A DNA stretch of 64,000 nucleotides from Vitis vinifera (lineage: Eukaryota; Streptophyta; Magnoliopsida; Vitales; Vitaceae). The DNA is taken from NCBI RefSeq assembly GCF_030704535.1, contig NC_081815.1, forward strand, positions 18,250,001 through 18,314,000. The letters are read 5' to 3'. The notes beneath the pieces were generated by a model that saw only the letters and a program-made list of their open reading frames with translations, did not search any database and had not been told where the DNA came from. The position numbers were made by a program, and so were the translations under genes. Shown one piece after another: positions 1-64,000 of this stretch; position 1 is the stretch's first letter; every line of letters starts with the position of its first letter.

Positions 1-947
1 CTTCATCTTTCCTCCTATTTGGCCTCCATGAAGCAGAGGAGTCGGGATTTTGAAATGACCGAGTTCCTTTCCTTTTAAGCCGTCATTCCACCTTTATTGT
101 CATGTGCACCATGTCCTCCAACTCCACATAGTGTTGTAACTCCACCACATTGGCAATGTCCCGATTTAGCCCATTCAGAAACCTTGCCATAGTAGCTTCT
201 CTATCCTCCTCTACATTAGCCCGAATCATGGCAATATCTATCTCCTTGTGATAGTCATCCACGCTCCTATAGCCTTAAGTAAGACTGTAATTTCTGATAC
301 AAGTCCCTATAGTAGTGACTAGGGACAAACCGCCTCTTCATGGTGGCTTTCATTTCCTCCCATGTCTCAATAGGCCTCTCATAGTTTCTTCTTATGTTCA
401 TCACAAGTTGATCCCACCATATAATAGCATAGTCAGTAAACTCAATCACAACTAGTTTTACATTTTTCTCTTTGGAGTAGTTATGGCACTCAAAGATGAA
501 CTCCACCTTCTTCTCTCACTCCAAGTACACTTCTAGATCATTTTTCCTTTGGAACGATGGTATCTTCATTTTGATGTTTCCTAGGTTTCTATCAGTCCCA
601 TCATGCCATCTTGGAGCTCTTCGGAAACCTCTACCACACCTTTCTCCCCTTGGCGCAAACCTGTCCTCATGGTTCAATGAAACTTGATCCTCTTCATCTT
701 CAAACTCATCCTCATGGTAGTCATTAGAATCATCAACGCGCACACGCTTTCCTTGCCTTCTAGCATTAGGGGCTCTTTGGGTACGTTCCTCTTGCAAAGA
801 AGCGATAACAGCGTCTTGCCTATCCATCCGATCCTAAATATCATTAAACACCACGTTCATGCATTCAAACTGTTGTTGCATAGCCTACAACATGATGGAT
901 GACTCCTCCCCTCCTTCCTTATTTGATGTTTCGCCCCTAGAAGACAT
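1..947 (-). pseudogene. Ty3/gypsy gag, decayed, running off the window edge
   Basis: Gag of a Ty3/gypsy retrotransposon, the structural protein of the virus-like particle. Reading leftward from an ATG at 947-945, it has an acidic N-terminal part, an Arg/Gly-rich stretch, and then the retrotransposon-gag core (WWDQLV, FVPSHYYRDLYQKLQ, FLNGLN). In-frame stops lie at 885-887, 834-836 and 516-518. After a 1-nt frameshift near 283, further stops lie at 275-277 and 83-85. Each stop sits where related gags have Gln, Arg or Trp, so each is explained by one C-to-T or G-to-A change. The primer site lies about 520 nt upstream at 1465-1476. The pol part would lie left of position 1. The gag family is clear to me; the lineage within gypsy is not. 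Confidence 0.85.
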
Positions 948-1464
948 ATTTTTGAAACTACAAAAAAAAATGTTAGAAATAATTCCTCACAACACTCTCT
1001 CACGTGTTTGCACTCACACTCGTGTTTCACTCTTAAAATGGTTTTTTCCCTATATTAGTCTCACACTCTCTTGTTTTTTTCCACTTGTAACTTCCTCTTT
1101 TGAATCTGCTTAAAATAATAAACTTGATCAAGAAATTCAGCTTGTAGTATTTAAACTAATACCAATGGCAAGAAAATATGAAAAAAAAAACACTAAATCA
1201 AAGGAAGAGGACAAAATAAAATAATATTTTGATTTGAGAGGATTGAAACTACACACAATTTTTTTTTTTTTTTTTTTTTGTTTTCTATTTCTTTTCTAAA
1301 GTCTTTTTTTTTTTTTTTTTTTTGGAGCTTGGTGCACGATTTTAACCTAGTGCAAGTAAAAAAAAAAAGAAAAAGAACGAGAAATAAAGAACACAAAAGG
1401 AACAAGATAGGATGATAACAGGAAACAAAAGATAAAGGGATAGAAAACTGATTTTAGAACCTGT

Positions 1465-1476
1465 GCTCTAATACCA
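1465..1476 (-). promoter_or_regulatory. Primer binding site of the gypsy element (initiator-Met tRNA type)
   Basis: The reverse strand reads TGGTATTAGAGC, one mismatch from the canonical initiator-tRNA-Met primer site TGGTATCAGAGC. It is preceded two bases earlier by an LTR-like end in CA and followed by gag on the same strand. This marks the inner end of the 5' LTR at about 1479. Confidence 0.75.
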
Positions 1477-1478
1477 AA

Positions 1479-2150
1479 TGATGCGAACCTCAATCGACAC
1501 GCTTTGAGACCCAACAAACAGTATTGGAATAATTGCCCAAGAAAGCTAAAATACAGATTTTTGATAGAACCCTGACCCAACGTTTATAAGTGAAACACGA
1601 ACCAAAAGTATAAGTAACAGACCTTGACCCAATGATTACAATGGAATCACGAACCGCATGTATAAAGTTTGAACGCCATAAGAAAGAATTTCTGATAAGT
1701 TCACAGTTCTTGAAGAACCAAAAGAAGAGCAAAGCCTCACATTTTCTGATTGTTTTATTCAATAATTATTATCCCCTATTACAATGAGTGCATGTTATTT
1801 GTATGTCATGAAAAAAACTTACTAAATATTAAAACCCTAAATAAAAGTTGATTTGGTCTGAAATTGGCAGATCCAAAATAGGAAAATAGCTAAAAAAAAC
1901 CTACTAAATATTAAAACCCTAAATAAAGGTTGATTTGATCTAAAACTAGCAGATCCAAAATAGGAAAATAGCTAAAAAAAAACGTTCTAAATAATTAAAG
2001 CCTAAAATTAAGGTAGATTTGGCCTGAATTTAGAAGCTTTAGAATAGGAAATAACTTATATGAAGTTGGAAAGTCAATCAGTCATTAATCCACGCCATAA
2101 ATCATGCCCAATCAAGCCAAATTAGTCCTCAATAGCTTGGATTAAATTTA
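1479..2150 (-). repeat. Probable 5' LTR of the gypsy element, with an internal tandem repeat
   Basis: The sequence next to the primer site begins TG at 1479 on the + strand, which is the CA end of an LTR on the - strand. The outer boundary is not clear because a gypsy pol tail and a copia terminus follow directly. Inside, about 1814-2010 is a tandem array of roughly 2.3 copies of an 82-bp unit (each begins near ACTAAATATTAAAACCCTAA). No matching second LTR is inside the window, so the LTR call rests only on its position next to the primer site and gag. Confidence 0.45.
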
Positions 2151-2339
2151 TTACACCTTCATCTTCTTTTGGGCCAAGTTTGAATGTCCTGCGTTAGAAT
2201 CAGCCCAAATCTCTTGAATTAGCCCATTAAGTGCTTCTTTGATCTTCTTCGATCTTGCTTTAGTAATAGGCCTAACTGGAACATGCAATGGATCCTTGAA
2301 TACTTGTTGATTCTCATCAGCTTGCATTTGTGAAATCAT
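2151..2339 (-). pseudogene. C-terminal tail of a Ty3/gypsy polyprotein
   Basis: The 62-residue reading frame contains PITKARSKKIKEALNGLIQ, the characteristic C-terminal tail found after the integrase in many plant gypsy polyproteins. It lies upstream, in the - strand sense, of the LTR and primer site. That is the order expected for the 3' end of one element followed by the LTR shared with the next. It begins within 8 bp of a copia-type terminus at 2347, so it is probably a rearranged junction and not an intact gene end. Confidence 0.6.
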
Positions 2340-2347
2340 TTATAACA

Positions 2348-3760
2348 CTCCCCTTGGGATGTCCACCATGCTAAGATGAATATGCCTTAAAAAACCTTGC
2401 TTGTAAAAAACCTTATGGGAAAAATGTAATGAAGGTAAATGAGTACAATATTCTTCTAATTCTTTAGATTACTTTTAGTTTGTTAGGATTACTTTAGTAA
2501 AGACTTTGTTGATAAAATCTAATGAGACAAAACTTGTTGAAGGAAAAAATGGGACTTTAACATCCTTTTATAAACTTACTCCCTCTCATATTAATATCCT
2601 TGAGTTGATGCATTCCAATCTTATGTTATTGACCTCTTTAATATTAAGGTTGACAATGACTTTGTGAATAAACCTACTAAATTATCACTTGAACATATTT
2701 GTTGAATATTAATTTAACCACTCTTATCGAGTTGATATGTATAAAAAATTTTAGTGAAATATATCTAGTTTTATTTCCTTTAATATAACCCCCTTTTATC
2801 TATGCAATGAATGCAACGTTATCTTCATATAATATTGTTGAGTTGCCTTTGATAGAGAAGTCTACATGATTCCTAAATAAGTTGGACCATAGATTTTAGT
2901 CATATATATTCATAATTTACCTCATGTATTGTAAGTATTTCTAAATGAATTGACGATATGGTCACCATTATTTATTTGACAGATCTCCATGAAATAATAG
3001 TACCACCATAATTAAACACATACATGTTTGTGACCTAGCCTCATGTGGGTCTGAAAGGCATCCTGCATTAGCATATTAAATTAATTATAGCTTTGATTAT
3101 CTTAAGTAAAATAAACTCATATCATTAGTTTCGCAAAGATTGCATAATATATGTTTGGTACCATTACAAAGTCTTCAAATTAGAGTCTAAATATATCTTG
3201 TTAATAAATTGATAGAAAAAACAATATCTGAGTGTGTACAATTAGCAATATACATAAGTGTACCAATAACACTAATATATGGTACTTCAGGATTAAGTAA
3301 TTTTTTATTTTTTTTGCAAGGACAAAATGAGTCATTTTTCACTTCAAGTGATCAAATAATTATTAGAGAACTTAAAGAATGTGCTTAATTAATATGAAAA
3401 CGCTTCAACAAAATTTTAATGTATGTTTATTGATATATTAAAACTCTAATTAGAAAATTCTAGATCTGCAAGTCGAAACAATTTCTTTTTTTTTTTTGCT
3501 AAAATTTTTCATCTTAAATTCTTTTTTCAAATAATTTGTCAAGATTTAAGTCATCAACATATATTGCAATAATTGGAAATTTGGTTCTAATTTCTTAATA
3601 AAAATGCATGGATATATAGAATTATTCACATACCCTTTTTTAGTAGGTATTCACTAAGACGTTTATGCCACATGTGTTCGAATTGCTTTAATCTATATAA
3701 GGATCATTATAACTTGATCAAGTACATTCTATAAGGCTTTGTATTATTTGCTTCAAACAA
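2348..3760 (-). pseudogene. Ty1/copia pol remnant (reverse transcriptase and RNase H)
   Basis: A heavily mutated copia polyprotein on the - strand. Around 3645-3705 the reverse strand reads SLYRLKQFEHMWHKRLSEYL, matching the copia reverse transcriptase block SLYGLKQ...W...L. Around 3543-3575 it reads IIAIYVDDLN, the catalytic YVDD motif. The RNase H region follows at lower coordinates: an ILYEDNVAFIA segment near 2810-2850 and IQQICSSDNLVGLFTKSLST near 2630-2700. The end at 2347, just after CCCAAGGGGAG, is the usual start of a copia 3' LTR (TGTTATAAA). Many stops and indels make it non-functional. The family call is firm; individual boundaries are approximate. Confidence 0.8.
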
Positions 3761-4548
3761 TTTAGATCATTTTCATATATATATCATTATATGTTGTAAT
3801 AACATCCATGAGACACATATCTAGTTCTTTAAAGACTATCAATATAATTAAAAAGTGAAATGTGATTGCATCCATAACAAGAAAGTATGAATCTATTAAT
3901 TGATTTAAAAGTTGTTTCTAAAAATGTTGCTAAACAAATTCTAAACTTTTTGTTTCTTGGCTTTGAAAATAACAAACAAAAAACAAAAGATAACATTTTG
4001 TGTGTGTATATATATATAATGAGATATAATGTGCCAAACATTTTATAAGGCTAATTTTTTTTCCCTTTACTAAGATAAATAATTCTAAAATTTTGTTTGA
4101 GTAATGAAAGAATAATCGTTATTCACTTTGATTTTCAAATATCATCTACTTACAAAATTAAAATCTGTTTGACATTGATTATAAGATGTGGTTTTAATTT
4201 AAAAAGTATATTAAAAGAAAAAGTGTTTGACAAAATTTAAGAATCATTTTTAAAAAAATTGAAAAATCATTTGTAATTTTGAAATATCATTTGTGGTGTT
4301 TTATGAAAAAAATGCTTAATGGACAATTTTTCTAAAAACACTTTGAATAGAAATACTGTCAAACACATTCTTAATCACACGTATGTTTAGTTTCTGGTAT
4401 CAAGAGAACAAAAAATAAAACTTTGTTTCGGAGTGTAATTATGAGAAGGTTACAATCCTTTCTATGTTTGAATACAAATTTGACTGAAGTAGTTTTTTTA
4501 TTTTTTATTTTTTATTTTTTCCTTTCTTATTTTCTCTTCCCAACAATC
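3761..4548. other. AT-rich intergenic DNA
   Basis: Low-complexity A/T-rich sequence with T tracts and a short TATATA run near 4008-4018. I see no coding signal, RNA gene or recognisable element termini. Confidence 0.5.
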
Positions 4549-4704
4549 CTACAAATATCATAAATGTCTTTCATAAAAATCAAAGGAAAAAATGATTAGA
4601 ATCATAAACCTCTGTCAAGGTTGAATCTACAAATATTATAAATGTCTTTCATAAAAATCAAAGGAAAAAATGAGTATAATCATAAACCCCAATCAAGGTT
4701 GAAT
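4549..4704. repeat. Two tandem copies of a 78-bp unit overlapping the end of the WAT1-like gene
   Basis: Units at 4549-4626 and 4627-4704 both start CTACAAATAT and contain the block AAATGTCTTTCATAAAAATC. They differ at only a few positions. The right-hand unit contains the stop codon (4693-4695) and last codons of the transporter gene, so the left unit is a copy of the gene's 3' end lying in its 3' untranslated region. Confidence 0.9.
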
Positions 4705-6583
4705 CAAGGGAGAGCAAGTAGAATCTCCAACATCCATGTCTTTCTTCTCCACATCATTAGCTTTTGCCCACAAAAGTAGGTAAAGACCCACAATCACCAG
4801 CACTGCTCCCACAATACTACAAACCACAACCATCAAAACTACTTTAATTAATTAATTAAAGAGCTACAAGCATATGATATAGCAATTACTATTTTCACAA
4901 ACAATTTGTATTTTTTGGTAGATTTTTACTACAAATCTTTTGCATTTACTAATAATACATTTGATTTCCCGAGACCGGATATAAAGAATATGGCATGATA
5001 CAAACAAGTGAAACTAAGATACAAAACAATAAGTATAAAGTAATAAGATGTAAATGTACTTTTGACGACATCTAATTAATCGTATTTTTTGGATAGGTAC
5101 CTCTTCATTAGTGTGACCGAACCCTAAATTAAAATATAAATCAGAGAGATAAATACGTACCTGCCCAAATGGGCTGAACTACCCAGAACAAAGGTGTTCA
5201 AAAGGAAAGAGAAGAGCACAAGAAGTGGGTTAAATGAGGCTGAAAACACAGGACCCTTGATGCCAATAGACCATGTCATCACATAGTATGATAACCCTGT
5301 CACTACAATTCCCTGAAAAATTCCTTCATATTAGTGTTTGTTTCAACTTTCAACAAAAATTAATTAAGGAATTTAGGTAGGGTTCTTACCCCAAGTAATA
5401 AGGTGATGAGGATTAGGCCTCCATCCCACTGAAGTTCCCAAGCTGAGGATGAGACCACAAAGGCTGCCACTATGGCTGTTTGGATGGTTCCAAAGAAGCT
5501 CATCATTGCTGTTAGTGATATTTCTGCTGGGTATATTTGAATCACATGCCTCTGCAATATCATGTTATATGCCAATTTTATTGCTTATGATCTTTAAAAT
5601 ACCAAATAACCATTGGTATCATATTTCCAAAAAGAGAAAAAAAAAAGATAAAAAGAGATTTAGATCTTACCACCAAAATATTCCAAAAACTAGTTGCAAG
5701 AACACCAACAATGGTCATAATCCAACCAAGGACACTATCACTTGTTGTGTCAAAGCTTATAGATAGCATAGCTTTCACTACAACAGGCCCCTTCCACAAT
5801 ACCAAAGCCAATGCTCCACCAAGTGAAATACCCAAACCCCATATCTTGGCCTGCCCATTGATGCTCCTGAATCTTAGCTTTTCTTGATGGAAAATCAGTG
5901 CCAACACAAATGTTATGGTTGGGACCATGTTCAGTGCAATGCTTTCATATGTTGAAGAAATGTATTGTAGGCCCATTGTCATTAGCATTTGACACAGGGT
6001 AACCCTGTATATATATGTATCAACATGAAAGAAAAAAAAAAGAAACATTAATTTAAAGAAAATTATTGATGTAGTAATTAATTGTAGTGGGAATTTACTC
6101 AACTGCAATAGTCCCATAAGGAATGCATAGCATAGTATCTTGAAAGTGATAGGAGGCCTCTTGTTCCTGCAATCATTCACAGAGCAATACAATTATTGAC
6201 TGAAACTCAAAAAATGCTTGAACACAATGGGGAACTCTCCCATAAAACTGGGGAAAAAACGTAGGCATTGAACCCAACAAAGAAATATTTCAAACAGTTG
6301 AATGGTGGGTGCCCTGGAAGAGCAATGATCCAAAAAACATATGGTAACAGTGAAGGGGGTTGATGACTTACTTTTCAAAGAAGAAAGATAGAAGTGACAA
6401 GACAATGGTGGCAAGGACATGCTCATAAACCACAATAACCAGAGTGCTGATGCCACTGGAAGCCAGAGATTCTACCAAGACCAAGAATACTGAAAGAGCC
6501 AGTTCATTTAGAGTGAGGAAAAGGTAGGGTTTGGATATCTGAAACCCCATTGCCAACCTTCTCTGCAGCTCCATAGTCATCAT
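4693..6583 (-). CDS. WAT1-related EamA-type transporter (nodulin MtN21 family)
   Basis: Predicted multi-pass membrane transporter of the plant drug/metabolite exporter superfamily. Characterised relatives (WAT1, UMAMITs) move auxin or amino acids across the vacuolar or plasma membrane; the substrate here cannot be read from sequence. Exons: 6583-6372, 6166-6104, 6004-5671, 5551-5390, 5312-5161, 4816-4693. All have GT/AG borders and together give 1047 nt, or 348 aa, which is typical for the family. Residues from about 17 form the first EamA repeat (KPYLFLTLNE, then STLVIVVYEHVLATI). The second repeat contains IYPAEISLTAMMSFFGTIQT and GLSYYVMTWSIKGPVFSASF, followed by a closing segment (SIVGAVLVIVGLYLLLWAK). 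Hydrophobic stretches suggest about ten helices. The start at 6583 has two further Met codons close by, so the exact start is uncertain. The 3' end is tandemly duplicated at 4549-4704. Confidence 0.92.
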
Positions 6584-7180
6584 TCTTCACACACTGATAT
6601 TAACAGTAACACAGCCTTTTCCTCAGTTTCTTCTCTTGGGTTTCTCAGAGAGTAGAGCTGTAGAGGTAGACTTTCTCTGAGGAAATGCATATTTTGTTAC
6701 TGAGGTTGGTGGTTGGGAGAAGGGAGAGGTCTTTGATATATTGAAGGTTAGATGGAGAGTTAGAAGAGGTACACGTGAATTGTTCTGGCCATGCTCCTTA
6801 CATATAGTATGGGTTTGACTTACTACTGTCTCCACCAGTGAATTTTTTTTTTTTAATATTGTTTAATTAAAGTAAAAAGTTAATCCACGGAAAATAATTA
6901 TAATAAAAACATTTGTTTTTAGTATTTGCATAAGAGGAAAAATCGCTTGATATTTAGATAAAAAAAAATTGATATTATTTATGGTAATGTGTTATATATT
7001 CAAAAATCACTTCCAAACCAACTATAATCTTATCATAAGGTATTTAGCTTTATATAAAATAAAATGTTTATATTTAGTTAACTCAAAACGGCTTATTAGA
7101 ATTAATATCATTTTTATTAAACTATCAATTTAATTCAAAAGTATAAACTATTGGATATTAGGTAGTAGGTGGTAACATAG
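6584..7180. other. Upstream region of the transporter gene and AT-rich spacer
   Basis: The first 250 bp left of the WAT1-like start (in gene sense) probably hold its promoter and 5' untranslated region. I cannot place a convincing TATA box. The rest is AT-rich sequence with no coding signal. Confidence 0.4.
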
Positions 7181-7189
7181 GCAGCGTTG

Positions 7190-9420
7190 CTCGGTGAACT
7201 TCCAGCCCCGATTCGCTACTCTTTGTATCCAGCAATATCGGGCGACTACCTGAGCTTCCTCAAACTCTCATTCTTTAGGGGAGTTGCTAATCTCCTTCGT
7301 AGGAAGAGGAAGTGTTTTATTTCTGTTCTCCCTTTATAATTCTTTTTGGGAAGGACCTGCTTTCTCATATCTAAGGGCCCTCCTTATTTAGTTTTGGCCT
7401 ATGCTGATTAGTTAGGGAGCGAGTCAACCTTTCCCTTGGGATGGGTCAAACTAGCTTCTCCAAGCTTGTTATGGGTTGGTTAGTTTCTCCAACCTTGGGA
7501 ATGAGCTTCCAGTGCCACGGAGGCTGATGGTGAAGCAGGTTCAAAACTGCAACAGGAAGAAGATGATGCAAGACATCGCTTCAGAATCAACTTCCTCTGC
7601 TAAAATAAAAAATTGGCACATCTCTAAAGAAATCCTCCTCCAACTGGCAGATCCCTCTCTATCAAACAACTGCTCTTGCTACAGACAATGTGTCAGGTTC
7701 ATGGAATTGGACAACTAGCATATAACTTAGGACATGCATTCAAGTGCTGCGTACCTCCTCTTCCCCGGTTCTGAGGGAAGGCCTTAGGATCTGAGAGCCA
7801 TAGTCTCCGAGCTTACCATCCTTAAACCAACTGCAGTAAACTTATCACTGAATGTTTCCTTACAGAATCCATCACTTGCTTAAGATACTTCCTTTTGGCT
7901 CAATAAATCATTGTTACTTGCAACTCCAGTGATTCAGGAATTTAGACAAACAGTTGGGAGACAAACTAAAGAAAAGAAAAATGATAAAACCAAACATGTG
8001 GAAAGAGGAAGAAGTTCAAACGGAATATAGAGATTGATTAGTACAATTTTACTCTTAAAATTGTACTAATCAATTTTACTGCTAAAAGTTGCTCTAACCA
8101 AATTCTCACCAAAAACAGTAGCCTAGAATTTCTTAATGGTTTCTTTAGAAATAGTTCATAGTCCACACTTCTAGCCAAGCAACATCCTTCTTCAGGGCTC
8201 CATAACAGAGCTTCAAATTTGAAATAGTCAGCTTTTGTACCTGTGTTAGTCACATAAATAAAAGAAATTCAAGTTTTAAGGAAAGATGCAATTTTTACAA
8301 ACTAATGTTGAATTGGTTTGAGGTTTGATCATAGAGAAAAGTGCTAGAAGAAGGAAATAATAGCAGAAAGAAGCTGGGTGAGTCCTACCTCTATTAAAAT
8401 CAAATATTGGCTCCTCTCTCATAAGAACATCCATGACAAAATTGCCAAGGAAATCCTCCTCCAACTGATGTGCTACTTAAATAGCATGCCTGTAGTATAG
8501 AATGGATTTGCACTTTAGCTGGATCAAATTTGAAGCTTCATTTCTTACCTATAAATGGCACTCACGACATCCTCCATCCAAAATCTCACTGAGTAGCCAG
8601 GTGATAGAATCCAAGACTGAACTCTTCAATAATATATACATGTTGCCTTGCTTCAACATCCAAACTGCAGATGAACCCTTTGCCTGAAGTTAGTAGGATG
8701 AAAGTGATGATTCAAGGCTTTCTTCAAACCAAGTCCTTATTCTCACCCAAACTGGATTCTCAAATGCTTGATCCATCACAAACCCTTGAGATTGTTAATC
8801 CACACCTGAAATAATGTTCTAGACTACATAAATCAAGAAAAATATATTCATTCCTGTAGCCATAGTAGTCATAGACTTCCAACATTCCGTCTTTGCCAAC
8901 TTCCAAATCCTTGTATCTCCATCTTGCCTATCAAGCAGCCTTTGCAGCCAGAAAGGAGATTTAAGGTTGGTGGAATCAGTACAGTACCTACTAGAAATCT
9001 TATTGGTTGGTAGTTACTGTACCAGAAAACTAGTAGATAAGCTACAGAACAGTTAAGTGCTACCCACCTCCACTTCCTTCATAGTGATGGAAGCCCTTAG
9101 GTACTGAATCACATTCTTTAAAAACTCCACCCTTCAATCAAGTGCAGCAAACTTATTGCTGCATGCTTCCTTCACAGAATCCACCTCTTGGTTAAAACAC
9201 TTGCCTTCGGAGATGGTATCTTATTGTTAATTGCATCTCCATGCTTGAACAATTAGAACGATAAGTTAAGGAACATATAAAACATAATAAATAAAATATC
9301 AAAATCAAAAAGAGAGAGGTTCGAAAGGTAACATGTAAGGAAATCGGGTATTATATTTAACTCTGATACCAATACTGTGAGAAACAAGGATTTAGGACAG
9401 GGATAAGGATTTGATACAGA
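7190..9420 (-). repeat. Two diverged copies of a retroelement-derived segment
   Basis: 7740-7940 and 9060-9240 align over about 180 bp (shared order: acc-tcctcttcc/tccacttcc, gaaggccttagg/gaagcccttagg, gcagtaaacttat/gcagcaaacttat, cagaatcca). Similar matches occur between 7620-7650 and 8450-8480. The reverse strand of both copies reads as a degraded gag-like N-terminus (e.g. VDSVKEACSNKFAALD). At 9360-9372 the reverse strand has TTGGTATCAGAGT, an initiator-Met tRNA primer-site match, just upstream of the second copy. I interpret the block as remnants of LTR retroelements. No open frame longer than about 80 codons survives. Confidence 0.5.
9360..9372 (-). promoter_or_regulatory. Possible retroelement primer binding site
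   Basis: The reverse strand TTGGTATCAGAGT matches the 3' end of initiator tRNA-Met, as used by copia and many gypsy elements. It sits at the upstream end of the gag-like remnant at 9060-9240. No flanking LTR pair could be delimited. Confidence 0.45.
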
Positions 9421-10065
9421 ATATATTGGATTTTTAGGAGTTGATTATAGAGGGCATTGCAAACAAAATCAGCAGTTGTGTGGATTTTCTTTATAATTTA
9501 AAGCTAAGGTTTCATTCCCAATATCAAATCAGATTCTAATATCGGAAAATTTTAAAGGAAAAAAAATGACATGGTATAACAAGTTTATGAACAGAAGAAC
9601 TGAAACTTCACCAGTCAAACAAATGTTAAAGCCTCAAATTCGTAGGTCAATGGTCGCTAACTTGAAAGGGACTAGTAAATACCAGCTACATGAACTCAAA
9701 AGCACAAAGAATACCTAATTCTAGCTATTGAATTTATAACAAATCCTAATCACAAATAAAACCTAGTGAAAATGACTGAAAGCCCCAATGACACACCTAC
9801 AATAATGAGAACAATACCACTAAGGTAAAATGAACACTAGCATGATCAGCACCGCTAAAATAACTAACTGAAGAACCTACCACAGAACTTGAGTTTTTTT
9901 GGATCTAAAAATTACTTGCTGCTAGGTACATTCTAACAAGTAAATAACTATAAACAAAGCAATGACCAACCTAAAAATACCACGAGAACACTTTTTTCTA
10001 GACCAAAAAGGCTTCTTGACCATCATGAGGGTTCCTAACCAAAATACCTACACCATCAACAGACA
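9421..10065. other. Non-coding stretch without recognisable features
   Basis: AT-rich sequence with no open frame of note, no RNA gene and no repeat structure that I can see. Confidence 0.4.
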
Positions 10066-10069
10066 TTGT

Positions 10070-10900
10070 ATTTTTTTAAATTTTTAGATGCTTTGACATT
10101 TAATATGAGCCCAATTTTTTGTTCAAAGAGGGGATTTTATCTCCAACCATTGACTAACAGCGCCGTCAAAGGGTCTTACAATGAACTCATTCAGCTTCAA
10201 AACCAAGACCTCAACCCCTTTAGAGGTTCTACTACATCCCTCCAAATTCATCAAGCCATACAAAGAGGAGCAGCCTCCCATATGTTTTTTCTCCACTCTA
10301 CAATGGACTTCTATGCCAACTCATCAGCAGCTCTTCCATCATGAGAAGGACCCAATAAATACCAAAATAGTAAAGATCAAGGAACATAAGTTCCAAGGCA
10401 TTGCAAAATGCACAAAGGTTAGCAGCAGATTCCTCATCCCTTTAGCAAACAAAACACTAGTTACTAAGAAACATCCCCTCCTTTTCAAATGATGAATTGT
10501 TAATACCCTTTCCACATGGCAGATTGACAAAGGAGGTCACCTTAAACGGAGCTATAGAGACCCAAATCTCCTTATCTAGAATAACCTCCCTCACTCCATG
10601 AAATAGATCCTTAAAGAATGACTTCACCAACAATCACCAATCTTAGAACTCCATACCCTAACATTCAGGACTTCATTCCTGAAAAATATTGTGTAAAGGC
10701 TCCATGAAGGGTTCGCCAATTTCCAACTGCCACTCAAGGAAGTTTCTAATGAACCTTGAATTCCACAAATCTCTAGTTTCCTAATGACCTCTATAATCCA
10801 CCACCTTTGGTCTGCCATGTACAGCAACTTGGTGAGTAGTTCTGAGACGCAGGCCACATATCACGCTCAAGCCTTACACTCTCCCAATTGCTTGCCCAAT
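10070..10900 (-). pseudogene. 3' fragment of a LINE (L1-type) ORF2
   Basis: On the - strand the degraded reading matches the C-terminal third of plant L1 ORF2, the same region present in the full-length LINE of this window. From right to left: a DLWNSRFIRNFLEWQLEIGE segment (10700-10780; compare WNLRLLRDFNDWELG in the full-length LINE), then VKSFFKDLFHG, then HHLKRRG followed by a CFVC/CAFCNAL zinc-knuckle-like region (10400-10500), then WEAAPLC. Many stops and frameshifts are present. It is probably an old 5'-truncated copy. Confidence 0.65.
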
Positions 10901-11903
10901 TTGAATCTCACGTACTAGAGAATCACTCCAACCCCTTCCACAACAAAATACTTTTTTTTTAATAGAAGCAAAATACTCAGCCAGTGTAATATGCACAAGT
11001 AAGACAACAAAATAGAATCCAAACATTTTGTTAGAAGAGCACTAAAAGACATTATGCCTTTTCTATATGCACAAAAGTTCAAATACAGGCAATACCCATT
11101 ATACAGCTATTAACAAGCTAAATATTATTTCAGTTCTACATTCCTCTGTCTAAAAATACCCTACATAGTTAGAACAAAACAGTCTTTGACATTCCATGCA
11201 TTAAGGAACCAACATCCAAATAGATTATGTATTATGCATAGAACAAAACATTAATAGTCAAAGTAAAAGAGGAAACCATATATTAATTGTACCAAAGATA
11301 GGTTCATACCATCAATGCCAGCTTGGCACATAAAAATCAATTTTCCCCATCTCTTTAGAAATTGTGTGAATCCCCCCGGTCCCCTTCTGTTTTAAATCCA
11401 ACTCAATGAATAAACCATACCCAACTTTACATATAAAGTCCCAATAACAGCTTTCAAATATTAAGCTCAGTTAATTAGGGCATAGTACAATATAAGGTGT
11501 TAAATTCCAGCTAGATTCAAAACCCACCAAATAAGATAACCATCATCAACCATCCTTAGTAAAGACAATCCTAGGCCACTATATCATATTGACAGAAACA
11601 AATCGGATATGCTCACACCAATAGCCAAGACAACAATTTTGCATAATGGGAAGATGCAGTGTCCGTAGAGGAACCTTTAATTAGAATTATAGAAGGCTTC
11701 AATACATTGATTGTTCCGTAAAACCACTGGTGACTCCAGAACAAATACAATAATTCACCACGGCAATGCCCTCGTTTTAACATGAAGCAGCTAAATACAC
11801 ATTATTCAAACAAAATAACCAAGTAAATCCACCAAAAAAGTTAAAAGAACATCGAACTCAGTAAGCCACGTATGTACACGAGAGAAAATCAGCTGCACCA
11901 GCA
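10901..11903. other. Non-coding stretch downstream of the DUF872 gene
   Basis: Contains the 3' untranslated region of the DUF872 gene at its right side. Otherwise AT-rich with no coding signal seen. Confidence 0.4.
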
Positions 11904-12342
11904 TCAAACAGGCGGTATATTGGAGAAAGAGAACCCCTTGTACCCCTTGTACGCGTAGTAGGCAATCCGCGTATAATAGAACCCGGGAATAAACAAGATC
12001 GCCCCCAAAATAGCAAAAAACAACCCTAAATCCAGCACAAAAAAATCCAGATTCAGCTCAGACCATCGTTTGGCTGCCGAGAAAACAAAGGGAAAAAGGG
12101 GGAAAGAACTTTTGATATTTTTTAGATTGTTTTAAGGAATTCGAGAAATTACCGTGAGCTCTGTCGCCGCCGACTCTGTTGTAGACCATGAGAATGCCGA
12201 GGATGATCCCTAGGGTTCCGAAGACGAGGAGTGCGACGGCGAGGGCGATCTCCTTAATCGGAGGGCGGTTGTGGACGATGTAAGAGGTCTCCATCATGAT
12301 GTCCTCATCGGAGATGGAGAAAGCGTGGTCGACGTACGCCAT
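11904..12342 (-). CDS. DUF872 / TMEM230-family membrane protein
   Basis: Small two-helix membrane protein. The animal relative TMEM230 acts on secretory and synaptic vesicle traffic; the plant role is not established. Exon 1 is 12342-12153 and exon 2 is 12025-11904, with GT/AG borders. Together they make 312 nt, or 103 aa, the normal length of the plant family. Exon 1 begins [16 protein letters not shown] and contains the first membrane segment ([20 protein letters not shown]) followed by [11 protein letters not shown]. Exon 2 supplies the second ([20 protein letters not shown]) and the conserved tail [19 protein letters not shown]. The protein closely matches what I remember of the Arabidopsis At4g29850/At2g19350 pair. 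A 21-base C run lies about 330 bp upstream of the start codon. Confidence 0.93.
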
Positions 12343-12673
12343 TGGAGAGCCGGAGGTGGAAGGCTTCTCAGAATTCGCTCTTTGCGTGTTCGATGAAATG
12401 TCTGAAGACTCGGCTTCTTCTTTTCACTGTGTTGCGTGGGGGTGGGTGATTTTATCTGAACGGCGAGTCCAAAATGGAGACTTTGAGAAAGAAGGGGAGA
12501 AAAAGGATGGTGCGTAATACGCACCCCACCTCAGGTGCTGCCACGAGTGCAAAAAAGGTGGTTGTATTTTATTTCGGTGGGACTGGTTTGGATCGCATGC
12601 GACGCGGAGTTGGATTGCGTGTCAGACCTGGGATCGCTGTCACGTGACTTGGAGGTTTCTTCATTTCCCCACA

Positions 12674-12707
12674 CCCCCCCCCCCCCCCCCCCCCTCTTTT
12701 TTTTTTT
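12674..12707. repeat. Poly-C (21) followed by poly-T tract
   Basis: An uninterrupted run of 21 C at 12674-12694, then a run of 11 T at 12697-12707. On the - strand this is a G21 run about 330 bp upstream of the DUF872 start codon, able in principle to form a G-quadruplex. The length is prone to sequencing and replication error. Confidence 0.9.
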
Positions 12708-12769
12708 CTGTTCTTTTGGCCTTTTGGACCGTCGTCTGAATGGTCTGCATGGAGTCATAGACATCTAGA

Positions 12770-14244
12770 TTGAATTTTTTGAATTTCTTTTTGTTTGGTA
12801 CCTAAAATTAAAAAGTTCAAAGACAATTTCATTTTAAAAAGGGTTTTCCCATCTTCTCGATGTGAATACTTTTCAATCATATTGAAAAATGCCAATTAAT
12901 GAAATATAATAATAACACGAAATCTAGTTTTTTTATATTTTTAATATAAATTTAGCTTTAATATATTTTATCTAGAAGGTAGCATCAATCATACGTGACT
13001 TCATATGCACTTCAACATTATTTTAATTTCATTATTTTATATTTAATGTTATATTAATTTATACCTTAATAGACGGTTTTATTATGTTGTATGATTTATT
13101 TGTTTTCTAATTCCATTTATTTGTCCACTAATTTATTACCACTTTTCAATAATTGGCTCGTAAATATTACCATGTCATATAAAATAAAATAATTTTATAA
13201 AATAAATAAATATTATAATTATCCTAATAAATAAGGTAATCATCTCTAAATAATCAAAGATAAGATCAAAATAAAATTCTCAATAAATAGTAAAGAAAAT
13301 TTTGACAGCCCTCAAAGAAATCCCTTGAAGACTTAAATTCGAAGATTTATTGAAGTTGAAGAATCAAAGATGATTTAAAGATCTTCAAAAAAGGAAAATT
13401 TGAAGACTTCTTTTTATTTGAAGACTTCATGATTCATTATTTATTAAAGAAACTCCACTTTGAATTAAAATTAAGCATTAAAATTCTTAAAAGTGTTTAT
13501 GTCTTTATAAGGAATAATCTTGGACATAGTGGAGATAGTCCCTTCAAAAAGAAATTTATGTGTACAATGGTTTTTTATTTTTTAGAAAAAAAAAACAAGA
13601 AAACATAAAATAGGACGTTTTCTAATAATATATTTCAATTGTTTTCTTTTACTTTTTTAAGAGTTATTTTTTTAAAAAAAAAATGACGAGACTAATATGA
13701 AGAATAATTGAAATAAAATATTACATATAAAATTTATTTTTAAAAAATACTTCAAATTCCCTAGGCTTTTGTTTTAGGAAAAAAAATCAAAAAACTATTT
13801 TGAAGAATTATTCTTAATAACTATTTTTTTAGACTAGCTTTTAAAAATGTTACAAATAAATCTAACATTTAGGTTCTTTGAATAAGACTAAAGCCTAAAT
13901 TTATAAAAGTAGATAAAATCTTGAAAGAGTACAAAATAGCCAAAACATAAAAATAAGGGTCCGTGTAGCCATGTTTTTCTTAAACTTGTTTTTTAAAACT
14001 TTTTTTATTCTTTAACTTAAAAATAATTTTTAAAAACAAGTTTGAAAAATATGACCAAATTAACCCATATTTTTCTTTTATTTTTAAAAACTGGTTAAAT
14101 AACTCATACTTATTCTTTAAAAACTATTCTATATCTCATTTTATTTTTAAAAATTGTTTTAAGAGAATAACGACATTAGAAATTTTTAAAAACGATTTTC
14201 TATTTTTCAATAAGGAACTAGTTGGTCTCTTATTTTGCTTTGCA
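12770..14244. other. AT-rich intergenic DNA with foldback-like sequence
   Basis: No gene seen. 13320-13440 carries repeated GAAGACTT/GAAGATT motifs. About 13960-14215 is made of alternating TTTTTAAAAAC-type blocks resembling the foldback MITE family found elsewhere in the window (25.8, 26.3, 26.9, 42.6 and 45.8 kb). Confidence 0.4.
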
Positions 14245-14956
14245 TGGTATCAAAGCTTCAACCAAAACAACAATGGCTATCCAACATCTCACATACCAAC
14301 AAGTTCCCTTAACCACTCCATGATCATCAAACTTTGATGAAAACAATCACCTGTTGTGGAGGTCTCTAATTCCAACCATAATCCCAAACACAAACCAAGA
14401 AGGTACTCATCAAGGAGTGACCAATTTGGCAACGCAAAATGGAAATAAAAGGAATAGTGTTTTCAACAATAATAATTGAAATCCTTCAAGCAATTTTTAC
14501 CCAACCAATTTTCAAGGAATTCAATTTCAAAACAATTATCCAAATCAACATCTCACCAACATTAAGGTGTTGTTTGTTTTTAAATTTTTATTGAAAATAA
14601 TTTGCTTTCAGATTTCAAATTGTTTTTTTTTTTTTTAACTTATTACTTATTTCTTAAATTTTTAAATTAAATATAAAAAACTAAAATATTTGATTTTTTC
14701 TGAATGTCAGGTTTTTCTTTACTTTATAATATTTAATAAAAATAATATATTAAAATAATAAATAACTTAATATTTAACACTATTAAATACTATTTAGTTT
14801 TAAATACTACTTAGAATTAAATATAAAAAAACAAACGCCAACTAAGAAAAGGAAATGATAAAACAAAGGAGATGACCCAACGTCCCACTAAACCACAATG
14901 TGAAGTATGTAGCAAACTTAGACACATGATTGTGACTTGCTATCATAGATTTGATC
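14245..14956 (+). pseudogene. Ty1/copia gag remnant with primer site, split by a MITE
   Basis: TGGTATCAAAGC at 14245-14256 is a one-mismatch initiator-Met tRNA primer site. The gag reading starts at the ATG at 14273. It is followed by the copia gag signature NHLLWRS-type region (about 14340-14380) and ends with a zinc knuckle at about 14873-14956 that reads PQCEVCSKLRHMIVTCYHRFD in part (C-X2-C-X4-H-X4-C). Stops are present, and the frame is interrupted by the insertion at 14566-14842. I could not recognise a pol region downstream. Confidence 0.7.
14566..14842. mobile_element. Tourist-like MITE (PIF/Harbinger type)
   Basis: A 277-bp AT-rich insertion with imperfect terminal inverted repeats: GGTGTTGTTTGTTTTT at the left, and on the reverse strand of the right end GTTGGCGTTTGTTTTT. 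It is flanked on both sides by TAA (14563-14565 and 14843-14845), the 3-bp target duplication of PIF/Harbinger elements. It splits the copia gag remnant. Related copies start at 26730 and 27646. It has no coding capacity. Confidence 0.7.
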
Positions 14957-16110
14957 ACTCTTTTCTAGATATTAACTCAAGTATCCCACATTGATCAAGA
15001 GAAAAAGGTCTTAGTACTATATATGCATTGGGTTCATCTTCCTGCGAGAAGCCATTAGACTTAAAGTAGAAAATATTTGCATGGAAAGGAGCAAAGTACA
15101 CGGCACTGTTGGTTTCACCCCACAAGAGTAGTTTGTCTTGTCTCGCACAGAACAAGGACTTTGCTCTACAAAGCCAAAACTTGTATCCTGACTTTGGAAA
15201 ATGGGCAATCGATCGATAATAATACATTTTTTCTATATCATGAAGGATTCTGGTACAAAGAAAACACTCCTTAAAGGGAAGCTTAACCATGCAAATGGAC
15301 TCTATCAATTTTAGGTACCAAACTTCCAATCTATTCCTTCAAATAATTAGCAAAATAGCAATTGTCAGTTTTCTTCAAATGGCTGCCTCCCAATTCTTTC
15401 TAGTAATGTTTTGTGAACATCTATCCTTCAATAAGCCTAGTCTTTATCTTACTCAAGGTAAGTATGAAGTTGCTTGGGTATTCCTTTTGTCGACTAATCC
15501 CCAAGTGCAATGACTTTAAGTTTATAATACCCGGAAAGCATCCTAGCAGACGAACCCAAAGGAAGTGACTGAGAAACTAGTTTAAGAAGGAGATAGAAGG
15601 GAAATTCTTTGGATAATTTTGAGTAGTTCGTTTGTATACTCAATTTCTCGATATATTTCGATAATTTTACTAAAAAGGCTTCTTAAAGTTTAATATGAAA
15701 ACCAAGATAATGTTACTTTTTGAAGAAGCCCTTTGTTAACTTATGCTGAGAGGTTTCATATTTAATTAAAATTTCTTTGCATCAACATTGACCAGTTGTT
15801 AAGGCTTTTAGCTGAAGCTGAAAACAAGAAGCTATCCTAAACAAGGACTAGTACCAACTAATCTGCAGAAGAATGCAAATTCAGAGAGATATGAAACAGT
15901 TTTCATCATACCTGTAAATTGAGGACAAAACAGGAACATCTTTAATGGATGGGACTGAAAATAGGAGAAGAAAAATCTGCAGAATCCAAAAATTTATAGG
16001 GAATCCAACCTGAAACAGAATTGAAAAACAAATATCTGAAACCCTAGAAGTTTAATGAAGAACTCTATTTAGAACTGAAACAAAGACAGGGAGAGTATCA
16101 ACCATCAACA
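14957..16110. other. Unassigned region between copia remnant and LINE
   Basis: A frame of 124 codons exists on the - strand (15329-14955), but I recognise no family, and a second overlapping frame on the + strand is equally long-lived. The right-hand end is the pre-insertion target of the LINE. Confidence 0.3.
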
Positions 16111-16136
16111 AAATTATAGCACCCTTGAAAAAATGA

Positions 16137-18421
16137 GTGAGAGAGCGAGCGAGAGCGGCCGAGAGCGAGGGAGCGAGTGAGCCCGCCAACGGCGAGAATG
16201 TTCGGCGCGTGGAGAATAGGAGGAAAAGGAAGACGAGGAGTTTTGGGGTGGAGTCCAAGTCCTTCGAGCTGGAAATGGAGGAGAGGGGAGGAAAAACCTT
16301 AATAACCATCACAGAAAGTAAGAAAGGGGTATCGTCTTAGGTGCGCATGGGATTGTATAGCGTTGGGCTGTTCATGGAAGGCCTTCATCAGTGCATCGAG
16401 GATGTGAAAGAAGGTAGATGGGAAAAGGGCTGGAAGGAGAAGGGGAGAAATTTCTCTCTGGTGCATGTTACTAACAGGGGGGATTGTTTTTTGCGTTTGG
16501 GGGTTGTTGATTTGGAGTTGAAGAGATATAGTATATGTATTCCGAAGGGCAAAGGGGGCAAGGGGGGATGGTCGGCGATGGTGGAGGCTCTTCATCAATT
16601 GGATATCAGTATTGATAAAAAAGAAAAACAAGAAGAAATGAGGGTAAGGGGAAGGCCGTGTCTGGAGATGGCGAAGGGAAGGTTGTTTGTAGATGCGGTG
16701 AAGGGTGGGTGGAATAAGGGGTCCAAAATCATACGAGTGGAGGTGGGACGGGAGGAGTTAAGTAGAAACCTCAATAGGCTGGAGCATTGTTTGATCGGAA
16801 GTTGGAGCCCTAGCAATGCAACAGGGGAAGATCTGGAAATCTTGGGTTGGGAAATGGCAAAGAAATGGGGTTTGAAAGGCAAGATGGGGATGGCGAGTAT
16901 GGGAAAAGGACGTGTTCTGCTGGAATTTGAGTTTGCGGAAGAAGCGAGACGGGTTATTCTCTCTGGTAATAAGGCGGTGGGAGGTGTTCAAATGGACTTG
17001 GAGCGTTGGAATCCAAGTTCGGGTTGTTTGGAGGAAGGGGAGACAAGAAAGGAAGTGTGGGTGAGGATATTAGGGCTACCAATCTCGTTATGGGTTCTGT
17101 CGGTGCTGAGAAGGGTGGGAGATGCGTGAGGTGGGTTTCTAGACGTCGATTCACAGACGGAGAGCATGGAGGAGTTGCAGTGGGCCAGGATTTTGGTCAG
17201 ATTGGACGACGAGAATATCCCTGACATTCTGGAGATAGGGATTGAAGAGATGACATATACCCTAACCCTATGGTGGGGGGTGGTGCCGTCGTTAAGGCTG
17301 GAAGAGGGGAGGAAGCATGGCCTGTGGAGTCGACCAAGAAGGGAGGATGGAGGTGACGAAGATACATGTGCCGGTTCGCGAGTGGAGGAGATGGCGTACG
17401 AGGGTTCGAGGCGCAGCGCCAGTCAGAGGACGGGACTGGTCATCTGTCGCAGGATGTGGGCTCCGTTGTAAAGAGACCCCAGGCGCAAGTGGGCTTGCTG
17501 CAAGGGTCCGGTTCGAAGACTAGGCCCTTAGTTCCAGGCCGAGAGATGTTTTGGGCCTATGGGCCCTCATTGCCTTCAGTAAGTGAAGTTGCAAAGGGGG
17601 ATCAGATCGGGCCGTGGCAATCCAGTAGGTTGGGGCGGGCTGCAGGCTATGGTCTGGACCATATTCATAAGGGGAAAGCCATTTTAGACTAGTCCCACCT
17701 TTTGGACAATGGGCTTCTTTTAAAAGTTCTTCCTTCTTGTTCCAACGGTCATATTTAAGATGGTAACATGGAAAGAGAGTTCGTCAGATCCAAAGAAGAA
17801 GAAATGGGGAGAAGGCAGCAGCCGGACCCAAACCATCCGAGGACAGAAAGGATGCTAGAGGAAGAAGCTGCGAGGTATGGTTCAGAGGTAAATTTGGGGG
17901 GTATCAGGGCACAAGGGTCTTCCTTTTTTAATCTCTTTTGTTTCAGTCAAACTCCGGAGATGGAGTATTATGACCATTCTGGGGTGCGAAGGGAGGGAAT
18001 TCTGCTTGGAAGTGGGTCACGAAGACCAAGTGCAAAAGAACATACAGGGAGAAGGGATGGCTGTTGGGACCTGGTTGAGGTCAACAGTGTTGACCCTATG
18101 GGTAGAAATTCGGGGTGGACTACAGACCAGACGGTTATCCAAGAGGGTAGGAAGGAAGACCAGCTCAATTGGGAGGAAAGCAGCCTGATTAAATTCAGTC
18201 ATTTTCTGGGTTTCTCAACGGAAGGTCTGGAGAAGGAAATCCTGAACTTTTTGGGCAAAATCAAGAAAATGAGGGAGAAGATAGTAGGCAAAGGGTTGTT
18301 GGAGACTTCAAGGTTCGAAAGGGAGCTTAAGAGGTTGGAGTGCTCTATTAATTATGAAGGGGATACTAGGAAAAAAGACCCTTTCCAGGGCAGAGGGAAC
18401 CAAAGTACAGTTGTCCAATGA
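16137..18421 (+). pseudogene. LINE ORF1 (DUF4283 domain protein), broken
   Basis: ORF1 encodes the nucleic-acid-binding protein of plant L1. The frame from 16137 reads through 17471 except for stops at 16338-16340 (TAG) and 17127-17129 (TGA). A frameshift around 17360-17470 moves the reading to the frame ending at 18421, with further stops at 17690-17692 and just before 17766. The DUF4283 part lies at about 16735-17090 (LNRLEHCLIGSW, FEFAEEARRVILSG, VWVRILGLPISLW). The C-terminal part (WEESSLIKFSHFLGFSTEGL to LKRLECSINYEG) is the typical segment directly before ORF2. Its stop codon overlaps the ORF2 start in the sequence ATGA at 18418-18421. Confidence 0.85.
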
Positions 18422-21400
18422 ATGTAAGAATTCTGAGTTGGAATGTGAGGGGTGTGAATGATAGATCCAAGAGGAAAGTAATCAAGTCAGTTATCAGAAA
18501 TCAAAAGGTGGACCTATTCTGTATTCAAGAAACAAAGATGCAAGTTATGTCTGAAGAGGTGGTGTGGAGTCTAGGGTCGGGGAGATTCCTTGATTGGAAG
18601 GTTTTGAATGCTATGGGGATGGCAGGGGGTGTCTTGATTTGTTGGGACAAAAGATCGTTGGAGATGTTGGGGGTGGAAGAGGGCCAATTCTCCATTTCCT
18701 ATAGATTCAGGAATGTGGGAGATGCAGCAATCTGGGTGTTCACAGGGGTATATGGTCCTTTCTCCAGAGATGATAGGGAGTGCTTATGGGAGGAGTTCGG
18801 GGCAATTAGAGGACTGTGAGAGGAGCCATGGTGTTTAGGAGGTGATTTCAATTCAACTCTGTACCAAGCTGAAAGGAGTAGAAATGAGAGGATCACTTCA
18901 ACTATGAGGAGGTTTGCCCATATCATAGATGAGTTAGGGCTAGTAGATATTCCTTTGCAAAGGGGATCCTTCACTTGGAGTGGGAGGCTCAATAATCAAT
19001 CGTGGGCCAGGTTGGATAGATTCCTGGTGACTCCTAGTTGGCTAGACCAATACAATAGGGTTAATCAAAGAAGATTGCTCCGTCCAACTTCGGATCATTT
19101 TCCGATTCTGCTTGAGGGAGGTGGGCTAAGGAGAGGTCCTTCCCCTTTCAAATTTGAAAACATGTGGCTCAAAGCTGAGGGGTTCAAAGATCTAATAGAG
19201 GGGTGGTGGCAAGGGATAGTGGTTAGAGGCAGGCCGAGCTACAAGTTAGCGGTTAAGATGAGGGGATTGAAACAAAATTTAAAGATTTGGAACAAGGAGG
19301 TTTTTGGAAGGTTGGAGAAAAACAAAGTTGAAGCTCTTCAGCAAGTGGAGCGTTGGGATGTAGTGGAAGAAGAGAGAAATTTAACAGAGGAGGAGCTAGG
19401 CCACAAAAAAACAGTTAAGGAGAATTATTCAAAATGGGTGTCGATGGAAGAAGTGCACTGGAGACAGCTATCAAGTGAATTATGGCTTAGGGAAGGGGAT
19501 AGAAACACGGGGTTTTTCCACCGCATGGCCAATGCCCGTAGGAGAGCCAATACCCTGGTTAAAATTAAGATAAATGGGGTGAGGCTTACAGAGGAACAAG
19601 AAGTGAGGGAAGAAATAGTAAATGCTTACCAGCAACTCCTCTCGAAAAGCTCGAGTTGGAAGGCGGATATAAGGGGTCTTGTGCTGAAGCAGATCAGCCT
19701 TTCAGAAGCGGAAGCCCTTGAGTTCCCTTTTTCTGAGGCTGAGATCTATGCAGCATTAGTGGGGATGAATGGGGACAAAGCCCCGGGTCTGGATGGTTTC
19801 ACTGTAGCCTTTTGGCAAAAATGTTGGGAGATTGTCAAGGAGGATGTCTTGGATATGTTTAAGGAGTTCCATGAACAGAATTCCTTCATTAGGAGTCTAA
19901 ATCATACCTTTTTGGTCTTGCTTCCGAAGAAAGGGGGGGCGAAGGACTTGGGTGACTACAGGCCAATCAGTTTGCTTAGGGGTTTGTATAAATTATTAGC
20001 TAAGGTGCTGACCAACAGGCTTAAAAAAGTTATAGGTAAGGTGATTTCTACTGATCAAAATGCTTTCATCAAAGGGAGACAGATTCTTGACGGCTCCCTA
20101 ATTGCAAATGAGGTAATAGACTCTTGGCAAAAAAGGGGAGAGAAAGGTCTAATCTGTAAATTGGACATTGAGAAGGTGTATGATAGCATCAATTGACAAT
20201 TTTTATTAAAGGTTATGCAAAAGATGGGCTACGGATCAAAATGGATAGGATGGATGTGGAGCTATATCTCCACTGTCAAATATTCAATGCTGGTGAATGG
20301 GGTTCCAGCTGGGTTCTTCTCAAGTTCTAAAGGGCTTAGGCAAGGGGACCCCATTTCCCCCTACTTATTTGTCATGGGAATGGAAGTTCTAAGTGCGCTA
20401 ATCACGAGGGCCTTTGAAGGGGGGTTCATCTATGGTTGTAGGATATGGAAAGGTAGAGGGCAGGCCGTCAATATATCTCATCTTCTGTTTGCGAATGATA
20501 CAATTGTTTTTTGTGAGGCAAAAAAAGAGTCCTTGTTGTATTTGAGCTGGATTCTTTTTTGGTTTGAAGCTGCTTCAGGTTTAAAGATTAATTTGGACAA
20601 AAGCATGGTCATTCCGGTAGGGGAGGTGGAAGGGGTGCTTGAAATGGCTGCTGAAATTGGGTGTAGGGTGGGACAGCTGCCCACTGTTTATTTGGGGCTA
20701 CCCCTCGGGGCGCCTAATAGGGCTTCCTCCGTTTGGGATGGGGTGGAGGAGAAAATGAGGAAGAGGCTAGCTCTTTGGAAGCGACAATTTATGTCCAAAG
20801 AAGGGAGAATTACTCTTATAAAGAACACGCTGACCAGCATTCCTTTGTATCAAATGTCATTTTTCTGTATGCCTAAATCAGTGGCAAGAAGGCTTGAAAA
20901 GCTTCAAAGAAACTTTTTGTGGGGGGGAGCCAATGGGGGGAACAAGGCTCACCTAATCAAATGAGAGGTGGTGTGTGCGGATAAAGAAAAGGGAGGGTTG
21001 GGGTTAAGAAAGTTAATTTGGTTGAACAAAACTCTTCTAGGCAAATGAATTTGGAGGTTTGCGCGTGCTAAGGAGGAGCTTTGGAAAAAAGTGTTTGAGG
21101 CTAAGTATGGGCAAGAGGAGTTTGGGTGGAGGACAAGGAAGGCAAATGGGGTGTTTGGAGTTGGAGTTTGGAAGGAAATCTTGAAGGAGTTTGCTTGGTG
21201 TTGGGAAAACATGGTGTTCAAGGTGGGAAAAGGCAATAAAATAAGGTTTTGGATTGACCCTTGGTGTGGAAACAATGTGCTGTCCCAAGGCTTCCCGGAC
21301 CTCTTTTCCATGGCTGCCCAAAGGAACGTCACAGTGGAGGATTATTGGGATCAGAATCTAGGTCAAGGAGGGTGGAATTTAAGGCTGTTAAGAGACTTCA

Positions 21401-22065
21401 ATGATTGGGAGTTGGGGTTGGTAGGCAATCTTTTAGTTGAGTTGAGGAATTATAGAGTAACTGTGGAGGAAGACTCGGTTCTTTGGAGGGAAGGAGCAGA
21501 CGGGCTGTTTAAAGTCAAGAAAGCGTATAGGGTGTTGGCTAATGCTGAAGGAGTGGACTTCCCTCATAGCAATGTTTGGGTGGACAAAGTTCCAACAAAA
21601 ATTGCTTTTTTTGCTTGGGAAGCTACTTGGGGGAAGGTTCTTACTTTGGATAGGCTGCAGAGAAGAGGGTGGCAATTCCCTAACCGGTGTTTCTTGTGTG
21701 GATGTGAAGAGGAAACTATCAATCATATCTTAATTCATTGTACGGTGGCAAAAGGATTGTGGGATATCATTCTTGCGTTGTGTGGTGTACAGTGGGTATT
21801 TCCAAATTCTATAAAGGAGGTTCTTAGTAGTTGGAAAGGCTCTTTTGTGGGAAGAAAAAGGAAAAAAGTGTGGAAATCCATCCCACTTTTCATTTTTTGG
21901 ACAATATGGAAGGAGAGGAATAAGCTAGCTTTTAAAGGGGGTGTGTTAGCTTTTCAGAAGTTAAAAACTTCGTTTGTGTATAATTTTTGGGGTTGGGCTA
22001 AAGTGTACATTGATATGGAGTCGAATTCCCTAATAGTTTTCTTGGAGTGGCTAGCCTCCAAGTAG
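18418..22065 (+). pseudogene. LINE ORF2: endonuclease, reverse transcriptase and zinc knuckle
   Basis: Single-frame ORF2 of 1215 codons with no frameshift, interrupted only by four TGA stops at 18817-18819, 20194-20196, 20962-20964 and 21046-21048. The APE-type endonuclease comes first (ILSWNVRGVND, QETKM, GGDFN, TSDHFPIL). Reverse transcriptase follows from about 19750 (DKAPGLDGF, DYRPISL, FIKGRQILDG, KGLRQGDPISPYLF). The C-terminal zf-RVT knuckle is at about 21690-21740 (CFLCGCEEETINHILIHC). In related ORF2s each of the four stop positions is Trp (TGG). The catalytic box reads FANDT where family members have FADDT, so one catalytic Asp (20494-20496) is Asn. The copy is therefore inactive twice over. 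Confidence 0.93.
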
Positions 22066-22198
22066 GGGTTGGGTTGTTTCGTTTTTTGTTTAAGGGGTTT
22101 GTAGCCTCGTATACTTCTTGTATGCTTCACGGCTTCTTGCCTTCTTTAATATATTCGTTTGCTTATCAAAAAAAAAAAAAAAATTATAGCACCCTTGA

Positions 22199-22932
22199 GG
22201 CTTGAGTAGCAGAGTTTTGTGTCCGTTTTTCATCCTGTTCGAAGATTTCTCAGGCATTCTTCAATGGAGAGCCCAAATCATAACTTTCTAAGTAACAACA
22301 CAAGCATACAAAAGAAGAGAAGCCAGGAGGTAGAAGGATGGAAGCAGCTGCATAAGCTGAGTGTAGATACAACCTGCTTTAATATATATAAGAGCTTAGC
22401 ATTTTCAAAGGAATATGTAATCCTGGATACTTGAACCCTTCTACATGATTCAACTCCTATCTTGTTTATCACATCATTGACAATATTTTGAAACAAAAAA
22501 CAATCTAACAAGCAATTGCATATGTTCAAAAACATGGGAAACTCCTGCTGCTGCTGCAACAATTGCTGAAATCCATTTCAGGAACCTTTGGAGTAACCTT
22601 AAGATTACAAACTGTTAGAAGTCAAATGTAACAGCAAGAAAAAATAGATTTGTTGTTGTTTTCTGTTCAGCTATCTTAAGTTCAAAGCTAACATTCATGC
22701 TGAAATATCACTGTAGAAGAATCTGAACCTTGATGAAGTAACAACATCAATAAAATGTGTGCCCATATCTTTTCTTGTGATCAAAATTCATATAATATCT
22801 TTAGGAATTGGAGACTCACCTGAGAAAATTACAAATGAATCAGTGAGTGCTAAAACAATTTTTTGACAGTGATATGTGCCCAAAAAGCCCAAGCAACTAA
22901 CGATGAATATCCAAAAGAGATAATTTACAAAA
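22199..22932. other. Non-coding spacer between LINE and PPR gene
   Basis: Continuation of the LINE target sequence and the downstream flank of the PPR gene on the - strand. No other feature seen. Confidence 0.4.
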
Positions 22933-25398
22933 TCATAATTCCATATGCTCCCTAATACGGAAAGTGAGCCTTCGCAATGATTGATCATCGAAGGACTTAT
23001 CCATCTCTGTAATATTTGACACAAAATCCATAGCTTCTTTGTATTTTTTGCCTTTACAATAACCATCCACCACAATCTTATAGGTTAGCTCATTGGGTCT
23101 GCAATCATGCTGAATCATATAACTGATCACCTCTTCAACTTCACTAAACATTCCTTTCCCTGAATAGCCTGCTACAAAAGTATTGTAAGTGACTATACAA
23201 GGTCGGATCCCACTAATTGTCATCTCTGAGAGAGTTCTTATTGCCTCCTGCATGAGCCCTTGCCTACAAAATCCTTTGATTACAGTGTTATAAGAAACAA
23301 GGTCCGGTTTTCCGCCAGATTTTTGTATCCCTTTGAGGATTTCTTCTCCTTTCCAACACTCTCCCCCTCTGGCATACATGTCCATCAAGCTATTGTATGT
23401 GACTAGATCAGGCTGCAATCCACTCTCACGTATCAACCGCAGCATCTCATGGGCACGATCATACATCTTGTTCTTGGCAAAAATCGAAAGCATTGAGTTA
23501 AACAAAACCAAATCAGGTTTGTATCCATGCTTGCAAAATTCTTGAAATGCTCTCTCCATGCCCATCAGTGCTCTACGCTTGAAGTTTGCAAGAACTAGGG
23601 TTCTCAAAAGTATCCAGCTGGGAAAAATATGTCCATTATAAATTTCTTCCTCAATCTTCTCTATTCCCCTCCCGTTCCCTCCCTTTGCATAACAATTGAG
23701 CATCAATGAGTATGAGGTTTCATTAGGCTTAAATCCCTTGCTCTTCATGTCTAGAATCACAGACTCTGCTGCTTCCCAATCCCCTCGCCGAGCAAGTGCA
23801 TTCAGAAGTGCATTGTAAGTTGTAACACATGGAGTAAACCCAGCTTTAATCATTTCCTCATACATTTTGACGACATCAATTTGGGACCCACATCGGCCAT
23901 ATGCACCAATCAAAGCATTAAATGTGTCTCTGTTAGGCTCAAAACCACAACTCTTCATCTCACGGAATACCCGGTTCACATACTTGTGCATACCCTTATT
24001 TCCACACATGGCAAGCATTGTATTCCAGGTAACTGAGTTAGGGGCACATCCATTTGATCTCATATCACAAAGCATATCTATCATCTCTTCTAACCGTGAC
24101 TTCTTCCCCAACATACCAAGGATGGCATTATATGTACACACATTAGGAACACAACCCGATTCCTTCATCTGCCTGAAGAAACTCAAGGCCTTGTCCTCCT
24201 TTCCAGCTTTGCCATAGGCATTTATGACAGTAGTATATGTGATGGCATTTGGCATTATTCCCTTACGGATCATTGTATCTATGAAGTCAGCTCCTTCCTC
24301 ATGGAATCCTGCTCTTACATAAGCTGCCACAAGCTCATTGTAAGTCACCAAGTCAGGTGGGCAGTTATTTTTCTCCATCTCTTTCAAAATACTCAAAGCC
24401 TCTGAGTAAATCCCGGCCTTCCCAAACACCTGCAACAAAGAATTGTAAGTAAAAGTTCCCGCAACATAACCCTCTGACTTCAATCTGGCAAAGAACTTCC
24501 TGGCTTCATCCAACAGCCCCTCTCTCCCACAAGCAGATATCACAGTGCTGCAAGTGAACTCATCAAACTCAAGTCCATTGCTTCTCATCTCATCCAAGAG
24601 GCCTAAAATTTTATTCCAAGACCTACCCATCTTCCCATAAACATCAAGCATGACATTATAGGTGACCAGAGTTGGAGATAGGCCCGTCTTCCTCATTTTC
24701 TCAAACATAGTAATCGCTCTCTCATACTTGCCAATACGAGAATATGCATGAAGAATGGTAGTCCAGGCTCGGACATCCAGTGAATATTCCTCAACAGAAA
24801 TTTCATCAAGCAGCCTCAATGCAACCGAATGCTGAGACTCCCTCCCAAGAATCCTAACCATCAGTTCAACAAGCTGATTATCTATCTTCTCATTTCTAGA
24901 GTATAAATTCAAAATAGCCCATTTAAACAACAAAACAGCTCTTTTCCAATTGCCCGAAAGATCTAACCCCTTCAAGAGACTAACCAAATCAACATCAAGC
25001 AACTCAAACTTCACAGAATCAAAGAAATCATTCAAACCAGGTAAAGGGTGTTCCACAATGGAATTCAGCAGAAACTTACCCTTCCTTGACAAGAATTCTA
25101 CAGACCCATCTGGTGATTGAGCCTCCTCTACACTGCCCTCCAACTGTGACACTGAAACAGCACTGAATTTCTTCAAATTGGTTTTAGGTGGGTTGATGGG
25201 TTTGGGCTTGTGGGTAGGTGAAGAGAAGTGAAGCAGATGCTGAAGGAGAGAGTCCAATGGCAGAGAAGGAGGAGATGGGGATTGGGGAGGGAGAGGAAGA
25301 GTTGCAGGGTTGAATTTCACATGGGGGTGGTTGGGTTGAGTTGATTTTGTCCTTGGAATTGGGAATGAAGGCCTGTTTGGGAAAAGGGTACCTTCCAT
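22933..25398 (-). CDS. PPR10: Chloroplast PPR protein, PPR10/At2g18940 orthologue
   Basis: Single-exon P-class pentatricopeptide repeat protein of 821 aa. Maize PPR10 binds chloroplast RNA between atpI and atpH and between psaJ and rpl33, where it blocks exonucleases and defines transcript ends. The N-terminus (MEGTLFPNRPSFPIP, then a Ser/Pro-rich stretch with SLPLDSLLQHLL) matches PPR10 and looks like a chloroplast transit peptide. From about residue 205 a tandem series of roughly 18 35-residue PPR motifs runs almost to the end, for example VTYNVMLDVYGKMGRSWNKI, FTYNSLLQVFGKAGIYSEAL and VTYNSLMDMYARGGECWKGE. The C-terminal tail ends at EHMEL. Length and motif order match the At2g18940 family. 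There is no DYW or SMR domain. The start chosen is the first Met of the frame and gives the expected N-terminus. The RNA targets in this species are inferred from orthology. Confidence 0.93.
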   Translation of the reverse strand: MEGTLFPNRPSFPIPRTKSTQPNHPHVKFNPATLPLPPQSPSPPSLPLDSLLQHLLHFSSPTHKPKPINPPKTNLKKFSAVSVSQLEGSVEEAQSPDGSVEFLSRKGKFLLNSIVEHPLPGLNDFFDSVKFELLDVDLVSLLKGLDLSGNWKRAVLLFKWAILNLYSRNEKIDNQLVELMVRILGRESQHSVALRLLDEISVEEYSLDVRAWTTILHAYSRIGKYERAITMFEKMRKTGLSPTLVTYNVMLDVYGKMGRSWNKILGLLDEMRSNGLEFDEFTCSTVISACGREGLLDEARKFFARLKSEGYVAGTFTYNSLLQVFGKAGIYSEALSILKEMEKNNCPPDLVTYNELVAAYVRAGFHEEGADFIDTMIRKGIMPNAITYTTVINAYGKAGKEDKALSFFRQMKESGCVPNVCTYNAILGMLGKKSRLEEMIDMLCDMRSNGCAPNSVTWNTMLAMCGNKGMHKYVNRVFREMKSCGFEPNRDTFNALIGAYGRCGSQIDVVKMYEEMIKAGFTPCVTTYNALLNALARRGDWEAAESVILDMKSKGFKPNETSYSLMLNCYAKGGNGRGIEKIEEEIYNGHIFPSWILLRTLVLANFKRRALMGMERAFQEFCKHGYKPDLVLFNSMLSIFAKNKMYDRAHEMLRLIRESGLQPDLVTYNSLMDMYARGGECWKGEEILKGIQKSGGKPDLVSYNTVIKGFCRQGLMQEAIRTLSEMTISGIRPCIVTYNTFVAGYSGKGMFSEVEEVISYMIQHDCRPNELTYKIVVDGYCKGKKYKEAMDFVSNITEMDKSFDDQSLRRLTFRIREHMEL

Positions 25399-25800
25399 TA
25401 GAGAGAAAATGAGAGAAAATTTTGAGGGTTTTTGGCAGTTTTTAGAGCATCAGAGAGCTTGGGAATGGATAGCAGGTGGAGGCCAAGAGAGCATCACTCG
25501 ATTCACTCCTATGAGTTCGGGTTTTGGAACCTACGTTTTACCAGAGGATGAGTAATCTACGATGGTTGGTTCTTATTTAGGAAGGCATGACCTGGACTTT
25601 GCCCTGGGCCTGGGCTGAGCCAGCCCTTGGGTCAGGTGGAATTTGGGTTTGGATCGAAAAATATAATGATAGTTGTACCGTACCATTACTTAATACAAAC
25701 TTGATCGGTGGTAATTAAATTTTAAAAATATTTTATATTGAATAAACATTAATTACTTTTATCAAATTGAATTACCACCTACTATATAAGACAGACTCTA
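25399..25800. other. Upstream region of the PPR gene
   Basis: Probable 5' untranslated region and promoter of the PPR gene, read leftward. It is more GC-rich near the gene, then AT-rich. No element clearly recognised. Confidence 0.4.
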
Positions 25801-25802
25801 TT

Positions 25803-26012
25803 TAGGAAGTGTTTTCGAAAACAGTTTTAAAAAAAAAAAAATTTAAATTATTTTCTAATATTTTTCAGAACAAATCTCAACTTAAAATGTTTTTAACTTA
25901 TTTTATATATTTTTAAATATATTTTAAAAATAATTTTTATATATAATTTTATTTTTAATGATTTTCTATATTTATATAATTATTTTTTAAAACAACTATG
26001 GAATGAAACCAC
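25803..26012. repeat. Foldback MITE-like sequence
   Basis: AT-rich sequence starting GTGTTTTCGAAAACAGTTTT with internal blocks (ATTTTTAAATATATTTTAAAAATAA, TTTTTAATGATTTTCTATATTT) shared in the same order with copies at 26884-27282 and 45748-46310. It is a short non-coding member of the same family. Ends are approximate. Confidence 0.5.
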
Positions 26013-26019
26013 ACTGAAA

Positions 26020-26290
26020 CAATGTAGACCTATTGTGGGCCTAGGGCCCACATTGGACAAGAAGGTCCATGGAGGCATCGGGCCCAAACTGAAGAGCTAT
26101 ATCTACACGGATGTAGATGGCTAAACCCAGACTGGACAACGTGATCTACACAGAAGTGGACCCAAATTAGACCCACATAAACTTCATGTGAGCATTGGGC
26201 TTAAATTGTACAACAATATGAACACGGAGGCCCTCACACGTGTTGGGCCCAAACTGGACAATAGCATTCACTGAGATGTTGATGTGAAAA
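26020..26290. repeat. Degenerate tandem repeat built on GGGCCCAAACTGGACAA
   Basis: About six copies, spaced 35-55 bp, of a motif related to GGGCCCAAACTGGACAA (26046, 26080, 26126, 26157, 26196, 26244). They are linked by short segments resembling CACGGAGG and CATGTGAGC. It is markedly more GC-rich than its surroundings. The sequence lies between foldback MITEs and has no coding frame. Confidence 0.65.
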
Positions 26291-26311
26291 GTAGTGAGTG
26301 AATTATGGCCT

Positions 26312-26620
26312 GTTTGGCCCACACAATTCTTTCATAATAGTTTTCAAAAATAGATGTTGGATGTTTTCTAAAACAAAAATCTGTTTGGAAACTTGGAATA
26401 TTCTCAACATATTTTTTATGTTTCCAAATGTTTCTTAATAACATTATCTATAATATCTTCTTATTTTCAATTATTTTTTATATTTTTATAAGTATTTTTT
26501 AAAAATAATTCTTAGAAAACAAACGAAAACAAAAAAAATGTCATATTTTTAAAAAAAATTTGTAAAACTTGCTTTTAAGTCCAAAAATCAGTTATCAAAC
26601 AAGCTCTTAATATTCCCACC
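26312..26620. repeat. Foldback MITE-like sequence
   Basis: Begins GCCTGTTTGGCCC and ends CAGTTATCAAACAAGCTC, which are imperfect inverted ends (GCTTGTTTGATAAC on the reverse strand). The AT-rich interior resembles the family at 42565-42925 and 45748-46310. Confidence 0.5.
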
Positions 26621-28180
26621 ATCTTCATGGACCCCACACTTCCTAAATTTGAAAAGCCAACTTGAAAGTAATTTAACTTTTTTTTTTTTTTATCTTGTAG
26701 GTGGATGAGTGGTTAGATATTTAAATTAAGGTGTTATTTGTTTTTTTTTCAAAAAAAATAATTTGCTAAAAATAATTTGCTTTTATAGTTCAATTTTTTT
26801 TTTTTTTTTTTTTACTTTTTGTTGACTTATTGCTTATTTCTTAATTTTTTTAATTGAATAAAAAAAAGTTCAAATATTTATAGTTGGTTTGATAATTGTT
26901 TTCGAAAACAGCTTTGAAATAGAGTTTTTGAAAACAAGTTTTAAAAATTGTTCTTAAATGTTTTATAGAACAAAAGTTTATTTAAAACCTAAAATACTTT
27001 CAACCTATTTTTAATATTTTAAATATATTTTAAAAATTAATTTTATATTTAGTGTTTTATTTTTAATCATTTTACATATTTTTATATTTATTTTTTAAAA
27101 TAACTCTCATAAAATGAGTGAAAACAATTAAAATACATTCTTTAAAAATACTTTGTTTTTTTGTTATTAAGAACAAAAAAAATTAAAAAATATTTTTTTT
27201 ATGAGTTAACGTATTTTTTTGATGTTTTGTTTTAATAAACAAAAAAATTGTTTTCGAAAATAATTACTAAACAGATCCATAATTTTTTCTAAATGATAAA
27301 AGTTAATCATTATAATTAAAATGAATTCGTTAGTTTATTTATTTATTAATACTTAATAAAAATAAAACATAAAAAAATAATTTAATACTTAACACTATTA
27401 AATAATATTTAATATTAAATTTTATTTAAAATTCCACTAAAAAACCAAACATATGCACATGGAAGTTCGATAAGGCACATGGCTCAAATCGGAAAAATGA
27501 CGTCTACATGGGGGAGTGATCGTTTTCCACAATCTCCACAGTCCACAGACCCCTACATATTAAATCTCAAAACTCAAAAGCGCTTTTGAATCACCGGACC
27601 CTCCTTATCTTTGTAGATAGGATGGTGGTTGGACACTTAAATTAAGGTGTTATTTTATTTTTAAAATTTTTTTATTAAAAATAATTTGATTTCATAGTTC
27701 AAATAATTAGTTTTTTTTTGTTGATTTATTATTTATTTCTTAAGATTTTCAATTAAATAAAAAAATAAAATATTTAATTTTTTTAAAAATACTAAAAGTG
27801 AACCATTATCATTATAATGAATCCCTTAATTTATTTTTAATTGTTAATAAATAAAACACTTTAAAAAACAACTTAATACTAATACTATTAAACAATATTT
27901 AATAATAAATTCTATTTAGATTTACATAAAAAAAAAAAAAAAAAAAATCACTTATGTCAATGTCTAATGTGACAAAACATAGAAGTTGGGTAAGGCATAG
28001 GGGCTCAAATTGGAAAAAACGATGTCTACGTGGAGTAGTTATATTTGGAATGTAGATGGCCTTCCTCAATCTCCATGGACCACGTACATATTAATTAGAA
28101 AAGCACTTTTGTACCGGCGGCCTCTCCTTTGTAGTTGGGCAAGTGATAAGCTTAAGATAGAGTCTTAATTGGTTACCCCG
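26620..28180. repeat. Tandem segmental duplication carrying Tourist-like MITEs
   Basis: Three successive blocks share the same landmarks in order: a GGACC(C)-CTCC/TTTGTAG...GTGGTTGGACA segment, the start of a Tourist-like MITE (ATTAAGGTGTTATTT at 26730 and 27646), and a GATGTCTACRTGG...CAATCTCCA segment (27498 and 28022). The flanks of the MITE are shared too, so the whole unit was duplicated and the MITE was not inserted twice. The first block is longer because another foldback element (26884-27282) sits inside its MITE. A partial third start occurs near 28108. Confidence 0.6.
26884..27282. mobile_element. Foldback MITE nested in a Tourist-like MITE
   Basis: Left end GGTTTGATAATTGTTTTCGA. 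The reverse strand of the right end is GGATCTGTTTAGTAATTATT and continues into TTCGAAAAC, giving imperfect terminal inverted repeats of about 28 bp. The interior is AT-rich and non-coding. It interrupts the MITE beginning at 26730. Confidence 0.55.
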
Positions 28181-29200
28181 ACAATGTCCATAGTGGCCAT
28201 GTGGGTGTTGGACCCCAAGGTGTCACACCTTGACTAGTCTTTCCAACCCATTTTTTAGGGCACAAATGAAAATTATCCTTTTTTTTTTCATAAATATTTT
28301 TACTTTCATAAATAAATTCAACAAAAATGCTTAATTTTGTATGATTTGTTGTGTAATTAGAAGCTTGATATTGTAAATATGGTAATAAAAAACACATGAA
28401 TATCAAATAATTAACACATAAAGGTATATTAAATTTTAACCGTGATTTAATTATATATACACTCATTTTTTATTAGACCTCAAAATATTTCATGTTTTTT
28501 TACTATTTCTATCAATATCTTGAATCATGAGTCTTTGTGTTTTGTCGAATATATTTCATTTATCCTCGTATATTTCTTTATAAACTCGTCTTCATTTTAT
28601 ATAAATATTTTAGGTCATGAGGTTTATAAAAAGTAACATGTTCCAATTAAAAATTTGAGACAATTTTCAACATGATTTTTGGATGTAGATTTAAAAAAAG
28701 AAAGATGTTAAGGGATATTTGGCAAAATTTAATACTTATTACTTCATAATTTAAGTTGTTGGCTTGAAACTTACTACTTAATTCTTACTTTAAATATTAT
28801 TGTTGTTTAATAAAATTAACTTAAAACTTATTTTAAATAATCAAATTGACTTTTTTTGTCCTCATAAATTATAATTAAGATACAGAAAGCCTAATAATAG
28901 AGGTTGTAAAATAGTAAAAGAGATTATGGAGGTTATTAAGACAATAAGGATAAAAAGATAAAATGAATATATAAATTTAAAAATAAATTAATTATTTTTA
29001 TTTTTACTTAAAGTTGCTTTTGACTTTAAGTCATACAATTAAATTATTTGAATAAATATACTTAATTTACTTGATGACTTAAATTAAGTTATTAAATTAT
29101 TTTAAGTCATTATGTTGGTTCACCCAACACTTACTTGGTATTTAAATACGGTGAATAAGAAAATTCTAAAATATTAAATTGATTAAATACTTTAAAATAT
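28181..29200. other. AT-rich intergenic DNA
   Basis: No coding signal, RNA gene or clear repeat seen. There are scattered runs of A and T. Confidence 0.4.
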
Positions 29201-30484
29201 AGAGCCTATTTGGTAGCAAATTGAGAACTCTTTCTTTGTTTTTCAAAACTATAAAAAAAACTTAAAAATGACATAAGCATATGTTAGATACCATGTCTTT
29301 ATAAATAAATGGGAGAATTGTATTTTGGGTTCGTTTGGGCCCAAAAATTAACATTTGGTCCATATATCATGTATATTTAAGCCCAAGACCCAAACAAAGT
29401 ATAAAAATTAAAATGAAGGATATTGTCTTTCATTAATCCCTAAAATACCCTTAATCATTGCATAGGCATAAGTGAGTGTGAATTTTAATTTTTTTATAAT
29501 TTTTTTCCCTTTTCTATTTCCTATTAAATATTACTCATTTCTAACTTTTTTTTTCCTTTTCTTCCGATCTATATTTCTATTTTATGTCAAATAAAAAGTA
29601 ATAATATTTTTTTGTTTTTCATTTTTAAAGATATTGAATCTTTTTGCTCTTATTATAAGCAATGATAAAAGTTTTGGGATTTTTCATCCAAATATTTTTA
29701 TCTTTTTGTATTTATCTTTTAGTTTAATTTTCATTTTTTATTTTAAATTTATATTACCCTTTCATTTATAGTTTTCTCTTATTTTTAGTTATTTTTTATA
29801 TTTTCTACATTAACCATATTTTAAAAATTTTAAAAATTGACTATCACTTCACTTTATTATATATATCCTTTTAGCTTTTTAATTTTTAATTTTTTTAATT
29901 TTAAAATTTTTAAAAAGATAAATTTATTGAAAAAAAATTAAGATATGAAGTTCTAATATTATATTAATAATTTTTCTTATCTAGATAGACTAATGCAAAA
30001 CATTTTGACTCACAACAAGAAAATTGTCAATACAATTTTTTAGTTAAACTTTAGAAATTAAATTTCAAATAAAATATATTATATAAAATTTTATCTAAAA
30101 ATTATTGAAAGTGGTATTTAATTTTTTTTATTGACTTTCAAACATATCTAATTTTTTACTTGAAAGGTAATAGAACATGTTTACAAAAAAAATTAGTTTT
30201 TGATTTTTTAAATAAATGAGTATAAATATATTAAAAGAATTAAAGATAATCTTAGTAAAAAAATTTGATAAATATGATTATAATTTTAAATATAGATTCA
30301 TTTGGATAAAATTTCATTAAAAAAAAATAGTGGAAAGAAAGAACATTGCTAAAACTACAAAAACAAAATATGCAATTACAAAATTTTGATGATGAAATTT
30401 AAAAATAAAAGTCCAAACAATTCTTGAGTGAGAAAATTTGAGTGGGGGAAAAAATCTTTGAATGGAAATAATGGGAAAATTTTT

Positions 30485-31115
30485 CAAAATCACTTGAAAT
30501 CTTTAACAAAAAGTAGTGTTATACACCCTTATACAATTAGTAAATTTGTCTTGTACAATCAGTGTAATACCCTTGTATAATAACTCAAATTTCATACATT
30601 ATCTCATGAGTATCTGACAATAAGTCGGTTAACCATGTTTTCATTGGTTTGGTTTTAAAAAAGAAGAAAAATTGTTGTATAATTTTGTTTTACAATCATC
30701 ATAAGTGAGGTACCTATTCAAATGACCATATACAAGTTAGATAAAGTGCATGAGATGAATATATGCTTAACCAATGTGTGTAAGGAATGTCATTTATCAT
30801 TGGTTAGGGGAAATAAACAAACAAGATTTTCAGAATCACTTAAAATCCTTCACAAATGATAGTCTTGTACACCCTAGTACAGTTAGTATATTTGTCATGT
30901 ACATTTAGTGTAAATACTTTGTACGGTGACTCAAATTCCATATACCCCATACTTAATATGTAACCATAGATAGGTTAACCATGTTTTCATTTGTTTGTTT
31001 CAAAAAATAGTGGAAGATGGAACAACAAAATTTTATCTCAAACATTATTTGTGGGATAAGTATTCGAATTATCATGTGCGAATTAAATAAAGTGCGTAAG
31101 ATGAGTCTGTAAGCA
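30485..31115. repeat. Diverged tandem duplication of about 345 bp
   Basis: 30485-30780 and 30832-31115 share, in order, AATCACTTGAAATC / AATCACTTAAAATC, TACACCCTTATACAATTAGT / TACACCCTAGTACAGTTAGT, GGTTAACCATGTTTTCATT in both, and AAAGTGCATGAGATGA / AAAGTGCGTAAGATGA. Divergence looks like roughly a quarter of positions. It is non-coding and internal to the terminal-inverted-repeat element. Confidence 0.75.
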
Positions 31116-31511
31116 AGTTAAATTCCATATACCCCCAAATTTATTTACTTATTTCATTTTATTTATTTAAATTAGAAAGTAATTTATTTTAATATATTAA
31201 AATGTGCACAATTGATTTATTACTTTGTTAATTATGGATATATTAAAATTTTCTATTAGACAAAAAATAAATAAAGAAAATAAAATTAAAAAGAGTAATA
31301 AATATATATAATTTAGTTATTTAATTATTTTTCATGTAAAAGATAGTCCCACAAAAAACACATAATTGATCAATTTCTTTGTTTAATTGTAAACATACTA
31401 TATTTTTTTATATTATTAAAATAACTAATGGAAAAAAATAAAAATGGATAATCAATTAATGAAATTTAATTCTTTTTATTATTTTCATATAAAAAATAGT
31501 ACTAAACAAGG

Positions 31512-34037
31512 TGTAGACCCCCATATGGGGCTTGTTTTTTTCATTTGCTGTAGGTCACACTTCTTGCCAAGTGGAAGGCTCTTAAAGAGCCAGATGCTGC
31601 TTCTTGGTTGGGTGGTCAGTGAATCAGGTAGTGGGTTGGAAATGCAATGGGGTGGAGACACCTGTTGGAGGATATTCAGAGGAGCTTTTGGGGCTGTTAG
31701 AGTGGAGTTTGGTTATTCTTTGGAGGTGTGAGGGGGACCCTAACTCTCTGACCATGAATCCTGGCCAGATGGGACGGGCAGCCAGGAAGTTGAGGGCTTG
31801 ATGCCGGCTGCAGTAGGCGTGCAGCAGCAGGGAGAGTGGTTGGGCAAGCCATGCTTGCTGATCGGTGAATAGAAGGGCAGAAGAGTGGCTTGCAGAGGGG
31901 GACACCAAAAAAAAAAGAAAAAAGGAAGGAGTAAGGGGGAAAAGATATTTTTAGAGAGGTGGGAGAGGAATCAGTCAGGTTTGATTATCTCTTACTTGAT
32001 CTTATCTTATTTTTGAGGGTCACCTGACGTTTCTTGCTGGGATTCAGATGATTGCTTTGATTACCTAAGGAGGCAAACCTGTTTCTGACTTTTGTTTATT
32101 TGATCTTTGTTTTCTCCCGTATGAGCTGCATGTTGGATATATTTTGTGTTTGTGTGTTAAGTTCATTGAGATCCTCCCACCAGGCTCTTTTGAAAGCTCT
32201 TTTGGTCTTCGTGACGCAGAGCTTGGTTTTAGTGGTATTATCTCCCCTTATACATTGCTCTGTTCCTCTTCTTTTTTTGTTATTTTTCTTTTTCTTCACT
32301 TTTCCCCTCTATTCTTGGCATTTTCTGGAGAAGAGATTCGTTAGCTTGAGGGTGAAGCAAAGTAGCAAACTGCCTGGGTATATTTTGCAGAGTGAGAGGA
32401 GGAGAGCATTCCAGTTTTCCTAGCGTTTGGCTGGAGATATTTGAAAAGAGGAGATCTTTTCTTGGACGACAATGCTACAGAGAAAAGGTTGGAGACATTA
32501 GAGGTTTGAAGAAGCAAACTGAAGCTGTGAGGAGAGGCCCAGGCGGAGTTGCGGAGAGCAGGGAAAAAACTTGTTAGTTCGATCCAGAGCCACAAGATGG
32601 TTTTGGTTGAATGTGATTATCTGCCCATATATGCTCTGTTTTGGTTCTCTTTGATGCTCTCGTTTTTTCCCTTGTAAATGACCCATGTGCATGGAGAAAA
32701 GTTTAACTTGTCCAAGCAAAGGCTTTATGTTCTCATGATGAATAACACGGTTACCACATGCCTACACCTTCTTCACTGTTCGCATTATCCATACCCATTT
32801 CCTCGCTCAAGCTTGCAGGAATCAAGCATCCTCCACCACACCCATTTTCCTCTCATTCATTCTCCTTCCCACTCCCTCACTTACATGGAGTCTCACGGGT
32901 GCATGCTATCCTTCACTCCTTCACATACCCATTAAAACCACTCACCTAAGCCTCCATATCCATACAACCCACCAAACCTGTTTCTCTCTCTAAACTCTCG
33001 CCTACCTATGGGATCCTCCCTAAAAATGCCGCGTGGCTCTCTCTCCCTTGCACACGTAGACGGTCCCCCTTGCGATGCGCGACACAACTCATTCCATCAG
33101 GGAAAGAATTCTGTCCGGCCGACGTTCAACCGTTCTCCGGATATCTCACATCCGGAATTCTGTCCGGCCGACGTTCCACCTTCTCCGGATATTTCACATC
33201 CGGCGCCTAACGCCGAATGGGAGAGGAGGCGATTCAACTTCCCCGGTCAGACATGTCCGGATCCTCTGATAGTGCTTACCCGGAGAGCATCCACAGCCGA
33301 CAATTCAGATTCCCTCGGACAGCTTGGCTCGTCGGCCACTCGCGATTCGCCGGATCCATTTCCGCCCGCAATCTTCTGCTCCTCTTGATTTTAATAGGCA
33401 TGAATGTTTTTTTTTCATAATTCCGGAATAATGGAATCTGTGATATTAATTCATGCAAAATAAATGGGTTTTGGTGGGAGCCTTACATATGTGACTTTAT
33501 GATTAATTGATTGATTGTTTGCTTTGATTATCATACATGATTGATTCACCTTACTCTCTAACATATATGCGATTATTCTTAAATTGTGCACTAACCCTCT
33601 CTATTGATAGCGCATGGTGGCTCGTTGCCCAGGTATGTACCCATTTTCCTCTTATCGTTGTCTATGCATGTCTCGACTTTTATGTGTGCATGATCATTCA
33701 GGATATTCATTGATTTACTCGTCAATTGCCACATCAGCTTCATTTTATCAGTAGAGACCCGACTTTAGGGACTTAGAAGGGTGTTACGGTCTTTATCGTA
33801 CCTTCCCGATAAGTAACCTGACCCCCGAACCCGATCTGGTTTTTCGTAGACCACCTTTTCCAAATAAGGAGTCACACTTAGGGTTTTTCTTTCTTATTTT
33901 GTTTACCCTTTAAAAATAAAACAAAAATAAGTAGCGACTCCAAGTCATTTTCTTAATCAAATAAAATCATTTTTCAAAACAAAAAATCGAGCTCGCCATC
34001 GAGTGTGAAACACATGAGCCGAAATGCGGGGTCCACA
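31512..34037 (+). mobile_element. Solo LTR, 2.5 kb, Ty3/gypsy type, with 5-bp target duplication
   Basis: Starts TGTAGACCCCCATATGGGG and ends GCGGGGTCCACA (TG...CA). It is flanked by CAAGG on both sides (31507-31511 and 34038-34042). The last 300 bp (TTACGGTCTTTATCGTACC, CCTGACCCCCGAACCCGATC, TAAGTAGCGACTCCAAGTC) are the conserved LTR 3' region I associate with large Tat/Ogre-type grape elements. There is no internal gag-pol, so recombination between two LTRs probably removed it. Inside, 33107-33205 is a two-copy tandem repeat. The sequence starting at 48698 has the same first 13 bases. Confidence 0.85.
33107..33205. repeat. Two-copy tandem repeat inside the solo LTR
   Basis: Two copies of about 49 bp, each GAATTCTGTCCGGCCGACGT followed by a CTCCGGATATYTCACATCCG segment. 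Each contains several CCGG/TCCGGA sites, making this CpG-rich island conspicuous in AT-rich DNA. Confidence 0.85.
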
Positions 34038-34515
34038 CAAGGTTTTCAATTTTTATTTTTAAAATAGTTTTCATTTTTTAATTAAATGTTTTTTCAAAAA
34101 GAAAATATAAATCATATTACCATTTTTTTAGAAAGTATTTTTTAAAATAGTTTTTGAACATACTTTTTCTTTATTTATAATTTAAAATAGAAAATAATGC
34201 TGATTTTCAATTATTTATAAAAAAAATAAAAAACTATGAAAAATCATTAAAATATAATTATTATGGTTGCATGAATAGTGGTGCAATAAAGACAAAAAAA
34301 ACTTATGTGAAACGTCATTGGATATTTTAGTTCATCACTATTTTATATCGTTAAAAGGTAATATATAGAAATTTGAAAGATATATTAGTCTTTTAACATC
34401 TTATATCATTTCCATTAATTATGAAAATTATATGGACCAAATGTAAATTTTTGGACCCAGATAGGCCAAAAACACAATTCTCCCATAATAAATACTTTCT
34501 CAATGCTACCATCAA

Positions 34516-35430
34516 ACAAAAGAATGCAACATATAAGGCTCGACTTAAATCATAAATGGGTCCCATGTCTGCCCAAGTTGAGGTTTGAGTTGTTATACTT
34601 AAAAAGTCAAATTATAGTTATATAAGATATTATTTCATTTGTCAGAAAGATATATAAATTTATTTATATTTTTCTTATAATTCAAATGAACCTAAAATGA
34701 AAAAAAATAAAAAAAATTAGATTGATCTTGAACTAAATATCTATTTTTAATTAAATATTTATTAACTTACATTTAACTTGAATTAGTCATCAACCCGATC
34801 TAGGACTAACGATTACGCTTACTAAAAGGTCATTTATTCACTTTGCTACTAACCGACCCTACTTATTGATATTTCTCATGCTAACACTTCAATGAGATTT
34901 CCCATGCTTTATCGACGATGAGACAAGAATGGTCCTACCATTTAGACATTGGCTTTGAAACCTCATCATAAAATGAATAATTTTTTAGGTTTTAAATAAA
35001 TGGTTTTGCCTAACCAAAAGACAATAATGCAAAATCATTAACTCCCTTTGACGATTCAAATTGGCAAAATCATTATTATTAGTTTTTCAAACATGTGGTC
35101 GGGAATTTTTTTTTCTTTACAAACAAACATCTTGTAGAGAAAGTTGAGATTTTTCTTATAGATGTGAACAAACATTCCTAGTGGAAAAAGTTGAGATTTT
35201 TTCTATGAGATGTTTGTTTAAGGATGTGAGACTTGGAAAAAAAATCACGTGGGAAAAGTTGGGATTTTTTGTTTTCCTTATAAACAAACATTTCAGTAGA
35301 AAAAGTTGAGATTTTTCATATGAGATGTTTGTCTTTAAAGAAAAGAAAAAAAAAAGGTCTCAAATTAGGTTTTGTAATTTGAAACTAATAATAATCACAA
35401 TAATAATAATATTAATAAAGAACAAATCTA
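34516..35430. other. AT-rich spacer with repeated GAAAAAGTTGAGATTTTT blocks
   Basis: Four approximate copies of GAAAAAGTTGAGATTTTT occur near 35140, 35186, 35250 and 35300, each near ACAAACATYY and GAGATGTTTGT. No gene seen. Confidence 0.5.
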
Positions 35431-35452
35431 AAAGGAAGAGAAACATTTCGAG

Positions 35453-35617
35453 TAAAAGTTCATTTATTAAATGGTATTATTGACATGACAAGTAAAGAAA
35501 ACCTTGATAAAAGTTCATTTATTAAATAATATTGTTGACATGACAAGTAAAAGAAACCGAGTAAAAGTCCATTTATTAAATGGTGTTGTTGACATGACAA
35601 GTAATTTTATGACTCAT
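35453..35617. repeat. Three tandem copies of a 55-bp unit
   Basis: Units start near 35453, 35508 and 35562. Each reads TAAAAGTYCATTTATTAAAT, then a GTTGACATGACAAGTAA segment, with few differences. It lies about 600 bp upstream of the VTE2-1 start codon. Confidence 0.85.
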
Positions 35618-36226
35618 AAAAGAAATATATTTATGAGATTCATAAAAGAAATGCATTTATTTTAAATTATTTTTAAATAATGATTTAAAAAATTTAGGTT
35701 TTTTTTATATTTTTTAAATTAGTATTAATTTTTTTTATTTTACAAAATTTTAAATGATGGTTTTTTAAAATTATTCTCAAAAATTATTTTTAATATTTAA
35801 AAAAAAAAAAACTTTTCTGAACACAACCCTGTTTGTGGAATATGTATATATTTTTATTTTTTATTATTTTTTAATTTCCAGAGCGCATAAAACTATTTTA
35901 AAAATCCGTGTCTGGGTCTTTGTAGGTTTTGCTGTACAAAGCATGAGGAGAGTCCAGAGCCTGAGGGGAGTTGCTGTGAGAAGGACAAAAGCCCAGTCGT
36001 GTGGTCCACACTCTGTATTCCCACTTCACAAGTCGCATGCTCTTCCTTTCTTACTTGTTCCATTCGAACACTAAGAGGGGCCAAGGGTTCTTCGTCTTAT
36101 AATTTAGTAACAAATACATCCAAGGAGGCCAGGACCCAGATTAGAGAGACTTTTTGTTTTCTGGGTCTTGTTATAAAGAGTGAAAACTGGTGGGAATCTC
36201 CGTTGCATTCACTTTTGAAGAGACCC

Positions 36227-39200
36227 ATGGATTCTATGCTTATTGGGTCCTTTCCGCGACCTTGTTCCTCTTATGTTTCCAGTGGTATGGGCTTGACTCT
36301 TGCTCTGGCTCTCGATGTGCTGATGATTGATTTTCGTTTCGTAATTCTGGGTATCTTTTTGTTTGCATATTTGAAGTGGTACATGATTGTAGTGTGGCTA
36401 TCTTTTTAATTCTTCATAGATTCTTGGTTTTTAAATGTTCATACACAGAAAATACATATCCTATACTTCACTTTTCATCTGCAGATTCTCCTTTCTTGGG
36501 CATCTGACTCCCTCTGTTTGTTTAGCTTTATGTTTTTTTTCCTTTCAAAGTAAAAAAAAAAAAAAAAAAATCGCATTAATTTGTCTGTTGGGTTGGTTTG
36601 GTTTCAAATTATCACTGGAGTGAGAAATGTTTAATTGTACGAGTACCTTGGTGATGACTCAAATTCTTTTTCCTTTTTTATTTCTTTTATTTTTTGAATA
36701 GATGTATTTTCTATGCTGGAACATTTCTCATAGGGTTCCCCTTTGCTTGTTCTGGAATTTATGCATTTTTGGGTATGATTCAAATTAGGAGAAAAAAAAA
36801 AGAGGCAAATCTCTATTTTTCATCATTGAAAAATTCATGGGCAAAGAAGTTCAAGCACAGAATAATTTTATCTACGCTGGTATATTCCATCTGGGTGTTT
36901 TCCATTTTCTTTTCTCTGTCTTCTTTTCTTGGCTACTTGACTCAGTGTTTTTAACTTTTTCATTTTCTAAATTCATGCATTCTTGGGTGTGTCATTGAGA
37001 TTCTTAACCAAAAGAAAAAAATCTATGTTACCAGACAGCATGATGCGTTTGTTTTTTTGATGCATATTTATTGATTGTATTGTCGGTGCAGATGACTGGA
37101 GAACTGTCAAATTCAAGCTGGGCCATTCTCCAAGTATGACTTTTCCTCTCCCTATCATAATTAAAATTTTGGTTGTCTTTCATCCCCTGCCAATTAAATG
37201 CCCTTACTGAGTGATAGCGACAAGAAGTTCTAGATTTAGTTTGCAAGCTCACATCTGCTTGAACTATATACTATAGGAGCTGAATGCCGAATTAACTTTT
37301 TATGCATGGGGCTATTGGGCTATCTGTTTATCTGTTTATTTGTTTATTTGTTTTTTCGGAAATTGTTTATGGGGTTATATTGTTCTGAAGTTTTGGAAGT
37401 GTAGCATGTGCTATGTACCATAATTACTGTAACTTGCTTTATAAGGCTACGATGCCACAAAAAAACCTCTACATTTTCTCTTGCTACTTAATACTACAGC
37501 AAGTTCAATGACAATATATCAAAAAACATAAAATGTAAGGAAAAACAATTTTCTGGCGGAAACACTTTATTAATGGAAAAAATGGATTGAATATTTTAAG
37601 AATTTTACAGATGATGTAGGACCAGTGAACTGAGCTCCACTTGACCAGAATGGTGCGAAGAGATGATTGTTTTAATTATAATGGGTCAAGTTGAAGTTGT
37701 ATGATGTGGCCCATCTGAAGTGGTTTCTGTGTTGATGGTCGTTGTATAATGTGGCCCACCTGAAGCGGTTTCTGTGTTTGATGGTCTTAGATTATCTCTG
37801 GGAACTGGTGTGAAGGTGGCTTTAGCAAGAGTAGTTCTGAAAACCAGAGAGAAATGTGTGTTATTTTTACGAAGGGAGTACTGAGCCACACCAATGCCTC
37901 ATTGAAGCTGTAATTAGCCCAAGTGAAGAAGTTTTAGGAAATTGTCCTTGAGAAATGAAACCGTTGAGCTGAGGATTGGATTTGGTGATGATTCTCTTTG
38001 ATGAAGGGTTGACATTCTGAAACTCATTGTATAACAGACCATTCTGTTTATAATTGTTTGCATCTAATGGGAGGTGACCAGGGCCTTGGTTCATTTGGGT
38101 TCTTTCATCAGTGTGTTTGCACTGATCGTCACCCTCCCTAATTCAATGTGAACTATTCTAAGTTATATATGGGCATTAAAGTTGATCTCATGTACTTTGC
38201 AGTTAAATATACAAGTGCTTAGTTTGTGATTTTTTTTTTCTTTTGAGTTGTGTTGGTGGGTGGGTGTGGGTGTGGGTGTGTGTTGGGGAGTGGACACTGG
38301 ACAGGGATGCTTTGTGTTTGGCTGTTAGTTGGACTTGAGTGCCAAAACACTCTTTCCCTAACAATCTTGTGTTATGGTTTGTATGTAGAAAAAGGCTCAA
38401 TGCCTCTAATTGATTTTGTAAAGTGGGTGAGATCTAGCTGAGGGAGAGAGTAGTTATTTTTTGTCTTCTCTCTCTTTTAGGTAACATCTTTTAGTACCAA
38501 TTGTACACATCTTGTGTACCTTGGTGTATAGCTTCACTTTTTGATATTTATAATATTTTCTTATTTTCTTATTGAAAAAAAAAAATCTTTTTATTTAACT
38601 TTTCCATATTGAGCAATACAAAATCTCTAGGTGGGTGAGCTATGTGTAGATTATTCCTACAGTTCACGTGGATTATGCCTAGGTTGCTATGCTGACAAAG
38701 TTTCCCCTTTACTCTTTATGCTATAATTCTGTTTTAGTCTTCAATGGCCACAATTTGTCATCATTCCAGTCTCTTGGATGATAGGTTCCTATGTTCCAGT
38801 CCAGATTTCGAGGAATGGAGCAGGAAGATCTTATACTGTGAGCTTCCAGCAGCATCTTACAAAGCATCATGTTAGAGGTATTCAGGAAGGATGCACATTC
38901 TACAAGAGATGGAATACAAAGTGTGTTGTGAATGCAGCCTCTGGACAACCTCTTGAATCTGAGCCTGGAGCTTCTAGTCCAAAGAGCACTTTGACACCTG
39001 TGAAAAATGCCTTAGATGCTTTCTACAGGTTTTCACGGCCTCACACAGTGATAGGCACAGTTAAGTTCAATTTTGATAAACAAATCCTGCAAAGTTACAT
39101 ATTCGTTCTGAATCTTTACCCGTTTCTATGTGTGGACTTTATTTGTGAATCGAATTCATTTGGATTGATTTTGCAATTCCCTTTTTTAACTTTAGAGTAC

Positions 39201-42200
39201 TGAAGACTTTTTTTCAAGCAGGCATTAAGCATAATCTCAGTTTCCCTCCTCGCAGTCGAGAAACTTTCAGACTTTTCTCCGTTATTCTTTACTGGGGTCT
39301 TGGAGGTAATGCTCCAAGTTTTTTTATCAATGTAAACAACATATTGCTTTATACTTATTATATATGACTGTTACAATTTGACTCTCTCTAATATTTTTTT
39401 CAGGCAGTGGTAGCTGCCCTCTTAATGAATATTTACATTGTTGGTTTAAATCAGATATCTGACATAGAGATAGACAAGGTGAGATCATTTTAAAGAATGG
39501 GACTGCCTCCTGTTAGACCTTATGGGCACACCCACGCACACACACATATAAAATTGTTGTTGCGATTGTTGGTTTGGGAAACTGTTAGGTATGAGTTACC
39601 TGATGAAGGTGCTTCTCCATTTGTACCATGCCCTGTGGTACCCAAGTGATAAAAGAAATATGTTTCTGGATAAATTATCCAACAAGTCTTGTAGCTCCAC
39701 GTTTAACTATTTTTCCAAGTGCCCTTCTCAGACTTCTTGTACTTTGTACACTTGGAATTTGCTTGGACTTTGTAATGGTAATTGTTGGGTGCCTGTCTTA
39801 TTTCAGGTTAACAAGCCATATCTTCCATTGGCATCAGGGGAATATTCTGTTGGAACTGGTGTTGGAATTGTCACATCTTTTGCCTTTATGGTATCAAAAT
39901 TTTATATTATTCCTCTTAGTAGCTCCGGTAAAGGTTGATTGAGTTCAGTTTTACAGTCATGGCAGTGGCATGGATATTCCTCGTTGTTAAGCACTAAAGA
40001 AGAGGATGCCTCAAGCCATTCTGGCTACAATTGTTAGTTACCAAAATAAAAGATTTCTAGTTGCATTCCTTGATCTTCTATTTTAATAATTTGTTTACCT
40101 TCTTTTGTTAACATGTAAGCATTTCGACCAATTTTTATGAGTCTGGAAAATACTAACACTAATATGATTTGTGGAAGGATAATCAAAGAGAGAAAAGAAG
40201 TTGCTTTCCCTATCGCCTTATCTTATTTGTAGATCTGATTTCCACCCTTCAGTACCTACTTGACCCCATTAACAAATCAGGATTTTTCTTTAAACAGATT
40301 AACATAATCCTTTTGTGGATCTAAGTTATCCTTGTTCATTAGACCTGCAATATCTATTCACCAAAATGCCCTAGGGTTAAAGAAACTCAAGGAAATAGGT
40401 TGGTTGACCACCTTTTAAAATGTAATATGGATCAAGTGTAATGTATCATTCATTAGATAATCTGTTCCTCTTCTAATTAATTTGGTTAGTCAAATTATAT
40501 TTTTCCCATGGTTTAGAAATTAGAGCATCACATCTTGACTAAAAGGATATGCTAATTATCTCATTTCTTTCTTTTCAGAGTTTTTTGGTCGGATGGATTG
40601 TTGGTTCATGGCCGCTATTTTGGGCTCTTTTTGTTAGTTTTGTGCTTGGAACTGCATATTCCATTGATGTGAGTTGGTTATAGTAGCTAATAATTATTCG
40701 TTTATTTATTTATTTCCATGACGGGTGGCTGGATGAAGATAGTTGAGTATTTGTTACTCATAAACTGTGTTTGTGTGTGTATATGAATCTTGATCGTAAC
40801 TACACCTGTTGAAAAACATTTTGGTCTTTCACTTCCCAATATGTTTTTTTTGAGGGGTTCACATTTAACAAAACCTACCATTGGATAATGTCTCCCTCAT
40901 GCCCATTATACTTGCCAAATATTAACTTGATCAGAGATCAAAGCGCTGTCCCATCCATATAGACTCTCAAGTAGAATCTTACATTAAATTGTTATATGTG
41001 TGTTTGCGTGTATGAAATATTTAGAAATTAGATGGCTGCCAGTTTCCTATCAAGTTAATATTTGGCAAGCACGACTAGCATGAGGTGGGTATCAGATGAT
41101 TATGAACTTTGTAAAAGGTGGAACCACAAAAAGTTTTTGAGGGATGTAAGAATAAGAAGTTTTAACACTAAAATATGCTTTGATCTTGACCTCACTCTCT
41201 CTGTCTCTGTCTCTCTCATTTTAAGCATTATATACATGAGACAACTCTTAGACCCTGATAAATTGAAACTGAACTTCAAATGGAGTGGGCTCTCTCTCAC
41301 TCTGCCTGTCCATGCCTGTGTTGTATGTTTGTACATGCACATGCTTAGACACAAATGTGATCCTCCTTTTCCCCACCAGCCTCTTTTTTTTAGTATCATG
41401 GTGAATAAACCATCTTCTAATTTTTCTCAGATCCAAATTGCCACCATTTTCACCAAATATTCCTTGTTTAACTTATAGAAGTTATATGGATAAACTGTTT
41501 GTGAACATGGATATCCATACATCAACTAATCTCATCAGCTCTTGAGGCTTTTGATATCAGACATATACATGGATCACTCTCTGACCAAGAGAAGGGGAGA
41601 AAAGGATCTCTGCTTTTCTGAATCATAGTTTGTTATTTTCAGTTGCCACTCTTGAGATGGAAGAGATTTGCTCTGGTCGCAGCAATGTGCATCCTTGCTG
41701 TTCGGGCAGTGATCGTTCAAATTGCATTTTATATGCACGTGCAGGTTCTTTTGTGCATTATATTTTTCATTCTTGTATAATATACATGGTCTTTTTTCTT
41801 TTCTTCTTAAATAAATGCTACTTTTATTTAGAAATCATGGTATCTGTGTAATAGCACTAGCACAGCTGGTGTTGTTCAACACTGTGACCTCACTACTGTA
41901 CATAAACTTTCCAGACTTTCGTGTATGGAAGACCAGCAGTCTTTTCAAGGCCTCTGATTTTTGCCACCGCATTCATGAGCTTCTTCTCAGTTGTTATAGC
42001 CTTGTTTAAGGTAAATGCATTTAGTTTTTCATTTCAGAATTGTGGGCAATTAAGGTTTATTAGGAAGGGTGGCTATCATTGTTAACTACGAAAAGCATTG
42101 GGTAGTTTCGTGAACTTTTCTGAACTGGGCTTAAGTTTACAGATTAGTAAATACATAAAACATTTATGCATCAATGACTCCACTCTTACATGAAATGGGC

Positions 42201-45200
42201 ATAACTATCAGTTTGTTGCTAATATTGTCTTAGCATAAAAGTCTCAGAACCTTTGGTGGTGGTGGTGGTGTGAGGGGAGGTGTTGGGGAATGTTTCGGTT
42301 GGTGTTTTTGGGCTAGTGAAGGAAAGGGTACCAAAATCAGACAAAACCATACTGGAATGCTACCTACTGAGCATCCCACAAAATAGCAAGGTGGATTGCT
42401 GATAAGAGAAATGTGAGGCCATGTTTCCCACAGCCTAGAATGTGCTTGTTTGGAAATCTATTGTGCTCATCTGAACGAACCGTAACCACCTGAAATCAGA
42501 CCTGTTGATGTGCCGTCCTTATGTAGTGGTGTCCCCACATAGTATTATTATTTCTTCAAAAAGTTAAAGCCCTGCTTGGAAACTGGTTTTTTATTAGTTA
42601 AAAAAGCATGTTTTACAAAATTTTAACTGAAGACAGATTTTTGAGAATTTATTCTAAAACTTGGTGGTTTTTTAGAACAAATTGGAGTGTTTTGGGTTGT
42701 TTTGGTAGAGTGTTCTAAGAAACAGTTAAAAACATGGAGAATAAGTTTGGAGCTTTTACATGATAGATAAATGTGCAGTGTCTTTGCAAAGAATAATCTG
42801 AGAAAACTGTTATTACATTTGAATTATTAAATATAATTTTATTCTTGAAAACTGGTTTTAAGAACTGTTTTCAAAAACTTATTTTTGAGAACAACTTTTG
42901 AAAACATTGTCAAACAGGCTTCAAGCTTCCTTGACTGCTTTTGGGAGTATGTTTAGCAAAGTTGTATGAAATTCTATTCCCAATAGAAAAAGAAAAAGGT
43001 GGGGCTAAGAAATAACAAGAGCAGTATGCCTTTTCTTGGTAAATTGATGAATCCTAAAGCTTGAATGCCACTGGAGATTAGAAAAGCAAAAGAAAACATT
43101 TTTTGGCATGATTTTCGAGAATTAATTATAGAGAAGCGAAAAGGAAAGAGAAAATGTCTTAACTTTTTATTTATTTTTGTCTTTTTTTTATTCTTTCGTT
43201 GTTTGGTTTTGGTCCAATAGATACTGCATTTCTGAATTAACAGGAGCAATTCGGTTTTAACTCTTGGTTGTTTGTAGGATATACCTGATATTGAAGGGGA
43301 CAGGATATTCGGCATCCGGTCGTTTAGTGTACGTTTGGGTCAGAAGCGGGTTAGTCATCAATACATACATGCTCACTAAATGCAAAATACCGAAAAATAA
43401 AAGGAAACGTTTAATTAATATATTCATTTCTTTGGCTGAGCCATGCTTACCTTGGGCAGGTGTTTTGGATTTGTATTTTGTTACTTCAAATGGCTTATGG
43501 TGCTGCAGTTTCAGTTGGAGCAACATCTTCCTGCCTTTGGAGCAAACTCGTCACGGTAAACTGTTCACCCCCTCAGCTTCTCTTCTCTTGCCAATTAGAC
43601 TAAAGTGATTTCAGGTTCATCTCCAAATAATTTGAGGAAACATATCTTAATGGGTTATTGTAAAGTTAAAATATTAATAGCTATGATAGCAATAAGTAGC
43701 ATTTGATATATTGCTACTTATTAGGTTTTGGTATATCTTGTTTCGATTTCTTGGGACATAGCATTTGATTGATTTTAGCTTTGCAAAGCTTGTTTCTATA
43801 GAAATAACTGTTGCCTGTGAAGTCAACCACATTCCAGGAGCAATATTTTACCATTTTAGGATGATCAAATAACTGCTGCACATGATTTAGTGTACGAGTT
43901 AGTAATCTTTATTCTCTACGTGAAACTTCCCCTAAGGGTTTTGATTCAAAAAAATAAATTTTAATTATTTGTCAACTTTTCAACTTTCCTAGAAGCTTAG
44001 TTATGATTTAGGTGAACAATGTATATCATGTTCCAACACCTTCCTCATGTGCGGTTCCGTACCCTTCATGGGAAACAAAGACAATAATAGCTTCAGACCA
44101 TCACATATCTGTGATCACAACCAGAGTTCTGATACCATGTTGAATTACGAACCGTTAGGATTTAGGTTCATAATGTTTAGGATAATTTTACAATTAAAAC
44201 TATTTTTTCAAATTGCCATCATCTGACAGTTTTAACTTCTTGAAACTCGCCATTGCCGTTTTTGTTGAAGAAATATTTCTTCCATAGAATACATGCAGGA
44301 TATAAAGAGGGCAGATTCCTTTACGATGTCATACATGACCAGATTATTTTTAAAAGAACATGTGGTAGTTGTTTCCACAGAAACAAACTAAAACTGATTA
44401 GATGTTATGTGATCGATGATATTTGTGTTATTTTATATTCAAAATTTGTAGTGAAGTCAAGATTATGATTCACTCCTTTCTTTCCACTGGTCTAGGTGTT
44501 GGGACACGCTGTTTTGGCTTCTATTCTTTGGACCCGAGCCAAGTCTGTTGATCTAAAGAGCAAGGCTGCAATAACATCCTTCTACATGTTTATATGGCAG
44601 GTAAACTTTTATCATGCTTATTGACCGTAAATCCTGCAGGAAATATTTTGTTCTAGTTTAACACCTTCCTAATGTTGTTAATATAAATGTCATTCGATAC
44701 ATTTCCCTTTTTTTTTTTTTTTTTTTGTAGTTTTAAAAATATAAAATAGTAGTAACTCCCCTATCAAAAGCCGAAACTCTAACACAAAGATAATGCTTTT
44801 TAAAAACTATTCAAGAATTTTGAAAGTAATTTTTGTACTTTCTGTATAAGAGTTCTTACATCTTATATTCAATTGTTGCCCTAGTAAGATAACCTGATGC
44901 CTTACATGATTTTGCCTTTATTAGATCAACCTATTTAGCCACTTCCAGCTTGCTTGTTTGATCGAACTCTACGCTATATGATCCCATTGATGCACTAGAC
45001 TACCCACATTCAAACACTGACTTGTAATTTTGTTGCTGTAGTTGCTCGAGCAAAACCTAATCCAACTCCACCCAGCTTTCTTTTTTGATATCTCAATTAT
45101 TTGTTTATGCTTTTTAAGCTCTGTTTTCATATTGTTTTTGTAGTCGTTGATCAAACTGGTTTGATTCTTTTTTGTCGGATTTCAACCTAGAACCTCCCAT

Positions 45201-45357
45201 AAACCCTCTCCAACCCTAGGGCAACCCAACCCATTACTAGCTCTGCATGCAAGTTGTTACAATTTTTTTTTGTCTAATGATTCAACAGCTGAGTACTTCT
45301 GCTTGCCTCTTGCAGCTCTTTTATGCTGAGTATTTTCTGATTCCACTTGTAAGGTGA
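36227..45357 (+). CDS. VTE2: Homogentisate phytyltransferase (tocopherol biosynthesis)
   Basis: Plastid-envelope UbiA-type prenyltransferase that joins homogentisate and phytyl diphosphate to make MPBQ, the committed step to tocopherols. Thirteen exons: 36227-36284, 37092-37133, 38785-39059, 39222-39305, 39404-39478, 39807-39890, 40579-40668, 41643-41744, 41915-42010, 43278-43349, 43460-43555, 44496-44600, 45316-45357. All borders are GT/AG; total 1221 nt, 406 aa. Exons 1-3 give a transit peptide ([17 protein letters not shown]...) and the conserved [15 protein letters not shown]. The two metal-diphosphate motifs are intact: NQISDIEID (residues 169-177) and DIPDIEGD (303-310). Hydrophobic stretches suggest eight or nine helices, ending [12 protein letters not shown]. 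It fits the VTE2-1 (HPT1) branch better than homogentisate geranylgeranyl or solanesyl transferases. Intron 2 has a minisatellite, and intron 9 a MITE. Confidence 0.95.
37694..37787. repeat. Two-copy minisatellite in intron 2 of VTE2
   Basis: Two tandem copies of about 47 bp containing TGTGGCCCAYCTGAAGYGGT followed by TTCTGTGTT(T)GATGGTC. It lies within the 1.65-kb second intron. No function is evident. Confidence 0.85.
42565..42925. repeat. Foldback MITE-like insertion in intron 9 of VTE2
   Basis: Starts CCTGCTTGGAAACTGG and ends ACATTGTCAAACAGGCTTC, giving imperfect inverted ends (GAAGCCTGTTTGACAATG on the reverse strand). The interior is a pair of arms rich in TTTTCAAAAAC. It belongs to the same family as 26312-26620 and 45748-46310 and does not touch splice sites. 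Confidence 0.6.
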
Positions 45358-45747
45358 GTTTTCCGGGAAAATTTGCAGAAGGGGGTCTGATTGTTCAAAT
45401 GATGTTCCTCTTGGAAGAAGTTACCAAAACTGTTTGGAATGTAGTAGATGTTTTACTCTGATTCCTTTGGTTTAAGAATTTGAGAAATGTTGTTGTTATG
45501 GGTAGATATTGTGGGTGAAATTGGAATTTTCATCAGACTTATAAAATCGGCTACAATCTGTATATTTTCTGACAAATATGTATATATTTTCCGCACAATA
45601 AAAATCTTCAAACCTTTAAATAAAATCTTCAAGTTTTTTATGAACATTTTCAAATATGTAATTCTTCCATGAAATTTTTCATTTGAAAATCTTGACTTTT
45701 TCTCAGCATTTTGAATCAAACATAACCCTTATTCCTTGGATCTTTCA

Positions 45748-46310
45748 GGTCTGTTTGGTAACTGCTTTTGAAAACAATTATGAAAAACAGTTTTCAAAAA
45801 TAGTTTTAAAAAATTATTCTTTCTCGTAGAATAAAAGTTTGTTTGAAAATCTAAGGATTTATTTGATCATATTTTTGAAACTTGTTTATAAAAATTGTTT
45901 TTAAAATTGGTTTATGTTTCCTTTTGTTTTTTAAAACAGGTGAAAACAACTTATTTTTTAAAATTTGTCCTTTATTTCATTTTGTTTTTAAAAATTGTTT
46001 ATAGAGAATAATGGTTAAACAATATTAAAAATGTTTAAAAATAGTTTTCTCTTTTTAAAACAATGTTTTTAACTTGTTTTTAATAGTTTTAAAAATGATT
46101 TTTATGTCCAATATTTTATTTTTAATCATTCTACATGTTTATGATTATTTTTTAAAATAATTTAAAAAAAATAACTAAAAAATATTTTTTTTTAAATATT
46201 TTATTTTTGTTCTTAATAATAAAAAATAGAAAAAAGTTTTTGATTGTCTGTTTTTTTGGTACAAAAAAATATTCTAAAATGAATGTCATCAAACATGTCC
46301 TTCCCTTCCT
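45748..46310. repeat. Foldback MITE-like sequence downstream of VTE2
   Basis: Begins GGTCTGTTTGGTAACTGC and ends ATGTCATCAAACATGTCC, again with imperfect inverted ends. The AT-rich interior is typical of the family. It begins about 390 bp after the VTE2 stop codon and may be a composite of two overlapping copies. Confidence 0.55.
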
Positions 46311-46898
46311 TTCTTTTAGTGTCTTCTACTCGTTTCCCTGTTCTAATAATTGAAGAATGAAAACGGAGGGGTTTGTCTTTTTCTTTTAAGGGGATTATGA
46401 CTTTCCCATAAATTCCAAGAAATCAAATCATCAGAAGTAAAGTTTGGATTTGCTTGGGATTTGTGGGTCTGGTGAGAAAGAAAGAGCTTCAGGGCCCAAC
46501 AACAATGGCTGCTAATTCTATAATCCTACAAACAAACAGACCCCTCAAACATAAATCCATGAAACAAATAGTCATCATTTTGAAAAAGGAACATTGAAAA
46601 GTGAAGAGTCACGACTTAGATGGAAGTGGTCTTGAAATTAACCAAGAAAAAAAAACAAAAAAGAGATTTGTTATCGGGAGAATTACGATATAGAGTAGGT
46701 TAGGAATGATAATGACTCAAAAGGGTCGTCAACTTCAATAATTCTTCAAAAGGTTTCAAAATATAAAAACTCAAATATACCTTTTTTTTCATTTCACTTT
46801 AAAGTCAAATGTATCCTTACTTGGTCATTTCTTCATTTTATCTTTTTCTTTTTTAATTATTATTATTATTTTAAAGATATTATAAATAACTTATTTAA

Positions 46899-46935
<37 letters not shown>

Positions 46936-48697
46936 TAATCTTAAAAATTATTATTTCATTTTGATAATCAAAAACATAAATTTATTATATTTTTTATTAA
47001 GTAAATATCGTAAGAAAATATTACAACAAAAAATTTAATTTTTTATATTTTAGAAAATTTGAGTTGTTTAATTTACAATATAATTATTTAAAAATATTAT
47101 AATAAAAATTTGTTTTTATAATTGTTAGAAAGAGAAATTAAGACATGTCGTAATATATTATACTTTTAGTATACTTATACTAAAGTTCAATATATAAGTG
47201 TTGTACCTATAATTTACGTCTTTTTTTTTATTATTATTATTAAACTATCAAATAAGAATAATATATATAATATAATAATTATTTATAAATTATTGTTTCA
47301 TTAATTATTATTTTAAAGATATTATAAAATAACTTATCCAAAATAATAATAATAATAATATTTAATATAATTGTTTTACAAATTATTTTTTCATTTTTAT
47401 AATTAAAAATATAAAGTTATTATATTTTTTATTATATACATTTCATAAATTTTGAAATGTTTAATTTTGCAATATAACTATTAAGAAAATATTACAATAA
47501 AAAAAGTATAATTGAAATTCTAAAATAATAAACTTTTCAAAGGACTTGATAGGAATTTGTAAACATAATAGCCTTTAAAGTCATTATCATTGATAGCCCG
47601 CCCTGAATGGGAATTCTCTCTTAAGTCTTTCTTCCATAATTTTCCAGAGGCAAACCTAAGGGAAAAAATTTGGATTCATTTTTATTTATTTATTTTGTTT
47701 GATATTTTCTCTTTTACAAGAAGACACGTTATAAAATTTTAAATTTTATGACTTCTATATTTTGTTTAAAGAAAAAAAAAACTTATTTACTTGAAAGATT
47801 ATTCTAATTAACCCAATATTTGGATGAATTTGGATAAACATTTTAAATACTTGAATTGAGTTTGGATTAAATCTTTTTAACCCAAACTCAATTTGGGTTG
47901 GGCTCGAATCAAGGTTCAAACAACTTTAGCCTAACTCGAACCTAATTTAATATTTTTATAATATTTATAATATTTATTATCTTGTATAATGATATTCATT
48001 TCCTTTTTAGATTTAAAAAAAAAATATCAAAGTGTAATTATACCCATATACTTTTTCATTTAAGAAAGATATATAAGTTTATTTTTAATTTTTTTATTGT
48101 TAACTTAAATTTTTGTCTTATTTTATTATTTAAATTTTGGTATAAATATATAAAAAAACTTTTTTTAAAATACCATTGTGGATGAATTTTGAATTAGACA
48201 ATCCAATCAATCCAACCAATCCAAATCTAACCTGATCAACCCAAATTGGAGTGTAGAAAAATAAGGTTGAATTGAGTTTGAGTTGAGTACCTCGAATTAA
48301 AGGTTGAGTTAAGTTGAGTTAGATTAATTGTTTTTTAATTCAGGTTAAGTTCAGGTTACTCATCAATCTAAACAACCCAACCAATCCTACTTTCTATAAT
48401 CAATCCTCTTTCATTTTTTTTCCATAGTAACCACTTTGGGAAAAACAACTTAATTCAACATTAAAATTTTTGTTCTAAAAAAAGAAAATAACTAAAAAAA
48501 TTATATGTAAGATATTTATTATATATAAAATGCTTTTATATAGAATTAATATTATTGAATAGATATTATTTACTAGCATAATATAATATTTTTATTCATA
48601 AAATTTTAAATAAATAAAATCAAGAATATAATTAATAAAAAATAAAATCAAGAATACAATTTTGTTATTTAAAAAAAATAAAATTAAGATACAATAT
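46311..48697. other. AT-rich intergenic DNA
   Basis: No gene seen. Contains a TAA microsatellite (46901-46936), a shorter AAT run near 47342-47360, and a segment at 48180-48400 of repeated AACCCAA / TTGAGTT phrases. Confidence 0.5.
46901..46936. repeat. TAA trinucleotide microsatellite
   Basis: About twelve consecutive TAA units, a likely length-polymorphic marker. Confidence 0.9.
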
Positions 48698-49629
48698 TGT
48701 AGACCCCCATTTGGGGGATGGTCACTTTTTTCTTTGTTGTTTCTACGGGTCACATTTTTTTAGCTAGGTGTCATTACCCCCAACGGGCCACGTGTCAAAT
48801 CCTTAGGGGCCATAAGTGAATCAGCCTTGCTTTTTGGGAGACGAATATGAGCATGACATGTGGAGGAATATTCTAGAGGGTTTGCAGGCCGTTAGGGGGA
48901 GCAGATGAGAGAGAGGATTCTGCAGAGGGTGGTGTGACTTTTTGGTGGCTGTTTTCTGGAGATATTGTTGGAGGGTCAAATCGGGTAGAGAGAAGAGAGG
49001 GTGGCGGCTGGCAGAGGTAGGGTTGCTTTTTGTTGGTTGCGGGAGATATTTAGAGGAGGAGTTTTCTTTCTTGAAGAGAGGGGGCTAGAAAAACAGAGGG
49101 AGAGATTTTTGAGGTGGTATTCCTTTAGCTTGGGGGAAGCTACCGGTGAGAGTAAGGGAAAGAGAAGCTTGCTGGAGAGGGAAGCTGTGAGAGGAAAAGG
49201 CAACCGAAAGCTGAAACAGAGGAAAGAAAGAAAAAGTTCTTAGGTACGTTTGCTAGACCACATTTTGTTTGCCATTGATATCCTGTGGGTTGCTGTGACT
49301 ATGTTACAATATATCTGTTTCTTGTTCTCTATGTGAAACTTGTTTGAGAGTGATCTAATTCCTTTTTAGCTCTCCTTTGTGTGTTTGAGTCATATCTTGG
49401 GATTTTGTTTCTACCTGGTTTTCCCACCCATACATGAACCTACTGACTTCAATATAAGAGGAGGCTCATGTAATTGTTTTCTTAAGTTTATTTGGATGCT
49501 TTGTTTTTGTGCTGGCTTCCTTGCTACTCACTCTCTATTCTCGGAGGCTATTCATACCCCCAAGGAGAAAGGTCATGGCCAGATTTACCCTTGATTTTCG
49601 TATGGGCACAGTCTCTGAACCTGTTTTGC
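48698..49629 (+). mobile_element. 5' part of a large LTR, related to the solo LTR at 31512
   Basis: Begins TGTAGACCCCCATTTGGGGG after AATAT, sharing its first 13 bases with the LTR at 31512-34037. It then continues with similar GC-rich sequence (GGTCACATTTTTTTAGC, CCACGTGTC, many GAGAG blocks). The expected LTR 3' end (AGTAGCGACTCC ... GGGGTCCACA) is not found. Instead a series of host gene fragments begins at 49630, so this is either a rearranged LTR or the start of a gene-capturing element whose other end lies beyond the window. Confidence 0.55.
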
Positions 49630-49912
49630 AGATTGGATGACAAGCTCCTGCTTATGGACATAGTTTTGTTGGAGAGCAAACTCCACTTTTCTCTGAGAAA
49701 CCTCCCAAAAGCCAAGGCTGCCCCTTACAGCAGCAAGAACAACAACCAATGCTATTTATGTACCTCTTGCTCAACAGGGTACTATAGATTTGCAGAGTGG
49801 GATTCTTCATGCAGAAGAAAAGTTTAATAAAACTGCTTATGGCTATTTCTTTGAAGCTTTCAACACTCTTGAAGAGCCTTGGGCAGTGTTTAGTCTCGAG
49901 TATATGTTGCTG
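49630..49912 (+). pseudogene. Captured fragment of 26S proteasome subunit RPN6 (PSMD11)
   Basis: The + strand reads [31 protein letters not shown], then after a frameshift [25 protein letters not shown], and [27 protein letters not shown]. This is the central TPR-like region of RPN6, a lid subunit of the 26S proteasome, covering about 95 residues of a protein of over 400. There is no start codon, no PCI domain and no intron. A frameshift near 49725 makes it non-functional. It ends abruptly at about 49912, where the RABGGTB fragment begins. Confidence 0.85.
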
Positions 49913-50093
49913 GTGCTGAATCCCATGCAGGGCAGATATTTTGTCGGGTTGGTGCTCTTGCTTGGTTGGGTTCTCTACATCATGTTGACGAAGACCTCTT
50001 TGGGTGGTGGTTATGTGAACGACAAGTCCAATCTGGAGGACTAAATGGTCTGCCAGAGAGGCTTCCTAATGACTGTTACTCATGGTGGATGCC
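49913..50093 (+). pseudogene. Captured fragment of Rab geranylgeranyltransferase beta subunit
   Basis: Reads [59 protein letters not shown]. This is a prenyltransferase repeat segment of RABGGTB that includes the zinc-ligand region of the beta subunit (a Cys-Tyr-Ser-Trp-Trp motif). About 60 residues are open without stops. It is joined directly to RPN6 on the left and to a kinase fragment on the right, with no intron at either side. Confidence 0.85.
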
Positions 50094-50560
50094 ATCATGG
50101 CTGAATGGTTTACTCTCCGTCCTCTCTTTCCAGGATCGAATAAAGCAAATGAAATTTACAAAATATGCATTGTTATGGGCAGTCCAACTTGGAATTCATG
50201 AGTCGAGGGACTTAAACTTGCTAATACTATCAACTACCAATTCCCACAGTTCCCTAGTATTCATCTCTCTGTATTGATATCATCTACAAGTAAGGATGCA
50301 ATAAGCCTTATTACTTCACTTTGTTCATGGGATCCCTGCAAGAGGCCAACAGCTTTGGAGGCTCTTCAGCATCTTTTCTTCCAGAGTTGCTTTTTATGTC
50401 CTACCGTCCCTTCGTCCTCGAACTGCTGCGACTAGGACACTTCCCTCTGGTGGAACAAAGGGAGCTTTGGAGCATAAATCTGCTAGGAGGTGTTCGAAAC
50501 AAGCTGGAAGTGAATAATCAAAATGTTTATAAGAATGATAAATCCTTGAAGCACCGCTCT
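50094..50560 (+). pseudogene. Captured fragment of a CDKF;4/MHK-like protein kinase
   Basis: Reads [34 protein letters not shown], a stop, [20 protein letters not shown], then ITSLCSWDPCKRPTALEALQ and HLFFQS. This is the C-terminal lobe of a plant CDKF;4-type kinase (relative of MAK/ICK), including the conserved WDP-KRP-T motif of subdomain XI. After a 1-nt shift the post-kinase region continues (PSLRPRTAATRTLPSGGTKG, then ALEHKSARRCSKQAG). The N-lobe and catalytic loop are absent. The fragment starts just after the RABGGTB piece. Confidence 0.8.
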
Positions 50561-50735
50561 CCTCTCCTGTATTCGAAGCCACGAGATCGAAGAGAAAGCT
50601 TGCACATGATCACAAACCGAATACCGAGCGAAGATGGGAAATGGGCCCTTCTCGATTTTAAAAAGGTAGCTGTGATCCATTTTTGGCAAAAGAGTTAGGG
50701 TTTCACGCAACAGAGAAAGAGCAAGCAGCCATAGC
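50561..50735 (+). other. Unassigned coding-like fragment
   Basis: An open stretch (KPRDRRESLHMITNRIPSED ... FKKVAVIHFWQKS) ends at 50698, followed by GFHATEKEQAAIA in the next frame. It may be further captured sequence. I do not recognise the source. Confidence 0.3.
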
Positions 50736-51345
50736 TGTTGGTACCTCGCGTCCCAAGGATCCCTGCTATTGCCAAGTGGACATGTGCTATCAACCAAGAA
50801 GGAGTTCTAGCTCAGTCGATCTTGCAAAAGATGTCCGGACAGGATGTCCGGACACACCCTCCGATGGTTTTGTTAGTCATGACTTAAGAGATCAGACTAT
50901 TGGCTTTTTTAGGGTCCTAGGCTTACCTTCTTCCTTGTGTGAAGGCCCTTTTATATAATGTCAGAAGCTCTGCTCCCCTCTTTAATGGTGGGAAGACTTT
51001 TTGGCTTGTCATGATGTCCTCAAGGTGGCGGCAGGGTCATCATCACCCTGCAGGTGGCTGTTAGAGATCGTGGGAGGTGACTTGCCATCGCTCCTGTCAT
51101 TTCGCTCTGCAGGCAGCCGAACGTGGGCTATGACAGGCTGTCGAGGATGACTCAGCAAGGCTTGCTCGTTATAGTCAATGATCCGGACAATAAGTCCGGA
51201 TAGGATAGAGCATCGCCCGGGTATGATATTTGAGAGTGCCGTATGCCCCCCTGGGGGATCCGGATAGAGGTGCGCGCCACGTGTCCTCTTAGGGGTATGG
51301 ATAGATTTGATCCGGACAGCGGTGCGTGTTTGGGGGGTCCCTACA
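50736..51345 (-). mobile_element. Solo LTR of the Tat-type family (610 bp)
   Basis: Starts TGTTGGTACCTCGCG and ends GGTCCCTACA, aligning throughout with the 695-bp LTRs of the element at 53051-63319 (CCGGACACACCCTCCGATGG, CCTTGTGTGAAGG, AGATCGTGGGAGGTGACTTG). Flanks are ATAGC and ACAGC, a 5-bp duplication with one change. It is clearly older than the full element, with indels relative to it. Orientation follows that element. Confidence 0.85.
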
Positions 51346-52130
51346 ACAGCCACAATCGCACTTCCCCCTCTTTCTCCGTCGACGTCACCATGGTTTGTAT
51401 GCACAGTCGAGAACATTGGCTCGTTTGAAAATTGAAAAAGAATACAGTAAAGATAAGGAGTGCTTAGAGAGAAAAACATGGTGGTAGCTTGTATAGGAGT
51501 GGCTCTATATTGGGGCTATCTTCTTTACATGTTTATGGAGGATGTCCCTTCATTCAAGCTTGATGGTTGAGCTTGGTTGTTCCTTGGGGTGGTCGATATA
51601 AGCAGTTTTCTCTATGACGATGAGTTCGCTAAGTGTCTTAAGGACTATCCAAATCAGTTTAGGCATGACAAGGCTCTTGGAAGAGAGCAAAAGAGCAGAA
51701 AGAGAGAAGGGTACAAGAAGCGGCACCAGAATGTTGTATTTATTGGTTATGAGATGAAATAGGTAGTGCAACATTGATGGGTTCACTATTCACGCGTGCA
51801 TGCCACACTTACTCCTTCAAATACCCATTAAGCTCACTGCTCATATTCCTATTCAACTTTAACACCCCACCCATATCTGTCTACATCATTTCTACCCGTA
51901 TATATGCCCCCCTAGACCCACTATCTTTACCTGCTCATTAAACTAGTGTTGTACCCATCCTTGCATCCCCATTTACATCTTCATTTCATTACTCACGTCT
52001 TCGTCTTTTCTAACCAATCCATATACCCAATCTCACACGACAGTAACTTTTTCCTTCTCACTCTCCTATTCTTTCTCTCTCTACAGCCTCCGTACTATAG
52101 ATAATAAATGACGTTAAGATACGCCACCTG
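51346..52130 (+). other. Unassigned sequence, partly LTR-like
   Basis: The part at 51780-52090 (ACTCCTTCAAATACCCATTA, followed by C-rich CCCATATC/TACCCGTATAT sequence and CTCTCTCTCTAC) resembles 32890-33000 inside the solo LTR at 31512. The captured block at 49630-50560 therefore lies between two LTR-like pieces. 51577-51762 is an open frame of 61 codons, basic at the end, that I do not recognise. Confidence 0.4.
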
Positions 52131-52464
52131 TCATACCCATTGTCCATCAAAGCCTACATCACCTTTTAGCGTCTAAGCAAAATGTCGCCTTCTGCTCTTG
52201 TACAAAATGCACCTGCGTCAGGTTAATCTTCCATCTAATTGCAGCCTCAAGCCATGGAACTTTCAGCTCATCCAGCATAACTGCCATGTGTTTCTTTTTA
52301 TCATGATAATCTCTCCAGATGACGTCCTAAGTCCAGGTTCTGCAATATCCTTTAGGCCCTCAAGAAGCTCTTAAAGTAAACCCATTGGGAGACCTCCATT
52401 AGGTCCATCGCCAGCTGGATTCCACTCGTGTTCCAGAGGCCATGGTATCAGTTGCAGCATCCGT
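52131..52464 (+). other. Unassigned spacer before the SART3-like fragment
   Basis: Short coding-like phrases are visible, but none is assignable. May be additional captured sequence. Confidence 0.3.
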
Positions 52465-52964
52465 AGAAGCATATTGGAATACTATGAGAATGAGAGAGAA
52501 AGTGCAGTTGCATCAACAGATCAGATAGAGAATCCCCATGAGAAAAATGCCTGTGAGAAGAGAAAGTCAAGCTCTAGTAGAACTGATGAACAACCTTCAA
52601 CCAAGCGGCAGAAAGATTCTGCTCAAAACCCAAAGAAAGTTGATGGAAAAGGAAGAGTGGAATTGGAAAACATAGTTGCATCAAATGAAGAGCAAGAGCT
52701 CAAAGCTAAAGATGACATGAACAAGAGACAAATGAAAGGCCCCAACTATAAAAAAAAACAAGTACTCAGACCAATGCATAGCTTTTAGATCAAACCTTGA
52801 CCTTGAGACAATTTATGAACATCTACGTGATTTCTTCAGTGATGTTGGTGGAGTCACAGCTATTCGAGTATTGAATGATAAATTCACTGGAAAATCAGGA
52901 GGATTGGCATATGTGGATTTTTCAGATGGTGCCCACCTTGCTGCAGCTGTAGTAAAGAACAATG
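52465..52964 (+). pseudogene. Captured fragment of a SART3-like RNA-binding protein
   Basis: Reads ILEYYENERESAVASTDQIE through a Lys/Glu-rich, NLS-like linker (EKRKSSSSRTDEQPSTKRQK), then after a 1-nt slip in an A9 run an RRM: CIAFRSNLDLETIYEHLRDF, FSDVGGVTAIRVLNDKFTGK, SGGLAYVDFSDGAHLAAAVV. This matches the region between HAT repeats and first RRM of plant SART3/PRP24-type U4/U6 recycling factors, with the RNP1 motif recognisable. It has no intron and no start. It stops at KN, where poly(A)-binding-protein sequence takes over. Confidence 0.75.
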
Positions 52965-53050
52965 CTGGGTGAAAGTTTGTACCCTCTCGTGGATCAGCTG
53001 GAGCATGAGATGGCAGTTAAAGTGACAGGCATGCTTCTAGATGTGGACCA
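52965..53050 (+). pseudogene. Captured MLLE (PABC) domain of poly(A)-binding protein, left part
   Basis: Reads LGESLYPLVDQLEHEMAVKV then TGMLLDVDQ. This is the C-terminal MLLE domain of plant cytoplasmic poly(A)-binding proteins, with the KITGMLLE-type motif intact as KVTGMLLD. The frame is open up to the insertion site of the Tat element. The domain resumes in the same frame at 63325 after the target duplication GACCA. Confidence 0.8.
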
Positions 53051-53745
53051 TGTTGAGGCCTCGCGTCCCTGGTGATCCACGTAGTTGCCAAATGGATGGA
53101 CGCACGATCTCAACCAATATAGATTCCTGGTTCAGTCGTCACCTGCAAAAGATGCCCGGACGAGGGTCCGGACACACCCTCCGATGGTTTTGTCAGCCAT
53201 GGATGGAGAGATTAATCAGTTGGCCTTTTACTAGGTATAGCAAGCTTACCTTCTTCCTTGTGTGAAGGTCTCCTTTATATAGTGTCAGAAGCTCGTCCTC
53301 CCTCTTCAATGATGGGAGGACTTTTTGGCTCGTCATGATGACTCCAAGGTGGTGGCAGGGCCATCATCACCCTGTAGGCAGCTGACAGAGATCGTGGGAG
53401 GTGACTTGCCATCATTCCTGTCCTTTCGCTCTGCAGACGGTGGATCGTGGGAGGTGACCTGCCACCAACCCTGTCATTTCGCTCTGCAGGCGGCAGATAG
53501 TGGGCTGTAGCAGGATGCCAGAATGATGTAGTAAGACTTGCTTACTTTTAGTCAACGATCCAGACAAACATATCCGGATAGGATATGTCGGTCATCCGGA
53601 TGTGATGTTTGCGAGTGTCGTGTGCCTCTCTTTGAGGAAGTCCGGATAGGGGAAGCGTGTCATGTGTCCTCTTGAGGGAAATCCGGATGGAGCTAATCCG
53701 GATAGAAATGTGTGCCACGTGTCACTAGGGGGAAAGGTCCTTACA
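53051..53745 (-). repeat. 3' LTR of the Tat element
   Basis: 695 bp, TGTTGAGGCCTCGCG to GGTCCTTACA on the + strand. Contains six TCCGGA palindromes and, on the - strand, a TATATAAAGG promoter box near 53272. Confidence 0.95.
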
Positions 53746-53759
53746 ATGCCCCCTTTTAA
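53746..53759 (-). promoter_or_regulatory. Polypurine tract of the Tat element
   Basis: The reverse strand reads TTAAAAGGGGGCAT immediately before the 3' LTR, the expected plus-strand primer for reverse transcription. Confidence 0.75.
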
Positions 53760-53843
53760 CCTGCCCATTTTGCCCTGGCAAAATGGGCGGATTAAAAATG
53801 ATTGTTTTTTGAAACTGAGGCTTACTTTTTCCGCTCATTGGGC

Positions 53844-53981
53844 CACGTGGTGCGTGGGAGCGAAGAGGAAGAAGAACATTTATGACGAGCCGCCGACTCT
53901 GGATATTCCCAGGCAGCATGTCGTTTCAATAATGGCGCAGCTGAACGTTTGGGATACCGAGGGGCTGTCTCTCTATAAATA
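53844..53981 (+). promoter_or_regulatory. Promoter of the antisense gene
   Basis: A TATA box CTATAAATAG lies at about 53973-53982 and a palindromic G-box CACGTG at 53844-53849, both inside the element but outside the LTR. Transcription would start near 54005-54015 in the pyrimidine-rich CTTCCTCTTGC region and run rightward, opposite to gag-pol. Confidence 0.65.
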
Positions 53982-54447
53982 GCAGACTGTGCCTTCCTCT
54001 TGCATTTTTCCTTCTATATTTTTTTTTTCTGGTAGTGCTTTCTCTTCTACCTTCTGCGTATCTTCGTTCTCGAGTGAAGCTCTAGGGTTTTCTGCCGGCA
54101 ATACTCGTGTCGTGACAGTGACTGCACTGCGGATTTCATCTTCATTCGCCAGTTTATACTCGGTACGTTCTCTATCTCTGCCTTTTCCTCGTTTGTGTTT
54201 GCTTTGTTGGTTGTTTCTGGCTTGCTGGGCAAGTTTCTTTGAGACTGGGAGTTGGTATTGGTTTCTAGGGCTTTTTTCGGGGGGTTTGATCGTGTTTTGG
54301 GTGTGTTTAGGGTTTCTGTTGCCCCCCTGTGCCTTTTGTGGGCCACCGATTCTTCTTTGGGGTAGAGTTAAGGTTGTGGGGTCGGATTGCTGTGTTTGAC
54401 TGTTGGCATTCCTCCATGCAGATTCCATTTCGGCCCCAACCTAAAAA

Positions 54448-56903
54448 ATGTCTGCGAACAAGGAAGCTACTTCATCCAGCTCGTCCGGAGATGCTCATGT
54501 TGAGAAATCCGTGGATAAGTTGAATGTGAGGGAGTTTCGTGAACGTTTCTGCATCCTGAATGGCGTGTTCGTGGAACTTATGGACGGAGAGGCCGCATTG
54601 ACCGAGAAAACTGAGGATAACACTATCTTTTTTACCAAGGAGCAATTCAATGCTGGGCTCCGGTTCCCCCTCCCGTCGCTGTTCAAGGAATTTCTGCACT
54701 TTACCCAGATTCCTCCGGCTTACATCCACCCCAACATGGTCCGGGTGCTGATGGGGTGCAGCATTCTGAGCATGTTGTTCAATCTGGACCTCTCACTATT
54801 GGAGGTTCTTTTTATCTACTCCATCAAGAAGAGGAAGAATGATATCCATAGTTTTGTCGCCTGCCTTCCATCCCTTCAGTTGGTGACCAGCCTTCCGGAC
54901 TCGACCAAGGGGGCCGCCAAAGGACATATGCTGGTCAAGGGCCTATGGGCGGGTTTGTCGATGCATCCAGACAGGCAGTTCGCGCCCAACCATTCATTGC
55001 AGGTCTTAGATATGAATAAGTTACTTCCTGTCCTTCCGCGGTTGCGAGTTAGGTCAGCATTGTTAGGTGGCTGACATGCTTTGCTTTCTTGGGTGCAGGC
55101 AAGGAAAAAAGGGGACGGCTGGTAGAATGGGTGGAGAAAGCCTCGTTCGACCGGTTGAACAGGCTTTTTGAGATTGGGGCGGCCGAGAGAAGTTGTGAAA
55201 CGCTTCTCTCCGCGCAGAATCTCCGCTCTGTTACCTAGGAGCCCCAGCCGTACGTGCTCAACATACTTCCGAGGCGGCTGCCCAAAAAGGTGGTGGCTGG
55301 GGAGCATTTTGTTCTCAAATATCTTTATTTTTACGCGGTGGCGCGAAAGGCAGACGCTCGGGCACGCAAAGCCCATCTCAAATACCGGGAGGGGAAAAGA
55401 CAAGAAGGAATTTTGCGGAAGGCTCCTGGTGGTAAACATCCCGCGTCTTCTCCACCTGTTGGCGCCCCAGCGAAAAAGAAGAAGAAGTTGGTTCTCAGCA
55501 AGGGAAAAGAAATAAAACTCCCAACTCCCCTAAGGGAGGTTGTAATACCACCTCCAACTTTCGTAAAGGAAATAATGATAAGAGAGCCAGACCCCTTCGT
55601 CTTACCCTCTGTTTCAAGCGGCTCCAGACGTCTCGCGGGTCTAAACCATTCGGGGCCTTCAGTGCCAGCGGCTGGACGACTGGCTCTTCTGGCTGAGGAA
55701 GCGACTTCAATAAATCAGCCCGGCCCTCCCCATCCTGACGGGGATGCAGCTGGGGCCTCTTGTGCTGAAGCATTGCCTCCTACAGCGCCCCCAACGGAAG
55801 AAACGGGGGCAGAAAGTCAGGGTTTGCCTTCTTGCGAGCCAAGCCCCCTTGCCTTTGTACTGGTGAAGGGGCCAGCTACAAGGAGGTCTCGTCCGGCCCT
55901 TGACTTAAAGTCTGGCCTCATCGGGCGGCTTCAGGATCGTTTTCTAGAAGCCATCGAAGTCAGCTGCTCGTCCGTCCAGGAGGATCATCCGGAGGGGAGT
56001 GAGACAGAGATGGCAAAAGAGAACCCAACAGCCCTTGTGGTGGTCCCAGATGGGGGTTCACCCGGAGAGACCCAGCCGACCGAGAATGATGGGGCCTCGG
56101 ACCCGGGGGAGGAGTCACTTCCTAATGCCTCGTCAGGAGGGAGTCCCGTTGATGATGCAGTTTGCATCTCCGCTAGTCCTTTCAACTATGCGGAGTTGGG
56201 AGAGATGCTGAAACGGATTCCATCCGGCTCAGCTGTTGCTGTGCCTTCAGCAAAAATGTTTGAAGCGGCGGAAACGGTATAGTTTACTTCTTGATTTTTC
56301 TCGCCATACTGATGTGTTTGTCTCATGGGTTGTAATTTTTGCACTTCTTGTTTGTGGGTTTTTCTACAGCTGGTGAGCGGTATTCGCGACATGGCTCAAC
56401 AACGTGATATTTTTTCTGACCTGCTGCGGACTGCTGATTATATGAAGGCCTTCGTCTCTCAGCGCATAAATAGTGAAGAGGAACTACGCTTGAGATTGGA
56501 ACAGGCCAAAGCCAGTTTATCCGCTGCTCGAGATGACAACGAGGCTCTCCGGATAGAGCTAGCTGAGGCAAAGAGTCGGGAGGAATCTACAGACGCCCGC
56601 CTGCTTGAGGCGGAGGACGAGATGGCCCAGTTGAGGGGGGAAATGAGGCAACTCCGGACAGAGGTGTCTATTGAGAAAAAGCAAAGAGAAGATTTGCAGT
56701 TGCGTTTATCAGTGCAAAAAGAAGAGTTAGAGGCTGAGTTTGCTGCGGAAATGGAGGAACTTGAAGCGGACTATCAGAAGCAGGTAGACGAAATGTACTT
56801 CTTCGGCTACCATTGTTGTATGAAGAAACATGGTATCAAACGGGACATCCCTTCGATTCCCCCAGGTAAGGAGGAGAAGCTGCGCGACAAGCCTTCCCAA
56901 TGA
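54448..56903 (+). pseudogene. Antisense gene of the Tat element (gypsy-type Transposase_28-like protein)
   Basis: A spliced gene opposite to gag-pol, of the antisense-ORF type known from Tat elements; its function is unknown. A 5' UTR intron probably spans about 54161-54420 (ends CCATGCAG). Exon 1 is 54448-55002 (MSANKEATSSSSSG ... FNAGLRFPLPSLFKEFLHFT, IPPAYIHPNM), similar to the N-terminal Transposase_28 domain. Exon 2 starts at about 55104 (acceptor uncertain), reads EKRGRLVEWVEKASFDRLNR and a basic/proline-rich region, and ends at 56276. Exon 3 is 56370-56903, a long coiled coil (residues EELRLRLEQAKASLSAARDD onward). The 56277-56369 intron has clean GT/AG borders. One in-frame TAG at 55236-55238 breaks exon 2, otherwise the frame is intact. 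Stop at 56901-56903; AATAAA at 56993. Confidence 0.75.
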
Positions 56904-56992
56904 GAGCTTTTCTTTTTGTAATTTTTACTGCTATCTTCTCCCTATATTTTGTAGTCCGGAGAACTCTTTGTATACAATTTTTACAAGTATTT

Positions 56993-56998
56993 AATAAA
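56993..56998 (+). terminator. Poly(A) signal of the antisense gene
   Basis: AATAAA 90 bp after the stop codon of the antisense gene and 35 bp before the end of pol on the other strand. The two transcription units are therefore tail to tail with almost no spacer. Confidence 0.6.
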
Positions 56999-57032
56999 AC
57001 ATACTTATTCAAATTGCACTTCTATCTCTCTT

Positions 57033-60000
57033 TCATTGGTAATACTGCTTTAGATTAGATACATTCCATGGTCGGAGCAATGGGGTTCCGTCTAGCTTTT
57101 GTAGATGATAGGCTCCACTTTTACTTGTCTGAGATACTATATAGGGGCCTTCCCAGTTGGCTTGAAACTTTCCCGCTTCTATCTCAGCAGTATTTTCGAA
57201 AACCTTTCTAAGGACCAGCGTACCATTTTTGAAACTTCTGGGCCTTGCCTTGCGATTGTAGTGAGCGAATGCCCTTTGTTGATAGTCTGCCATCCGGATG
57301 GATGCAGTTTCTCTTACTTCGTCTGCCCAGTCCAAGTTTCTTCCTAACTCCGCATTTGCATCATCCTGTCTTCCTGCCTCGGTCCGGATAGTGGGTAGCC
57401 CTATTTCAGTAGGAATGATCGCATCCATACCCTATGCGAGGGCGAAGGGAGTGTTTCCTGTCGGACGTCCGGGTGTGGTTCGATAAGCCCACAGGACGCC
57501 GGGTAGCTCCTCCACCCACTTTCTTTTGGCTTGATCGAGCCTCTTCTTTAAGGTAGTTATTAGGGTCTTGTTTGTGGCCTCTGCTTGCCTATTACTTTGA
57601 GGATAACGTGGTGTGGAGTATGAATTCCGGATGTGTAGTTCCGAACAGAAATTCCGGAAAGTGATGCTATCAAACTGTGGACCGTTGTCGGCTATAATGG
57701 TTTGGGGGATGGCAAAGCGATAGATGATGTTTTTCCATACGAACTTGGTGACATCTTTGTCTTTGATACTAGCGTATGCTTCAGCTTCCACCCATTTACT
57801 GAAGTAATCCGTGGCGACGAGCAGGAATTTCTTCTGGGTGGGTGCGGTTGGTAGGGGTCCTACTATGTCCATGCCCCACTGCGCGAAGGGCTAGGGGCCT
57901 GAAATTGGATTCAACGTCTCCAATGGCACATGTGGTATGGGATCATGCCTTTGACATTTGTCACATTTTTTTACGTAGGCTGCCGCATCCTTTTTCATCG
58001 TGGGTCAGTAATACCCTTGCGAATAGGCCCTGTGCACCAAAGATCGTCCTCTAGAATGGTTTTCACATACCCCCTCGTGCAATTCAGCTAACACATACAT
58101 GGCCTCTGAGTGGTTTAGGCACCTGAGATAGGGACCTGTAAAGGAGCGCTTGTACAAGTGCCCCTCGATCAGGGTGAAATGTGCGGCTTGCACCGGGATC
58201 TTGTGTGCCTGCTTGGGCTCTTCGGGCAGAATGCCTGCCCGGAGGTACTTTATGATGACTTCCATCCAACCTTGGCTGTCTGCTTGGCTTGCCTCAATGG
58301 TATTGCAAGTGGAGGCTTCCGTGACGGAAGGATTGGTTTGCATATGCACAGGCAATAATATGGCTTCTTTGATGGGGAGGGAAGCAGCTATGCCTGCCAG
58401 GGCGTTAGCACGTCCATTTTCAGTTCGTCTAATTTTTTCGATTGTCCATTCGGTGAATCGTTGTAAGATGTCCCTTACTTTAGTCAGATATCACGCCATG
58501 CGCGCATCCTTAGCTTCGTATTCTTTCTGAACGTGCCTTACCACGAGTTGGGAATCACTATAGACCCCGAGCCTGGAGACAGATAGAGCCAAGGCGAGGT
58601 CCAATCTGGATAGGATGGCCTCATACTCTGCTTCATTGTTAGAGGCGGGGAACCCCAGCCGGATGAATTGCTCCAGATGTTCTCCTGTTGGGGACTGCAA
58701 TAGGAGCCCTACTCCGGATCCTGATGCCCGGGAGGCTCCATCGACCCACAAAGTCCACCACTCTTTTTCACTTGGTTCCTTGTGCTGGATAGGCTTTCGG
58801 GAGTATTCCAGCACGAAGTCAGCCATCACTTGTCCTTTCATGGACAACCTGGGTTGGAACTCGATTCCATATTCACTCAACTCTATGGCCCATTGAAGCA
58901 TTCTTCCGGTTAAGTCCGGTTTGTGCAGAATGTTGCGAAGAGGCTGGCCAGTTAGCACGACCACCGGATGGGCTTGGAAATAAGGGCGGAGCTTCTGGGC
59001 GGCACTTCGAAGAGCTAAGGTCGTTTGCTCCATCTTTGAATACTTGGTTTCTACGTTCGTCAATGCTCTACTGACGTAGTAGATAGGTTTCTGCTCCTTG
59101 GGTGAGGGGCAGCGGAATAGAACAACGCTAATTGCCCACTCCGATACAGCCAGATACATATACAGTTTTTCTTCAAGGAGGGGACTGCTCAGGATGGACG
59201 GTTGCATGAGGCAATGTTTAATTTTTTCAAAAGCGTTTTGACAGTTGTCTATCCATCTGTTTGCTCCAGCTTTTAGTATTGCCAAGAAGAAGGGTCGTAG
59301 TTCATCAGTGAAGCGGGCTATAAAATGCCCTAGCGCGACGAGCTTGCCTGTGAGGCGCTGTAATTCCTTTTTGCTCCTGGGGGGTGGTGTTTCCATGACT
59401 GCCTTGACTTGGTCCGGGCTGACCTCTATCTCCTTTTGGCTGACCATAAATCCCAGGAATTTGCCAGCACTTACGCCAAAGGCTCATTTAGAAGGATTCA
59501 ACTTCATACCATACTTCCTTAAGAGGTGGAAGACTTCTTGCAAGTGGAGGACATGTTCCTCCCGGGTTTTGCTTTTAACCATGATATCGTCAATATATAC
59601 ATCTACTATGCGGCCGACCAGATGTTTGAAGATCTTCATCATCAGTCTTTGATAAGTGGCGCCAGCGTTTTTGAGTCCGAATGGCATGACTTTGTAGCAA
59701 TAAAGACCGTGTGGCGTTATGAAGGCTATCTTTTCTTCGTCAGCCGGGGACATGGGGATTTGGTGGTATCCGAAGAAGGCGTCCAAGAAAGAGAGCATCT
59801 CTTGCCCAGTAGTGGAGTCCACAATTTGATCTATCCGTGGTAAAAGGAAACTGTCTTTTGGGCATGCATTATTGAGGTTGGTGTAATCGACGCACACCCG
59901 CCATTTGCCTTCCTTTTTGGGTACCACCACTACATTTGCCAATCAGTCCGAGTACTCCACTTCTCTGATGAATCCGGCTTCCAACAACTTGTCAATCTCA

Positions 60001-60826
60001 TCCCGGATGATCTTTTGCCTGTCCGGGTGAAAACGTCTAACCCTCTGTCAGACGGGTCTTGCTGTGGGCAAGACGTTAAGTCTATGAGAGACGATGGAGG
60101 GATGAATTCCCTTCATATCAGAATGTGCCCATGCGAAGACGTCATGGTTTTGTCGGAGGGCGTCTTGGATGTTCCGGGTTTCTTCAAGTGTCAAGAGGGA
60201 ACTGATATATGTAAAGTGAGTTCCTTCTTCCGAAATTTGGATCGTCTGCAAGGGATCCGCTACCGGGGGATCTTTGTCCGCCGGACTCAATAATTGCTAT
60301 TGGTCAAGTGCATGGCTGGACTCAGGGAGGGGTGTATCCTCCTGGCTGGTCCCTGCTTCTCGTGCTATCTGGTAGCATTGGCGAGCGGCTAACTGGCTGC
60401 CGTATAGGTCGATTTGCCCATCTTTGGTAAGGAAGCTTACCATTTGATGATACGTAGAGGGGATGACTTTCATGTAGTGGAACCATGTGCGCTCCAAGAT
60501 GACATTGAAGGGTGATAAATTTTGTACCACCGAAAATTGCACGTTGAGAGTGACTGGGCCAGCTTGGACCGGCAGTACAATATCTCCCAAGGAAGTAGTT
60601 GACGCCCCGTTGAATCCGAACAAGATTCGCCCAGGATTTTCGAGGCCTGTGAGATTGTGCCCTATGTGGCTAACGATCGATGCTTGTACAAGATCGGCCG
60701 AGCTGCCCGGGTCAACTAGGATGCGTCTCACGTCAAAGTCTCTCATCTCTAGGGACAGGATGAGGGCGTCGTGGTACGACTATAATATCCGTGTGGGGTC
60801 TACTGGTGGGAAAATGATTGTCCCAT
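57033..60826 (-). pseudogene. Tat-element pol: protease, RT, two RNase H domains, integrase
   Basis: One reading frame from about 60826 down to 57033 with no internal frameshift, but nine stops: 60780-60782, 60297-60299, 60048-60050, 59943-59945, 59484-59486, 58491-58493, 58005-58007, 57891-57893, 57432-57434. Protease motif VDPGSSADLV near 60710. Reverse transcriptase 59940-59490 (KWRVCVDYTNLNNACPKD, catalytic YIDD). First RNase H about 59200-59000 (YYVSRALTNVETKYSKMEQT). Second, archaeal-type RNase H about 58760-58500 (WVDGASRASGSGVG, NNEAEYEAIL, YSDSQLVV). Integrase 58355-57440 with HHCC finger and core (MDIVGPLP, ADNGPQFDS, RQAEATNKT). Most stops replace Trp, Arg or Gln codons by single transitions. 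The frame relation to gag suggests loss of one G in the G run at 60841-60846. Confidence 0.92.
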
Positions 60827-62578
60827 CTATGGGGCGAGGGCCCCCCTAGTTATCCCAGGCCGGATGGAGTTGACACGGTCCCGCACCGATGCTGCTCGCA
60901 ACAACCTCTGTCTTTTTTTTTTGGAGTACTCCTCGTCGAATGGGCCTCCGTTAATATAGTTTATAACGGCTTTGGGGGCGGTTGGGGTCCTGGGGGTTCC
61001 AGAGTTGTGATTTATGGAAGCGTCTCCACCTCTGGCATCTGAGCGGATGTATTGCTTTAAATGTCCCGCCTTTATGAGCCTTTCGACCAAATGGTGGAGG
61101 CACCTGCACGCCTCCGTTGTGTGACCATGCTCCTTATGGAATGCACACTTTTTACTATGATCCCTTTTGGATGGGTCCGTTCCGAAGGGTCTAGGCCACC
61201 TGAAATCGGACATGTCTTGGATCATAGGGAGAAGCTTCTCATAGGATATGGAAAGGGGTGTGAGGGGTGGCATTTTCGGGCGACTTGGCCCTTCCTGTCT
61301 TCGATCGGACGGCCTTGGCCGGTTTGAAAGTTTGGCACTTCTTTCCGCACCCCTTCTGGATGCCTGTTCGGCAACCAAGACTTGCTGGGTGGCTGCTCGC
61401 ACGTCATCTTCAAGCATTGAATATTTACTTGCACGCCGGAACAAGTCGTCCATCGTCGTAGGAGGCTTCTTAGCGAGTGATTCGAAAAATGGGGTGCCTG
61501 GACAGATGCTTCTCTTAAAGATCTGCAGGACAGCGTCCATGCTGTAAGCCTCTACCTGTAGCACGGCTTGACCAAACCGCTTTACGAACTCCCTTAAAGA
61601 CTCGTTATCTTGCATTTTTATGTTTTGCAGAGTGCTGATGTTCTGCTTATGTCGAGCGGAGCACAAGTATTGTCCCACGAAGGCTTCCGACAGGTCCCTG
61701 AAATTATCAACAGAGTTGGGAGGTAGGCGGTGAAACCATGAGAGGGTCTGCCCTTGTAGGTTGGCGGGGAATACTTTGCATAGCAGCGCGTCGTTTCCTA
61801 TATCGAGAGTCATGAGTTGACGATAGTGCATGATATGGTCGAAGGGGTCGTTGGACCCATCGTACGCGGAGAATTTAGGCACGAGGAATCCCCTTGGGGG
61901 CTTGTAATGAATAATATGAGAGCAGAAAGGTATGGAGAGCATGTCGTCCAACCTTTTGCTGATGGAGCCAATGGGTGGCTCGTTTGGGAGGTTTCTCCCA
62001 GCTTGTCGTACCGCTAGGTACGATTGAACGTTCTGCACCATAGGGGTGACCATAGGGTCACGGTGCGGGAGAACGTTATGCACTGTAGGGGTGACCATAG
62101 GGTTAGGGTGCGCTCCCCAGGTTGTGGCTACTGGCGGCCTTGGCCTCCCAGGCTCCTGTGGGCCTAGTCTCGCGCACATTGGGTCTGACAACTGGGGTTT
62201 TTTATCGCGTTGTCTTTTTGCTGAGAAATGAGTAGAGTCTGAGCTTTCCTCATGGGGAGCTCGGTGCATGGGCGTGTGTGGCTCATGTGACCTAACGTTG
62301 CATGTTTCAGGGATTGCTCCTACTGCCCCAGGGTATATTGACTCTGGGTCAGGCCTTGAGTTTGCTACCTGGCCTCTTGAATGCTGATGACGGGGAGGTC
62401 CCGTCGATGAAGCTTGTATGCGCAACACAATATTTTCTTCTCTTAATCTTACCGTCTCCTGGAGGAGAGCTTGCAGTTGTTGCTCGCTTGCCAACTGTCT
62501 TCTTTCGATGGCTCGACGCCATTCAGAATTATCTTCCTCTTCCCTAGCAAACGAGCGGCTTCTAGAAGGTGTGGTCAT
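60827..62578 (-). CDS. Gag of the Tat element
   Basis: Open frame of 583 codons from the ATG at 62578-62576, 26 nt after the primer site. It has a coiled-coil-like N-terminus (RRAIERRQLASEQQLQALLQ), a proline-rich middle, and the retrotransposon-gag domain (FSAYDGSNDPFDHIMHYRQL ... FPANLQGQTLSWFHRLPPNS). A zinc-knuckle-like CAFHKEHGHTTEAC motif follows at about 61120-61160. Gag forms the particle that packages the RNA. The frame also runs upstream into the LTR, but the ATG at 62578 fits the leader better. It ends at TAG 60827-60829, shifted relative to pol. In related elements gag and pol appear to be one frame, so this boundary may be a mutation. Confidence 0.85.
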   Translation of the reverse strand: MTTPSRSRSFAREEEDNSEWRRAIERRQLASEQQLQALLQETVRLREENIVLRIQASSTGPPRHQHSRGQVANSRPDPESIYPGAVGAIPETCNVRSHEPHTPMHRAPHEESSDSTHFSAKRQRDKKPQLSDPMCARLGPQEPGRPRPPVATTWGAHPNPMVTPTVHNVLPHRDPMVTPMVQNVQSYLAVRQAGRNLPNEPPIGSISKRLDDMLSIPFCSHIIHYKPPRGFLVPKFSAYDGSNDPFDHIMHYRQLMTLDIGNDALLCKVFPANLQGQTLSWFHRLPPNSVDNFRDLSEAFVGQYLCSARHKQNISTLQNIKMQDNESLREFVKRFGQAVLQVEAYSMDAVLQIFKRSICPGTPFFESLAKKPPTTMDDLFRRASKYSMLEDDVRAATQQVLVAEQASRRGAERSAKLSNRPRPSDRRQEGPSRPKMPPLTPLSISYEKLLPMIQDMSDFRWPRPFGTDPSKRDHSKKCAFHKEHGHTTEACRCLHHLVERLIKAGHLKQYIRSDARGGDASINHNSGTPRTPTAPKAVINYINGGPFDEEYSKKKRQRLLRAASVRDRVNSIRPGITRGALAP

Positions 62579-62604
62579 CTTTGCCGGTGACTGAATCAGT
62601 GAAA

Positions 62605-62624
62605 CTTCCCACAGACGACGCCAA
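62605..62624 (-). promoter_or_regulatory. Primer binding site region of the Tat element
   Basis: The reverse strand directly after the 5' LTR is TTGGCGTCGTCTGTGGGAAG. It has the TGGCG(C/T)CGT start typical of Tat/Athila primer sites. I have not matched it to a specific tRNA. Confidence 0.65.
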
Positions 62625-63319
62625 TGTTGAGGCCTCGCGTCCCTGGTGATCCACGTAGTTGCCAAATGGATGGACGCACGATCTCAACCAATATAGATTC
62701 CTGGTTCAGTCATCACCTGCAAAAGATGCCCGGACGAGGGTCCGGACACACCCTCCGATAGTTTTGTCAGCCATGGATGGAGAGATTAATCAGTTGGCCT
62801 TTTACTAGATATAGCAAGCTTACCTTCTTCCTTGTGTGAAGGTCTCCTTTATATAGTGTCAGAAGCTCGTCCTCCCTATTTAATGATGGGAGGACTTTTT
62901 GGCTCATCATGATGACTCCAAGGTGGTGGCAGGGTCATCATCACCCTGTAGGCGGCTGACAGAGATCGTGGGAGGTGACTTGCTATCATTCCTGTCCTTT
63001 CGCTCTACAGGCGGTGGATCGTGGGAGGTGACCTGCCACCAACCCTGTCCTTTCGCTCTGCAGGCGGCGGATAGTGGGCTGTGGTAGGATGTCGGAATGA
63101 TGTAGTAAGACTTGCTTACTTTTAGTCAACGATCTGGACAAACATATTCGGATAGGATATGTCGGTCGTCCAGATGTGATGTTTGCTAGTGTCGTGTGCC
63201 TCTCCCTGAGGAAGTCCGGATAGGGGAAGCGCGCCACGTGTCCTCTTGGGGGAAATCCGGATGGAGCTAATCCTGATAGAAATGTGTGCCACGTGTCACT
63301 AGGGGGAGAAGTCCCTACA
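62625..63319 (-). repeat. 5' LTR of the Tat element
   Basis: 695 bp, TGTTGAGGCCTCGCG to AGTCCCTACA on the + strand. It holds the element's promoter: TATATAAA on the - strand at about 62848-62855. Only three of the six TCCGGA sites of the other LTR remain intact. Confidence 0.95.
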
Positions 63320-63357
63320 GACCAGACTGAGGTTTCGCATCTGTTTGAGTCACTGGA
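63320..63357 (+). pseudogene. Captured MLLE domain of poly(A)-binding protein, right part
   Basis: Starts with the target duplication GACCA and continues the frame of 52965-53050 (TEVSHLFESLE), completing the MLLE core up to the ESPE-type segment. It then passes directly into IWS1-like sequence. Confidence 0.75.
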
Positions 63358-63530
63358 GGTGAAGAAGCTTTGGGATATGATTGCAGGAGGAGATTCTGAG
63401 GATGATCACGAGGGTCCAAGGACTGTGGATGATTTAACTTCATAGAGGATAGTGGTGTTGACCCTACTGACCAATTTGGAAGTGACCGTGAAGCACGTTC
63501 CCTTGGTGATGCTCCTCAGGCGGAGGAGGA
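63358..63530 (+). pseudogene. Captured fragment of transcription factor IWS1
   Basis: Reads KKLWDMIAGGDSEDDHEGPR, TVDD, then after a 1-nt deletion FIEDSGVDPTDQFGSDREAR, SLGDAPQAEED. This is the acidic region preceding the TFIIS N-terminal-like domain of plant IWS1 (Spt6 partner, brassinosteroid signalling). The conserved domain itself is absent. Confidence 0.75.
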
Positions 63531-63672
63531 TAATGAGAATGCAATTGAATATATAGATGATGAGGATGTCAGTTGGAAAGTTCGAAGAGCAGCAGTTAAA
63601 TGTTTAACAGCTTTGACTGTTCTTGACCTGAAATGCCCTCGAAGTTGTATGAGGAAGCTTATCCACAAGGTC
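63531..63672 (+). pseudogene. Captured fragment of CAND1 (cullin-associated NEDD8-dissociated protein)
   Basis: Reads YIDDEDVSWKVRRAAVKCLT, ALTV, then after a frame slip EMPSKLYEEAYP. This is the HEAT-repeat segment of CAND1 with the hallmark DDEDVSWKVRRAA. Only about 45 residues are present, no intron. Confidence 0.8.
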
Positions 63673-63689
63673 CTTGATATGACCCGTAA

Positions 63690-64000
63690 GGTTGCTGATG
63701 AGAATTCCTACCAGTTTCTTCAGTGAGAATGATGATACAAATGAAACAAACTATTGGAGGTGGTTCCAATCTCCTCATCTAATTCTTGTAATTGATAGGA
63801 TCCAGGACCCAGATAGCCTGGGTGCATTGCTTTGATCAGCTATGGCCTTTAGATGGGGTGGTGCTTTTCTGCTAAGTGGAGGTTGTGATCCATTCAATGA
63901 GAAGTCCCTTCGAGCTAGCTGGAGAGCCTCTTTTCAGCTCCCTATAGTTTCTGGTAGTTGGATTCATCTAGAAACCCTCAAAAATGAATTCCAAATGAAG
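63690..64000 (+). pseudogene. Captured fragment of a SpoU/TrmH-family RNA methyltransferase
   Basis: Reads IPTSFFSENDDTNETNYWRW, FQSPHLILVIDRIQDPDSLG, ALL, a TGA stop at 63833-63835 (where related proteins have Arg), AMAFRWGGAFLLSGGCDPFN, EKSLRASWRASFQLPIVSGS, and on to the window end. This is the start of the SPOUT methyltransferase domain (motif 1 around DRIQDP). The SAM-binding motif 3 would lie beyond the window. Confidence 0.8.

Follow-up and report, generated by a model that had tools for sequence, protein, structure and literature searches.

The window (the whole 64,000-nucleotide stretch of Vitis vinifera DNA analysed) contains near its right end an array of nine host-gene fragments, all in one orientation on the + strand, in coding sense and also in the sense of the LTR that carries them (Table 1). 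All eight fragments named in a sequence-only reading are present in that strand and sense, and a piece of a DUF3444 gene brings the donors to at least nine, where eight or more had been claimed. The array continues past position 64,000, as had been suspected. The identities of the RPN6, RABGGTB, CAND1/2, kinase, RRM, MLLE and SpoU pieces come from PDB or Pfam matches, although for the kinase piece the PDB hit is a generic one. IWS1, SART3 and CDKF;4 are putative finer names that follow the sequence-only reading. Stretches 51347-52186 and 64157-64740 are accounted for in part only. Pieces of one normal gene, lying next to each other, are ruled out, since the matching genes are spread over six chromosomes (C2, C7, C12, C14, C17 and C18). 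A single continuous array, as first described, is ruled out as well: a nested Ty3/gypsy element, which inserted later than the array and splits the PABP piece, takes up 10.3 kb, and a nested solo LTR also intervenes.

Table 1. Features of the locus, with matching genomic genes
Feature	Position	Strand	Matching gene	Remarks
Second solo LTR, same family	31512..34037	+		exact TSD CAAGG
Giant solo LTR	48698..64000, right end 65434 (C11:18315434) past the window	+		TGTAGACCCC start, GGGGTCCACA end
RPN6 (26S proteasome subunit)	49630..49912	+	C14:6495992-6495702	intronless gene
RABGGTB	49901..50092	+	C12:7745387-7745652	1 intron removed
CDK-like kinase (CDKF;4-like)	50086..50563	+	C2:18344842-18349500	91.8%; 8 exons, 7 introns removed
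DUF3444/zinc-ribbon-gene-like	50545..50697	+	C17:1270044-1269892	81.7%; one open frame
Nested solo LTR	50736..51345	-		related to LTRs at 53050 and 62624; flanks ATAGC / ACAGC, 4/5
Unnamed piece	51410..51715	+	C9:2987778-2987475	90.5%
Stretch in common with C2 array	52187..52975	+		contains SART3-like fragment
SART3-like	52499-52975 (aligned)	+	C12:24194811-24193616	87.7%; 2 introns removed
PABP MLLE, left part	52962..53049	+		resumes beyond nested element
Nested Ty3/gypsy element	53050..63319	-		gag, RT, RNase H, integrase; TSD GACCA
LTRs of nested Ty3/gypsy element	53050-53745, 62624-63319	-		95.3% identical
PABP, right part	63325..63356	+		continuation of the left part
IWS1-like	63356..63520	+	C7:1873600-1872648	94%; 1 intron removed
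CAND1	63518..63655	+	C12:24068312-24068072	88.5%; 1 intron removed
SpoU methyltransferase	63695..64000, on to 64156 outside the window	+	C7:24742628-24740905	91.6%; 2 introns removed

Spliced origin of the fragments

Six of the eight named fragments match genomic genes that are interrupted by introns across the captured stretch. Alignment to these genes finds all 14 donor introns absent, each removed exactly at the splice site, in agreement with the lack of introns claimed earlier. RPN6, whose matching gene is a single 446-aa open frame, and PABP, with one exon over the stretch, are uninformative on splicing. The precise loss of 14 introns points firmly to spliced host mRNAs as the source of the fragments.

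A giant LTR as the carrier

The carrier of the array is a giant solo LTR of ~5.85 kb without both nested insertions. A relative on C17 has two LTRs of 3,967 bp each, 98.97% identical, with TSD CCCGT. This element and three related units have exact 5-bp TSDs, and the relatives have TG...CA ends. The LTR pair and TSD on C17 identify the TGTAGACCCC...GGGGTCCACA termini as LTR ends, so the captured host pieces sit within one LTR and not as cargo between two LTRs, as had been assumed. Because this LTR is solo, no second carrier LTR is expected at the locus. The carrier family consists of high-copy giant-LTR retrotransposons with these termini and, in relatives, a 5-bp TSD. Two old copies suggested inverted ends and a 7-bp TSD, as in a DNA transposon, but the exact 5-bp TSDs of the relatives and the C17 pair rule this out. 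Three sense frames spanning 3.4 kb of the C17 interior, and a single frame over 1.2 kb of it, gave no Pfam domain. Candidate primer-binding site and polypurine tract sequences were noticed in relatives. The flanks of the array-bearing LTR, AATAT and AAAAT, match at four of five positions; this imperfect TSD, together with the ill-defined left end of a second array on C2, was counted against the capture model described below.

The RABGGTB-bearing stretch 49901-50111 is present at seven other loci. A search of the genome for copies with the same junctions, proposed in the sequence-only reading, found them, but with different neighbours: the C2 array and other LTRs have parts and junctions in common with the array in the window, which indicates that the array was built stepwise and reshuffled among related LTRs. 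Two copies at C2:6.216 and 6.232 Mb, 99.84% identical over 2,433 bp and both containing RABGGTB, are probably the two LTRs of one element. The portion that otherwise different LTRs have in common is the last 615-755 bp, which adjoins the putative primer-binding site. In a Pfam scan of 14 further LTRs, five had recognizable host domains, always in sense and never in antisense frames (7/48 sense and 0/48 antisense frames with matches). The scan found no host domain in the other nine, a result counted against the capture model. The 14 comprise 11 of the 19 loci L048-L066, two C2 LTRs and positions 31512-33380 of the second LTR in the window, one of those with no host domain. L050, L054, L059-L062, L065 and L066 were omitted as near copies or relatives; L051 and L055, both counted, have 375 bp in common. 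The 1.5-kb upstream stretches in the scan could extend beyond the LTR start. Both flanks of the C2 array, outside the 14, were empty in the Pfam scan. The AMPK1_CBM piece matches three collinear, separated genomic blocks and the DNA_pol_phi piece two.

Proposed mechanism of capture and known systems

We consider it likely that host mRNAs were captured by reverse-transcriptase switching during LTR synthesis, then spread and reshuffled. The growing minus-strand cDNA would leave the element RNA during LTR synthesis, anneal through a few bases to host mRNAs inside the particle, extend along each for a few hundred bases and then go back to the element RNA. Since each cycle duplicates the LTR, a capture would become established in both copies and be propagated; in later cycles, copy choice between related LTRs, or else DNA recombination between them, may bring in, exchange and drop pieces. 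The common last part of the LTRs, where synthesis would start, would fit a misdirected first-strand transfer as the putative step. The serial template switching among mRNAs proposed earlier holds in one part: the missing introns, single orientation and short junction homology strongly support the uptake of spliced messages by an element that reverse-transcribes. It does not hold as a single event, as the same junctions have other neighbours elsewhere. More tentatively, it is possible that in this family LTR synthesis is routinely promiscuous, with minus-strand strong-stop cDNA, once past the common last LTR part, priming on packaged host mRNAs; the family's LTRs (thousands of candidate 3' ends) might then be a growing, reshuffled archive of spliced host messages that young elements are still spreading.

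At the five scored junctions, neighbouring donors share 8, 7, 5, 6 and 6 nt. The SART3-PABP junction is scored as 6 rather than 8 because two shared nucleotides fall in an apparent PABP intron; the scores cover junctions with both partner sequences available and so leave out IWS1-CAND1, CAND1 on its right, SpoU on either side and SART3 on its left. Such microhomology is typical of end-joining too, and host cDNA made elsewhere (e.g. by LINE enzymes) could have filled double-strand breaks in existing LTRs, which then spread. This would account for the spliced sequence, but filler is expected in either orientation, whereas every one of the nine fragments, like those that Pfam detected in five other LTRs, is sense, and the LTRs would need many separate repair hits. 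We regard it as unlikely. It is very unlikely that intron-bearing genomic DNA was taken up first and lost its introns later by splicing of the element transcript. Intronless copies are expected in that case also, IWS1 and CAND1 stop at exon edges on their right side, judged from the matched exons alone, as PABP probably does on its left, and the C2 array is without 112 bp, approximately one SpoU exon piece. However, the right end of RABGGTB, the left end of IWS1 and both ends of CDKF and SpoU lie within exons, exons make up only ~10% of the CDKF span and ~17% of the IWS1 span by coordinates, and no captured intron was seen in the LTRs met incidentally. The exon-edge ends of IWS1, CAND1 and PABP were counted against capture by switching. 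A DNA transposon (Helitron, Pack-MULE or Pack-CACTA) as the capturing element is extremely improbable: such elements carry multi-gene patchworks in plants, but Helitrons and Pack-MULEs usually keep introns and have no LTR ends, whereas here introns are gone and the relatives have TG...CA ends, 5-bp TSDs and an LTR pair, the one on C17 already contradicting this origin. A LINE-type processed pseudogene, with one donor per insertion, is ruled out because this unit combines nine donors.

That LTR elements capture genes is already known, and such captures are usually looked for between the LTRs, where the host segments of maize Bs1 sit; here they lie inside the LTR. Bs1 is an LTR element with segments from three host genes (PMC13317346), while here there are nine donors, within the LTR and in common with other family copies. 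In pepper, LTR-driven retroduplication of NLR genes involved mostly non-autonomous LTR elements that took up spliced mRNA (PMC5664825); those genes come from between LTRs, and here short pieces of many genes lie within one. Foreign sequence did enter the LTR by template switching in BARE-2 and other LTR chimeras, but there the insert comes from other retrotransposons and not from host mRNAs (PMC13317346, PMC1950507). Searches of open-licence papers turned up no account of LTRs that contain many host cDNAs, a weak absence.

Retrotransposon ends can serve as collection sites for host messages. If LTRs collect spliced mRNA, chimeric exon combinations adjoin LTR promoters and are present twice in each element, sequence of host origin may have been masked as LTR, and the junctions record template switching. 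Stray first-strand transfer onto cellular mRNA in plant retrotransposons becomes testable. To our knowledge, no host-mRNA patchwork is described in the LTRs of Ogre/Tat or LARD elements. The present family is like them in its several-kb LTRs, its tandem repeats before the 3' LTR and the absence of a Pfam domain in the interior parts read, a likeness of structure.

Host-mRNA fragments and their joins

The 49–64 kb part of the window (C11:18250001–18314000) was read together with its rightward extension, and the array, running along the + strand from RPN6 to SpoU methyltransferase, was then searched against the genome (495.6 Mb, 21 contigs). The RPN6, RABGGTB, CAND1/CAND2, RRM, MLLE and kinase matches bear out the sequence-only reading of host-gene fragments on the + strand in coding sense. 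The gene matching the SpoU piece scores to PF00588. The finer names IWS1, SART3 and CDKF;4 come from that reading. Extra fragments had been suspected in 50561–50735, and a DUF3444/zinc-ribbon gene piece overlaps that stretch. No open frame spanning the whole array was found.

Spliced alignment of the fragments to their genomic matches served as the intron test. A total of 14 introns is missing from six fragments, and the claim that the fragments are intron-free stands for these six. Of the introns, 13 are GT-AG and one is GC-AG, and each loss coincides precisely with the splice site. The RPN6 gene has no introns (446-aa open frame) and PABP shows a single exon over the captured stretch; both are therefore silent on splicing. 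Mapping of fragment ends on donor exons, a check proposed earlier, places both ends of the CDKF and SpoU fragments, the right end of RABGGTB and the left end of IWS1 inside exon sequence, and some others at exon edges. For SpoU, the sequence directly beyond the break carries on the SpoU profile. The right ends of IWS1 and CAND1 lie at an exon edge, judged from the exon preceding it, and the left end of PABP may lie at an exon edge.

At the five scored junctions the adjoining donors have 8, 7, 5, 6 and 6 nt in common, with single-junction probabilities of 0.0005–0.008 against random registers for common words chosen after the alignments were viewed. The first junction was scored with a captured RABGGTB copy in place of the gene, and the SART3|PABP probability was computed with 8 nt, a count since lowered to 6. 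The fragments are of mRNA origin, have a single orientation and share short sequence at their joins.

Features of the array and of related LTRs (window positions unless a contig or locus is given)
Feature	Position	Details
RPN6 fragment	from 49630	sense frame, +; PDB match, E 8.5e-25
RABGGTB fragment		sense frame, +; E 1.9e-25; 2 exons, 1 intron removed
CDKF fragment		8 exons, 7 introns removed
Kinase tail (CDKF piece)		sense frame, +
DUF3444/zinc-ribbon gene piece	50545–50697	81.7% to matching gene
SART3 fragment		3 exons, 2 introns removed
RRM domain (SART3 piece)		sense frame, +
MLLE domain (PABP piece)		sense frame, +
IWS1 fragment		2 exons, 1 intron removed
CAND1/CAND2 fragment		sense frame, +; best match E 5.1e-8; CAND1, 2 exons, 1 intron removed
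SpoU fragment		3 exons, 2 introns removed
Inserted solo LTR	50736–51345	akin to nested-element LTRs
Nested Ty3/gypsy element	53050–63319	LTRs 53050–53745 and 62624–63319, 95.3% identity, TSD GACCA
Unit with array's ends (≤1 mismatch)	31512–34037	exact 5-bp TSD CAAGG
Unit with array's ends (≤1 mismatch)	C2:4610639–4607749	exact 5-bp TSD GGTAG
Unit with array's ends (≤1 mismatch)	C2:4617994–4621060	exact 5-bp TSD TTGAT
C17 pair	C17:11385849–11389815 and 11400045–11404011	3,967-bp copies, 98.97% identity, TSD CCCGT
DNA_pol_phi	L049	sense frame, Pfam
Cnot1 ARM	L053	sense frame, Pfam; under Pfam's own cut-off
Peptidase_S8	L055	sense frame, Pfam; under Pfam's own cut-off
AMPK1_CBM	L056	sense frame, Pfam
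Cellulose synthase	L064	sense frame, Pfam

The carrier of the array

The head-to-tail array is broken by a solo LTR and by a nested Ty3/gypsy element, which splits the PABP piece and is absent from the related array on contig C2. Between its LTRs this element carries gag, RT, RNase H and integrase on the - strand. Antisense to its gag-pol, an open frame at 54445–55071 gives a weak, sub-cut-off Transposase_28 match (E 0.007).

The array is bounded by TGTAGACCCC at 48698 and GGGGTCCACA at 65434, and the target-site flanks of its carrier agree in 4/5 bases; the related C2 array shows no clear left end. Because the C17 copies form a pair with a TSD, the unit bounded by these ends is an LTR, and the array therefore sits within a solo LTR roughly 5.85 kb long. 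Extension to the right, suggested as a search for the second LTR, reached the right end; an LTR element is the carrier, but the cargo does not lie between two LTRs. The unit at 31512–34037 is a second solo LTR of the family, parts of which recur widely (1,474 first-look candidates). Short tandem protein-like repeats (L068:1665–2541) lie a small distance before the C17 3' LTR.

Captured pieces in related LTRs

The LTR 3' end is common, with 4,367 first-look candidates in the genome, 40 of them scored, which are candidates and not confirmed copies. Among the best 40 of 4,367, the query's own place aside, 39 start at query base 533–671 and one at 24; the common part in these best-scoring candidates is therefore the last 615–755 bp.

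Pfam host domains occur in sense frames of 5 of 14 other LTRs; the other nine have none in sense frames, and the antisense frames of all 14 have none. The AMPK1_CBM piece matches three collinear C10 blocks with gaps of 870 and 98 bp, and the DNA_pol_phi piece two C3 blocks 1.7 kb apart, with 11 intervening query bases unmatched; these separated blocks fit a spliced origin. At C17:13.22–13.43 Mb, six same-strand LTR copies (L054, L056, L059–L062) lie in ~205 kb, with 96–99% identity over 0.5–1.5 kb, and at least L056 has the spliced AMPK1_CBM piece.

The proposed genome search for the same junctions found parts of the array on C2, C14 and C9. The C2:4.61-Mb array has 52187–53049 and 63320–64004 in common with the window array (86–89%), minus 112 bp, with differing sequence on either side up to the shared 3' end. 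The 112 bp (window 63687–63798, lacking in L012 at C2:4612840) roughly equal the first SpoU exon piece in length; they may have been gained in the window or lost on C2. In the C14 and C9 loci, 49484–50181 is joined to 51768–52021 with 2 bp in between. Seven loci hold 49901–50111 (RABGGTB and the first CDKF bases), followed by differing sequence. Two of these, same-strand copies at C2:6.216 and 6.232 Mb, have 99.84% identity across 2,433 bp and both start at TGTAGACC; their left flanks differ, one being purine-rich and ending GGCATATT, like the sequence preceding the C17 3' LTR. We read them as probably the two LTRs of one young element, and captures would therefore travel in LTRs and be copied to both.

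Proposed mechanism and precedent

The fragments lie in an LTR, and pieces are reused stepwise. Serial template switching among mRNAs had been proposed; spliced mRNA origin and the short sequence shared at the joins agree with it, and the stepwise reuse across loci departs from one serial event. Reverse transcriptase would switch templates during LTR synthesis, with strong-stop cDNA perhaps priming on host mRNA rather than on the element's 3' end, which fits because the LTR end adjoining the primer-binding site is spared. The LTRs may exchange sequence through RNA copy choice or through DNA recombination.

Capture of mRNA by LTR elements is already known: it is described for Bs1 (PMC13317346) and for retroduplicated NLR genes (PMC5664825), and the array has it in common with both. 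Template switching into an LTR, as we infer here, is likewise reported for BARE-2 (PMC13317346). Among the open-licence papers searched we found no report of many host mRNAs captured inside an LTR and reused across a large family.

Elsewhere in the window, six kb at 16001–22000 have a strong GC skew of 0.36–0.40, different from their surroundings.
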